Positions 1 through 47,727 of a stretch of DNA of 47,727 bases are shown here, one piece after another. Made by a program: the position numbers and the translations under genes. Each line of letters begins with the position of its first letter. Positions within the stretch are counted from its first letter, which is position 1. The notes beneath the pieces are model-generated. The model made no database searches and was not told where the DNA came from. It saw nothing but the letters and a program-made list of their open reading frames with translations. Where the stretch lies: positions 1-47,727 of the forward strand of contig JAISEL010000110.1 of assembly GCA_031264185.1 (NCBI GenBank), in the 5' to 3' direction. This DNA is from Deltaproteobacteria bacterium. GTDB taxonomy: Bacteria; Desulfobacterota; Desulfarculia; Adiutricales; Adiutricaceae.

Positions 1-179
1 TTACCCCGGCGGATAATTATGATAAAAGAGTTTATCCTTATGTTTCTTCAGTCTTTAGTATACTCAAAAATTATGCAATTTCTATAGTCTGTTTGTAATA
101 TGGCTAAAGAATTATTATACCGTGATCATCTATAAATAATAAGGAATATTTGATCTATCATAATTATCCACCGGGTTAA
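1..179. mobile_element. MITE-like element with terminal inverted repeats
   Basis: Bases 1-24 and the reverse complement of 156-179 match at 22 of 24 positions; the core is TTACCCCGGCGGATAAT. The right end is followed directly by TA (180-181), and the left end lies at the window edge, so its flank cannot be seen. The interior of about 130 bp is AT-rich and has no plausible ORF. A second element with the same ends lies at 47434-47522 and is flanked by TA on both sides. The TA flank is what IS630/Tc1-mariner transposases leave, so a non-autonomous element of that kind is the inference; no transposase is present in the window. Confidence 0.6.
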
Positions 180-328
180 TATAAAGGGTAACCCAGGTTT
201 GACACTCTAAAATTACCGTCGGCGATGTTCCGCAAAGTCCCCAAATGCCGACGGTTCCGCAGCGATGCCGTCGACACATTTCATCCTTGTGCATCAGGGT
301 CTCCGACGATGCCGGCGGCGGCAACGGT

Positions 329-1168
329 TTAGAAATAGGAGGCGGCACGGAACCGCTCCAGAATGGCGTTCGAAAATTCCTTGCCGCGCTTCTTGCCGAT
401 GTTCACGGTTGTTTTGATGCCCAGCCGGGCCGCCGCCCGGTCCAGGTGGCGCTGCACCAGGGAGTTGAAGCCGTTGTTGCTGACCCGCCAATCGTTCTCT
501 TTCAGAAACTCCTCCAGGCTCAAGCCGACCCGCATGACGGCCTCATCCAGGGGTGTCGTGATGGGCTGGTTCTCAATACCCAGCGAGACCCAGATATGCT
601 TCTGGTGGGCATAAATCCAGTCGCCGAATTTGACCGCGCCTTCCATCGTTTCCACGCTGAGGTCGGACAGGCCGTCGTCACCGTCGAAGGCCGCTTTCAG
701 GGCATGGCTCAACAGGGCCAGCCGGGCGGTCAGGGAGACCACTTTGGGCACGATCACCCGGTCGATTTCCGATATGCGCCAGGTGCGCATGGTCAGCGTG
801 TGGTTCCAGGTTCTGTAACAGCCATAGACCGCCGGGCTGAGTCGGATTTTTTGCGGCCAGGTCTGGTTGTCGTTCGTATTCATCTTCCAATCCAGAAGAT
901 GGGCTGCGATTTTTTCCAAAAGAGTCTGGCCGGTAAATTCCTCTTCATTCATCAGGGGTGGATTTTTGCACTTGGCGAAAATGAAGGTGAAGCGCGGCAA
1001 GAGGCCGTTTTCAGCGTTCATCTGTGTGAAGACGGAGCACAGGACTTTGGGCTGGATCGCCCCCATGATGGACAGAGCGGCCGAAAGCACGAACTGGTCC
1101 TTGTCCTGGTCGCAACGGCTGGTCTTCCATGAGGCGCAGTCATAGCTCGACAGGATACGCACCTCCAA
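329..1168 (-). pseudogene. C-terminal remnant of a DUF3987 (YfjI-type, primase-associated) protein
   Basis: The 279-residue reading frame resembles the C-terminal half of DUF3987 proteins, which occur in phages, plasmids and genomic islands next to primase or helicase domains. It has the segment SIMGAIQPKVL followed by NGLLPRF, then a KIRLSPA segment and an all-helical C-terminus. It is much shorter than the family, which usually exceeds 450 residues. The only available start is a TTG, and an in-frame stop lies just upstream (1187-1189), so the P-loop-containing N-terminal part is missing. No phage or plasmid genes surround it, so it is probably a relic of a former mobile element. The assignment rests on motif memory and is moderately sure. 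The 295-residue frame on the opposite strand is its shadow. Confidence 0.55.
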
Positions 1169-1313
1169 CCGGGAATTTAGGTCTCTTTATTCCAGCTTTT
1201 TTCTCTGTCCTAAAAAGCCTCCACTGCCGGGGCCTGGGTTTCTATATCCGCCTCTTAGCCTCCCGGAGAAAGCAAACTCGACTGGAGGAACGATTCAGTC
1301 AATAAAGGCCCGC

Positions 1314-1754
1314 TTAAGAAGGCAAGTTGTGAGCCATCTCCCATTTCAAGGATAAAACCTTAGCCCGGCGCAGCAGAAAATTATACATGGTCACCGCCAC
1401 TAAGGCCACCAAAAGACCCACCGCTGTGGCTTTCAGGGCCAGAGCCAGACCGATCATGATTTTGCCTGTATCCAGAGAAGCGTCCAGCCCCATCTGGTAG
1501 AAGGTCAGCATAATGCCCAGAACTGTGCCCAGCAGCCCCAGGTAAGGAGCGTTCCCGGCTATAGAGGCCAAAACATGAAGCCGGCTGGACAGTTCCAGTT
1601 CCAATTGGGTTTTGTCTTCTATAGCCTTAAGATTAAAATGCCGGAAATAAACCCAACGCTCAATGCTGATGCCTAAGGCGATGATACTTAATGTGATCAG
1701 GATGCCGATAACCCCGTAATCAACCAGCCCGCCGAGCCAATCCATTTTATTCAA
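1314..1754 (-). CDS. exbB: ExbB/TolQ/MotA-family proton channel (TonB energizer), short form
   Basis: A 146-residue inner-membrane protein with three hydrophobic segments (about residues 8-28, 62-84, 98-128). The family signature is in the second segment ([20 protein letters not shown]), and a conserved [13 protein letters not shown] segment is in the third. ExbB and ExbD form the proton-driven motor that energises TonB. The length of about 145 residues matches the short ExbB type known from Campylobacter-like and some deltaproteobacterial genomes. The start is TTG at 1754 with a GAGGG ribosome-binding site; an ATG three codons later is the alternative. No exbD follows: the 145 bp downstream hold no ExbD-like frame, and the window contains two TonB genes but no ExbD. 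The partner must be encoded elsewhere or has been lost. Confidence 0.88.
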
Positions 1755-2100
1755 TTTAATGCCCTCTTAAAAAAACAATTGCGTCTTCGCTGACATGCAG
1801 GTGTCAGGTTATTAATGATGTTCAATTCAAAGTATAAAAACCCGTGACCCTAAAACGAATCCGGACACTGCCGGGACTTAAGCCGCAGGGACCAAAGTTA
1901 ACCCTGCAGCTGCTGGTTAACTTTCTCTCGGAAGTCACTGTTTTCCCCTCTGGATTCTTTAAAGTTCCGAACACAGAAACCGAGCCCAACCGTCACTTTG
2001 CCAAAACCGCACCCGCCATGGTCTTTCAGCCGAACCTGCCGCCGAATGCCCGTAACACCAATGCTTTCTGTAGCCTGTGATTGCTTTTCTTAAAAGCCGG

Positions 2101-2613
2101 TCAGCGCTTTTGACCCGGCACCGTCTCCAGTCGGACCACGCCTTTTTCTACGTTCTGCTCTGGGATCAAAGTCCTAGCAATCGGGTAGCCCTTATTCCGG
2201 AAGAATTCTGTAACCTCAGCCGCCGCTGCCCGAAGCTGTATTACGGTCAGATGCCGACCTTTGTAAGGAGCCAGCACAGCCTGAACATCCTCGGCCTTAA
2301 TGCCCCGGACGAGTTCATAGGTGACTGTAAAATCCGAAACAAAGACTGTCCCGCCGTTCTCAATTTCAGCTGGAATGAACGGATCTTTTTGAAAAAGGAC
2401 GGGCTCTTACCCAGGCGAAGGTTTGATCGGCCTCATGGGCTGGGACTGCCTGGTGACAGAACCTATGTCGGGAACTCCGGAAGGACGTCCCGGACGCGGT
2501 GACTGGGCCTCAATTTCAGAAACGGAGAGAAAAACAATGAACAAACCTGAAGCCACGAGCATTATAAACAGCCGGTATTGGGTAAAAATCTGTCTTTCTG
2601 ACCGCCTGTTCAT
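2101..2613 (-). pseudogene. Broken FhaC/ShlB-type two-partner secretion transporter (signal peptide plus POTRA domain)
   Basis: The reading frame opens with a signal-peptide-like start (MNRRSERQIFTQYRLF, then a hydrophobic stretch ending EIEAQ) and a proline-rich linker. It meets a single in-frame TAA after about 68 codons and continues in the same frame as a clear POTRA_2 domain. Recognisable parts are ENGGTVFVSDFTVTYEL, VQAVLAPYKGRHLTV, EVTEFFRNKGYPIARTLIP and EKGVVRLETVPGQ, after which a TGA ends it at 2101. FhaC/ShlB proteins export large TpsA adhesins and haemolysins through a 16-strand barrel. The second POTRA and the barrel are absent, and no TpsA gene is near. It is therefore a relic unless the stop is read through, and even then it would lack the pore. 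Confidence 0.72.
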
Positions 2614-3482
2614 TGGCTGACCTCTAAAAAAGCCGCTTCAGCTTTATCTTTGGCTGTAAAATAAAACTCCCGACAGGCTCTCGGCTTTATATCGCCAGAG
2701 CCGTGCTTTCCGATCCCGGACTGAGACCGAAAAAATAGCCGGAGCACCTTAACCCCGGACAGCCTCTGCCTCTGTCAGAGCGGAAAGGAGGCCCGCCATA
2801 ACATAAATGAAGAACATTACCGAATTTTTCGATGTTTTACCTTTTTTTGTACGTTAAAGTTATGTTTATAGATACTATCATTGAGCCCCGATCATGTCAA
2901 CAGATAATTTCGGATTTTTAGGAATTTAATTTTGAAACTAAACAGGATTAAACAACCGGTTGATTCGTTTAGCCCGGCTAAAAGCATTCAGATCACTAAA
3001 TACACTAATATAAACTCATATAACTCGCTATAACTATATTTATTGCTATTAATAGGTCACTTTCATTGCAAAAATTATATTTAATTCAAATAAAAATATA
3101 TTTTATATCTAAAAATTTAGTAATTATTTTTATTATGAAAAATAGATAAATAATCAGTTTATATATAAGCTAAGTAATATAAAGATAAATAGTTATAAAT
3201 ATAATTTTAATATTTTAATTCAATTTTAATGAGATAAAATCAAATGATTTTATGCCTATTATCATATTATTTTCTATTATAAATTTATTTTCGGTTAAAA
3301 TTATCATAAATACCAATAATATAATTATTAACATCTTCACTTAAAAGACAATTTTCTCATATAAAATATCAAGTCTCTGCAGACGTTCATGGCATATAAA
3401 TTGATATGGAAAATTTTCTGAGCGGTGAGCCAGCAAACAAAACTCATTTCGGACGGTTCAGCTAAAATCCCGGATAAAGCCC
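2614..3482. other. Long AT-rich intergenic region without a gene
   Basis: About 870 bp separate the FhaC-like relic from the MEMO gene. Bases 2614-2880 have mixed composition and hold GTACGTTAAAGTTATG near 2850, which resembles the palindromic site in the duplicated regions at 32201 and 40935. Bases 2960-3360 are extremely AT-rich with many short A/T tracts and no coding signal. A 63-codon frame at 3337-3528 has no ribosome-binding site and no recognisable content. Confidence 0.5.
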
Positions 3483-3506
3483 GGCCGGAGTTAATTAACC
3501 CCGGCC
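3483..3506. repeat. 24-bp near-perfect palindrome downstream of the MEMO gene
   Basis: GGCCGG and CCGGCC arms enclose GTTAATTAAC, itself a palindrome, giving a 24-bp inverted repeat with one mismatched pair. It lies 28 bp past the stop of the - strand MEMO gene. No T-run follows it on that strand, so it could be a mRNA-stabilising hairpin or a weak terminator. Confidence 0.4.
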
Positions 3507-3533
3507 AAAAATACTTACGTAAAACCAAAAACT

Positions 3534-4388
3534 TTACGGCCGGGTAAACTCAAGTCCGGCGTAGCCAACGCATTGGGGTCCTGGCATGATGTCGCTGCTG
3601 CCGTAACTGTCCACTTCCCAGCCCAGGCCCCCCAATAATGATACGGCCCTGACTGCCGCCATTGCCGCACCCGCCGAACAGGCGGCTCGGTTTTGGCGGC
3701 CGGTTTTAAGCATCAGGTCGGTATCCAGGGCTAAGGAGGCTTCGATAAAAGACCGGTCGTTTTGCTGCCGAAATTTTTCGCCTTCCGGTCCGGAGCCGGC
3801 CGGGGCAAATCCGTAAGCCCGGCCGTAGTGGGTCAGATCGGTCGAGGCGACTATTAATATTTTTTCTTCGGAGTTCTGGATTAAAGCGGCCAGAGTCCGT
3901 CCCAATAAAACGGCAGTTTCCGAGGGCGGAACTCTCAGCGCCCAAAGTTTAGTCCGGGGAAAGTAATACTTGACCAGAGGCAGAAGGACTTCAATAGTAT
4001 TATCGTCAGTCGGACCGGACCAGATAAAGGGTTTTAAAGAACCTCCCAATCGGTCATTATTGGCCGGATCCATTAAAAAAGGCCCAAGAGGCGTCGCCCA
4101 GGCCTCTTCGCCGTAGCCGACGACCTGATTGCCGGCCGGCAGATGACCGCCTAAAACCACGGTCAAATCAGGCGGTTTTTTTAAGTTCAGTGCGGCCCGG
4201 GCCAAAGTTCGGGCCGCAAGCTTTCCTGAAAAACACCAACCGGCATGGGGAACTATGACCGCAGCCACCTGACCGGCCGGACAGGGCTTTTGATTTATAT
4301 AATCAGCCCAGCCCTGAATCTCGGCGCCTATCTTTTCGGCTGTGGCCGGATACCATTGGCCGTCTAAATACGTCCTTCTCGGATTCAT
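3534..4388 (-). CDS. amrB: MEMO1-family protein (AmmeMemoRadiSam system protein B)
   Basis: A soluble protein of 284 residues with the full MEMO1 fold (Pfam PF01875). The three histidines that in the family form the metal or active-site pocket are visible: VPHAGW near residue 48, VLGGHLP near 82 and STDLTHYG near 187. Prokaryotic members usually occur with an AMMECR1 protein and a radical SAM protein (AmrA/AmrS); neither partner is in this window, and the biochemical role of the system is unsettled. I place the start at the second ATG (4388). It has AGGAG six bases upstream, whereas the upstream ATG at 4394 directly abuts the ribosome-binding site. It lies downstream of the chemoreceptor gene on the same strand but behind a strong hairpin. 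Confidence 0.88.
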   Translation of the reverse strand: MNPRRTYLDGQWYPATAEKIGAEIQGWADYINQKPCPAGQVAAVIVPHAGWCFSGKLAARTLARAALNLKKPPDLTVVLGGHLPAGNQVVGYGEEAWATPLGPFLMDPANNDRLGGSLKPFIWSGPTDDNTIEVLLPLVKYYFPRTKLWALRVPPSETAVLLGRTLAALIQNSEEKILIVASTDLTHYGRAYGFAPAGSGPEGEKFRQQNDRSFIEASLALDTDLMLKTGRQNRAACSAGAAMAAVRAVSLLGGLGWEVDSYGSSDIMPGPQCVGYAGLEFTRP

Positions 4389-4449
4389 GGGCATCTCCTG
4401 TCAGTCAGGAGACTATTCTACCCCAAAAAATAAAAATTGCCTCATCTTT

Positions 4450-4472
4450 TCCGGCGGCCAAAGGCCGCCGGA
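4450..4472 (-). terminator. Strong hairpin between the chemoreceptor and the MEMO gene
   Basis: A perfect 10-bp stem (TCCGGCGGCC / GGCCGCCGGA) with an AAA/TTT loop lies 14 bp beyond the stop of the chemoreceptor gene. On the - strand it is followed by an A-rich stretch and then T-rich sequence 15-30 bases later. It probably ends or attenuates the chemoreceptor transcript. Confidence 0.6.
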
Positions 4473-4485
4473 CTGTCTGATCGGG

Positions 4486-6414
4486 TTAAAAATCAAAATC
4501 ATCGTCTTCCATCGGCAGGGCATTATGACTGGCTGACCTGACCGAGGCCGGGGCCGTTTTTATTTTTTCCGGCCTGGGTTTGGGCGGCGAAGGCAGGATG
4601 GTGCTGCCGCCGGAATTTCCGTGGACCAGCAAGGTGATTTTAGAAATCCCGTTCATTAAGTTGCCGGCCTGAACTGAGAGATTGGAAGCCGCGCTGGCCG
4701 CTTCCTCGGCCGAGGCGGCGTTGGACTGAGTGACTTTGTCCATCTGGGTCATAGCCGTGGTGATCTGGTTAATGCCCTGGGACTGTTCCCGGGAGGCTTC
4801 GGCCACCTCGGAGACTAACTGAGCAACTTTGGCGGAGGTATTGGCCACGGAGTGGAAATTTTCGGACGTGAAATTAACCATTTCCGAACCCGAATTGATG
4901 TTGGAGATGGTGGCGGCGATTAAATCGGCCGTGTTTTTGGCCGCTTCGGCGCTTCTTATGGCCAGATTTCTGACTTCGTCGGCCACCACGGCAAATCCGG
5001 CGCCGGCCTCTCCGGCCCGGGCCGCTTCCACAGCCGCGTTCAAGGCCAGTAAATTCGTCTGAAAGGCAATCTCGTCAATCGTTTTTATGATCTTCCCGAT
5101 TTCATTACCGGAGGTCGCGATATGGTCCATGGCCTGAATAACGTTAACCATGGAGCTCTCGGCCTTGGAGACGGCCTCGGTGGCCTGCGCCATGAGGGAA
5201 TTGGCTTCGACCGCGTTATCGGCGTTTCTTTTCGTCATAGACGAAAGCTGTTCAAGCGCCGCACTTGTCTCCTCCAGGGAAGCCGCATTTTCCGTAGCTC
5301 CCTCGGCCAAAGTGTTGGACGAAGAAGACAGTTCGCCTGAGGCCGAATCGACTTCCTGAGCCCCGTCGGACAGAACCAGGATAACTTCGGCAATTGGTCC
5401 GGTGATGCTCCTCGTCAGGAAAAATGACAGAATTAAGCTGACCACCAGACCAACAGTAACGCCGATAACCATGATATAAATTGCCCGTTCCAGAGCGCCC
5501 ACGGCCTCGGCGGCGAAATCGCCGGTCATAGCCGACGTAGCGTCGCTTAATTTTTCTATAACATCAAGAATAGTCCTCATGGAGGCGTCTGTCCTGGTCC
5601 GGTCAGCCAGAAATGAAGTCAAACGATCTTTCATGCTAATCAGTTTAGACTGAAAGTTTTTAGCCTGAGCGCTTATATCGTTCAGGATCTGTTTTTGGGA
5701 CTGGGTAACCGGTTTTTGCAGTATCGCATTGATATCATTGACCGCTTCGTTGGTCAAAGCGATCGCCTGGTCAAAAAAAGCAGCATCTTTGGAGTCCAGG
5801 GCTCTGAGCATAGCCACCATGATCTCGGCGGATTCGGTCTCCAGATCATAAGCTGTATCAACCATGGCAAAACTGCCGTCGCTGGCCGCAGCGCCATGAT
5901 TACTGTCCATGAAATTCTTAAACTCTTCCACGGCTGATTTCCGGAAATTGACAATGTTCCCTTTATACTGGGCATAGTCCTTGCTGAGCCCAGCCCTGGC
6001 CTCTGCCATACCGGCCGTGGCCGCCGGAATACTATCGACTAAAGACTTAAATTCGGAGTAAAGGCGTTCCATCTGATTGGACTGATCTTTAGCCTGAGTC
6101 TGTTTGTCGAACAGACCGTTCTGGGTCACCTGTTTCAAAGAAACAATATAGTTATCGTTGCGTTTGGAGTGCTTTTCAAGTTCAGTCCAGTTTTCCCGGG
6201 TGCTGGCCGCGCTGTATTCTGAGACATAAAGCGCTTCCATAGCTATATTGTACTGCAGATTGGCAATCATATTGTCGCTGGGCATGATATTTTCATCCAG
6301 ATCTCTGATGTCATTGTTGACTCCCCTCATGGCGAAAACAACGAAACCACCAACGATGATAAAAATTGCACAGACCGCTATAAAACCCAAAATTAATTTG
6401 GTTCCAAGTTTCAT
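4486..6414 (-). CDS. Methyl-accepting chemotaxis protein
   Basis: A typical transmembrane chemoreceptor of 642 residues. It has an N-terminal membrane helix (about residues 5-28), a helical periplasmic sensor region of about 275 residues (four-helix-bundle-like), a second membrane helix near 310-333 and a HAMP segment beginning [11 protein letters not shown]. The cytoplasmic signalling hairpin contains the highly conserved tip [20 protein letters not shown] followed by [13 protein letters not shown]. It relays periplasmic ligand binding to CheA/CheW; no che genes are nearby. The tail is acidic (EDDDFDF) and is not the NWETF-type CheR/CheB tether. I chose the ATG at 6414 because AAGGG lies six bases upstream; the longer frame would need a TTG at 6429 with no ribosome-binding site. 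Confidence 0.95.
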
Positions 6415-8202
6415 TGCGTACCCTTTCAATGCGCCATAATTTCGGGCCCCTGAAAAAGGCTATTTTACCATCATGTCAGCAAATGGATTACCACAAAAAG
6501 GAATATCTGTGGTCCGTGCGATGGGGAAAGCCGTAAAACACAAGGAGCATCAGCGCAGTCCTGTCGGAATGTGTTCAATACGTCCTTCGGGCGGCCGGAC
6601 AGCCAGCCAAAAAAGGACGGTCGCCGGCAGCCGGCGACAGGGCTATTCAGCAGAGGTAGCCAAAAGCCAAATGCAGCTGGTAAGCGAAGACCCGCCGAAT
6701 ATCTGCCCTAATCCATTTTCTCAAAACAATCTTTTAATTGTCAAGATTAGAATTTGAAATGTAATTTTCAGATTAACGCAAAACTTTGATTTTGGGTGGC
6801 CTGATAATCCATGATACTCACAATATACGGCTAATTTGGGCATAGTTTCTGCTCTAAATAACAGACGGAAAATTTTAACGCCTGAAAATTTTTTTTAATT
6901 TGCTTTATTTCCTATTATAAATTTCAAATTTGAAGTATTTTAAAATTATTGAAAATTGCTTTTATTTGCAGTATAATAAAAAGATTTTCGGGGCGGATTT
7001 TATGGCGGGCATTTTTCCCGCAGACATCCCGGAGAAAACATCTGAAAGCTGAGACCTGCCGATCTGAGCCGCAGGCGGATAATTATCACTAATACAGCTT
7101 TTTTTATTATAAATTCATTAATGTTAATCTTTATATGTAAAAAATCTATTTAAGAGTCCTAAATGATTCTTTATGGCATTTTATCAGTAAACTAACTTTC
7201 TTTAGACAATGAAAAAAATTTTACAAATTTATTTTTTCAATATATGACCTAATATTTTATGCTTAGGCTGCAGATGTTGTATTTTTATGGCCAAGCCAGG
7301 GAAAAATTTTAGTTTGACCAAAAAAAAACTTAAAATTTCTATACGAACATCCGTTTTTTTTGGTATAATGGACTCCAAGTTCTGAGGCCTTCGGCCCGGA
7401 CTAAGATTTAGCTTTAAGATAATATGTTATGCCATTTTTTTAGTAAATTATATATTTTTTGCTGTGTTCGGATTAAAGATTTAAGATATTTTTGATCAGC
7501 TTTTCTGAAGAGGAGAGCAGATTTTTGAACTAACATTTGTTAGTTTATAATTAAATCTTAAGACAGCGGTCCCCGGGAGCGGATTCAGTCACCCAGCCCG
7601 GACCGGGTATTATGGGGGGTTTATTTACGGAAACGTTAGCGAGCTCAGGCCGGGGGTCTTAACCTTCACAATTTGTTCTGGTATGCGGCTCAACTTTCTG
7701 CCGTTCCCTTGACGCCCACTTTCAAAGCCCTCCGGGGCGCTGTGATTTCATAAATATCTCCGGTATTTTTAGACCGGATACAGATCGTCTTAATCTTTCT
7801 TTTCTGTCTTTTGTTCTTTTCTGTTTCTTATTTGCAGGCGGACTTTCCGCCGTAAGCCTTAAATTTAAATATCTTTAGGCCGGACCTGAAATATTTGCGG
7901 TTCAGCCAAACTTTTTACCCTTAACGGTCCTGCTGCTTTCAGGCCTGTTACTTAAAATATAGTTTTAGTTTTTGGTTTGGGTCCAAAGTGACGACTTTTT
8001 GGATCCAAAAGACCGGGGGGTTAAACCCGGTCAGGGCCGTATTAGCTGGCCCCGGGTCATCCGGAGCCTTAAAGGCGGTTCAAGTCCGGCTGAGGCCAGA
8101 GCTCCCAGCCGGACCAGCTGAAACTCTCCGGCCAGTTTATGCCGGAGTCCTTCAAACTCCAGCCCCTCCTTAAGCTCTTGTTGGGGAATGGATATATATA
8201 AA
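6415..8202. other. Long non-coding stretch (about 1.8 kb), possible untranslated transcript in its right half
   Basis: No convincing gene is visible. A 94-codon frame at 6473-6757 has no recognisable content; a 7-bp hairpin (TCGCCGG CAG CCGGCGA) lies inside it at 6621-6637. Bases 6750-7560 are AT-rich; CAGGCGGATAATTATCA near 7073 resembles one end of the MITE-like elements at 1-179 and 47434-47522 but has no partner arm. A TATAAT with a T-rich upstream stretch lies at about 7363. Bases 7560-8280 are GC-richer with several short inverted repeats and lead to a strong + strand terminator at 8287. I searched by eye for RNase P RNA, tmRNA, SRP RNA and 6S consensus segments on both strands and found none. 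Confidence 0.45.
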
Positions 8203-8226
8203 GCCGACGGGATTTTTCCCGTCGGC
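8203..8226. terminator. Hairpin, possible - strand terminator
   Basis: A perfect 9-bp stem (GCCGACGGG / CCCGTCGGC) with a six-base loop. On the - strand it is followed by TTTATATATAT, so it could terminate transcription coming from the umuD side. On the + strand no T-run follows. Confidence 0.45.
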
Positions 8227-8286
8227 ACCCTGAAAATAGAACCGACTGCGCTATTTGCCTTTAGCCTAATTCACTGTTTAACCAGA

Positions 8287-8320
8287 CCCCCAGAGAAGCC
8301 CTGCTCTGGGGGCCTTTTTT
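8287..8320 (+). terminator. Rho-independent terminator with no coding gene upstream
   Basis: A perfect 9-bp stem (CCCCCAGAG / CTCTGGGGG, loop AAGCCCTG) is followed by CC and six T. This is a textbook intrinsic terminator for + strand transcription. The nearest upstream + strand region (6.4-8.28 kb) has no gene, so it implies either an untranslated RNA or a lost gene. It also insulates umuD, which starts 97 bp downstream. Confidence 0.8.
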
Positions 8321-8416
8321 AAGGCTCCTCTTCCGCGTCCATCTGCTCTATAATCGGCTGTTAAATCAGCAGGCCATAGCTTTGGCTGACAAAATATCCA
8401 AATATCCGGCATTCTT

Positions 8417-8872
8417 ATGGACAAAAGCGAAAATACCAAAATTACCCCGGGCGTCGTCCGGCCTGCCTCAGTTGAGACCGGCCGGCCGCAGTCCGCACCT
8501 CTGTATCTCCACGCCGTCAGCGCCGGTTTTCCGTCACCGGCCGAAGACTATATTGAAGATTTTTTAGATCTCCATAAGCTCATGGTCAAAAATCCGCCGG
8601 CCACGTTTTTTTTAAGGGTCAGCGGCACTTCCATGCTGGGAGCCGGCATTGCCGACGGCGATCTGCTGGTAGTTGACAGATCCGTTCCGGCGGTCAGCGG
8701 CAGGGTCGTGGTAGCGGCCTGGGACGGAGAACTGACGGTAAAAAGGCTCAGGATTAAAGACAAAAAAATCTACTTAGTGCCGGAAAATGACCATTATCCG
8801 TCCATTGACATAACCGGCCGGGAAGATACGGCTGTCTGGGGCGTGGTGACCTATGTCGTCCGGAAGATCTGA
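8417..8872 (+). CDS. umuD: UmuD-type autoproteolytic subunit of error-prone polymerase V
   Basis: A 151-residue peptidase S24 (LexA/UmuD-like) protein without a DNA-binding head, as expected for UmuD. The predicted self-cleavage site is Ala36-Gly37 (VSAGFPSP), the catalytic serine is Ser72 in SGTSM, and the catalytic lysine is Lys109 in LTVKR. RecA-stimulated cleavage gives UmuD', the subunit that activates UmuC for translesion synthesis in the SOS response. Its N-terminal arm before the cleavage site is somewhat longer than in Escherichia coli. Unusually, it is not upstream of umuC in one operon but converges on it, with only 19 bp between the two stops. No clear ribosome-binding site and no recognisable LexA box were found upstream. 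Confidence 0.92.
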   Translation: MDKSENTKITPGVVRPASVETGRPQSAPLYLHAVSAGFPSPAEDYIEDFLDLHKLMVKNPPATFFLRVSGTSMLGAGIADGDLLVVDRSVPAVSGRVVVAAWDGELTVKRLRIKDKKIYLVPENDHYPSIDITGREDTAVWGVVTYVVRKI

Positions 8873-8891
8873 TCTTTAAATTCGGTTCCGG

Positions 8892-10193
8892 CTAAACCCT
8901 GACTCTGGGCAGTCCGCCCCAGTCAGTCGTCGATATTTCCGACAGCTTTTCCCTTTTCATCCGCCAGTCAGCCTCCGGCTGTCCCTGGGCTGAAAACCGG
9001 ACCGTCTCCCGGCCGTAGCGGTGATTTATCCGGTCTAAGGCGGCCATTAAACTGTCCGGCCGGTTGGGGGCCGGATTCCGGTCCGTCGGCGGACCTGAAA
9101 GGCTTATTTCTTCCGGCCCGGTTTTGGGTCTCAAATCAAAGGCCATGACCCCGGCCCGGGCATATTTGAAACCCGGCCTGAAGCAGCTCTTCAAAGCTTT
9201 CCGGACGGCTTCCATCAGGCGCGGAGTATAGTCAGTGGCCTCTGGCACCAGAACAGTGGCCCCTGTCTGAAAAGGCCTGTCAGCATAATGGGCCGTGCCG
9301 ATAAAGACCGACACAACGGCAGCCACCGTTTCGGCGGCCCTTAGTTTAGCGCCAATGCTGGCGGCGTGGCCGGCTAAAGCCTCGGACAAGGGCTCAATTG
9401 TCTCCACTTTCCGGCCGAAACTGCGGCTGGAAACAAACGATTTAGGGTGAACGGGCGTAAAGTCACCGTCAATGGCCTGGGTGCCGTTTAATTCCAGAAC
9501 CGTTTTCAGGCCTCTGACGGTCAGTAATTTTTTAGCTGCGGCCGGGCGTAGGCGGCTTAATTCCAGAGCCGAAAAGATACCTGTTTTGTTTAATTTTTCC
9601 GAAAGGCCCCGGCCGATGCCCCAGACATCGGAAACCTGTGTCTGGGCTAAAATATCCCCGTACTCCCCTGAGTCCGCCTCAAGCCGAAAAACCCGGCCCA
9701 TTTTTTTGGCCCAGTGGCTGGCCAGTTTGGCTATGGTCCTGGTAGGGCCTATGCCGACCCTGACCGGCATGCCCACCCAGGTCATGACCCGGCGGCACAA
9801 TTCCCAGCCGACGGCTAAAGGATCGGCGGCCGCTGACCCGGCTAAAGGAATAAAAGCTTCGTCAATGGAATACTGGCCGACATCCGGCACCACTGACTCC
9901 AAACAGGTCATGACCCGGCGGGATATGTCACCGTACAGGCTGTAATTGGAGGAAAAAACAGCCACCCCGCTCTGTTTAAGTTTCAGGGCCTGCTGAAAAT
10001 AAGGCTGACCGCCTTTAAAGCCCAGAGCCTTAGTCTCCGGACTTAAGGCCACCAGGCAGCCGTCGTTATTGGACAGGACGGCCACCGGCTTATCCTTTAA
10101 ATCCGGCCTGAAAAGCCTTTCGCAGGAGCAGTAGAAAGCGTTGCAGTCAACTAAAGCCCACAGTTCAGCCTTGGGGGGAACCGGAAAAGACAT
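8892..10193 (-). CDS. umuC: UmuC-type Y-family DNA polymerase V catalytic subunit
   Basis: A 433-residue Y-family polymerase of normal UmuC length. The catalytic acidic residues lie in ALVDCNAFYCSCE near residue 16 and in the YSIDEAF motif near 108. The steric region has AVLSNNDGC, helix-hairpin-helix segments follow (SDVWGIGRG, LLTVRGLK), and the C-terminal UmuC-specific domain ends with a WRMKREKLS segment and GGLPRVRV. It inserts nucleotides opposite DNA lesions together with UmuD'. It faces umuD tail to tail, so the two need separate promoters. Upstream (10194-10508) lies a divergent control region shared with a metallophosphoesterase gene. Confidence 0.95.
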   Translation of the reverse strand: MSFPVPPKAELWALVDCNAFYCSCERLFRPDLKDKPVAVLSNNDGCLVALSPETKALGFKGGQPYFQQALKLKQSGVAVFSSNYSLYGDISRRVMTCLESVVPDVGQYSIDEAFIPLAGSAAADPLAVGWELCRRVMTWVGMPVRVGIGPTRTIAKLASHWAKKMGRVFRLEADSGEYGDILAQTQVSDVWGIGRGLSEKLNKTGIFSALELSRLRPAAAKKLLTVRGLKTVLELNGTQAIDGDFTPVHPKSFVSSRSFGRKVETIEPLSEALAGHAASIGAKLRAAETVAAVVSVFIGTAHYADRPFQTGATVLVPEATDYTPRLMEAVRKALKSCFRPGFKYARAGVMAFDLRPKTGPEEISLSGPPTDRNPAPNRPDSLMAALDRINHRYGRETVRFSAQGQPEADWRMKREKLSEISTTDWGGLPRVRV

Positions 10194-10378
10194 AGGAGAT
10201 CAGCCAGTTTTAATTTGTCTTTAAAAGACCTTCGAATTAATTATCCCACAAGCCCGATGAGCCGTAAAGAGCCTATCTTGTGGCATTACTGCCACCGGCC
10301 CAATATAAGGGACTGCCGTCAAATCGGGGTCTGGTTGCGTGAGAAAAATAACTTGAGTTTTTCCGAGAATATGTCTAT

Positions 10379-10423
10379 AATTAGCGAACTGAGCTAATAT
10401 ATTCTTAAGTTTCTCAAACTTAA
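10379..10423. promoter_or_regulatory. Two inverted repeats in the umuC / phosphoesterase divergent region
   Basis: The 315-bp region between umuC and the phosphoesterase holds ATTAGC-N7-GCTAAT at about 10379-10397. It also holds a perfect 8-bp-arm inverted repeat TTAAGTTT-CTC-AAACTTAA at 10405-10423, followed by a T-run and by TTGACA at 10428-10433. Either repeat could be an operator; the second could also be a weak terminator hairpin for + strand transcripts. No known LexA consensus is matched. Confidence 0.4.
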
Positions 10424-10508
10424 TTTTTTGACATATCAGTCAGGCAGCATTCAGTCATTTATAAATAATACACGCCTACTAAATTCATTACGGAGATAAA
10501 TAGAATTA

Positions 10509-11759
10509 ATGTTCAGTAGTTCTAGATTCGTTCTTCTGGCTTTCCTCCTCATGCTGGCTCAGATCGTGGCCTGGCGCCTCTGGCAGAGCCAATTTCAGAA
10601 ACTTCTCTACAGAAGAGCAGTAACCGTCATTTTCATTCTTTTTAACATTGAATGGATAGCCACTTTATACTACTGGCGCTACGTCGGCGAGTTCGGGGGG
10701 ACGTTTTTAGCCTGGGTGGCCCGGCCGGCCATCTCCTGGCAGGCTCTCCACGCCTTTTTTATTCTGCCCCTCCGGGCGGCCCTTTTTCTGCTCTGGCCTC
10801 TCCTTCTGCTGGGCCGCCGGGCGGTCAAGGCTCTGAAAGCCAGAATATCTGATCCTGATCGGCCCGGCAGAGCCGTCTCTGACGGTATCTCCAGACGGGA
10901 TTTTATGAAAACAACGGCCCGGGTCAGCTTTTTCGGCCTGATCGGCTTCAGCGGATATGCCGTCTTCCGCCAGTACTGTTACCCCTCGGTCCGGCGGATA
11001 ACCCTGGCTGTGCCCAATCTGCCCCGGGCCTTACGCGGTTTCCGGATAGCTCATCTTTCGGATATCCATATCGGTCTGTGGTCAACCCAGAAAGAGCTGG
11101 AAGCGGCCATGGCCGCAGCCCGGGCCGAAAAACCGGATCTGGCTGTCCTGACCGGGGATCTGGTGGACCGCAGTCCCAATAACGCGGCTTTGTTTGAAAA
11201 GCCTTTTAAAAATCAGCTCTCGGATGTGCCGTTCGGTGTCTGGGGCATTTTAGGCAATCACGACCATTTTGTGGATCCGGCCCGGATAACCAGGATTTTA
11301 AACGGCATGGGCCTTAATATGCTGGTTGACAGCCGTTATAATTTTCCGGGCCTGCCTTTATCCTTAACCGGCTTAGACGACCGCTACCACAGGATGTTTT
11401 CCAAAAGCCAAAATTCCCGGACCGATCCGGATCTTCTTGACTTCGGTCCGGTCCGGGGCCCGGCCAAAAGAGCCGGTGATTTTAAGATCCTCTTGAACCA
11501 CCGGCCCGAAGGCGTCCATCAGGCCGTTCGGGCAGGCTTTGATCTCTATTTAGCCGGCCATACCCACGGGGGCCAGTATTCTTTTCCGGGTTTCGACCAC
11601 CGGAAAAATCTGGCGGCCTTCTTTTACAAATACACGGCCGGTCTGTACCCCATTGAGCGGGGCTGGCTCAATGTCAGCTGCGGCCTGGCCTCGGTCGGGG
11701 TGCCTTTCAGACTCTTTTCCTGGCCGGAAATAAGCCTGATTACCTTAGAGACAGCCTGA
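10509..11759 (+). CDS. Membrane-anchored calcineurin-like metallophosphoesterase with an internal Tat motif
   Basis: A protein of 416 residues. The N-terminal 105 residues hold about three hydrophobic helices. A twin-arginine motif (SRRDFMKT, residues 128-135) and a hydrophobic stretch follow, and a metallophosphoesterase domain starts near residue 178. All metal-binding motifs are present: HLSDIHIG, TGDLVDRS, GNHDHF, the HRPEGVH histidine and GHTHGGQ. YkuE/YaeI-like members act on phospholipid or nucleotide phosphoesters at the outer face of the cytoplasmic membrane. The layout implies a catalytic domain passed out by Tat and tethered by its own N-terminal helices. It is the first gene of a run with the DUF808 gene 13 bp downstream. 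Confidence 0.9.
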   Translation: MFSSSRFVLLAFLLMLAQIVAWRLWQSQFQKLLYRRAVTVIFILFNIEWIATLYYWRYVGEFGGTFLAWVARPAISWQALHAFFILPLRAALFLLWPLLLLGRRAVKALKARISDPDRPGRAVSDGISRRDFMKTTARVSFFGLIGFSGYAVFRQYCYPSVRRITLAVPNLPRALRGFRIAHLSDIHIGLWSTQKELEAAMAAARAEKPDLAVLTGDLVDRSPNNAALFEKPFKNQLSDVPFGVWGILGNHDHFVDPARITRILNGMGLNMLVDSRYNFPGLPLSLTGLDDRYHRMFSKSQNSRTDPDLLDFGPVRGPAKRAGDFKILLNHRPEGVHQAVRAGFDLYLAGHTHGGQYSFPGFDHRKNLAAFFYKYTAGLYPIERGWLNVSCGLASVGVPFRLFSWPEISLITLETA

Positions 11760-11772
11760 TAAGGACATAAAT

Positions 11773-12717
11773 ATGGCCGGTTTTACCCTTCTGGCCCTGC
11801 TGGACGATATCAGTACGGTTCTGGACGACGTGGCCGTGCTGACTAAAGCGACGGTCCGCAAAACCGCCGGAGTCTTAGGCGACGATCTGGCTCTGACCGC
11901 CCAGCAGGTTTTTGGGGTCCGGGCTCAGCGGGAACTGCCGGTTGTAATCAGCGTGGCCAGGGGTTCCCTTTTAAATAAGCTCTTTTTAATTCCAGGGGCC
12001 CTGGCTTTGAGTTTTCTGGCCCCCTGGCTCATTAATCCGCTTCTGATGCTGGGCGGGGCCTATCTCTGCGCCGAAGGCGGCGGGAAAGTCTTTAATCTTC
12101 TGTCCGGCCGTAGGCCTCACCCGAGCCAGGCTTTACCGGAAGAGGCGGTCGAAAAGCTCCTGGCCGGGCCGGTCTCCGAACCTCCGGCCGACCACCGGGC
12201 CCTGGAAATAATGGAGAAGAAAAAGATCTCCGGGGCCGTCCGGACCGATTTTGTTCTGTCGACCGAGATAATTGTCATTGCCTTAGGCTCCATACCCTTG
12301 GATATATCCCTGGCTTTAAGGGCGGCTATTCTGGTTTCAGTCGGTTTATTGATCACCTTCGGGGTTTACGGGCTCGTGGCCCTGATTGTTAAACTGGACG
12401 ACATAGGTTTCTGGCTGGCCAAAAAGCGCGGCCCCGGCCGGTTTGGTTTCGGTCTGGGCAAATTTTTAATCTTAGCCTCGCCCAAACTTATGAAACTTCT
12501 GACTTTAACCGGCACGGCGGCTATGTTTATGGTCGGCGGCGGCATTCTGGCCCACGGCCTGTCAGTATCCCGCGCTCTGGAAGAAAGCCTGCCTGTGTGG
12601 CCCTGGATTATTAATATCCTGGCCGGTTTTGCGGCCGGGCTTTTTTTATTCCCCCTGACCCTGGGCTTGGAAAAGGCGGCCGAAAAAATAAAAAAAATAA
12701 AAACCTCCGGGCGTTAG
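11773..12717 (+). CDS. DUF808 (YedI-like) inner-membrane protein
   Basis: A 314-residue polytopic membrane protein with the characteristic start of the family (MAGFTLLALLDDIS, then LDDVAVLTKAT and KTAGVLGDDLALTAQQ). It continues with several hydrophobic helices, including LLMLGGAYLCAEGGGK and the C-terminal LAHGLSVSRALEE region. The function of DUF808 is unknown. AAGGA lies seven bases before the ATG, and the gap to the phosphoesterase is 13 bp, so the two are probably co-transcribed. The length is typical of the family. Confidence 0.9.
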   Translation: MAGFTLLALLDDISTVLDDVAVLTKATVRKTAGVLGDDLALTAQQVFGVRAQRELPVVISVARGSLLNKLFLIPGALALSFLAPWLINPLLMLGGAYLCAEGGGKVFNLLSGRRPHPSQALPEEAVEKLLAGPVSEPPADHRALEIMEKKKISGAVRTDFVLSTEIIVIALGSIPLDISLALRAAILVSVGLLITFGVYGLVALIVKLDDIGFWLAKKRGPGRFGFGLGKFLILASPKLMKLLTLTGTAAMFMVGGGILAHGLSVSRALEESLPVWPWIINILAGFAAGLFLFPLTLGLEKAAEKIKKIKTSGR

Positions 12718-12879
12718 ACAGATAATTTTACAGTCTGGCTTATATTACTTTTTGGTTTACAGACCTCAAGATTTTATGGTAATTTTAGCCCGGAATTAAC
12801 TGTAATGGACTTCATTAGTGTCCGGCCGGACTCTGGGCTGTTTTTTGACCCGGACTAAAAGAAGCTGTTTTGAGGTAAG

Positions 12880-14529
12880 ATGACTGCCAGCGCCAACTCC
12901 AGACCGGTCAATCCGCTGGAGAGTTTTGACCAGCATTTGGAACAGGCTCTAAACTGTTTTATGGCCAAAACCGCCGATTCTTTGGTCCAGGCCCAGAGCA
13001 GCTTACGGGAGGCCGTCCGCCTCTTCCGGAAAATCTTTCTGGTCCAGGACAATTCCGGGGAACAAAATCTCATCAAGGCCAGATGTTTAGTCCGCCTCAT
13101 GGATGTTTCAGGCTCTCTGGGTCAGATCTCGGACGCCAGACAGCTGCTGCCGGAACTGACCGGACTGACCATGTCAGCGCAGATTAAATCGGAGGCAGCC
13201 AGAGCTGTTTTAAATCTGGCCACCGATTACGCGGCCGCAGGCGACGTTTTGGAGGCCCAGAGCCTCTATGACTCAGTCGGGCGGGCCGGTCTTAATCCGG
13301 GACTGGCTTTTGAAAAAAACCTGGCTGCCCTGTCTTTGGCTGCGGCTCAGGTCTCTGCCGGCAACCCGATCAAAGCCTTAAGCTTAATAAAATCCCTTAA
13401 TCCTGTCCCCGAACCAAGCCAGGAACTGCGCCTGCCGTATCTGGTCTACGCGGCCAGCTTTCTTCGGGCTCTGAACCGCGCCTCTTCCAATGAAGAACGC
13501 CTGGAAGGCGAACGCATTTACCGTTCAGTCAACAAAAACCTCCCGCCGATTGGGGTTTATGAGCAGCGCTTAACCCGCCTCATTCGCCTCTACAAAGCCC
13601 AGCTGGAAACGAAATGCGGCAATCTTCATCTGGCTCAGGCTATTTTGGATTCCGACTGGTCAGCCGAAAGTGACGAAAACATTCTGGCCGCCACCTCGGA
13701 AACCTTAGCCTGTATGGTCGCCGGACACTTAAGAAACAGCCACCCGATCGAGGCTAAAGCGGCCTATGATAAGCTTTTAAGTTTAGGCGACAGCCCCGAA
13801 ATTTTAACTTTTCAGGCCAAAGGCACCTCAGCTTATATTGAACATTATTTAAACAGTCAGAAGCTGGGCCAGGCCCTTGATCTCTTCCGGGAAATGGCCC
13901 ACTGGCCCAACCCGGCCTCATCTGTCCCCTTAAGAGCCTGGACAGCCCAGCCCATTATCAGCTATATGGCTGAAAAAGGCTTTTTTACCCAGGCGGCGGA
14001 AGTATTCCGGGAACTGGCCGGCTGCCTGGGACGGCCCGAGCTGGCCGGATCTGGCGGGAGTCCCGAACCGCCTGAGGCCAGTCAGCTCATTGTGGCTTTA
14101 GGCTTTTCGGCCGTCCAGTTTCTTCACTATGCCCTGGCCGCCGACCAGATGGATATCGCCCGCAATTTTTTTAACAATCTAAGCGCTTTAGGTGATTTAA
14201 GGGCTGCCCAGGAAGTCAGGGCCATGGCAGCCAGTCTGCTGGTAGCCGCCTACACGGCCAAAGATCTTCTAAATGAGGCCATCAGCGTTTTCAGAACAAT
14301 TCCCAAAACCGGTCCTTCCGAGGGCATCCAGACGGCCAGAGTCCTGGCTTCGGATATCCTGACCCACCGCTACGCCATGATTTTCTCCGAGGACCATAAA
14401 CCAAACCACGAAAAGCCCCCGAGCCCCCTGGCCGGGACCTGGAAGAGCCTCATCCTGAGGTGGCTGGGGGAGCAGCTGAAAGATTTCAAAAAGGCCCAGG
14501 GCCAGAATAACCTGCCCAGTCTCTGGTAA
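12880..14529 (+). CDS. Helical-repeat (TPR/PPR-like) protein of unknown function, first copy
   Basis: A 549-residue, almost entirely alpha-helical protein without a signal peptide or membrane segment, so it is probably cytoplasmic. It consists of degenerate repeats of about 35-40 residues ending in segments such as AKAAYDKLLSLGDSPE and QALDLFREMAHWP, like TPR or Sel1/PPR-type solenoids that hold partner proteins. It shares this repeat style with the 1003-residue protein encoded at 15554-18565; the two flank the DyP peroxidase gene. The C-terminal 60 residues are basic and proline-containing. I do not recognise the family. ATG at 12880 follows TGAGGTAAG. Confidence 0.8.
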   Translation: MTASANSRPVNPLESFDQHLEQALNCFMAKTADSLVQAQSSLREAVRLFRKIFLVQDNSGEQNLIKARCLVRLMDVSGSLGQISDARQLLPELTGLTMSAQIKSEAARAVLNLATDYAAAGDVLEAQSLYDSVGRAGLNPGLAFEKNLAALSLAAAQVSAGNPIKALSLIKSLNPVPEPSQELRLPYLVYAASFLRALNRASSNEERLEGERIYRSVNKNLPPIGVYEQRLTRLIRLYKAQLETKCGNLHLAQAILDSDWSAESDENILAATSETLACMVAGHLRNSHPIEAKAAYDKLLSLGDSPEILTFQAKGTSAYIEHYLNSQKLGQALDLFREMAHWPNPASSVPLRAWTAQPIISYMAEKGFFTQAAEVFRELAGCLGRPELAGSGGSPEPPEASQLIVALGFSAVQFLHYALAADQMDIARNFFNNLSALGDLRAAQEVRAMAASLLVAAYTAKDLLNEAISVFRTIPKTGPSEGIQTARVLASDILTHRYAMIFSEDHKPNHEKPPSPLAGTWKSLILRWLGEQLKDFKKAQGQNNLPSLW

Positions 14530-14586
14530 GCCGGCCTTCCGGCCAGTATGTTTAACTATATTTTATTTTCCGCCAAAGGAGAGCCC

Positions 14587-15516
14587 GTGAAACCCCAAGA
14601 CGTAACCGAGCATCCCGGAGAACACGCTATCTTCATTATCTTCGGCCTCACCGACTATACCCGGACCAGAGGCCCGGTCAGGGAGCTTTTAGGCGCTCTG
14701 CCGGCTTTAGTCAGAAGCCTTAAAAACCGCTGTCCGGACTGCGGAATAAGCTGCGTCATGGGGTTCGGGGCCCAAGCCTGGGCCGGCCTTTTTCCCGAGC
14801 AGCCCGTTCCCCGGGAACTTCATGAATTTCAGGAAATTAAAGGGGAAAAACACACCGCCGTGGCTACTCCCGGCGATCTGTTTTTTCATCTCAGAGCCAA
14901 AAAGATGGATGCCATTATTGAGCTGGCTTCCTATATAAGCTCCGACCTGGGCGACTCGGTCAGGGTCATTGACGAAACCCACGGCTTCAGGTACCAGGAC
15001 AGCCGGGCCATCATCGGTTTTGTCGACGGCACGGAAAATCCGGCTGACGAGGCGCTGGAGTTTGCCGCTATCGGCCGGGAGGATCCCGACTTCACCGGCG
15101 GCAGTTACGCCATGACCCAGAAGTACCTCCACGATATGGAGGCCTGGCAGAAACTGCCGGTGGAAGAGCAGGAGAAAGTCATCGGCCGCCGCAAATTTAC
15201 CGACCGGGAGCTGACGGACGAAGAAAAGCCCGGCAACGCCCACAATGCGGTCACCAACATAAAAGGTCCGGAAGGCCGGGAATTAAAAATTGTCCGGGCC
15301 AACATCGCCTTTGCCAGTCCGGCCAAGGGTGAGTACGGGACATATTTTATCGGCTACGCCGGAACTTTCTCCACGACCAGAAAAATGCTGGAAAATATGT
15401 TCATAGGCGACCCGCCCGGCAATTCCGACCGTCTTTTGGAATACAGCCGGGCCGTCAGCGGGGCACTGTTTTTTATCCCCAGCGCCCGGCTTCTGGAAAA
15501 TTTAGCCGGTGACTGA
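14587..15516 (+). CDS. DyP-type haem peroxidase
   Basis: A dye-decolourising peroxidase (YfeX/TyrA type) of 309 residues. The family motif GXXDG is present as GFVDGTENP; its Asp takes part in peroxide cleavage. A histidine in the NAHNAVTN segment sits where the proximal haem ligand is expected, and IVRANIAF carries the conserved arginine. The C-terminal part (GTYFIGYAGTF) also fits. It has no signal peptide, so it acts in the cytoplasm on peroxide. I prefer GTG at 14587 because AAAGGAG lies upstream at good spacing; the longer frame from ATG 14548 has no ribosome-binding site. It lies between two related helical-repeat genes. Some DyPs are encapsulin cargo, but no encapsulin gene is in the window. 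Confidence 0.9.
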   Translation: MKPQDVTEHPGEHAIFIIFGLTDYTRTRGPVRELLGALPALVRSLKNRCPDCGISCVMGFGAQAWAGLFPEQPVPRELHEFQEIKGEKHTAVATPGDLFFHLRAKKMDAIIELASYISSDLGDSVRVIDETHGFRYQDSRAIIGFVDGTENPADEALEFAAIGREDPDFTGGSYAMTQKYLHDMEAWQKLPVEEQEKVIGRRKFTDRELTDEEKPGNAHNAVTNIKGPEGRELKIVRANIAFASPAKGEYGTYFIGYAGTFSTTRKMLENMFIGDPPGNSDRLLEYSRAVSGALFFIPSARLLENLAGD

Positions 15517-15553
15517 TGAACAGGCCCGGACCGGACCTTTGGATTCGTTTTAA

Positions 15554-18500
15554 ATGACCGATGCTCTTTCGGATATTCATCAGCTCCGCAGCCGGATTCT
15601 AACAATTGCCGGAGAGGTGAACAGTCTGGATCTGAAAACCCTGAGCCTGTCCGACGGGGATGCCTTAAAAAGGCAGAAAGAGGCCAGACTGCGTTCCCTG
15701 ATGGCCATGAAGCTGTTGGAAGCCCGCAGTCTTTTTGAAGCCATGGCCGAAATTAAGACCCCGGGTGAAGAGGAACTTTTCTTAAAAACCAGCCGGATTA
15801 TGCTGGCTTTATATCTGAAAGCGGGGCTGCCGGCCGAGGCCATGTTTATCTACGGCCGGCACCTGAAAAGTCCCGGACCGGGAACGCAGCTTTCGGCGGC
15901 CGCCCTTCGCCGTCTGCAGCTGGAACTGGTCTTATTTCTTTTTGACCAGGCAAGGCCTGCGGAAGCCGAAGAAATCCTGAAGGAAATGCCCCCGCCGGAC
16001 GGCACACCGGATGCGGCGGCTATTTTTTCCTTTTTATATTTTCTGTATATCCTCTACTACGCCAAAATCTCCGATCGGCCCAAAGCCGAACTTGTTTACG
16101 GATCCTTTCTGGAGCTTTTATCGGCCCAGTTTCCGGCCGCCCTGGATACAACCCTGACCTTAGTCCAGGCCGTGCCCCCCAGGCCGGGGGAAGAGGCGGC
16201 GGTTAAAGTCTCCGAGCTGGTTCCCAAAACCGTCGGCCCGGTCTCCCAGCTGACTGTGGTCACCAGACCCCTGAAAAATCCGGCCGAACTGGGAGAAAAC
16301 TCTGAAGACCGGAGCCTGTCCCATCTGGACAATCTCTTCCGCCGGATACCGGACCCGGACATGGCCGGCAGCCTTCTGGCCCTGTCGGCCGAAAAACTGG
16401 CCGAACTTATGATTCTGGACAGGGATTTTGAGGCATTAAAAAAACTCAATCAGACCCTGGATATCCTTCCCGACTGTGCAGCTCACCGGGAAATCCGGGC
16501 CAGAATGCTTTTAACCGTAGTGGAGGCTTTAGTCGGCATTCTGGCCAGGCCGGAAGCGGAAGAATTTTTTAACGCCCTGATGGCCCTGCCCCCCAGTCCG
16601 GAAATTACCGGCCTCCGGGCCCGGGCTATTGTCTCTCTGCTCAGTCTGGCCAGCACCGGCTCCAGTCTGGCCAAAGCCAAAAAACTTTATGCCCAGCTCA
16701 TGAGCCTAGGGGCTGAAACGGACTTTAAAGACCAGAAGATCTCAGGCACCGGGAGCATGATTATGCTCTACGCCGCTCACGGCCGGTTCGAGGAGAGCTT
16801 TAAACTCTGCTTCAAGTATGAAAACGAACCGGTGGAATTCAGGTACAGGGACTGTCTCATTGAGGCTTATACCGTCTGCCTCCAGGCCCTGGCCAGAGCC
16901 GGACGGATCGATGAAGCCTCGGAAATTTACGATCTCATATTAAAAGCCGAGCCTTCCCCGGCCGTTCAGCAGATAAAATCCCAGGCGGCCATGCGCCTTT
17001 TAGCTGTTCCCGTCACCCCTGAAATGCGGAGTCTGGTTTTGAAAGTTTTCCGGGGTCTGACCGGTTTAAGGGCAGCCGAGCCTGATTTTAAGCCCAGATT
17101 CGCCGCCGCTTTAAAAAATCTTTTCGCTCACCTGGCTGAGGAAGCTCTCTGGCCGGAGACGGAAATGTACTTAAACGCCCTGGATTCAATGGGGCTAAAC
17201 CGTCAGGATGAATTTTCGGTCCTGTGGGGCGACGCGGGAGTCAAAATTTTAGGCTGGTATCTTGAAATAAGCGAATTCGATAAATTTTTTGATCTGGTCC
17301 AAAGAATTGACGCTCTGGCCGCAGTAAAAAACTTAACTGCCGTCAAAGCCCAACTGGAACTGGTTCTTTTGAAGCACGACCTGGTTCTGGAAAAAACAGC
17401 CCAGGCTCTTGAACGTCTGGATACATTAAAGTCATTACGCCAAAAAGACCCGGCCACGGCCTTGTATCTGGCCCGGGCTCTGGCGGCCTCAGCCTCTTTT
17501 GAGGCCTCCGGCGGCCGGCTGGAAGGCGTTCTGCTGCATCTGGGGGAACTTTCGGAACTTCTTAAGGAATCCTGTGCTCCCCGAACGGCGCCTTTGGCTG
17601 TTCTGTTCGGCCAGACGGCCCTTTTAGCTATGATCCTCTGCCTGAAAGACAATCAGCTCCTTTTGGCCAGGGATCTTCTGGGCCGGATTTTAGGGGCTCC
17701 GGGTTGTCCGGACCGGCCTCCGGCGGCCTATAGGCCCCTAACCGTTATGGCGGCCGGATTACTGGCTTTGGATTTATTTGACGATGCCCTGACCGTTTTA
17801 AATAATCTGGATTCATCGGCCGAAGACGGGGCCGGACAGGCTGAGGCTGAAATTACTCTTATGATCATAAAAAAACTGATAAGCGGCCGCAAAATCTCCC
17901 AGGTCGATCCTTATATCCAGAAATTAGCCGCCAGAGGCGCTGACCTCCGTCTTCTGCCCTATTACGCCGAGGCACTGGAGACAGTAAGCCGGGGCTATGC
18001 TGAAGCCGGCCAGTTTTTCGCTAAATTTAAACTGGCCCGCCCACCCAGACCCAGGCGTCAGGGCCCCAAAAGCGATGCCACCCTGACCGGTCAGGCTCCG
18101 TCCACCGATAACAGTTATTACTGGCTGGAAACTCTGCTGGGTCTGCCGTCCCGAAAACTTTCAGCGGTCAAAATCAGCCAGAGAAAAGCCGTCTTCCGGC
18201 TCATCACAGCTTTAGTCCGCCATGAGCAGCTCAATAAGGCCATGGAAATTTTAGAGCTCATGCCCCGTCCGGCGGCCGGGGACAGTTACGAAGAGATTAA
18301 GCTCTACTTAAACTCGGCCTTTGCCGTCATTGAGGGTCTGGGCCGCAGCCGCAGCCCCAGCCCTATTGTCGCGGAGTTTATGCACAAGCTTGTCTCGTCC
18401 GACTTAACCGGCATAATGGTCAAATATTATCTGGCCGACCTGGCCGGTTTCTTGAAGCTGGCGGCCGGAACGCCCAATGAGCCGGCCATGAGTGAAATCA

Positions 18501-18565
18501 GAGCCCAGCTGACCGGTAAATTTCCGGAATTAAAAGCGCTTCTGCCCGAACCGGGGAGAGAATAA
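15554..18565 (+). CDS. Large helical-repeat (TPR/PPR-like) protein of unknown function, second copy
   Basis: A 1003-residue helical solenoid with no signal peptide or membrane helix. Repeats of about 35-40 residues recur along the chain, for example AKKLYAQLMSLGAE, RIDEASEIYDLILKAEPSP and LNKAMEILELMPRP. These resemble the repeats in the 549-residue protein encoded upstream, so the two are probably paralogues or partners. A charged low-complexity linker (PPRPRRQGPKSDA) splits a C-terminal module near residue 830. It starts 37 bp after the DyP gene and probably belongs to the same transcript. I do not recognise a specific family; a scaffold role is only an inference from the fold. Confidence 0.8.
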   Translation: MTDALSDIHQLRSRILTIAGEVNSLDLKTLSLSDGDALKRQKEARLRSLMAMKLLEARSLFEAMAEIKTPGEEELFLKTSRIMLALYLKAGLPAEAMFIYGRHLKSPGPGTQLSAAALRRLQLELVLFLFDQARPAEAEEILKEMPPPDGTPDAAAIFSFLYFLYILYYAKISDRPKAELVYGSFLELLSAQFPAALDTTLTLVQAVPPRPGEEAAVKVSELVPKTVGPVSQLTVVTRPLKNPAELGENSEDRSLSHLDNLFRRIPDPDMAGSLLALSAEKLAELMILDRDFEALKKLNQTLDILPDCAAHREIRARMLLTVVEALVGILARPEAEEFFNALMALPPSPEITGLRARAIVSLLSLASTGSSLAKAKKLYAQLMSLGAETDFKDQKISGTGSMIMLYAAHGRFEESFKLCFKYENEPVEFRYRDCLIEAYTVCLQALARAGRIDEASEIYDLILKAEPSPAVQQIKSQAAMRLLAVPVTPEMRSLVLKVFRGLTGLRAAEPDFKPRFAAALKNLFAHLAEEALWPETEMYLNALDSMGLNRQDEFSVLWGDAGVKILGWYLEISEFDKFFDLVQRIDALAAVKNLTAVKAQLELVLLKHDLVLEKTAQALERLDTLKSLRQKDPATALYLARALAASASFEASGGRLEGVLLHLGELSELLKESCAPRTAPLAVLFGQTALLAMILCLKDNQLLLARDLLGRILGAPGCPDRPPAAYRPLTVMAAGLLALDLFDDALTVLNNLDSSAEDGAGQAEAEITLMIIKKLISGRKISQVDPYIQKLAARGADLRLLPYYAEALETVSRGYAEAGQFFAKFKLARPPRPRRQGPKSDATLTGQAPSTDNSYYWLETLLGLPSRKLSAVKISQRKAVFRLITALVRHEQLNKAMEILELMPRPAAGDSYEEIKLYLNSAFAVIEGLGRSRSPSPIVAEFMHKLVSSDLTGIMVKYYLADLAGFLKLAAGTPNEPAMSEIRAQLTGKFPELKALLPEPGRE

Positions 18566-19044
18566 ACACCCGGCCTTACCAAAAAGCAACAAACCTTAAA
18601 AACACTAATCTGCAGTTCCGTGAAACGGTAACAGCAGAGCAGCCGGCTGGCGCGGCAGCCTGCGTCCCGTTTCCGGCCGGCTCTAGTCAAACCGGACAAG
18701 CGGATTTCCAGCATCCGGCTTCCTGGCCATGACTTGACGGCTTCGTTCACGGGTATCCGGGCAGACGTTCCATCAGGCTGATCCGTCCGAACTCCTTATG
18801 CATTATTTCGTCTGTACACTTCCTGCAGCCCTTGGTCTTCCTCCTGCGCTTTTACGGCCGTCTGAAGGCAGTACTGTCCGGTTAAGGCCGGCCTAAGGAA
18901 TTAAAGGTTTCGATTATGATACCGTCTCAAAATAGAGCGCCGGGGTCTTTGGGCAAAAGGCGACTAAAAACGGACGATGTAACAGCTGCCGCATCAGTTA
19001 CTTTATGGTTATGATTTTACCATGAAAATAAGCGCCAATAAGCT
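18566..19044. other. Intergenic region between convergent genes, no gene seen
   Basis: These 479 bp lie between the + strand solenoid gene and the - strand coiled-coil gene. The first 330 bp are GC-rich with scattered inverted repeats but no T-tailed hairpin; the rest is AT-rich. The 107-codon antisense frame that runs into the solenoid gene has no support. Confidence 0.5.
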
Positions 19045-19446
19045 TTATATTAAGAGCTGAAATAACACTTTAACCAAAAAAGAGACTAAAAGACAAACAA
19101 AAGTAATTAAAATAATGATTGTAATCTGATTTTTCCATGTGCCTGCGGCTTTTATTTCATCTTCTATTTCAAATTTAAATATTTCAAAGTCCTTACTTAA
19201 AGCTTCAATTTTGGAATCAAACCCGCTTCCATGCTTGTTCAATTTTAAACTGAACTCGCTTTTAAGCCTTATTTCAAGCCTGTCTGTTTTTGCATCAAGA
19301 CCAGCTGCGTCTTTCTTAAGACCTGTTATTTCGGTTGCAATTACAGACAATTTTTTATTGATACCGGCAATTTCCAATTCGCGAGCAATATCGCGCATGC
19401 TGATGGAAGGCGGAGAGACGGATGACCGGCTCGGCTTAGTCTTCAT
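19045..19446 (-). CDS. Small coiled-coil protein with C-terminal membrane anchor
   Basis: A 133-residue protein. Residues 1-20 are basic and serine/proline-rich, residues about 25-100 form heptad-like charged helices (ITGLKKDAAGLDAKTDRLEIRL), and residues 107-133 form one strongly hydrophobic helix (IIILITFVCLLVSFLVKVLF). This is a tail-anchored arrangement similar in outline to DUF1640-type proteins, but I cannot assign it to a family. It starts three bases after the TAG of the ABC ATPase on the same strand (TAG GCC ATG), so it is probably translated from the transporter transcript. Its base composition is clearly more AT-rich than the transporter genes, suggesting a separate origin. Confidence 0.6.
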   Translation of the reverse strand: MKTKPSRSSVSPPSISMRDIARELEIAGINKKLSVIATEITGLKKDAAGLDAKTDRLEIRLKSEFSLKLNKHGSGFDSKIEALSKDFEIFKFEIEDEIKAAGTWKNQITIIILITFVCLLVSFLVKVLFQLLI

Positions 19447-19449
19447 GGC

Positions 19450-20250
19450 CTAAAGCCGGACCGGGACAGTTTTGGGGCCGGTTCCCCTGGAACCCCGCTG
19501 GACTCCGTCGAACTGGAAGATGTTTAAGAAGCGGCGGGCCCGGTCAGTGGCCGGATTTTCAAAAAATGTCTCCGGCGGGGAATCTTCCACAATGACTCCC
19601 TGATCAATAAAAATTATCCGATCCGCCACGGCCCGGGCGAAGGCCATCTCGTGGGTCACAATAATCATGGTCAGGCCTTCTTTGGCCAGATTGAGGATAA
19701 CGTCCAGCACTTCCCGGACCATCTCAGGATCCAGGGAAGCGGTCACCTCGTCAAACAGCATAATCTCCGGATCCATGGCCAGGGCCCGCACAATAGCCAC
19801 CCGCTGCTTCTGGCCCCCGGACAGCTGCCGGGGAAAAGATTCCCGGCGATCCCACAGTCCGACCCGGTTCAGCCAAAACTCCGCCTTCTCCAAAGCTTCG
19901 GATTTTTTGCGGCCCTGCACCCGGACGGGGCCTAAAAGGATATTTTCCAGAACATTGAAGTGGGGAAAAAGCTCATAATTCTGGAAGACCATGCCTATAC
20001 GCTGGCGGACTCTGCTCCAGCTGGTCTGGAAACTGGTTAATATTTGACCTTCAAAGACAATCTGGCCGCCGTTGACCGGTTCCAGACCGTTTAAGCACCT
20101 TAATAAAGTGCTCTTGCCGCAGCCGGAAGGCCCGATGACCACCAGAACTTCTCCGCGCTTAACGGTCAGGGTCAGACGGTTTAAGACCGGCACCCCGTCA
20201 AAGCTTTTTTCCAGATCCTTAATTTTCAGAATTTCCTGACTGTTCACCAT
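19450..20250 (-). CDS. Polar amino acid ABC transporter, ATP-binding protein (GlnQ/HisP type)
   Basis: A 266-residue ATPase of the polar amino acid uptake family. It has Walker A GPSGCGKST, the Q-loop region MVFQNYELFPHF, signature LSGGQKQR, Walker B IMLFDEVTASLDPE and the H-loop histidine in IVTHEMAFA. It powers the two permeases encoded just upstream. The reading frame extends to 20349, but that would overlap the permease gene and add 33 unlikely residues. The ATG at 20250 gives the normal N-terminus (NSQEILKIKDLEKSF) and normal length. The C-terminus is about 20 residues longer than usual. Confidence 0.92.
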   Translation of the reverse strand: MVNSQEILKIKDLEKSFDGVPVLNRLTLTVKRGEVLVVIGPSGCGKSTLLRCLNGLEPVNGGQIVFEGQILTSFQTSWSRVRQRIGMVFQNYELFPHFNVLENILLGPVRVQGRKKSEALEKAEFWLNRVGLWDRRESFPRQLSGGQKQRVAIVRALAMDPEIMLFDEVTASLDPEMVREVLDVILNLAKEGLTMIIVTHEMAFARAVADRIIFIDQGVIVEDSPPETFFENPATDRARRFLNIFQFDGVQRGSRGTGPKTVPVRL

Positions 20251-20294
20251 AAAAATCCCAGAATATTCAGCCGGCCGGTATTCCGAACAGCCCG

Positions 20295-20972
20295 CTAGCT
20301 TTGCCACCTGAGCTCCAGATATCTGGAGAGCAGCGAGATGGGATAACAAATCGCAAAATAGACCGCAAAAATAAAACCGTAAACCCAGACTGAACTCAAA
20401 GGATTCCGGATGCCGGACACTTCGACTATCTGCTGCCCCACTTTCAGTAAATCAGGGAGGTTGATGAAAAAAACAAAGGGCGTGGTCTTAATCATGCGCG
20501 TGGTCAGATTGATGATCCCCGGCAGAAGCCGGCGGACAATCTGAGGGAAGACCACGTATAAGCTGACCTGCATTTCGTTCAAGCCCAAGGCCCGGCCGCT
20601 TTCCCACTGATGGCGCGGCAGAGACGATACTGCCCCGCGAACTAAATCGCTCATTTCCGCCGTGCCCCAGAGAGTGAAAACCAGAACAGACACGGTCATG
20701 GCTGAGAGATTTATATTCAGAAACCGGCTGAGACTGTAGTAAAACAGAAACAATAATACCAGAATCGGCATAACCCTGATAATTTCCAGATACAGTCTCA
20801 GCAGCTTGGGAATCAGGGGTCTGCGGCCGGCCATGAGTAAACCCGCCGGAATGCCCAGCAGTAAAGACAGTCCCACCGCCGCTGCGGAAATCTGCAGGGT
20901 AATGCCCAGACCCTCCATCAGACGGGCCAGATTGCGGCCCGTCCGGAAAATACTAAGAGCCGAATCCAGCAA
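20295..20972 (-). CDS. Polar amino acid ABC transporter permease (HisMQ family)
   Basis: A 225-residue inner-membrane permease of the HisM/GlnP family with about five membrane helices. The conserved cytoplasmic loop that contacts the ATPase is present (SSLPRHQWESGRALGLNEMQ, followed by PQIVRRLLPG). It overlaps the preceding permease gene by 20 bp, so translation is coupled. It pairs with the other permease to form a heterodimeric channel. Confidence 0.92.
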   Translation of the reverse strand: MLDSALSIFRTGRNLARLMEGLGITLQISAAAVGLSLLLGIPAGLLMAGRRPLIPKLLRLYLEIIRVMPILVLLFLFYYSLSRFLNINLSAMTVSVLVFTLWGTAEMSDLVRGAVSSLPRHQWESGRALGLNEMQVSLYVVFPQIVRRLLPGIINLTTRMIKTTPFVFFINLPDLLKVGQQIVEVSGIRNPLSSVWVYGFIFAVYFAICYPISLLSRYLELRWQS

Positions 20973-21609
20973 AACGCAGCCTCCTCTCCCAATAGCCGAA
21001 AGCCAGGGATACAGGCAGGATAACCACCAGATAGGAGGCGACTAACATAAGATTGCTTTCCCCGCTGTAGCCCTCTTTCAGGAGGTCTTTGGCCACATAC
21101 ATCAGATCCGGGAGAGCCACGATGCTGAAGACGGAAGTCTCTTTCATGAGAAAAATGACCGCAGCGCTTATGGCCGGCAAAGCCACAGCCAGAGCCTGGG
21201 GGATTATGACATACCGCAAAAGCTGGAAACGGTTAAGGCCTATGGAAAGCCCGGCCTCAATCTGCCCTCGGCCCACCGCCGAAAGGCCTCCCCGGAAGGC
21301 CTCGGCCAAATACCCGCCGCCCAAAAAAGTCAGTCCCGCAATCGCGCAGGTCTCCCCGTCCCAAACAACTCCCAGGCGCGGCAGCCCGAAATAGAGAAAA
21401 AAAAGCTGGACTATGAGGGGGGTATTGCGGGCCAGTTCAATATAGCCCGCCGCCGCCTGCCGGAGCAAAGGCACCCGGTAAAAACGGATGACCGCGCAGA
21501 CCAGCCCCACAGCGGAGGAAAAAATGATTCCCCAGAAAGCCAGGGTCACTGTCAGCCTGGCCGCCTGACCGAACAGCGGGGCCCTGGCTGTAATGAATTC
21601 AAAATCCAA
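20953..21609 (-). CDS. Polar amino acid ABC transporter permease (HisMQ family)
   Basis: A 218-residue permease of the same family as its downstream neighbour, with the motif ELARNTPLIVQLFFLYFGLP and the EAA loop GQIEAGLSIGLNRFQLLRY. About five membrane helices are visible. It starts 29 bp after the binding-protein gene and overlaps the next permease gene. Motifs and order fit glutamate/aspartate, glutamine or cysteine uptake systems; the exact substrate cannot be told. Confidence 0.92.
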   Translation of the reverse strand: MDFEFITARAPLFGQAARLTVTLAFWGIIFSSAVGLVCAVIRFYRVPLLRQAAAGYIELARNTPLIVQLFFLYFGLPRLGVVWDGETCAIAGLTFLGGGYLAEAFRGGLSAVGRGQIEAGLSIGLNRFQLLRYVIIPQALAVALPAISAAVIFLMKETSVFSIVALPDLMYVAKDLLKEGYSGESNLMLVASYLVVILPVSLAFGYWERRLRFAGFGS

Positions 21610-21638
21610 TTAATTCTCCAGACAAAAATCCTTCGGGC

Positions 21639-22463
21639 CTATTTCAATTCATCAATAAGGACGGATTTGGGATCCACCGTGCCGCCGAAAGCCGGACCTA
21701 AGGTGGCCTGATAGGCTTCCTGGAAAAATTTGGCTTCCGTCAGTCTGGCAATTTCTTCGTTCAGCCAGGTCAAAAGCTCGGCCCGGCCCTTTTTTACTGC
21801 CGGGGCTATGGTGTCTTCACTGCCCAAAAACTCGATTCCGGTGACAAAAGAGCTGTTTTCCACCACCCAGGCAAAAAGAAGGGTGTTGTCGTGGGCCAGA
21901 GCCGCAGCCCGCCCGTCCCTTAAAGCGTTAAAGGCTTCGGTATTCTGGTCGAACTTCAGAAGCTTGATCTCCGGATGGTTTTGGCTGAAATAAAAATCCG
22001 CCGTGGTGCCTTTGTTGACAATCAGGGTCTGGCCTCTGAGCTGAGCCACGTCAGTAATGGGAGCCGACTTGGGGGAAGTTACTCCCAAGGCCACTTTCAT
22101 ATAGGGTTTGGCGAAATCCACCTGCCTGGCCCGTTCGGGGGTGACCGTAAAATTGGCCAGGACCACATCGGCCTTGTTGGCCTCCAGGACCTCAATCCGG
22201 CTGGCAGCTTCCACCAGGACAAACTCCACCTTATCCGGCGCCCCGAAAAGGTCCTGGGCCAGTTTTTTGGCCAGATAAATGTCATAACCCTGATTGAGGC
22301 CGTTTTCGTCCACATAGCCGAAAGGCGGCTTGTCGCTGAAGACGGCCACCCGGATTTTACCTTTGGCCCTGATGGCTTCCAGCTCCCCGGCAGCCTGAGC
22401 CTGGGCCGGAAAGCTCAGGGCCGCCAAAACCAGAACCAAAAGCAGAAAATTAAATATTTTCAT
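21639..22463 (-). CDS. Periplasmic amino acid-binding protein of the ABC transporter
   Basis: A 274-residue bacterial extracellular solute-binding protein, family 3. It has a signal peptide (MKIFNFLLLVLVLAALSFPAQA), the opening AIRAKGKIRVAVFSDKPPFGYVD, and the segments GYDIYLAKKLA and VLANFTVTPERA. The DNTLLFAWV segment is typical of PEB1/GltI- and cysteine-type binding proteins. I chose the ATG at 22463 because GGGAG lies six bases upstream and it begins a proper signal peptide; the frame upstream to 22604 is non-coding leader. It is the first gene of a four-gene transporter operon that ends with a small coiled-coil gene. Confidence 0.93.
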   Translation of the reverse strand: MKIFNFLLLVLVLAALSFPAQAQAAGELEAIRAKGKIRVAVFSDKPPFGYVDENGLNQGYDIYLAKKLAQDLFGAPDKVEFVLVEAASRIEVLEANKADVVLANFTVTPERARQVDFAKPYMKVALGVTSPKSAPITDVAQLRGQTLIVNKGTTADFYFSQNHPEIKLLKFDQNTEAFNALRDGRAAALAHDNTLLFAWVVENSSFVTGIEFLGSEDTIAPAVKKGRAELLTWLNEEIARLTEAKFFQEAYQATLGPAFGGTVDPKSVLIDELK

Positions 22464-23345
22464 AAATTCTCCCAGAATAACTTTGGATAAGCCAGAAAAA
22501 TCAGGAACCACCCGGCTGTTCCCTGAGATTGAAGCCCCGTCCACTGACAGCAGCTGACAGCTGTCTGAAAAAGATATAATTTTGTTTACAAAAAAAGTCA
22601 ACAAAACCTAAAGCCCTATTCGGCCTAAGTTTATAATATTAATTCAGCGCTTAAACTCATTTAATTTATCAACTTATAAAACAAAACAGCTATATTAAAA
22701 AAATTAATGATCACCGGAGATATTCCATTCTAGCAAAGGCGGACCGAAAAGTCACCAGCCGGAGACACCCCGGTCGGCGAGACTGCCGGTTCGGAACCGT
22801 CCCGGCGTCCGGCCGGTTTAATTTTTAAAAGGCAGAGATAAAGAAGGGAATTTTAACGTGAGCTGTGGCAGGCTCATGCAGGCCCGGACAAGTTTTCAGC
22901 CAGTTCCAGGAAAAAATTAACAGTCTGTTTCCGGACAGTTCCGGCCATCCAAAACAAGCAGTAATGTCAGGATTTTAAAGTCCGGCCAATTTTTGGTGAC
23001 AGATAAGGGTCCGGCTTCCTTTCCTGCTGAAAATGCCGCCCTGAACTGTTAAAGAATTCAGCCGGCCAGTTCCCGGAATGTAATTTTCAGCTTCCGGGCC
23101 GCAAGGCGGCTTTCGGCGCTCTGACCGTTCAATGCAGACAGATCCTGAAAATAAAAGCGCTTTACTTAATCTCACCTTTTCATGCAATAAACAGCAAGTC
23201 AGAAAGCAATGGGCCGGAACACAAAAACAGGCCTCCTGGTTTTGGCCCGGCGCTCCCCCTGGCCTTTATCTGTTTTTCCGGCCCTTCCGTCTCATTACCG
23301 GCCTTTATAATCCGGAAATAACCGCCCTATTAACTGATTGCAAAT
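22464..23345. other. Intergenic region, transporter promoter side, no gene
   Basis: The first 250 bp are AT-rich and must hold the promoter of the - strand amino acid transporter operon. From 22740 to 23345 the DNA is GC-richer with small inverted repeats around CCGGC/GCCGG, but the short frames there have neither ribosome-binding sites nor recognisable content. Confidence 0.45.
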
Positions 23346-23760
23346 TGATTTTTCAATGAGTTTTTTGAAAAATAATTTAATCAGTAATTAGCAATACAGC
23401 CGAACTTGCGAGTTCTTTCACTTTTCCGGCGGCGGGATTTTCCGCGCTTTTTATCCTGCCGCACCAGAGAGTTTGTCATTGGCTTTCGTTCCCTTCAAAA
23501 ACGGCTTTTTTACGATACTCTTTTAGATCCTGCGCCTGAAAATTCCAAAGTTAAAAACGCGGACGCCGGACCCAACCTGGCGGCGATCAAACAGGATCAG
23601 GGCGGTCTGGGCATGGCCCGCTGCTTAAGGCAGAATCTGCCGTCCCAGTCCCCTGAACATCTGGAGCTTACCGGCAGTCTTCAGCCAAAGCGGCGAACTG
23701 GTTAAATCCGGGGCCTGGCCGCCGCCCGGTCATAACCTAAAATATTTGATCCGCTTCTGG
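23346..23760 (+). repeat. Direct repeat, degraded copy of the DUF364 gene start and its leader
   Basis: This segment is clearly homologous to 24150-24530 in the same orientation, 805 bp further on. The match covers about 130 bp of leader (beginning TTGATTTTTCAATGAG) and about 240 bp of the DUF4213/DUF364 coding region. Shared leader details are the palindromic GAACTTG-NN-AGTTC (GC in this copy, TA in the other) and the hairpin GCGGGATTTTCCGC. The homology fades after GGTTAAATCC near 23710. Confidence 0.8.
23484..23705 (+). pseudogene. 5' fragment of a DUF4213/DUF364 gene
   Basis: Residues FRSLQKRLFYDTLL, ENSKVKNADAGP and QDQGGLGMARCLRQNLP match the first 66 residues of the intact protein encoded at 24286-25062. 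The ATG of the intact copy is replaced by ATT here (GTCATTGGC against ATCATGGGC). An indel after about residue 68 shifts the frame to an early stop (KRRTG). The rest of the gene is missing, so this is a dead partial duplicate. Confidence 0.8.
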
Positions 23761-24149
23761 GCATATCCGGAGGCCTGTCCCGGAGACCGGGTCAGTCTCT
23801 CCCAATGACGGCCCGGCTGCCGTGAACGGATGCTCCTGACTGACAGCCGGTGCAGCTCCTTTCTGAGGTCAGTAAAATCAAAAACAGCTGAAGCAGCGGA
23901 ATATCCCCTAAACTAATCCCGCAAGCTATACTTCATCAGCCCAGTAATGAAAACAAAAAGTCCTGCCGGCCATCGGCGGGCCAGCAGCTTCAGCCGGATT
24001 GAGACCTGCCAGAAAAATGATTACTCTGAGCCTGACCTGCCCGTAATTTAAGGACCTTTTACAGCTGCCTCGTATTTTTTACCGGCAAAACTGCCTTTCG
24101 CCGGGGCACCGATTTTACACTTTTTTTGGAGTTCCCCTGGACTGATTTC
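23761..24149. other. Spacer between the decayed and intact copies, no gene
   Basis: About 390 bp of GC-mixed sequence without a recognisable frame or hairpin with a T-run. It may be remnant DNA from the rest of the duplicated gene, but no residual similarity to it could be seen by eye. Confidence 0.4.
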
Positions 24150-24285
24150 AAGTTGATTTTTCAATGAGTTTTTTGTAAAATAAATTAATTAGTAATTGGC
24201 AGTGCAGCCGAACTTGTAAGTTCTTCCGCTTTTCCGGAAGCGGGATTTTCCGCGCTTTTAATCTTACCGCATCAGTGAGTTTATC
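24150..24285 (+). promoter_or_regulatory. Leader of the DUF364-methyltransferase operon, conserved in the duplicate
   Basis: Sequence conserved with 23346-23483: an AT-rich TTGATTTTTCAATGAG stretch, then the palindrome GAACTTGTAAGTTC, then a small hairpin GCGG-GATTTT-CCGC shortly before the start codon. Both copies keep the palindrome despite base changes in its centre. That suggests an operator or leader structure, but two copies are weak evidence. Confidence 0.4.
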
Positions 24286-25062
24286 ATGGGCCTTCGTTCC
24301 CTTCAAAAATGGCTTTTTTACGATACTCTTTTAGGCCTTGTGCCTGAAAATTCCAAAGTTAAAAACGTGGCCGCCGGACCCCACTGGGTGGTGATCGAAT
24401 CGGATCAGGGCGGTCTGGGCATGGCCCACTGCTTAAAGCAGAATCTGCCGTCCCGAGCCCCTAACCATCAGGATCTTATCGGTCAGCCTTTAGCCCGGGT
24501 GGCCGGACTGGTTAAATCCTGGGATCTGGTCACCGCTTCCATTGGCCTGGCGGCCATCAATGCGGCCGCCAACGCCAGGTTAGAACCTTTGAAGCAGTCA
24601 TTGCAGCCGGACAGCTCTAAAGTCGGCTGCGCCTTTGATTTTTTTCTTGACAAAGTCCGGGGCAAAAAAGTGGCCGTAGTCGGGCATTTTCCCAATCTGG
24701 AAAAAATGGCCGAAGCCGCCACTCTGACTATTTTAGAGCGCCATCCCCAGCCCGGCGATCTGCCCGATCCGGCGGCCGAGTACATCCTGGACGAACAAGA
24801 CGCGGTCTTTGCCACCGGGACCACGATTATCAACAAAACTTTTCCCCGTCTTCTGGAACTGAGCCAGGGGGCTGATTTTTATCTGGTCGGCCCCAGTACG
24901 CCCATGTTCCCGGAACTTTTCAAATTCGGCCTGACCTCTTTGTCCGGCACTCTGGTCAGAAACTATCCGCCCATGGCAGCGGCTGTCTCCGAAGGCCTGT
25001 CTGAAGAAATATTCCATCACGGCGGCATCATGGTCAATCTTTTAAAAGAGGATTACCTCTGA
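24286..25062 (+). CDS. DUF4213/DUF364 protein (putative heavy-metal chelation family)
   Basis: A 258-residue cytoplasmic protein. It has an N-terminal DUF4213 domain (enolase-N-terminal-like fold, about residues 1-85) and a C-terminal DUF364 Rossmann-like domain with KVAVVGHFPNLEKM, a TGTTIINKTFPRLLELS segment and LVGPSTPMFPELF. The family is labelled a putative heavy-metal chelation domain and often lies beside iron or metal ABC transporters; its reaction is unknown. The stop overlaps the start of the methyltransferase gene (TGATG), so the two are translationally coupled. The locus converges on a TonB/ABC metal-uptake operon, which supports a role in handling an imported metal complex. A truncated duplicate lies about 800 bp upstream. 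Confidence 0.88.
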   Translation: MGLRSLQKWLFYDTLLGLVPENSKVKNVAAGPHWVVIESDQGGLGMAHCLKQNLPSRAPNHQDLIGQPLARVAGLVKSWDLVTASIGLAAINAAANARLEPLKQSLQPDSSKVGCAFDFFLDKVRGKKVAVVGHFPNLEKMAEAATLTILERHPQPGDLPDPAAEYILDEQDAVFATGTTIINKTFPRLLELSQGADFYLVGPSTPMFPELFKFGLTSLSGTLVRNYPPMAAAVSEGLSEEIFHHGGIMVNLLKEDYL

Positions 25063-25958
25063 TGAAGAGCCGATCTTTTCCGTCAGTTGAATTTTTTGAT
25101 GAGGTTTCCTTATACGGGACAGGCGAATCGCCGGAAGAGTCCCAAAAATACTGGAACAATAGGGCCCCTTCTTACAAAAAGCACCAGGATGAAGGCGATA
25201 ATGATTCAGTCCACCGGGAGATCTTAAAAGTCATTGCCGAAAGAACAGGCTTAAATAAAACCCACCGGGTTCTGGATATCGGCTGCGGGCCCGGACGCCA
25301 CAGCCGACTCCTAGGCCAGACGGCCGGATGGGTTGCGGCTTTTGATCTCTCGCCGGCCATGATTGATCTGGCTCAAAAAAGCCCCCAGCCGCAAGGGGCC
25401 CGGATAAGTTACAGCTGCCTGGATTTTGAGCAAGCTGACCTGGACGATTTGGGCTTTCGGGACAATTTTTATCTGGCCCTGGCTTCCCGCACCCCGGCTG
25501 TCCATGATTTAAAGACTCTTCAAAAAATGAACGGGACCATAGGCTCGGGGTTCGGGGCCATTATCAGTTCCATTGAGACTAAAAACAGCTTGCGGGAACC
25601 TTTTTTTACTGACCTGAAGTTCAGCGATCAAATCGCCCGGTCCGCCAGGAGCGTCTATTTGCAGTTTAATATGCTGTGGCTCCTGGGCTATTTTCCGGAA
25701 TTAACGTATTTTGATCAAAAATGGCTGGCAGCCAGGCCGGTCGAGGGAGCCATCGCCAGTCAGGTGCGCTATTTTGAAAAAATAAGACCATTAACCGAGG
25801 CTGAAAAAACAGCCATTGCCCAAACGTTACGAACCCGGGCCAGAGACGGTCTGGTCCCGGAAGAGGTGGAGGCCAAAACTGTTTTAATGCTCTGGGAAAA
25901 GCCTCCTCAAAACCGGGCCGGCCATACGGTGACCGACAAAATCTGTCAGACTTCCTAA
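25062..25958 (+). CDS. Class I SAM-dependent methyltransferase
   Basis: A 298-residue enzyme with a Rossmann methyltransferase core at residues about 55-160: motif I VLDIGCGPGRHSRLLG, the acidic loop AAFDLSPAMIDLA, and a following LDFEQADL segment. The substrate is unknown. The N-terminal segment YWNNRAPSYKKHQDEGDND is typical of methyltransferases found beside iron or metallophore transporters. It is coupled to the DUF364 gene by a one-base stop/start overlap. It ends 6 bp before the stop of the convergent tonB. Whether it modifies a metallophore, a corrinoid or a small metabolite cannot be seen. Confidence 0.88.
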   Translation: MKSRSFPSVEFFDEVSLYGTGESPEESQKYWNNRAPSYKKHQDEGDNDSVHREILKVIAERTGLNKTHRVLDIGCGPGRHSRLLGQTAGWVAAFDLSPAMIDLAQKSPQPQGARISYSCLDFEQADLDDLGFRDNFYLALASRTPAVHDLKTLQKMNGTIGSGFGAIISSIETKNSLREPFFTDLKFSDQIARSARSVYLQFNMLWLLGYFPELTYFDQKWLAARPVEGAIASQVRYFEKIRPLTEAEKTAIAQTLRTRARDGLVPEEVEAKTVLMLWEKPPQNRAGHTVTDKICQTS

Positions 25959-25964
25959 AGCTGT

Positions 25965-26846
25965 TTATCTGAGACTAAAGACGACCGGGATGACCACCCG
26001 GGCCGGAGCCGGAGGCGGCGGAAAAGGCGAGGCCGACCTGACCGCCGCCAGGGCCGAACTGTCCAGACCATCGTGTCCGCTGGTCCGGTTAACCCGGATG
26101 TCCAGGGCCTGGCCGCTGGAAGCAATGGTAAAAACCACGGTCGTTGTGCCTTCAATGCCCATCCGTCTGGCTCCGGGATGGTAGACTAAATACCGCCGGA
26201 TACGGTTTTTTATGTAATTGTAATTGGCATCCTGATAGCCTTTGACCCCGCCAGGATCGCCGCCTGAGCCTGCTCCCTGGCCGGACTGACCACGGCCCGG
26301 CCCGCTGCCAGAACCAGTGCCGCCGGCTTGACCCTGACCCTGGCCGACCTTAGCTTCGGTTCCGGCCGGACGCTCGGGTTTGGGCTGACGGACTTTGGGC
26401 GGCACAGGTTTTGGTTTAGGCTTTACTTCTTTGGGCGGCTCGGATTTGGGCGGTTCGGTCAATATGGGAACAGCCGTCTCTTCCATGGGCGGCTCAACTG
26501 TTTCGACGGGCGCCGCTTCCGGTTCGGCTGTTTCCGGTTCAACTGCTTCTTCTTCCTTGGCCGCCGCTTCTTCAGCTGCGGCCTCAGCCGGGGGCGGAGG
26601 TGCTTCCCCGGCTTGACCGCCGGATTCCCCTTCCGTCAGGCCGTCGCCGAAACTGACTAATCTTACCTGGTAGACGGGCAGAAAATCATCCTGACCCGCC
26701 TCAGCCCAAATGGACAGAGTGCTGAATAAAAACGCCGCCAAAAGGTGGCTGACCACGGACAGAACAATAAAAAGCATGATAGAAGAAGAAGAAGTTACGG
26801 CATCTTCTTTCAGCTCCGAAGTCAGCATGTCCGGACTTGCATCCAT
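25965..26846 (-). CDS. tonB: TonB protein of the metal-uptake operon
   Basis: A 293-residue TonB. It has a cytoplasmic N-tail, one membrane helix (about residues 23-48), and a long periplasmic spacer with Glu/Ala/Pro-rich then Lys/Pro-rich repeats (EPPKEVKPKPKPVPPK) and a Gly-rich part. The C-terminal TonB domain contains the YPGARRMGIEGT-like segment (YHPGARRMGIEGTTTVVF) and ends with the SPFPPPPAPARVVIPVVF motif. It passes inner-membrane energy to outer-membrane receptors. Its ATG overlaps the ATPase stop by one base (TAATG), making it the last gene of the receptor/ABC operon and giving that system a dedicated TonB. Confidence 0.93.
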   Translation of the reverse strand: MDASPDMLTSELKEDAVTSSSSIMLFIVLSVVSHLLAAFLFSTLSIWAEAGQDDFLPVYQVRLVSFGDGLTEGESGGQAGEAPPPPAEAAAEEAAAKEEEAVEPETAEPEAAPVETVEPPMEETAVPILTEPPKSEPPKEVKPKPKPVPPKVRQPKPERPAGTEAKVGQGQGQAGGTGSGSGPGRGQSGQGAGSGGDPGGVKGYQDANYNYIKNRIRRYLVYHPGARRMGIEGTTTVVFTIASSGQALDIRVNRTSGHDGLDSSALAAVRSASPFPPPPAPARVVIPVVFSLR

Positions 26847-27613
26847 TACGCTCTTCCTAAACAGGCCGGGACCAGACCCATTTCCGATAAAAGGCCGGGC
26901 TCTAAGCTGTACAGCTCTTCAACTGTCTTAGAGGTAGTCAGCTGTCTGGCCGCACCCCAGGCCGCCACCGAACCGTCTTTCATCATCAGAACCTGACCGC
27001 CCAAATAAACGGCCTGCTCCGGATGGTGGGTGGTCATTAAAAATGACAGCCTGTTTTCTTCGTGGAGTTTTTTCATGCTCTTTAAGACCAGGACCTGATT
27101 GCTGAGATCCAGGCCGCTGGTCGGTTCATCCATCAAAATATACGGGCTGTTCTGGGCTAACGCCCTGGCAATGACCACCAGCTGCTTCTGGCCGCCGGAC
27201 AATTCCAGAAAAGAGCGATCGGCCAGGGACGTTATCTGGCAGAGTTCCAAAGCCTCGTCGGCTTTTTGATTATCCTCGCCGCTGAATCCGCCCCAGCGCC
27301 TGGCGCCGGTCCGCCCCATCAGGACCATTTCCCGTACTGTATAGGGAAAAACACTGCCGTGATGCTGGGGGACGTAAGCCAGAATCTTGGCCAGAGATGT
27401 CCGGCTGTAATTTTCCAGGGGATTTTTGTTTATAAAGACAGTCTTTCGGGCTATGGGCAGAAAACCTAAAATAGCTTTCATGAGGGTTGTTTTGCCGCAG
27501 CCGTTAGGTCCTAAAACGGAAATCATCTGCCCCAGTTCCATACTGAAAGAGACATCGGCCAGAACATCGGCCCCGTGATAATAAGCAAAAGAAAGACTGC
27601 GGATATCGATCAT
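26846..27613 (-). CDS. Iron/metal-complex ABC transporter ATPase (FecE/BtuD type)
   Basis: A 255-residue ATPase of the metallophore/cobalamin uptake family, with Walker A GPNGCGKTT, a Q-loop in AYVPQHHGSVFPYTVREMVLMG, signature LSGGQKQL and Walker B ILMDEPTSGLD. The switch histidine is in MTTHHPEQA. The start overlaps the permease stop by four bases (ATGA). It provides the energy for import across the inner membrane. Confidence 0.94.
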   Translation of the reverse strand: MIDIRSLSFAYYHGADVLADVSFSMELGQMISVLGPNGCGKTTLMKAILGFLPIARKTVFINKNPLENYSRTSLAKILAYVPQHHGSVFPYTVREMVLMGRTGARRWGGFSGEDNQKADEALELCQITSLADRSFLELSGGQKQLVVIARALAQNSPYILMDEPTSGLDLSNQVLVLKSMKKLHEENRLSFLMTTHHPEQAVYLGGQVLMMKDGSVAAWGAARQLTTSKTVEELYSLEPGLLSEMGLVPACLGRA

Positions 27614-28611
27614 CTTCTGGTCCTATCTCTCCACAGGGAGAAAGCAAAAAGCGGCAGACAGATAATGGAAGTAAAAATGCCCAACGGAAATTCGGCCGTC
27701 CAGACAGAGCGGACAACCGTATCGGTCAGCAGCACAAAAGCAGCCCCCAGCAGTCCTGAGGCCGGCAGCAAGGTCAGGTTATTGGGGCCTATTATCAGCC
27801 TGACCACGTGAGGGATAACCAGACCCACCCAGTTGATGATGCCGGTAATGACCACCGAACACGAGCAGACCAAGGTGGCCAGACAGATAAACTTAAGGCG
27901 TTCATGACGGCTGTTCAAGCCAAGACTCATGGCTTCCTCGTCGCCTAAACTTAAGGCGTTGACCACCCGTCCGCTGGCCGAAAGATAGGTAATGCCCAAG
28001 ATCATGAACGGACCCACCCACAGAAGCTGATTCCAGGATGTCCGGGACAGGGTGCCCATGAGCCAGTAAGTCAGTTCCGGCAGCTGGTTTTCCGTGTCAG
28101 CCAGATACTTGAATAAAGAAGTCACGGCTGTAAAAAAAGAAGTGCTGACCAGACCGCCAACCAGCAAAGCCAGCATGGGCGATTTGGGGTAAAGTTTGGC
28201 TAATGACAGAGACACCCCGACTCCGGCCAGACCGCCGATTAAAGACAGAACCTGGGTTAAGGGCCAGGAAGAGAAAATGACAATCCCCACCGCAGCCCCG
28301 GTGGAGGCTCCGGCTAAAACCCCCAAAATGCCCGGGGAGACCAGCGGATTGCGGAAAATACTCTGATAAACCGCCCCGGACAAAGATAATGATGCCCCCA
28401 CCAGAACAGCCGCCAGAAGTCTGGGCAGCCGGACTGTCAGAAAAAGAAGAACAATCTGATCTTCTCTGGCCGACAGAGTCTGCCCGGAAATATGAGCAGT
28501 CAGGGCTTTAATAATCTCCGGCACAGTCACCGGATAGCGTCCCACCGGCATGACCAGAACCAGAGCCAGTAAAAGGCTCACCGACAAAAAGCCGATAAAA
28601 CGTTTATTCAT
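27610..28611 (-). CDS. Iron/metal-complex ABC transporter permease (FecCD/BtuC type)
   Basis: A 333-residue permease with about ten membrane helices and FecCD-family motifs: VRLPRLLAAVLVGASLSLSGAVYQ near residue 54, GVLAGASTGAAVG, the coupling helix region GDEEAMSLGLN, and WVGLVIPHVVRLIIG. Functional transporters use a homodimer of this subunit. Its ATG overlaps the stop of the binding-protein gene by one base (TAATG), and its own stop overlaps the ATPase start. Confidence 0.94.
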   Translation of the reverse strand: MNKRFIGFLSVSLLLALVLVMPVGRYPVTVPEIIKALTAHISGQTLSAREDQIVLLFLTVRLPRLLAAVLVGASLSLSGAVYQSIFRNPLVSPGILGVLAGASTGAAVGIVIFSSWPLTQVLSLIGGLAGVGVSLSLAKLYPKSPMLALLVGGLVSTSFFTAVTSLFKYLADTENQLPELTYWLMGTLSRTSWNQLLWVGPFMILGITYLSASGRVVNALSLGDEEAMSLGLNSRHERLKFICLATLVCSCSVVITGIINWVGLVIPHVVRLIIGPNNLTLLPASGLLGAAFVLLTDTVVRSVWTAEFPLGIFTSIICLPLFAFSLWRDRTRR

Positions 28612-29603
28612 TAATTAACCGAACCGGGATCTATCAGCTCTTTGACCGTCTGATCGTTCAAGTCAAGGCGGAAAAAGAGCTTATTGAACTCTTTGACCGT
28701 AGCCGGCAGATCCAGGGGGTAAAGATCAGGATAAAGAACGTTGGCCAGCCATTGGACACCCATCAAAGCCGTCAGGGTCGGATGGCCGTTCCAGGAAAAA
28801 GGTCCCCTGGGCAGATAGTAAATCCGGCCTTCCTTAGCCGCCCGAAGTCCCTGCCAGCGGGGCTCCGCGTCCATTATTTTTTTCAGTTCATAGCTTTCGG
28901 CCAGAATGACATCAGGGTCCATGACCAGGATATCTTCAAAAGATATCCTGGGACGTCCGGGCTGCAAAGAGTCATTGCAGACCATAACATTGGTGCCGCC
29001 GCCGACTTCAATGAAATAAGACCTGGCCTCCATGGCGCAGCTGGTGGCCAGACCATCGGCGTCCATAGCCAGATAGACCCGAAATCTTTTTCCTTTTGGC
29101 AGCTCGTTTAACTTTTTAACTGAAGCTAAAACTTTTTCCGCATAAGCAGCCAGTTCTTCCCCCCTGGCTTGACGGTTAAAAATCCGGCCCATGGTCCGAA
29201 AACATTCCGGCAATTCGTAAACACCGTCCGGGGCAGTCAACAGTTCCAGCCCCATTTCAGCCAGAGTATCCCGGATCCTGTCGGTGTTAAAAAAACTGCT
29301 CCGGACGAGAAAAGCCTTTTTCAGGCCGCTGGCCATGACCATCTCCCGGTCAGGCACAAAACCCTGACCGTACCAGCCGCCTAAAACCGGCAGAGACTGG
29401 TACTTTTCTGGAATGTATTTTTTCTCATAGTCATATAAAGTCGTGTCCCAAGCGCCTAACAGTTCCGGATCAAACGCATATAACGTAAAAGATGTAGGCG
29501 GAGTAGCCGGATAAACGCCTTTTATAAACTCATCAGCCATGGCTCTAGGGCTTAACAGAAAAAGGAGAAGCAAAGAGGCCAGGGCTGCTTTCAACGGTTT
29601 CAT
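28611..29603 (-). CDS. Periplasmic binding protein of the metal-complex ABC transporter
   Basis: A 330-residue class III (helix-spine) binding protein with a signal peptide (MKPLKAALASLLLLFLLSPRAMA). It keeps the family features ILVMDPDVILAES, WQGLRAAKEGRIYYLPRGPFSW and HPTLTALMGVQWLA. The last two are seen in iron- or nickel-complex binding proteins of delta- and epsilonproteobacteria. The ligand (ferric chelate, corrinoid or another metal chelate) is undecided. GAGG lies five bases upstream of the ATG. A strong hairpin separates it from the receptor gene. Confidence 0.9.
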   Translation of the reverse strand: MKPLKAALASLLLLFLLSPRAMADEFIKGVYPATPPTSFTLYAFDPELLGAWDTTLYDYEKKYIPEKYQSLPVLGGWYGQGFVPDREMVMASGLKKAFLVRSSFFNTDRIRDTLAEMGLELLTAPDGVYELPECFRTMGRIFNRQARGEELAAYAEKVLASVKKLNELPKGKRFRVYLAMDADGLATSCAMEARSYFIEVGGGTNVMVCNDSLQPGRPRISFEDILVMDPDVILAESYELKKIMDAEPRWQGLRAAKEGRIYYLPRGPFSWNGHPTLTALMGVQWLANVLYPDLYPLDLPATVKEFNKLFFRLDLNDQTVKELIDPGSVN

Positions 29604-29616
29604 GAAATCCTCTTAT

Positions 29617-29640
29617 GCCTTCCGGCTTAAGCCGGAAGGC
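29617..29640 (-). promoter_or_regulatory. Intercistronic hairpin between receptor and binding-protein genes
   Basis: A perfect 10-bp stem (GCCTTCCGGC / GCCGGAAGGC) with a TTAA loop sits 17 bp past the receptor stop and 14 bp before the binding-protein start. No T-run follows it on the - strand. It is therefore more likely an mRNA-stabilising or attenuating hairpin that keeps receptor transcript levels above those of the ABC genes. Confidence 0.5.
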
Positions 29641-29657
29641 GTCTGATAAAAAGATGA

Positions 29658-31712
29658 TCAGTAAGTTCCGGTCAGGCCCAGGAAAAAGGTCCGGCCGGCC
29701 TGGGGGTAGTAGTAGTTGTAATAGTAGTTTTTGTCAAAGATATTCTTGGCTCCTATTTCTGCAGAAATATGTTCATTGAAGTCATAGCCGATTTTAAGGT
29801 CAGCGGTGACAAATCCGGGAGCTTCATGGTGATCATCAGAAGGATCAGAACTGATATAAAATGAGGAGCGCAGATTGGCCTGAGCCGTGATGGAGAGTTT
29901 TTCCGTTGGGGCAATGACCGCGTAAAGAGAGCCTTGAACTTTGGGGACATCGGTTACTAGACTGTCCTCCCGAGATGCGGTTTTGGTCTCCCAATCCAGA
30001 AGACTAAGGGTCGCGCCGGCTGCCACATACTTATTGAAGGTCATGTCCACCCCGGTTTCAAAACCCCAGGTCTTAACCTTGTCTATGTTTTTGGCATAAC
30101 GGGCTGCGTTACCTAATATGGAGACCATAACAATCTTGTCGGTCACGTTTGAATAGAAAGCGCTAACAGTAAATTTCAGGAAATTGGCCGCCGTGCCCCG
30201 ATAGCCGATTTCAAAGTGATCGGCTTCCTCGGGCTGGAGATCAAGTGACGCAGCCACATCGGGTGGCAAAAATCTGGTGTTCCTCTGGAATCTTTCCCAC
30301 ATGGACGGGAAACGGCTCTTACGGGCATATGTGAAGAAGATCTGCTGAGTGTTGGGCAGATCGTAAAAAAGGCCCAGCTGCCAATCAAAAAGATCGTTAC
30401 TTTTGCGGTCCTCTTGCCGTAAGGGCACCATAACACCGTTAATCCTATCTTCAACAATGTCCGGCGTCCGCCGACTGTAGGAGAGCCCTAAGACCGTTGT
30501 CAGCCGGTCCATGGGCTTCAGGGTGTACTCTCCGCCCACATCCCAGTAATGCTCCTTAATATGGCGCCCAATAGGTCCGCCGGTATCAGCGTGCTCTTTA
30601 TGGGAAAGTTCCCGGTAACCTAAAGACAGGGAGAACTTGTTGGCCGGATTAATCTCGTAATCGACTTTACCCCTGAGTCCGGCCGTATACTGGTCATAGC
30701 CTGTGTCTCCGTCAATCTGATGGACCGGTTTTTTGCCGATCAGCCGATCGTAGGACTCAATCATATCCTTGTGCTCGTCAAGGTAGCCCAGTAACTGGAC
30801 ATGGGTCTTCTGTCCTATATCGGCGTTGGCGTTGACAAAGTATCTCTGGGTTCGGTATACCGGCCATCTCCACAGGCGGGTGACTGGCGGATTGCCGCCG
30901 AACCCTGAACCCAAATTCAGATTGGCCGGATCGGCTTCGGCGGTCACGGGCATGCCTTTGACAAAGTCCTGCTGAACTGTGCCGACCATAATATCTATGT
31001 CTTCGGTGGGCGTCAGACCGGCAATGACATTTAGGCGCCGGTTACGGAAATCGGAGTTGACACGTCGCCCGCCGCTTTCAAAATATCCGGGATTAAAACT
31101 GTGGGACAGTCTGAAAAAATCCTGCTGATCCTGGGCCGCACTGACCTGGAAATAGAATTTCTCCTGCTTTGTACCGACCCGGACTCCAATGAACTCACCC
31201 ATGTTATCGCCGGTACTGTCAAAATAGTTTTTAAACTGAACTTTAAACTCAAAAGGCCTGACCGGCTTGTGGGTCTTAACATTCAGTATACCTGCCAGAC
31301 CGAAGCCGCCGTTTAGTAAAGTGGTGCTGAAGCCCTTGGAGACCTCAATAGTTTCGGTGTCAAAAACCATAACATCGTTAAAATCAAACTGGTTGCGGTA
31401 AGCCGTAGCCACCGGAATATCGTCAATATACATCCCAACCTGGGTTGTGTTGGAACCGCGGATAGTTATCGCGGTCTCTCCGCGTCCGCCAACACCCATC
31501 TGGGTTACCCCAGGCACCCCGCTTAAAGCCTGCCAGATGTTATTAGCATTTTTCCTCTCTATCTCAACCTGGGTAACTGTGTTAATGGTGTCTTTGGGAG
31601 CGGTCACTTCTACTGCCCCAAGATGAACTTCCTCAAGAATCTGGGCCATGGCCAGAGAACTGCCGGCTATTATAAGGACGGCTGCCAAAATAATTGAAAG
31701 GCACTTAATCAT
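29658..31712 (-). CDS. TonB-dependent outer-membrane receptor of the metal-uptake operon
   Basis: A 684-residue receptor with a signal peptide (about residues 1-23) and a TonB-box-like EEVHLGAVEVTA just after it. The plug domain has ERKNANNIWQALSGVPGV, ITIRGSNTTQVGMYIDDIPV and VSKGFSTTLLNGGFGLAGILNVKT. A 22-strand-type barrel follows, ending in an aromatic C-terminus (GRTFFLGLTGTY). It resembles siderophore or corrinoid receptors of the BtuB/CirA group. It is the first gene of an operon with an ABC importer and tonB, so import across both membranes is encoded together. AGGGTG lies five bases before the ATG. The upstream DNA is a duplicated noncoding segment. Confidence 0.94.
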   Translation of the reverse strand: MIKCLSIILAAVLIIAGSSLAMAQILEEVHLGAVEVTAPKDTINTVTQVEIERKNANNIWQALSGVPGVTQMGVGGRGETAITIRGSNTTQVGMYIDDIPVATAYRNQFDFNDVMVFDTETIEVSKGFSTTLLNGGFGLAGILNVKTHKPVRPFEFKVQFKNYFDSTGDNMGEFIGVRVGTKQEKFYFQVSAAQDQQDFFRLSHSFNPGYFESGGRRVNSDFRNRRLNVIAGLTPTEDIDIMVGTVQQDFVKGMPVTAEADPANLNLGSGFGGNPPVTRLWRWPVYRTQRYFVNANADIGQKTHVQLLGYLDEHKDMIESYDRLIGKKPVHQIDGDTGYDQYTAGLRGKVDYEINPANKFSLSLGYRELSHKEHADTGGPIGRHIKEHYWDVGGEYTLKPMDRLTTVLGLSYSRRTPDIVEDRINGVMVPLRQEDRKSNDLFDWQLGLFYDLPNTQQIFFTYARKSRFPSMWERFQRNTRFLPPDVAASLDLQPEEADHFEIGYRGTAANFLKFTVSAFYSNVTDKIVMVSILGNAARYAKNIDKVKTWGFETGVDMTFNKYVAAGATLSLLDWETKTASREDSLVTDVPKVQGSLYAVIAPTEKLSITAQANLRSSFYISSDPSDDHHEAPGFVTADLKIGYDFNEHISAEIGAKNIFDKNYYYNYYYPQAGRTFFLGLTGTY

Positions 31713-32200
31713 TTTACACCCTAAACGTTATAAATGAACACCCCGAACTGAAACAATCAGTCACTCCCAGACCCTGAGACTGGCTGAACTGAAAGCAAAA
31801 TCAGAAACCATCCCTTGCCAGCTGCCGCAGTCTTTGGTTTACTAACGATGATTAATAGCATTAAATCACCAAATAATACATAACAACATAATTATCATAA
31901 ATTAAAACATCTTTAATTATATTTTAATATATTATTATCTATATAAATTTCCATCTTACTAACATAATTTCCCGTTAAAAATCCCAGCACAGCTCCAAAA
32001 AACTGAAGCCGCTATATAGTATCTGTACCTAAAATTCATCTTCTTATTCCGCCTTCCCGCCCTGATTTAATTACTTAAAGATAAAAATCATTTATTTTGG
32101 CATAGACATTAATTAAAATAATTTATAAAACATTTAAGTTTTTAAGATAAATATTAACCATATATTACTAAAATAACTTTATTAGGGTTAAATTATATGT

Positions 32201-32216
32201 TACGTTAAATAACGTA
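32201..32216. promoter_or_regulatory. Palindrome conserved in both duplicated upstream regions
   Basis: TACGTTA-AA-TAACGTA is a perfect 7-bp-arm palindrome. The matching site in the other copy (40935-40950) is TACGTT-AAAA-AACGTA, still fully palindromic at six pairs. A similar GTACGTTAAAGTTATG lies near 2850. It is a candidate operator, although it is about 490 bp from the receptor start. Confidence 0.4.
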
Positions 32217-33029
32217 CACCATGGCCGTCTTCCGTTACGTCTTAAAATAGGTCAACATATTTCCTTGAGTAAACCGTGGTGATTCTACAAAAAATGATTT
32301 TTCACCTTTAAAACATATCCGTACAGCCACCAAATAGTCTAAGATCCAAAATTCACGTAACTATCCGAACAAACCTGACTGTTCTCTTTATAATTAGAAT
32401 GGCCAGAGAAATGAACTTTCATCCTCTTTTAAAATAACCAAAAGAAATCAAACTTAATTTAAATTTATTTTAAATTCATGTTGACCACTATAACGATGAT
32501 TATTTACCCTGTCAAGAAAAAAAATGGACTCCATAAAGCTGAAGATGCCTTAATTTAGAGGTCGGAAAAATTCTATCCACAATTCAAAAATGACTCAGCG
32601 GCCATATTTTCGGGGACTTAAAATTATTTACTTTACTATTTGTACCTTATGGTCATTTTTAATTTTACAAGCACCAGCAGAAAATAAATAATTTTACTTT
32701 TTTACTAATATTAATATATGTATTAACTATTAATGAGATGTTAATATGGAAAAAATCATACTGGATAAAAATTTCCGTCACCCCGGAGACTAAAAAAATT
32801 TTTGGCCGGTCAATTAAAAATGGCGTTTTAGCTTAAAAATAAGAATTTGGGGAGAATATCCGGCGGACAGTCAATTCATTTGACTTTTGACTAAGGCCAG
32901 AGGTGCGAACAGGTTGAATCAGGTCTCAAATTCAGCTTCAAGATTTACCAGGATTTACTTTATTAAGCGGACTGACAATAAATCTCCGTTTCGGTAAAAA
33001 ATTAATGGATTTTTATGCTACAGCCATCA

Positions 33030-33200
33030 TCAGAAATTATGGTCGCGGGACTGAGTGAGTTCGCGCACAGCTAGGCCCCTGCTCTTGGAGTCGGCCAGCT
33101 GGGCCACGGCCAGACCCAAAGAAGAGCCGGCAATATCGGTTCCGCCGTCATCAGTCAGGTATTTTCCGGACAGGGAGATGGCGGCTTGGCAATGAAGCCG
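33030..33200 (-). pseudogene. Fragment of htpX
   Basis: The frame reads AAISLSGKYLTDDGGTDIAG followed by SSLGLAVAQLADSKSRGL. This matches the third quarter of the intact HtpX encoded at 41871-42722 (AAISRSREYLADDGGADIAG and so on). The glutamate that binds zinc in the intact protein (REYLAD) is a lysine here, two codons are deleted, and both the N-terminal two-thirds and the C-terminus are missing. It came with the segmental duplication and cannot encode a protease. Confidence 0.82.
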
Positions 33201-33315
33201 CCAAAGTTGCCAGTTAAGCTCAGCCACTCCGAAATCCAAGGACGGCATTCTCAGGAAGGGGCTTTTTCCGGGCTTCCTTGTTTTCGCTGCATAAAAATCA
33301 AAATAAAACTGAACA

Positions 33316-33339
33316 GGCCCGGCCGCCATAGGCCGGGCC
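33316..33339 (-). terminator. Terminator of the Pmp-like gene
   Basis: A perfect 9-bp GC stem (GGCCCGGCC / GGCCGGGCC) with a six-base loop lies 45 bp beyond the stop. On the - strand it is followed by TGTTCAGTTTTATTTTG. Confidence 0.65.
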
Positions 33340-33383
33340 GGAAGATTAAGTAATATTTCTGAGCCGTTGATCCAGACATGGTT

Positions 33384-35501
33384 TCAGATGGCAGGGCCTG
33401 GACTGAAAGTCAGCTCGCCTTTGTTATTCCATTCAAGAAGATAATTCCGGTCAGCGCCGCCAGCAGTCAAATTTCCGGTATAATTTCGGCCGACCAAACT
33501 CTTGAAGTCAATTTTTCCGCTTAACTTCAAAATGACATGTTTATCAGGGAAAACCGATCCTTCAGCCATCGCCACCTTGATTTCTTTTGGCAGATCAAGA
33601 CCGGCCGCCTCCAAAACATGTGGTTTTTCTGCGGCCGGTTCCAGGATTAAACTGGTTTCCCCGGCAAATGACATTTTTTCAGCAGCTTTTATCACAGCGC
33701 CCTGGCCCTGCTTGTCGGCCAAAAATTTTAAGGCGCCTTTTTGAATATTCCAGGCAGCCAGACTGGTTTCAGTCAGGCTTAAAATACCGGAACCGTCCTT
33801 GGTGATTCTGGCTTTTTCGCCGTAAACCGGATCGCTAAGAGTCAGTTCAGCTCCTTGGCCGACGTTGACGATCAGATCGTCCGGTTCAGGCCGTGGCGGT
33901 CTCCCGCCAGTCTCGGCCTGCGGCTTTTTCTCTTTAGGATCTGGCGAGGCCAGAAAAATACCGCTGGGTTTAGCCAATTCTGAGGTCGTTCCGGCTTTGT
34001 TGCCAGACACGGCCATGATCTTTCCATCGCTGACGCCGAAGACCAGTTTCCCTCCAGCTGCCACGTAGAGTGCGCCGCCGGAGGCTTCCTTCCCTATGGC
34101 CTGATTGCCGGTTAAAGAGGTGTCAACCAAAGTCAGCTGAGCTTTTGGTCCAACAAAGACTGCTCCCCCTTGGGCAGTAAGGCCAACTGCCTGGTTGTTC
34201 AGCAAAGACGAGTCAGCGACGGTCAGCTGGCCATTTAAATAGATAGCACCGCCGAAACCGGCTACAGGCCCTTTATATTTTTCGCCCAATTCTTTGGTCC
34301 CGCCTTGAGCTGAGTTGGCTTCAAAAACGCTGCTCTTTATTACGCTCTGAGTTCCGCCGATTTCCAGAGCTCCGCCTAAAGATCCGCCAGGAGAGGTCCC
34401 GGAATTGTTTTTGAAAGTTGAATTTTCAATCACCAGCCCGCTGCCGGAGAAGATGGCCGCTCCCCTGGCCCGGCCTCGCCCCAGGGAGCTTTCGGTCGCC
34501 GCAGTTTCCAGCCGGTTGCCGTTGAAAAGGCAGTCCCTGAAAATGGTTTTACCATTTATGGCCATAAGGGTGACTGCCCCGCCCCTTGCATCCACGAAGT
34601 TGCTGGCGGTCACTTGGGATAAAGCGGCATTGCTGTCAAAAACAACCTTAGTAAAAACCGCCGTCGGGGGCTGGTCCCCGGACAATGTCTGGAAGGGATT
34701 TCCGACAACCGCCACCGCGCCGCCTTCAGCTCCGCCTCCGCTCGTTGGGCCGGCCACGGCTTTGTTGTTGGTGAAGGTGACCCCAGTCAACGCCGAGCCG
34801 TCAAATTGAGCGTCAATATTACCGATTACAGCCACCGCTCCGCCCAGAGACGACGTGGCTTGTCCAATGGCCTCAACCTTGTTATCGCTGAAGGTGGAGC
34901 CAGAGACGGAAAAAATCATCAGTTTGGAGGGCACAAAGACCGGCTCGGCCACGCCCTGATTGTAGACACTTAAGGCTCCGCCTCTGGCGCCGGCGGAGGG
35001 ACTGTGCCCGGCAGTAGAGGTGGTTTGGCCGGTGCTGTCAACCTTGGCTTCGTTGCCGGAAAACTCCAGCTTGGTCAGGTTAATCTGTCCCAGCTGAACG
35101 AGGCCTAATCCTCCTCCGTGGGCAAAACCACCGTTTCGGGCCGATGCCAGATTGCCGGTTATTCGGCCGTCGCTGACTGTCAGTGACGTATAGTTCGACA
35201 GAAAGCTGCCTCCGCCGGAAGCTCCGAGATTCACTGCTTCAGACGATTCAAGTACGGCCTTGTTTCGTGTCAGGCTTACGGCGGTCAATTCGGCCAGGCC
35301 AGCGCCTGTCCCCTTTAAGCCGCCCCCTTCAGCGGAGTTCCCCGCAGGGCCTAAAACTGCAGTGACCGTTTGACCATCAAAGACCGGCTTATCCAAACGC
35401 AAATTGTCGCTTTCCTCAGCCCCAGCCACTGCGGCCAGAAAAATCAGCAGCGCAGACACAGCAATTAAGATTAGAAATTTTTCACCAAACTTGAGTCGCA
35501 T
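33384..35501 (-). CDS. Secreted Pmp-like beta-helix repeat protein without an autotransporter barrel
   Basis: A 705-residue protein with a signal peptide (residues about 1-28, ending AVAGAEE). It has at least nine repeats pairing FxxN (FSGNEA, FSDNKV, FTNNKA, FNGNRL, FKNNSG, FEANSA, LTGNQA) with GGA(I/L/V) (GGALSVYN, GGAVAVIG, GGAIYLNG, GGALYVAA). This pairing is known from chlamydial polymorphic membrane proteins and other right-handed beta-helix passengers. The last 130 residues look like the C-terminal cap of a passenger (NYLLEWNNKGELTF). No beta-barrel, sortase or lipid anchor follows, and a terminator lies just downstream, so the protein would be periplasmic or exported by another route. 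GGGAGG precedes the ATG. It sits between two TonB receptor genes. Confidence 0.82.
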   Translation of the reverse strand: MRLKFGEKFLILIAVSALLIFLAAVAGAEESDNLRLDKPVFDGQTVTAVLGPAGNSAEGGGLKGTGAGLAELTAVSLTRNKAVLESSEAVNLGASGGGSFLSNYTSLTVSDGRITGNLASARNGGFAHGGGLGLVQLGQINLTKLEFSGNEAKVDSTGQTTSTAGHSPSAGARGGALSVYNQGVAEPVFVPSKLMIFSVSGSTFSDNKVEAIGQATSSLGGAVAVIGNIDAQFDGSALTGVTFTNNKAVAGPTSGGGAEGGAVAVVGNPFQTLSGDQPPTAVFTKVVFDSNAALSQVTASNFVDARGGAVTLMAINGKTIFRDCLFNGNRLETAATESSLGRGRARGAAIFSGSGLVIENSTFKNNSGTSPGGSLGGALEIGGTQSVIKSSVFEANSAQGGTKELGEKYKGPVAGFGGAIYLNGQLTVADSSLLNNQAVGLTAQGGAVFVGPKAQLTLVDTSLTGNQAIGKEASGGALYVAAGGKLVFGVSDGKIMAVSGNKAGTTSELAKPSGIFLASPDPKEKKPQAETGGRPPRPEPDDLIVNVGQGAELTLSDPVYGEKARITKDGSGILSLTETSLAAWNIQKGALKFLADKQGQGAVIKAAEKMSFAGETSLILEPAAEKPHVLEAAGLDLPKEIKVAMAEGSVFPDKHVILKLSGKIDFKSLVGRNYTGNLTAGGADRNYLLEWNNKGELTFSPGPAI

Positions 35502-35691
35502 TGGTCAACCTCCCGTCACGACCTTTACAGCTGCAGACGCTGTAATCAAAACAACCAAAAATAGAAGGTAACATTGTTTTCACTAAAATAAATGTACATA
35601 GACTAACTAAAATAAATTATATACATATTACGATTAACTAGTGCGTTTACGATTTTAATCCTGATTCTCAGCAGTATAAAAAACACTTATG

Positions 35692-35727
35692 CTGAAAAAA
35701 TAGGCGGGAGCCTGTGAAAGGCTCCCG
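35692..35727 (-). terminator. Rho-independent terminator of the second receptor gene
   Basis: An 8-bp stem (CGGGAGCC / GGCTCCCG) with a seven-base loop is followed on the - strand by CCTATTTTTTC. It starts 14 bp after the receptor stop and isolates the receptor from the Pmp-like gene. Confidence 0.85.
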
Positions 35728-35740
35728 TTTCGCGTTAAGT

Positions 35741-37813
35741 TCAGTAGATATAGGACATGCCCATAAAATAATTACGGCCAGGTTGGGTATCTCTTCCATA
35801 GGCTGCAGTGCTGCCAGAATACCCGTAATTGACATCGCCTATATTCTCAACCCCGGCCTGAACAGAGATGTTTTCCGTTATATCATAGGTAGTTTTGAGA
35901 TCGACTCTGACGAAACTAGGCAGTAATTTTTCATGATCAAGATTATAGCGGGCGCCTACCACCTGGATGCTGGGGATGATCCGCCACTGCTTAACGGGGC
36001 TTATAATCATAAAGGCGTTGGTCATATACTTGGGCTTATCTACAACCATGTTGGAAGTAGCGGCATCGGTTGTCTTGCGATGCGTTTTAAGGTAGGAAAA
36101 ATTGCTGCCTAAAGTCACATACTGACTCAGTTCAGTCTGAAACGCAAATTCGAAGCCCAGAAAATTCGCCTCTCCTATATTGGCGTAGTTGAAACTATCA
36201 GGGTCAGTTTGGTCGTAGTCAGGGTTAGCGCCAATAATGTCCTTTACTTGGCTGTAGAAGACATTGGCGCTTATTTCCGCCAAGCCGCCTATATTGCCTT
36301 TGTAACCAAATTCAAAATGATTGGCGACTTCAGGTTTCATCTCCGCCGCCATTCTGGAAACACCACCAACTAACCTTATTGCATCATACATTTGCATATA
36401 AGTAGGCAAATTGGTCTTGCGGGAAAAGGTAAAATGCACCTGATGCTCTGGGGTCAAATTGTAAAAAGCACCGAATTGCCAATTAAACGCGTCATGTTCA
36501 GGTTTGTTTCTGGCTGAATACCTAGGGGAGGTCGGCTGGCCCGCAGCATTGACATCCTGGCGGGTATAAGACTCTCCTTTTTTGGTGATATAGCTTAGGC
36601 CAAAAACCATGGTCAAGGGATCAATTGGTTTTACTGTGTATTCCGCCCCAAAGTCATAGCTATGTCCCTTCATATCCTGAGTTTTAATATCGCCGTCTGG
36701 CGTTAGACGTTCATGAGTGTCGGCCCGGTAATTAGCGGCCACAGCCAATTTATGCCGTTCGTTAAACGTGTAGCCGTATTCCAAATGGGTCCCCCAGCCT
36801 GAGTCGTCAAACTTCGAGGAGAAATTCATCAGAAGGGTGCCTGCGGCGTCCCAAGCCCATAAGGTGTCTCTGTGCTCATCATAGTAAACTGTTCCTTTGA
36901 AATAGGACTTTTCATTGAGCGTTATATTGGCAGAAAGATAAATCCGCTCGGTGTCCCAATCAGGCCAATAATACCTTCGTGCGTCAGCGTTACCCGGAGC
37001 CGCCCAAGATTGATGTGAATTTTTTTCGCCTTCGTGCCGAAAATACCCAAGCATAATGTCCACGTCTTCAGTTGGCGTCCAGCCCGCCATCATATTGAGC
37101 TGCCAGTCTTTAGTGTCTGACCTCCCGCGCCGACCGCCTTTTCTGTCGCCCGGAGCTGGCATAGCTTTAGCAGAAGGGGTGAAGAAATCCTGATGCTTAA
37201 TGTGAAATGATGATTTCAAATAAAATTTGTCTTGTCTGCTGCCTACCGAAGCGCCGAACTCCCGCCCCATATCGTCGACGGACCGGTCAAACTGATTCTT
37301 ATACACCGCCATGAACTCAAGCGGCTTTTCAGGCTTGGCCGTACGGATGTCAATAACTGCGCCCATGTTATTGGCGCCGCCGAGGAGCGGGGAACTGTAC
37401 CCCTTGGATACCTCAATTGAACTGACATCGAATATGGATATTCTGGCGAAATCGAACTCACGGCCCCAGCCGTTGGCCAGAGGAATCCCGTCAAGAAACA
37501 TGCCGATTCGCCCTTGATCAAAGCCGCGAATATTAATATAGGACGATCCCCGGAAACCAGCACCGTTGCCGTTCAACATGATGCCAGGTTCCATTCGCAA
37601 GGCTTCATACAGAGAGTCGGCGTTCTTCCGCTCTAAAACTTCCTGGGTGATTATGCTCATGGTGTTTTGGGTTTCGATCAGTTCAGCTGGACCTAGCTGG
37701 ATAATGGAGCTGGAATCGGCTGTCGCCGTATCCGTATTTCCGCTTTGTGCCCAGGCAATGGTTGGCGCTGCCATCAGTAACAGCACCGCAAAGACTAACG
37801 AGTTACGTTTCAT
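35741..37813 (-). CDS. TonB-dependent outer-membrane receptor, second
   Basis: A receptor of about 690 residues with a signal peptide (MKRNSLVFAVLLLMAAPTIAWA). A TonB-box-like region follows (IIQLGPAELIETQ), then a plug with ERKNADSLYEALRMEPGI, INIRGFDQGRIGMFLDGIPL and VSKGYSSPLLGGANNMGAVIDIRT, and a barrel ending in GRNYFMGMSYIY. It is a paralogue of the receptor at 29658-31712 (same plug motifs). It stands alone between its own terminator and a very AT-rich upstream region. The ATG at 37813 has GGAGG six bases upstream; an ATG one codon earlier is possible, while the longer frame to 37861 is not supported. Substrate unknown. Confidence 0.93.
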   Translation of the reverse strand: MKRNSLVFAVLLLMAAPTIAWAQSGNTDTATADSSSIIQLGPAELIETQNTMSIITQEVLERKNADSLYEALRMEPGIMLNGNGAGFRGSSYINIRGFDQGRIGMFLDGIPLANGWGREFDFARISIFDVSSIEVSKGYSSPLLGGANNMGAVIDIRTAKPEKPLEFMAVYKNQFDRSVDDMGREFGASVGSRQDKFYLKSSFHIKHQDFFTPSAKAMPAPGDRKGGRRGRSDTKDWQLNMMAGWTPTEDVDIMLGYFRHEGEKNSHQSWAAPGNADARRYYWPDWDTERIYLSANITLNEKSYFKGTVYYDEHRDTLWAWDAAGTLLMNFSSKFDDSGWGTHLEYGYTFNERHKLAVAANYRADTHERLTPDGDIKTQDMKGHSYDFGAEYTVKPIDPLTMVFGLSYITKKGESYTRQDVNAAGQPTSPRYSARNKPEHDAFNWQFGAFYNLTPEHQVHFTFSRKTNLPTYMQMYDAIRLVGGVSRMAAEMKPEVANHFEFGYKGNIGGLAEISANVFYSQVKDIIGANPDYDQTDPDSFNYANIGEANFLGFEFAFQTELSQYVTLGSNFSYLKTHRKTTDAATSNMVVDKPKYMTNAFMIISPVKQWRIIPSIQVVGARYNLDHEKLLPSFVRVDLKTTYDITENISVQAGVENIGDVNYGYSGSTAAYGRDTQPGRNYFMGMSYIY

Positions 37814-37949
37814 CATGTTCCTCCAAGTTGCAAAAAAAGAGGCAACGCGTGTTTCTGACACTCGAAAGAGGCCATTACCAAGTGTGCCTCATTGTTTAAA
37901 TTAATCAATAAAGACTGTTTGATACTTCAAACTGCCCGCGTCTCATTGA

Positions 37950-37969
37950 TTATGATACTAATATCATAA
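37950..37969. promoter_or_regulatory. Candidate operator upstream of the second receptor gene
   Basis: TTATGATA-CTAA-TATCATAA is a perfect inverted repeat with 8-bp arms, about 137 bp upstream of the receptor start. It resembles metal-regulator sites in composition (TGATA...TATCA) but is one base short of the Fur 7-1-7 consensus. Confidence 0.45.
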
Positions 37970-38345
37970 AATTTAATTTATAAATTAAAATTATTATATA
38001 AATAATTATTTATATAATTATATTAAGACATAAAAATTAAACTACAGACTGTTATTTTATTTAATCACTGAAAAAACAGTAATAATAAATAAATAAAGAA
38101 TTTATTTATCATACTTATATGTTAATAAATGTTTACTTATGCTATTAAAACAAATTAATAATAATATAATAATTATTATATATTTATCAATTAATATTAA
38201 TTAATATAATTAATTTTTATAATTTTAATTTCTTAATTTCATTAAAATATAATAGTTAATATATCGTAAATAAAATGTTTTTTAAATAGTTATTGTAATA
38301 TATATAAACTATATATTATATATTATAATATATAATTGACTTTTG
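37970..38345. other. Extremely AT-rich intergenic DNA
   Basis: Nearly 400 bp consist almost only of A and T, with runs such as TTAATATTAATTAATATAATT and TATATATTATATATTATAA. No gene can be encoded. It may hold promoter or H-NS-like silencer-type DNA for the receptor; comparably AT-rich blocks lie at 2960-3360, 31860-32190 and 40620-40930. Confidence 0.5.
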
Positions 38346-38638
38346 TGAAGTAAACTATTCATCAACCAGCCGGTCCGGAGTCTGACTGGCCTAAAGAAAG
38401 CTGCCTGAGTTCTGATCTTTTTGAAGAATGTGGTTTTATCAGCCAAGATGAGGCCAAATCGGACCCTGAAGAGGCAGTGACTTCTGATAACTGTTGAGGC
38501 CGGTTTTGAACGAACATTATTTTTAAATGAACGAAAAATAAACCGTGACCCGGACGCTGATTGTCCTGTCTGTTTTCTTGAAGAGACGAGAAGAGAAAAA
38601 AAGAGGTAGTTTTGTAGAGTATTATTAGTAAATAAGTA

Positions 38639-38660
38639 AGAGAGAGAGAGAGAGAGAGAG
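38639..38660. repeat. (AG)11 dinucleotide microsatellite
   Basis: Eleven uninterrupted AG units, preceded by AAGAGACGAGAAGAG-type purine-rich sequence. On the - strand it falls in a 136-codon frame (38362-38772), where it encodes SLSLSLS within a hydrophobic stretch. That frame has no clear ribosome-binding site or recognisable family, so the repeat may equally be intergenic. Confidence 0.85.
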
Positions 38661-38779
38661 CAATAATCGTGCCAATTACAAGTTGGTCAAAAATCAGGAA
38701 ATTCTTTTTTAAGCAGCTCTTTTTATTCATATGTCCATGACCATCCTGAAGTCTTATTTTGGGCATGCCCAAAAATAAT

Positions 38780-39152
38780 GCGACTGTGTTAAATTAATTC
38801 CCAAGCTGGCTGCTAACTTGCCATTGATTCAGGTCATCTCTGAACTTCCCGCGAAAACACTCCTGTGTTTATAACCTTGGGCAATTAAGACGAACTATTG
38901 CAAGAAAGGACAAATTTTATTTAAAACCGGTAAATTAATGCAGCAACCTGATAAAGACCGCAATGAAACTAAAATAACCCGTTGATAACAGCTCATTCAG
39001 CCAGACTCCAAGTTTCTTGGGCATTAAAGCCTGCAGTACCGCTAAAATCCAGGCTTTCAGCATGGTCAAACCAGAATGAGGCCTGACTCAGACATCAGTT
39101 AGCCGTGAATACCGTTCTAATCTCTGTCTCTCAGATATAATAATCAGAACTG
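38780..39152. other. Intergenic region downstream of the second tonB, no gene
   Basis: About 370 bp of mixed composition with no supported frame and no clear T-tailed hairpin after the - strand tonB gene. Confidence 0.4.
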
Positions 39153-40232
39153 TCATCTGAGACCGAAGACCAATGGAATGGCAATGTTGGCCGATGCCGG
39201 CGGCGGCGGAAAAGGCGCGGCCCGCTGCACCGCGCTTAAGGCCGCTTGATCTAAAAGTTGGTTGCCGCTGGAACGGTTGATCCTGACCTGAGCAACTTGC
39301 CCGTTGCCACCTATGGTGAAAGCTACTGTGGCCGTGCCGGTTATACCCTGTTTCTTGGCTTCTTCGGGGTAAACCATTTTCCGCCTGATGAGACGAATGA
39401 TGTATTTATAGTTGGCGTCTATGTAGCTCTTGAGCAAACCTGCCTGGGAACCGCCGCCCCCGCCACCTTCACCCCCGCCGCCTTCGCCCCCGGGCTTTGC
39501 GTCATTTGCTCCCAAGCCCTGACCGGAACCTTTGCCGGACTGGGCACGGCCAGAGCCTTGGGTTTCCGACCGCCAGGACACAGCATTAGATACGACTGTC
39601 TCTTTAGCTGGAATTTTAGTTCTTACTTCCTTCCGGGGTCGCTCTTTAGGTTTGGGTTCCTTCTGTTTTTTGGGTTCGGGCGGTGTCTGATTCAGAGAAA
39701 TGGCCTCCAGGTCTGGCTTGGTGGTCGGAGTCTCAAGCGGTTGAGGTTCCGGCGCCTCAGGCGCGGCTGACTCCAAGTCCAACTGCTCCGATATGTCCGG
39801 CTCTAAGTCCAGCGGTTCGGCTGGCTCAATATCGGCAATTTCTTGCTCAGCGGAGGCCCCCGCCCCGGCAGCCTGACCATCCCCGCCCTCCTGATCGCCG
39901 GGCAGGGCTCCGTAGAGTCCCACCTGCATCACACCGCCCAATGGCCCTGGCGCTCCTGGCATGTCCAGGGCAAAAGTCCCGAACATCAAAATTGCTGTGG
40001 CAACTATCAGATGCAAAAACGTCGACAGCCCGAACAAACATACCCATGTGGTCCTTGATCTGTCCCTGACGGACAATTCAGACACTTCCCAGGAGAGATC
40101 CAGACTCGAAGGTTCCATGTTCATGCCAGAACCCCAGCCAGATTCAAATTCCATAAATTGAGGTTGGATTGGTAATGGAACATTGTCATAAATGTATTGA
40201 TTCTCCAGGTCAATCCAAGAGATTAGCCCCAA
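39153..40232 (-). CDS. tonB: TonB protein, second
   Basis: A TonB of up to 359 residues. It has a membrane helix at about residues 62-88, an acidic Pro-rich spacer (PLDLEPDISEQLDLE), a basic Lys/Pro stretch (EPKKQKEPKPKERPRKE) and a Gly-rich linker. The C-terminal TonB domain has YPEEAKKQGITGTATVAF and the ending APFPPPPASANIAIPLVFGLR. The C-terminal 90 residues closely resemble those of the other TonB, so the two are paralogues. The start is uncertain: the longest frame begins at a TTG (40232) without a ribosome-binding site, and ATGs at codons 27, 37 and 39 would give a more usual short cytoplasmic tail. It stands alone and probably serves the second receptor. Confidence 0.88.
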   Translation of the reverse strand: MGLISWIDLENQYIYDNVPLPIQPQFMEFESGWGSGMNMEPSSLDLSWEVSELSVRDRSRTTWVCLFGLSTFLHLIVATAILMFGTFALDMPGAPGPLGGVMQVGLYGALPGDQEGGDGQAAGAGASAEQEIADIEPAEPLDLEPDISEQLDLESAAPEAPEPQPLETPTTKPDLEAISLNQTPPEPKKQKEPKPKERPRKEVRTKIPAKETVVSNAVSWRSETQGSGRAQSGKGSGQGLGANDAKPGGEGGGGEGGGGGGSQAGLLKSYIDANYKYIIRLIRRKMVYPEEAKKQGITGTATVAFTIGGNGQVAQVRINRSSGNQLLDQAALSAVQRAAPFPPPPASANIAIPLVFGLR

Positions 40233-40515
40233 AACCAGAGCCGCTAACTAAACTGCGGTATAATTGATTCAGGCCCGCAAAACGCGGGACCGAGAGCCGG
40301 CCCCCATGAGCCGTTAGACCAGCTGGGTGAAATGCGCTTCATTAAAGCCCACGCATTTGAACACCTGAGGCGGCTGCTGTAAAAAACCGGCGGACGGCCG
40401 CCCAGCACAAGAGCCAGAAGCGGAGATCTGGTCTAAATACGTAAGACGGACGACTGGCTGGCCCAGACTGCTTCTCCCACCTAAGGCTAGGTTTTGTGTT
40501 ATGGGTCAAAAGGAG

Positions 40516-42137
40516 AAAATCAGTCTCTCCCATATCCTGAGACTGGCTTAACTTAAAGCAAAATCAGAGGACCGCCTCCGACCAACCGCCGCAGTCTTTG
40601 GCGCATTAATGATGATCAATAGCATTAAATTATTAATTAAATAGTTAAATAGTTAAATATATAATTTTAATAAATCATTAATACAGAATTAAGCGTATAA
40701 TATTAACCTTATTATTGTAATTGACTGCTAAAAATCTCAACACAGCTCCATAAAAATGAGGCCCCTGAAGTATCTGTACCAAAAATTAATTTTCTTATTC
40801 AGCCTGTCCGCCCCAAATTCAATTGCTTAAAGAGCAGAATAGTTTAGTTTTATTTAGCCACTAATTAATCTGTTATTTAAATTAATTATATATATTTATA
40901 CTGATAAAATTATTATTTAAGCTTAATTATATGCTACGTTAAAAAACGTACACCATGGTCTTCTTTTCTCACTTCTTGAAATAAGTCAGCACGTCTTATT
41001 CAAGTGACAGTGGGTGATTTCAGGTGAAATAATTTTTCACCTTTGAAGCATACCCATATTCGAACAAACAGCAATCACTCTAAGATCCCAGATTTACGTA
41101 ACTATCCGAACAATCCTGACTTTTCACTTTATAATTAGATTGGCCAGAGAAATGAATTTTCTTTTCCATTTAAGATGACCAAAATAAACAAAACTAAATC
41201 GCAATTTCTTTTAAATTCATGTTGACAACTATATAGGCGTTTATTTATTCTGTCAAGAAAAAAAAGGCTCCATAAACCTGAAGATGCCTTAATTTAGATG
41301 TCATAAAAATTCTATCAACAATTCAAAAATGACTCTGCGGCCATTTTTTAGTGTCCTTAAAATTATTTTCATTATTAATTGTATCTCCTAGTCATTTTTA
41401 ATTTCACAAGCATCATCAAACAATGAAGAATTTTATATTTTTGCTAATATTTCATAAATTAACAGTGTTAATATTATGTATTAAAAACAGATGCCCCAGA
41501 AATTTATGAAAAATTAAACGCAGTAAAAAATTCCGTCACCCAGCAGACTGATAAAAACTTTTAGCCGGTAAATTAAAAAAGACGTTTCTATCCAAAATAG
41601 TAATTTTGGGCGAAATACGGTGGACGATCGGCTCATTTGGGTTTTTGACTAAGATCAAAGGCGGGAACCGGCTGGATCAGGTCTTAAGTTAAGTTTTAAG
41701 CTTAACCCGGACTCATACTTTATCGGGCTGGCAATAAATCCTAAATTTTGGGGAAAATAAAGATCTTTTCCGGCTGCATGAACGGACATCCGGAAAAAAG
41801 GCTTAAAGACCGGTTTTAATTAGCTTACCGAAAGATCAAACCAGCGGTCTAAATTTCCGGCCCTGAGGCCTTACGGCTGAAGTCCCCGCAGACGGTTGAT
41901 GCGCTCTTCAATGGGCGGATGGGTGGCGAACAGCTGGCTGATGCCTTTAAAAATCAAAGGATTGACAATAAAAAGACCGGCGGTCGCTGGACTGGGATCA
42001 CGCAAGGTCAGGCCCCTGCTCTGGGAGTTGGCCAGTTTTTCCAGGGCCGAAGCCAGCCCCAAAGAAGAGCCGGCAATATCGGCTCCGCCGTCATCGGCCA
42101 GATACTCTCTGGACCGGGAGATGGCGGCCTGGATTAA
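40516..42137 (+). repeat. Segmental duplication, copy B (noncoding DNA plus intact htpX end)
   Basis: The counterpart of 31755-33200. It runs from the upstream region of the second tonB into the 3' part of htpX. Because htpX is complete here and only a fragment in copy A, this is the likely source copy. The noncoding part (about 40516-41860) contains no supported gene. It holds the TACGTT-N4-AACGTA palindrome at 40935-40950 and an 8-bp-arm hairpin AGGTGAAA-N5-TTTCACCT at 41022-41042; the left arm of the latter is lost in copy A. Confidence 0.82.
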
Positions 42138-42722
42138 AGAAGCAGCCAAAGGAGCCAGTAAGGCCATTAAAAGACCGGCCGCCGGTGAACCTCCCCGGTT
42201 GTCCTGACTGCCGGAACGGACAAAAAAAGCCGAAAATCTGGCCATCTGAGCCAGGAGCATGATCACTCCGGCCAAAACAGCGGCCACCGAACCGATTAAG
42301 ATATCCCGGTGTTTGACGTGGGCCAGTTCATGGCCCAAAACTCCGGCCAGTTCTTCCCGATTTAAGATGCTGAGGATGCCGGTGGTCACGGCCACCACAG
42401 CGTGGGAGGGATTGCGGCCGGTGGCAAAGGCATTGGGGGCGGGATCGTTCATTATAGCCACACGGGGCATAGGCAGATCGGCCCTCTGAGCCAGATGGGC
42501 AACCAGCTGGTAAAGCTCGGGCGCCTCCAGCTCTGTTACCACTTTGGCCCTGGTTTGGGCCAGAACAATACTGGCCGAAAACCAGTACATGCTGAAATTC
42601 AAAACCATAGCCAGCCCAAAAGCGATCCACAGGCCCTGATGTCCGCCCATAGCCTCGCCTAAGAGCATAATGACCAGAGTCATAGCTGTCAGCAAAAATA
42701 TAGTCTTAATTTGATTTGCCAA
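41871..42722 (-). CDS. htpX: HtpX-type membrane zinc metalloprotease
   Basis: A 283-residue M48B protease with two N-terminal membrane helices (LLTAMTLVIMLLGEAMGG and IAFGLAMVLNFSMYWF). It has the zinc site HELAHVKHRD and its third ligand in SREYLADDGGADIAG, then two further hydrophobic helices, and the ending FATHPPIEERINRLRGL. HtpX degrades misfolded membrane proteins together with FtsH. I set the start at TTG 42722: GGGGGGAG lies just upstream and the resulting N-terminus (ANQIKTIFLLTAM) matches the family. The frame upstream to 42737 would translate the ribosome-binding site itself. Part of this gene is duplicated as a fragment at 33030-33200. Confidence 0.94.
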   Translation of the reverse strand: MANQIKTIFLLTAMTLVIMLLGEAMGGHQGLWIAFGLAMVLNFSMYWFSASIVLAQTRAKVVTELEAPELYQLVAHLAQRADLPMPRVAIMNDPAPNAFATGRNPSHAVVAVTTGILSILNREELAGVLGHELAHVKHRDILIGSVAAVLAGVIMLLAQMARFSAFFVRSGSQDNRGGSPAAGLLMALLAPLAASLIQAAISRSREYLADDGGADIAGSSLGLASALEKLANSQSRGLTLRDPSPATAGLFIVNPLIFKGISQLFATHPPIEERINRLRGLQP

Positions 42723-42777
42723 ATTAACTCCCCCCAAAAGCCAGAAGCTCCCAAGGAAACAGACCCAAAAAATAAGG

Positions 42778-43449
42778 TCAGCAGTAGCTTTTTATCATCG
42801 CCAGCACCGAACGGAAGTTTTCTTTAACCGCATCGGCCCCTATTATGGCCGGACCATGGCCTGGCAGAACTATTTTGACCGGCTCTACGGAGGCCAGCAT
42901 TTCAACGCTTTTATAGAGTTCCGAAATACTGCCGCCCGGAAAATCGACCCGCCCGAAACTGTGGGCAAAGACAATGTCGCCGGTCACAAGCAAGCCTTCC
43001 TCAGGCCAGTGGAAACAGATGCCCCCCGGACTGTGCCCGGGAGTGGGATAGACGTTTAGGCCCTTGTCCCCCAAATCCAGCTTTCCCGGTTCAATTATCC
43101 GTCCGATGTAGCCGGTCGGCAGGTCCAGTCCCATCCAAGGAAAAAAATCCTGACCAGGTCCTTCATAGAACTCTTTTTCTTCCTGGCTCATGGCCTGAGT
43201 TGCCCCGTACTCTTCTTCCAGGATCTGCCCGGCTTCCATATGATCAGGATGGCAGTGGGTAAATAAGACCAGCTTAAAGTCTTCCGGATTCAAGCCGTCA
43301 TCGGCCATTTTGGTCTTCAAACCGGGCCAGAGGTGCTTGTGGCCGGGATCGATTAAAACCGGAACAGCCCCGGTCAGAGCCACAGTATTGCAGTTATTTT
43401 CCAGAGTTCCGGAAAAAGGATAAAAATATATATCTTCTGACAGTTTCAT
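42778..43449 (-). CDS. Metallo-beta-lactamase-fold hydrolase
   Basis: A 223-residue cytoplasmic MBL-fold protein. It has the metal motif THCHPDHMEAG (HxHxDH), a second histidine in TPGHSPGG, an aspartate in VTGDIVFA and the last histidine in VLPGHGPAI. Glyoxalase II-like members hydrolyse thioesters or related bonds, but the substrate cannot be told. The ATG at 43449 has CGAGG at good spacing, so I discard six extra codons of the longer frame. It lies 55 bp upstream of htpX on the same strand and may be co-transcribed with it. Confidence 0.9.
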   Translation of the reverse strand: MKLSEDIYFYPFSGTLENNCNTVALTGAVPVLIDPGHKHLWPGLKTKMADDGLNPEDFKLVLFTHCHPDHMEAGQILEEEYGATQAMSQEEKEFYEGPGQDFFPWMGLDLPTGYIGRIIEPGKLDLGDKGLNVYPTPGHSPGGICFHWPEEGLLVTGDIVFAHSFGRVDFPGGSISELYKSVEMLASVEPVKIVLPGHGPAIIGADAVKENFRSVLAMIKSYC

Positions 43450-43946
43450 AAAAAGCCTCGGAAACATGACTGCCTGAAAACATGACCTGAACGTTAAGAA
43501 AGCTGTCGGTCTATGGGCCTGTCAGGCGGCAAGTTATCAGAAATATATAAGAAAACGGCGATAATTACAAACAGTTATCCGGCTTAACCTGAACAGTTGG
43601 ACCTTCAAATAACTGCCAGTTAGCCGGATAGCCGGGTAAAAGCGCTGAAGAAGACTTAAAAGCTTGTCAGAAGTTACATGGTAAAAGCCCGGATCGAAAG
43701 AGAATCTTGAATATTCCAGCCAAAAACTATTGCTCTGTGATCCGGAAAAACAACCAAAACCCATGCCCCCGCGCCCCTGAAACCCTCGTCAGGGCAGTAG
43801 CAGTGTGTTATGATTTGAACCAGAAACTTTAAGCCCAGAAAGAGCAGACATCACCCTTAAGCGGGGTTCCCAAAACACGAATCAATGGTGTTCAATATCT
43901 ATTAACAGCTATATTTATATTAAATATTTCCTTTAACAAAATAAAT
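43450..43946. other. Intergenic region between divergent genes
   Basis: About 500 bp between the MBL hydrolase and the AT-rich secreted-protein gene. A 75-codon - strand frame at 43537-43764 has no recognisable content. The last 70 bp are AT-rich and probably hold the promoter of the + strand gene. Confidence 0.4.
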
Positions 43947-44573
43947 ATGGTATTTAGAATTATTACATACTTAATTAGAATTTTTATTATATTGTTACTG
44001 CTGGCTGCTCCTGTTTTTGCTTTTGAATGGTCAGCATTTTCAACTTTAAATCACCCCAAAGCCAATGGTTTGAATATGTCCGCCAGATTCCCGGCCCATT
44101 ATTCTTCCCGAGAAGGCAACCGGCCTCATATAGTCCGGGTTTTTTCGGACAGAAACTCTGAGTCAGGATTCGTTAATGTTCTTATTCTGCAGGTTAATCC
44201 GCTTTCTTCAGCTGATTTTTCTATGCTAAATACTGTTTATTTAGACGATAATTTTGCTGAAGAATTTATTAAAACGCAATTAGAAGACTATGACCCCGAT
44301 GCAACTGTTGTGTATACCAAAAAGACAAAGCATGAAGGGCAGAACGCTGTTATTTCAAGCTATTTCACGGCAACCGGGCGGGCCGGGAAAAAAAATTCAG
44401 CTATGACCGATCTTTTAAACGTTTTTTATAATAACAGTTTAATTAGTTCTAATTGCTCAACTTTTTATAATAATAAATATGATATTAATGATGTAATTGC
44501 TTACTATAAAAATCTACATACACCTTTATATTTTCAACATTTTAATAGTTTAATACTATTAGACAGATATTAA
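43947..44573 (+). CDS. Secreted hypothetical protein
   Basis: A 208-residue protein with a clear signal peptide (about residues 1-25, IFIILLLLAAPVFA-FEW), so it is periplasmic or outer-membrane associated. The mature part begins EWSAFSTLNHPKANGLNMSARFPAHY and has no cysteine cluster or motif I recognise. The C-terminal 60 residues are rich in Asn, Tyr and Phe. Codon use is markedly more AT-rich than in the genes on both sides, suggesting recent acquisition or weak constraint. No clear ribosome-binding site precedes the ATG at 43947. It is a real gene by its signal peptide and intact frame, but of unknown function. Confidence 0.65.
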   Translation: MVFRIITYLIRIFIILLLLAAPVFAFEWSAFSTLNHPKANGLNMSARFPAHYSSREGNRPHIVRVFSDRNSESGFVNVLILQVNPLSSADFSMLNTVYLDDNFAEEFIKTQLEDYDPDATVVYTKKTKHEGQNAVISSYFTATGRAGKKNSAMTDLLNVFYNNSLISSNCSTFYNNKYDINDVIAYYKNLHTPLYFQHFNSLILLDRY

Positions 44574-44895
44574 TTCTTTTCTGCCACCATACCGCCATGC
44601 CCGGTCATCCCTTTTATTTGAGTGAACTGGTCTGAATTTAAACTTTTTCTGCCTGTCTTCAGCCGTTACCCGAAGCCACTTCCGCCGACGGTCACAGAGT
44701 TTGCCTATAGCGGGACTGTTTCCCTGCCTAATCTGTCTTCAGGCAAGCTTTAGAATTATTTGACCGGAAGTCCTACCGCCCGCCTGTCCGGGCCAAACGC
44801 CTTTCCGGCCAGGGTTCGCCGGCCCAACGGTCCAACCGTTGCGGTGGCAATTTCCTCCAATTTAAGCTATATTTTCTGACTATTGAGAGACTAAG
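44574..44895. other. Intergenic region upstream of the DsrA-like gene
   Basis: 322 bp without a supported frame. The last 100 bp contain GGCCAGGGTTCGCCGGCC-type inverted sequence and AACGGTCCAACCGTT, which may structure the leader of the DsrA-like gene. No clear promoter could be assigned. Confidence 0.4.
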
Positions 44896-45747
44896 ATGTT
44901 TCCAGGAGCCAAAGTGTCCCTCTATAACTCCGATCCCCCGACCTTGGCCGAAATATTGCTGCGGCATTTAAAAACAGCCGACTTAAGGGACATAAATCCT
45001 TTTGTCCGGGGTTACGGCAATGAGCTTATCTCCCGTCTGGCTCCTTATTATCCCGACCTTGACCGCTTAAATTCCGTTGGCCTCAGGTTCAGTGATAACG
45101 GCTGGTTTTCAGCCGACACTCTTTATCAGACAGCTCACCTAAGCGAAAAATTCGGACCCGGCCAGTGTTTTCTCCAGGTTCAGGGTTATCAGGCCTTTCT
45201 GCCTGCTTTAAATCCGGACCAAGATGAAGAACTTTGGAACAGTCTGCCTCAGGTCGGTCCCAGACGCTTAAACCTCCAACAAAAAGGCGGTATCTCCCTC
45301 TGCCCTCTGTGGGGCCCGTGTTTGGGCCAGAGAGTCACTTACAGTGAACTGTTAGGGGAACTGGCTGAGGAGCTTAATAAAGAGCTGGACAGTTATTTCC
45401 GAGCCGAACTCATTGGCTGCCCCAAGGACTGCCGCCTGGCTATGGAAAGAACCGATGTTGGCCTCATTCTGGCTCAGGACGGCCAGGGCCTGACAGTTTT
45501 TTTGGGCGGCCGCCACCGTTTCGGGCACGATCCTGTTGTCCCGGAACCGATCAAATTTTTTGAACTGAGTGAAGCTTGGCCTATGCTGGATTTTGTCTTT
45601 ATGATTCATGACCAGTGGTATGAACTGAGACTCCCGGAAGACGAAACCCTGCCGGAGACGGTCAGCCGCCTTGGCTTGGATGTTATTTTAAAGACCAAAA
45701 ACCCCCGGGCCAATAATATTGGCCACATTAAGCCCCTAAACCGCTAA
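44896..45747 (+). CDS. Divergent DsrA-like sirohaem/[4Fe-4S] protein without ferredoxin domain
   Basis: A 283-residue cytoplasmic protein with the layout of the DsrA subunit of dissimilatory sulfite reductase. A nitrite/sulfite-reductase half-domain (residues about 60-120: VGLRFSDNGWFSADTLYQTAH) is followed by the coupled sirohaem/[4Fe-4S] cysteines Cys136-x5-Cys142 (LCPLWGPC) and Cys175-x3-Cys179 (IGCPKDC), then LAMERTDVGLI, matching the SDxxVIG segment. DsrA is normally about 435 residues with an inserted ferredoxin domain; that domain is missing. The N-terminus is also shorter. It is followed after 17 bp by a DsrB-like gene. The assignment is by motif spacing and order. It may be an altered enzyme, a sirohaem carrier or a decaying relic. 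Confidence 0.68.
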   Translation: MFPGAKVSLYNSDPPTLAEILLRHLKTADLRDINPFVRGYGNELISRLAPYYPDLDRLNSVGLRFSDNGWFSADTLYQTAHLSEKFGPGQCFLQVQGYQAFLPALNPDQDEELWNSLPQVGPRRLNLQQKGGISLCPLWGPCLGQRVTYSELLGELAEELNKELDSYFRAELIGCPKDCRLAMERTDVGLILAQDGQGLTVFLGGRHRFGHDPVVPEPIKFFELSEAWPMLDFVFMIHDQWYELRLPEDETLPETVSRLGLDVILKTKNPRANNIGHIKPLNR

Positions 45748-45764
45748 CTGATCCAGCAAACTTT

Positions 45765-46985
45765 ATGACTTCTGAAGATAAATCCCCGCCTCTGCCGCCG
45801 AACGAACTTCTTGAGGTGGATTTAAGCCCTGAGGAACTGATTCGAGCTCAGATCCCCAACGAGCTGACCAATTTAAGTTCCGACGCCACTCATCCTTTAA
45901 CCGAGGCTCCGGCTCCGGCCGGAGCCTCGGTCGAATCCGAACCTGTTCTGGAACCCATCCTGGCTGCCCAACCGGCCGTACCTGCGGAAAATGCCGACCG
46001 GTTAGGAGCCCCTATATTTTTCCAGCGTCTGGCCTTAGCCGAAAACCCCGGCCAAATAAAAATCAAAAGGCAGTCCCCTCAAAGCTACAGTTTGGCAGCC
46101 AACGACAACTGGCCGGTTTTTTTACTTCGCCGCCAGTGGACAGGACCTATCCCGGCTCAGGCTCTGAAAACCGCCGCCGCCGCCGCCAAACGTTACGGCG
46201 ACAATCGTCTGTGTTTAGGTCCCCACAATGAACTGGATATGTTCTTTAATGACCGCAGGTCATTGGATCTGGCCCTTCAGGAAACAGCCGAGCTGCCGGA
46301 GACCAAATTACTGCCCTTCAGACTCCTGGCCTGCCCCGGACTTTATTTCTGTCCCCTGGCTGCCAAAGACACACTGACTGCGGCTGAAACAATAAAAACC
46401 ATAGGTTCCCAAAAAGTCTGGCCAAAAACCGGCCGAAGAGACCCTCTGATTATTTCTCTGGCCGGTTGTCCGGCCGGCCAGGGGAGGGACTGCGGCCTTT
46501 ACGAATATGCCGATCTGACTGTGGAAGGTAACCGAACTGGCTTGCCGGTCATTAATCAAGCTCTGGCCGCCCAATCGCCCAATCTGGCCAGACTGATCGC
46601 CGGCTGTCCGACCGGGGCTCTGTCCGGGTCAACCCATCAGGAGGAATGTCTAAAAATAAATCCTCTCCTCTGTCGTCGCTGCGGCTTTTGTGTGCATGAA
46701 AACCTAAGTTTTACCTGGCCAAGTCCTCAGGGCAGTTATTTCCGGCTTCTTTTAGCCGGGAGGCGCCATGGTCATCAGCCGGTATATCTGCCACATAAAA
46801 TCATCTGGAGCAGACTGGGGAATAATTTCAGCCTCTCGATCTTAAAAATCTTCTCCTTACTGGAACTTTGGCTGACGGAATCCTCTCCTCAGGAACTTTT
46901 GGCCAATTTTCTGGAACGGACCGACCGTCTGGACTATCTGGCCGAGGCTCCGGAACCTGAACAGCCCGGCAGTCTTAGCAATTAA
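45765..46985 (+). CDS. Divergent DsrB-like sirohaem/Fe-S protein
   Basis: A 406-residue protein. Residues 1-80 are a Pro/Glu/Ala-rich tail not seen in DsrB. A nitrite/sulfite reductase half-domain follows (residues 115-175: WPVFLLRRQWTGPIPAQALK, then YGDNRLCLGPHNELDMFF). The sirohaem-side cysteines are Cys190-x5-Cys196 (ACPGLYFC) and Cys235 and Cys243 (AGCPAGQGRDCG), where DsrB has a tighter CCxxxC. A DsrB-type ferredoxin site is complete: Cys281 in AGCPTGAL plus Cys303, Cys306 and Cys309 (CRRCGFC). The C-terminus (LANFLERTDRLDYL) parallels the ERLGEWAERIG end of DsrB. It almost certainly forms a complex with the DsrA-like product of the preceding gene. Function unknown. Confidence 0.7.
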   Translation: MTSEDKSPPLPPNELLEVDLSPEELIRAQIPNELTNLSSDATHPLTEAPAPAGASVESEPVLEPILAAQPAVPAENADRLGAPIFFQRLALAENPGQIKIKRQSPQSYSLAANDNWPVFLLRRQWTGPIPAQALKTAAAAAKRYGDNRLCLGPHNELDMFFNDRRSLDLALQETAELPETKLLPFRLLACPGLYFCPLAAKDTLTAAETIKTIGSQKVWPKTGRRDPLIISLAGCPAGQGRDCGLYEYADLTVEGNRTGLPVINQALAAQSPNLARLIAGCPTGALSGSTHQEECLKINPLLCRRCGFCVHENLSFTWPSPQGSYFRLLLAGRRHGHQPVYLPHKIIWSRLGNNFSLSILKIFSLLELWLTESSPQELLANFLERTDRLDYLAEAPEPEQPGSLSN

Positions 46986-47433
46986 AAGAGCTGAAGCGGA
47001 TTAAAGGACTGTCCGAAACTCCACGGTCAGGTAAAACGGCCTTGACAAACTGTGATCAGAAAGCCGCCTCGGCAGCTTGCACAACCGGGCCGCAGGAAGC
47101 AGATTTTCTGGGCTGAAGATTTAAAGATACCAACATAAGCGAGAATATGATACTGCTGCGGAATGGTCGGGATTCGGATCTGATTCGAACTTAAAAATAG
47201 ATTTTTAAAATTACAGTTAACCAAAACAAAGATATCACAGATACCGCCGCTGGCGCTGCCACAAAAACAGGATGCATACGGAATTAAGATAAAATATATA
47301 ATATGCATTTAATAAACTTGACAGTAAGGCTGGTTAGTCAGCGGTAGTTCCTCAATAAGAGCAAAAAAAACGCTGCAAATTCATTTAGTTGGCAGCAATT
47401 CGCTTAAAACTTCAAGGCTAGGACGGAATATTA
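46986..47433. other. Intergenic region, no gene
   Basis: About 450 bp after the DsrB-like gene. The antisense 93-codon frame has no support. No clear terminator hairpin follows the DsrB-like gene. Confidence 0.4.
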
Positions 47434-47522
47434 TTACCCCGGCGGATAATTTTGAAACAAACAAATCACCATAAGGTAAAATCAATAAAGAAATAGATTA
47501 TCATAATAATCCGCCGAGGTAA
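47434..47522. mobile_element. Second MITE-like element, 89 bp
   Basis: The ends are TTACCCCGGCGGATAAT and, reverse-complemented, TTACCTCGGCGGATTAT; about 20 of 24 terminal bases pair. TA dinucleotides flank both sides (47432-47433 and 47523-47524), as expected for a TA target-site duplication. The ends are the same as those of the element at 1-179, but the interior is shorter and different. Confidence 0.65.
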
Positions 47523-47727
47523 TATTTAACATTTGGAAGCCTTTAGGTGCAGTGGAGTCTTTTTCAGTTTCCCGTTAGAATTGCTGGCTGAATTGAAAAC
47601 ATTCGAACGGGTGTGTCATTATAATAATGTAAAAATAAAATCGTTTTGCATAATATTCAGATGCCTACGCGTGTCATATAATGGTTCCAAAATTGAGACC
47701 ACCGATTGTTTGAGAGGATAAGAGAAT
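47523..47727. other. Window end, no supported gene
   Basis: A 62-codon frame at 47533-47721 has no recognisable content or ribosome-binding site. The sequence stops within the window edge. Confidence 0.35.

Follow-up and report, generated by a model that had tools for sequence, protein, structure and literature searches.

A divergent DsrA/DsrB-derived gene pair with conserved iron-sulfur cysteines in a bacterial family without canonical dsrA

Introduction

DsrAB is a widely used functional marker for sulfite and sulfate respiration. In MjFsr, sulfite is bound by four positively charged residues, Arg355, Arg423, Lys460, and Lys462, that sulfite reductases have in common; the site in DsrA is structural and inactive, and DsrB has the motif CXnCCX3C at its catalytic cluster (PMC10229431). 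Fsr has a sulfite-reductase fold with an inserted ferredoxin domain and is fused to an F420H2 oxidase (PMC10229431). The Dsr-LP described in methanogens are small Dsr-related proteins with a coupled-cluster motif, which keep three or all four of the sulfite-binding residues and in group I lack ferredoxin domains (PMC3448663).

Two adjacent genes, here called gene 1 and gene 2, were analyzed in a 47,727-nucleotide stretch of DNA, the whole of which is referred to as the window. The pair resembles DsrAB (PDB 3MMC, 2V4J, 3OR1, and 2XSJ) in its A-B gene order, DsrA-like and DsrB-like predicted folds, core-cluster cysteines, B-chain ferredoxin insert, and hydrolase-gene neighborhood. It differs from DsrAB in its low identity (about 15–19%) and scores (22–33 bits vs. 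cut-offs of 342–393), in an A chain without the ferredoxin insert, in the loss of most sulfite-binding residues, in the B-chain spacing (C-x5-C...C-x7-C vs. CXnCCX3C), and in having neither dsrN nor dsrMK adjacent and no dsrK in the genome. Like the Dsr-LP, the proteins are small and carry coupled-cluster cysteines, and gene 1 is comparable to group I in lacking a ferredoxin domain, but the pair consists of separate A and B chains in bacteria and keeps one sulfite-binding residue on gene 1 and one on gene 2, where Dsr-LP keep at least three of the four. Gene 2 shares the ferredoxin-containing fold (model Z 17.8) and C-x5-C with Fsr, which differs in its oxidase fusion, its four sulfite-binding residues, and its C-x3-C. 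A single-chain AsrC/alSir-like reductase of the same genome belongs to the same sirohaem/4Fe-4S sulfite-reductase family, but it is a separate gene in a distinct clade with its Arg and Lys-Lys residues intact.

The gene pair and its locus

Gene 1 (44896..45747, plus strand) encodes a DsrA-derived subunit of 283 aa with a core cluster formed by C136-x5-C142 and C175-x3-C179, an invariant R180, and a GGR(H) motif, and it has neither the inserted ferredoxin domain nor a ferredoxin motif. Gene 2 (45765..46985, plus strand), which follows after 17 bp, encodes a DsrB-derived subunit of 406 aa with a ferredoxin domain, and its motifs are C190-x5-C196, C235-x7-C243, C281P, C303-x2-C306-x2-C309, and GRR. 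Residues 1–80 of gene 2 (45765..46004, plus strand) form an acidic, Pro/Ala-rich N-terminal tail that is predicted to be mostly disordered and contains a conserved linear motif, the elements of which are LELDLSxEE, DSTHxLTEAPxPxGA, and LEP. The initial annotation had described two adjacent genes in A-B order at these positions, the first of 283 residues with C-x5-C and C-x3-C and no ferredoxin domain, and the second with a CP plus CxxCxxC ferredoxin site, a C-x7-C spacing, and an acidic Pro-rich tail, and all of these features are seen in the sequence. In genus g7, gene 1 (L051, L052, L054, and L056) extends at its C-terminus into repetitive acidic tails rich in Ala, Glu, and Pro, several hundred to about 1000 residues long, and a low-complexity insert separates the two halves of gene 2.

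Upstream of the pair lie a divergent metallo-beta-lactamase (MBL)-fold hydrolase (42778..43467, minus strand) and an HtpX-like M48 protease (41871..42737, minus strand), the latter a conserved neighbor of the hydrolase in this family; both serve as synteny anchors and are not claimed as parts of a complex. No dsrN, dsrM, or dsrK was found in the window. The statement of the initial annotation that no dsrC, dsrD, dsrN, or dsrMKJOP is nearby stands for these three genes, and also for dsrC in the vicinity of the pair, but a dsrC is present elsewhere in the same genome. A search against Rfam matched nothing, either in the window or at the loci with the gap 3' of gene 2. By ORF reading, the window also contains a TonB/ABC-type metal or siderophore uptake region (26000–40300) with two TonB-dependent receptors, two TonB-like proteins, and an autotransporter-like repeat protein.

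Ancestry of the two chains

Single-sequence searches gave scores far below family thresholds. The Pfam NIR_SIR score was 21 bits against a cut-off of 27, and the NCBIfam models dsrA (for gene 1) and dsrB (for gene 2) gave 22.6 and 33.4 bits, where the equivalog cut-offs are 392.85 and 341.5 (TIGR02064/TIGR02066); other members of the pair scored weakly too. The best PDB sequence matches were DsrA for gene 1 (E 0.05) and DsrB for gene 2 (E 9e-5). In hhalign comparisons of alignments, gene 1 matched DsrA with 98.7% probability (E 4.7e-16) and DsrB with 74.6% (E 2.6e-5), and gene 2 matched DsrB with 98.9% (E 3.6e-17) and DsrA with 97.7% (E 1.3e-12).

The AlphaFold2 models (mean pLDDT 78.5 for gene 1 and 75.9 for gene 2) both have the nitrite/sulfite reductase superfamily fold, with DsrA as the top Foldseek match of gene 1 (E 1.9e-7) and DsrB as that of gene 2 (E 5.3e-18). 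VIA-align superposed gene 2 on DsrB 2V4J with Z 20.0 (rmsd 5.6, 312 aligned), and for gene 1 it left SiRHP and the Dsr chains tied at Z 12–13, for example SiRHP 4HTR with Z 13.3 (rmsd 2.6, 129 aligned) and DsrA 3OR1 with Z 12.1 (rmsd 7.0, 252 aligned). The initial annotation had read the genes as a DsrA/DsrB-like pair of half-domains far from DsrAB, a reading that would fall if the nitrite/sulfite reductase fold were missing; the profile comparison and Foldseek agree on DsrA as the best match of gene 1 and on DsrB as that of gene 2, and the low bit scores confirm the distance.

In the tree, the split (94/86) separates a group of gene 1 and DsrA from one that holds gene 2, DsrB, and the single-chain reductase. 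The stems are 1.9 and 1.7 changes per site long, so that long branches meet and the split cannot be dated; the tree is compatible with a fast-evolving DsrAB descendant or with an old sister lineage and does not separate the two. Gene 1 is of DsrA ancestry and gene 2 of DsrB ancestry, and the similarity is not due to chance, as can be seen from the profile-profile comparison, the Foldseek matches, and a pattern that is invariant in relatives. The chains are separate and DsrA-like and DsrB-like in profile and fold, as in DsrAB, but both score below the equivalog cut-offs, only gene 2 has the ferredoxin domain that DsrAB has in both chains, and of the four Arg/Lys residues the A chain keeps the fourth. 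By these defining tests the pair is not DsrAB, although it is most likely descended from it.

Other identities were considered and rejected. The AsrC/aSir-type protein is a different gene in a separate clade of the tree, and precorrin-3B synthase CobG gave weak matches in just 4/16 members. Gene 1 also has IspG matches (VIA-align Z about 9, residues 128–247), which are attributed to a shared 4Fe-4S domain and not to an IspG function.

Cluster cysteines and sulfite-binding residues

Across six to seven genera, the four cysteines of gene 1 (17 sequences) and the eight of gene 2 (16 sequences) never vary, at a mean column identity of 48% for gene 1 and 39% for gene 2. The A chain fits the canonical coupled-cluster motif CX5C..CX3C, and the B chain does not fit CXnCCX3C. 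Its spacing is C-x5-C plus C-x7-C in 15/16 sequences, with C-x6-C in the remaining one, and C243 aligns by hhalign with the fourth cluster cysteine of DsrB, with four extra residues between C235 and C243.

The sulfite-binding residues have fared differently from the cysteines. The 12 reference DsrA sequences have all four without exception. When mapped by hhalign and by spacing from the cluster cysteines, with the first position in a weak hhalign region, positions 1–3 are lost from gene 1 (Arg/Lys in 0/17, 1/17, and 0/17), the fourth is Arg or Lys in 14/17, and gene 2 has an invariant Arg (R122) at the first position and lacks the second to fourth. Because R122 is kept, gene 2 might still bind an anion. 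Judged from the sequences, the iron-sulfur wiring appears kept and the grip on sulfite mostly lost, and it is mainly for this reason that a changed role is proposed. The initial annotation had also argued for a changed role, a view strengthened by the absence of DsrK and by gene 1 having kept just one of the four sulfite-binding residues.

Distribution and selection

Among the genomes searched, further copies of the pair come from one bacterial family only, which is represented by MAGs, and their order and neighbors are unchanged. This family is probably the termite-gut Adiutricaceae, an assignment helped by a report of Desulfobacterota of the family Adiutricaceae from termite guts, in which the Adiutricaceae MAGs encode no dissimilatory sulfate reduction pathway (PMC9137090). 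Other sampled families of the phylum gave no pair, the gene 1 profile matching only true DsrA and other sulfite reductases there, and a scan of about 85,000 species with one genome each found none outside the family. A contig scan with a single gene 2 sequence found no relatives, and relatives were found when the alignment was used. Gene 2 was matched in 21/37 genomes of the family. Of these matches, 18 were assigned to the pair itself, and the three weakest (G002, G021, and G036), which lie at the position of the single-chain reductase, were left out. Gene 2 is absent from 7/7 genomes of genus g6, several of which are >90% complete.

The ORFs are intact in nearly all carriers, and pairwise dN/dS (NG86), taken only from pairs unsaturated at synonymous sites, is about 0.16–0.37 for both genes. 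The pair is under purifying selection. The invariant cysteines and these dN/dS values indicate working proteins and not relics, and a pseudogene is rejected by the selection test, in line with the initial annotation, which had held that this is not a dead gene; frameshifted, relaxed copies in close relatives, which would have told against it, amount to just one duplicate and one contig-edge copy. The duplicate is a frameshifted second copy of gene 2 (G017:C92, L047), and the other is a contig-edge copy with in-frame stops (G025:C106, L059), each an apparent decay in a single genome.

Chromosomal neighborhood

The gene order in carriers is HtpX and the MBL-fold hydrolase, then, divergently, gene 1 and gene 2, followed by a gap and an aspartate aminotransferase, beyond which ClpP, ClpX, and Lon are found where the contig is long enough. 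The gap between gene 2 and the aminotransferase (L041, L042, L044, L045, and L048) spans 0.8–1.7 kb and contains no clear long ORF and no Rfam match. Genus g6, which lacks the pair, retains both the hydrolase and HtpX.

The same hydrolase occurs beside true dsrA. Its orthologue, by best match, lies 2.6–4.6 kb from dsrA and divergent to it in 10/21 dsrA-bearing relatives, including 3/3 dsrA-bearing genomes of the same order (G037, G039, and G040) and the complete genome G042. In the unlinked relatives, the hydrolase is on a different contig (ten genomes) or 3 Mb away (the complete genome G049). The relatives are not independent of one another, so the count of linked genomes is not converted into a probability. 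With the hydrolase orthologue near dsrA in these ten relatives, the simplest reading puts the pair at the ancestral dsrAB locus, where it was most likely remodeled in place. In the hydrolase tree, all copies from this family group together, apart from the dsr-linked ones, and a family-specific second copy is present, which weakens strict orthology.

Sulfur-metabolism genes of the family

Neither canonical dsrA nor aprA was found above cut-off in any of the 37 genomes of the family, and DsrK was found in none of the 28 tested, the source genome included. AprA-like matches stay below the aprA cut-off in every genome of the family. DsrC, in contrast to DsrK, is present, with matches above cut-off in 36/37 genomes; in the source genome it lies at G000:C44:4642-4938 (L124; others L125–L130 and L135). 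Both C-terminal cysteines of DsrC are kept in 7/8 genomes read, including G018 and G029, which lack the pair, and in G009 a Ser replaces the first. The source genome also encodes sirohydrochlorin/sirohaem-pathway enzymes (cysG_Nterm, 69.7 bits; cobA, 294 bits). On whether true dsrAB and sirohaem synthesis coexist with the pair, a check suggested at the outset, the outcome is that canonical dsrA is missing and sirohaem-pathway genes are present.

The single-chain AsrC/alSir-like sulfite reductase of the source genome lies at G000:C6 beside a ThiF-like gene, and in it the second, third, and fourth sulfite-binding residues, which are the positions read, are intact (Arg, Lys-Lys). In G010:C107 and G013:C15, the single-chain reductase is a few kilobases from a divergent AprA-like gene, an arrangement that suggests an assimilatory route.

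Proposed function and alternatives

The pair is best explained, with a probability of about 0.62, as a DsrAB-derived heterodimer that was remodeled in place at the ancestral dsr locus, in a family without the tested sulfate-respiration genes, and whose role has changed. The two half-domains would pair as in DsrAB. The entry point for electrons would be the ferredoxin cluster of gene 2 (C281/C303/C306/C309), from which they would reach the core [4Fe-4S] cluster of the same chain (C190/C196/C235/C243), and gene 1 would supply a second core cluster (C136/C142/C175/C179). A sirohaem-type tetrapyrrole at the interface, probably coupled to one or both core clusters, is likely since the genome encodes sirohydrochlorin/sirohaem synthesis enzymes. 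Given a pocket without most of its sulfite residues and the presence of a separate single-chain reductase, sulfite reduction by the complex has most likely ceased; it more likely reduces some other small substrate at low potential, or acts as a redox relay or sensor. A non-sulfite role is thus the most likely from the residues kept and lost. Reduction of another substrate is the foremost candidate, if short of an even chance, followed by electron transfer or redox sensing as a possible but less probable role; a sulfite/nitrite reductase with a rebuilt pocket is unlikely, and any other role is very unlikely.

The strongest competing explanation, which is itself unlikely but has to be weighed, is a catalytically dead structural, regulatory, or redox-sensing protein, in which clusters serve stability or sensing and disordered tails bind partners. 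The variable acidic tails and low-complexity inserts, with up to about 1000 residues in one genus, would suit such a protein, as would the linear motif conserved in the disordered tail of gene 2 and the loss of most sulfite-binding residues, but an invariant full electron path through ferredoxin and core clusters exceeds the needs of a scaffold.

An ancient Dsr-like lineage comparable to the methanogen Dsr-LP, gained or retained on its own and with no tie to the lost dsrAB locus, is improbable. It is in keeping with the very long tree stems and with the aSir/DsrA-type C-x5-C of gene 2, which does not occur in DsrB with its CXnCCX3C (PMC10229431). Against it, however, the two separate chains match DsrA and DsrB, respectively, the pair adjoins the hydrolase that flanks dsrAB in relatives, and it is confined to one bacterial family among the genomes searched.

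About as improbable is a working sulfite or nitrite reductase, used for assimilation or detoxification, whose rebuilt anion pocket would consist of R122 (gene 2), R/K169 (gene 1), and further conserved arginines (R180, R206, R257, R333, and R334). All cluster cysteines are kept, R122 is invariant, sirohaem-pathway genes are present, and DsrC is kept, all of which would fit this function, but gene 1 has lost three of the four binding residues and gene 2 the second to fourth, residues of this kind are intact in a separate single-chain sulfite reductase, and the pair is dispensable in one genus (0/7 genomes). A decaying dsrAB relic heading for loss, to which the loss of canonical dsrA, aprA, and dsrK from the family, the absence of the pair from one genus, and the two broken copies might point, is scarcely credible given cysteines invariant over six to seven genera, dN/dS of 0.16–0.37, and intact genes in nearly all carriers.

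Implications

For the DsrAB-derived heterodimer with a changed role, a fuller history can be offered tentatively, with somewhat less than even odds: after giving up sulfate respiration, the lineage may have turned DsrAB in place into a sirohaem/Fe-S heterodimer with new chemistry, which would either reduce another substrate or sense redox state, and kept DsrC without DsrMK. The pair raises the question of the job of DsrC in organisms without DsrAB or DsrK, and the carriers and non-carriers within one bacterial family provide a tractable test set. If the reading is true, a respiratory metalloenzyme would have gained a new role after the loss of its own pathway, through an apparent rebuild at its own locus in which the iron-sulfur wiring was retained and the substrate residues were dropped.
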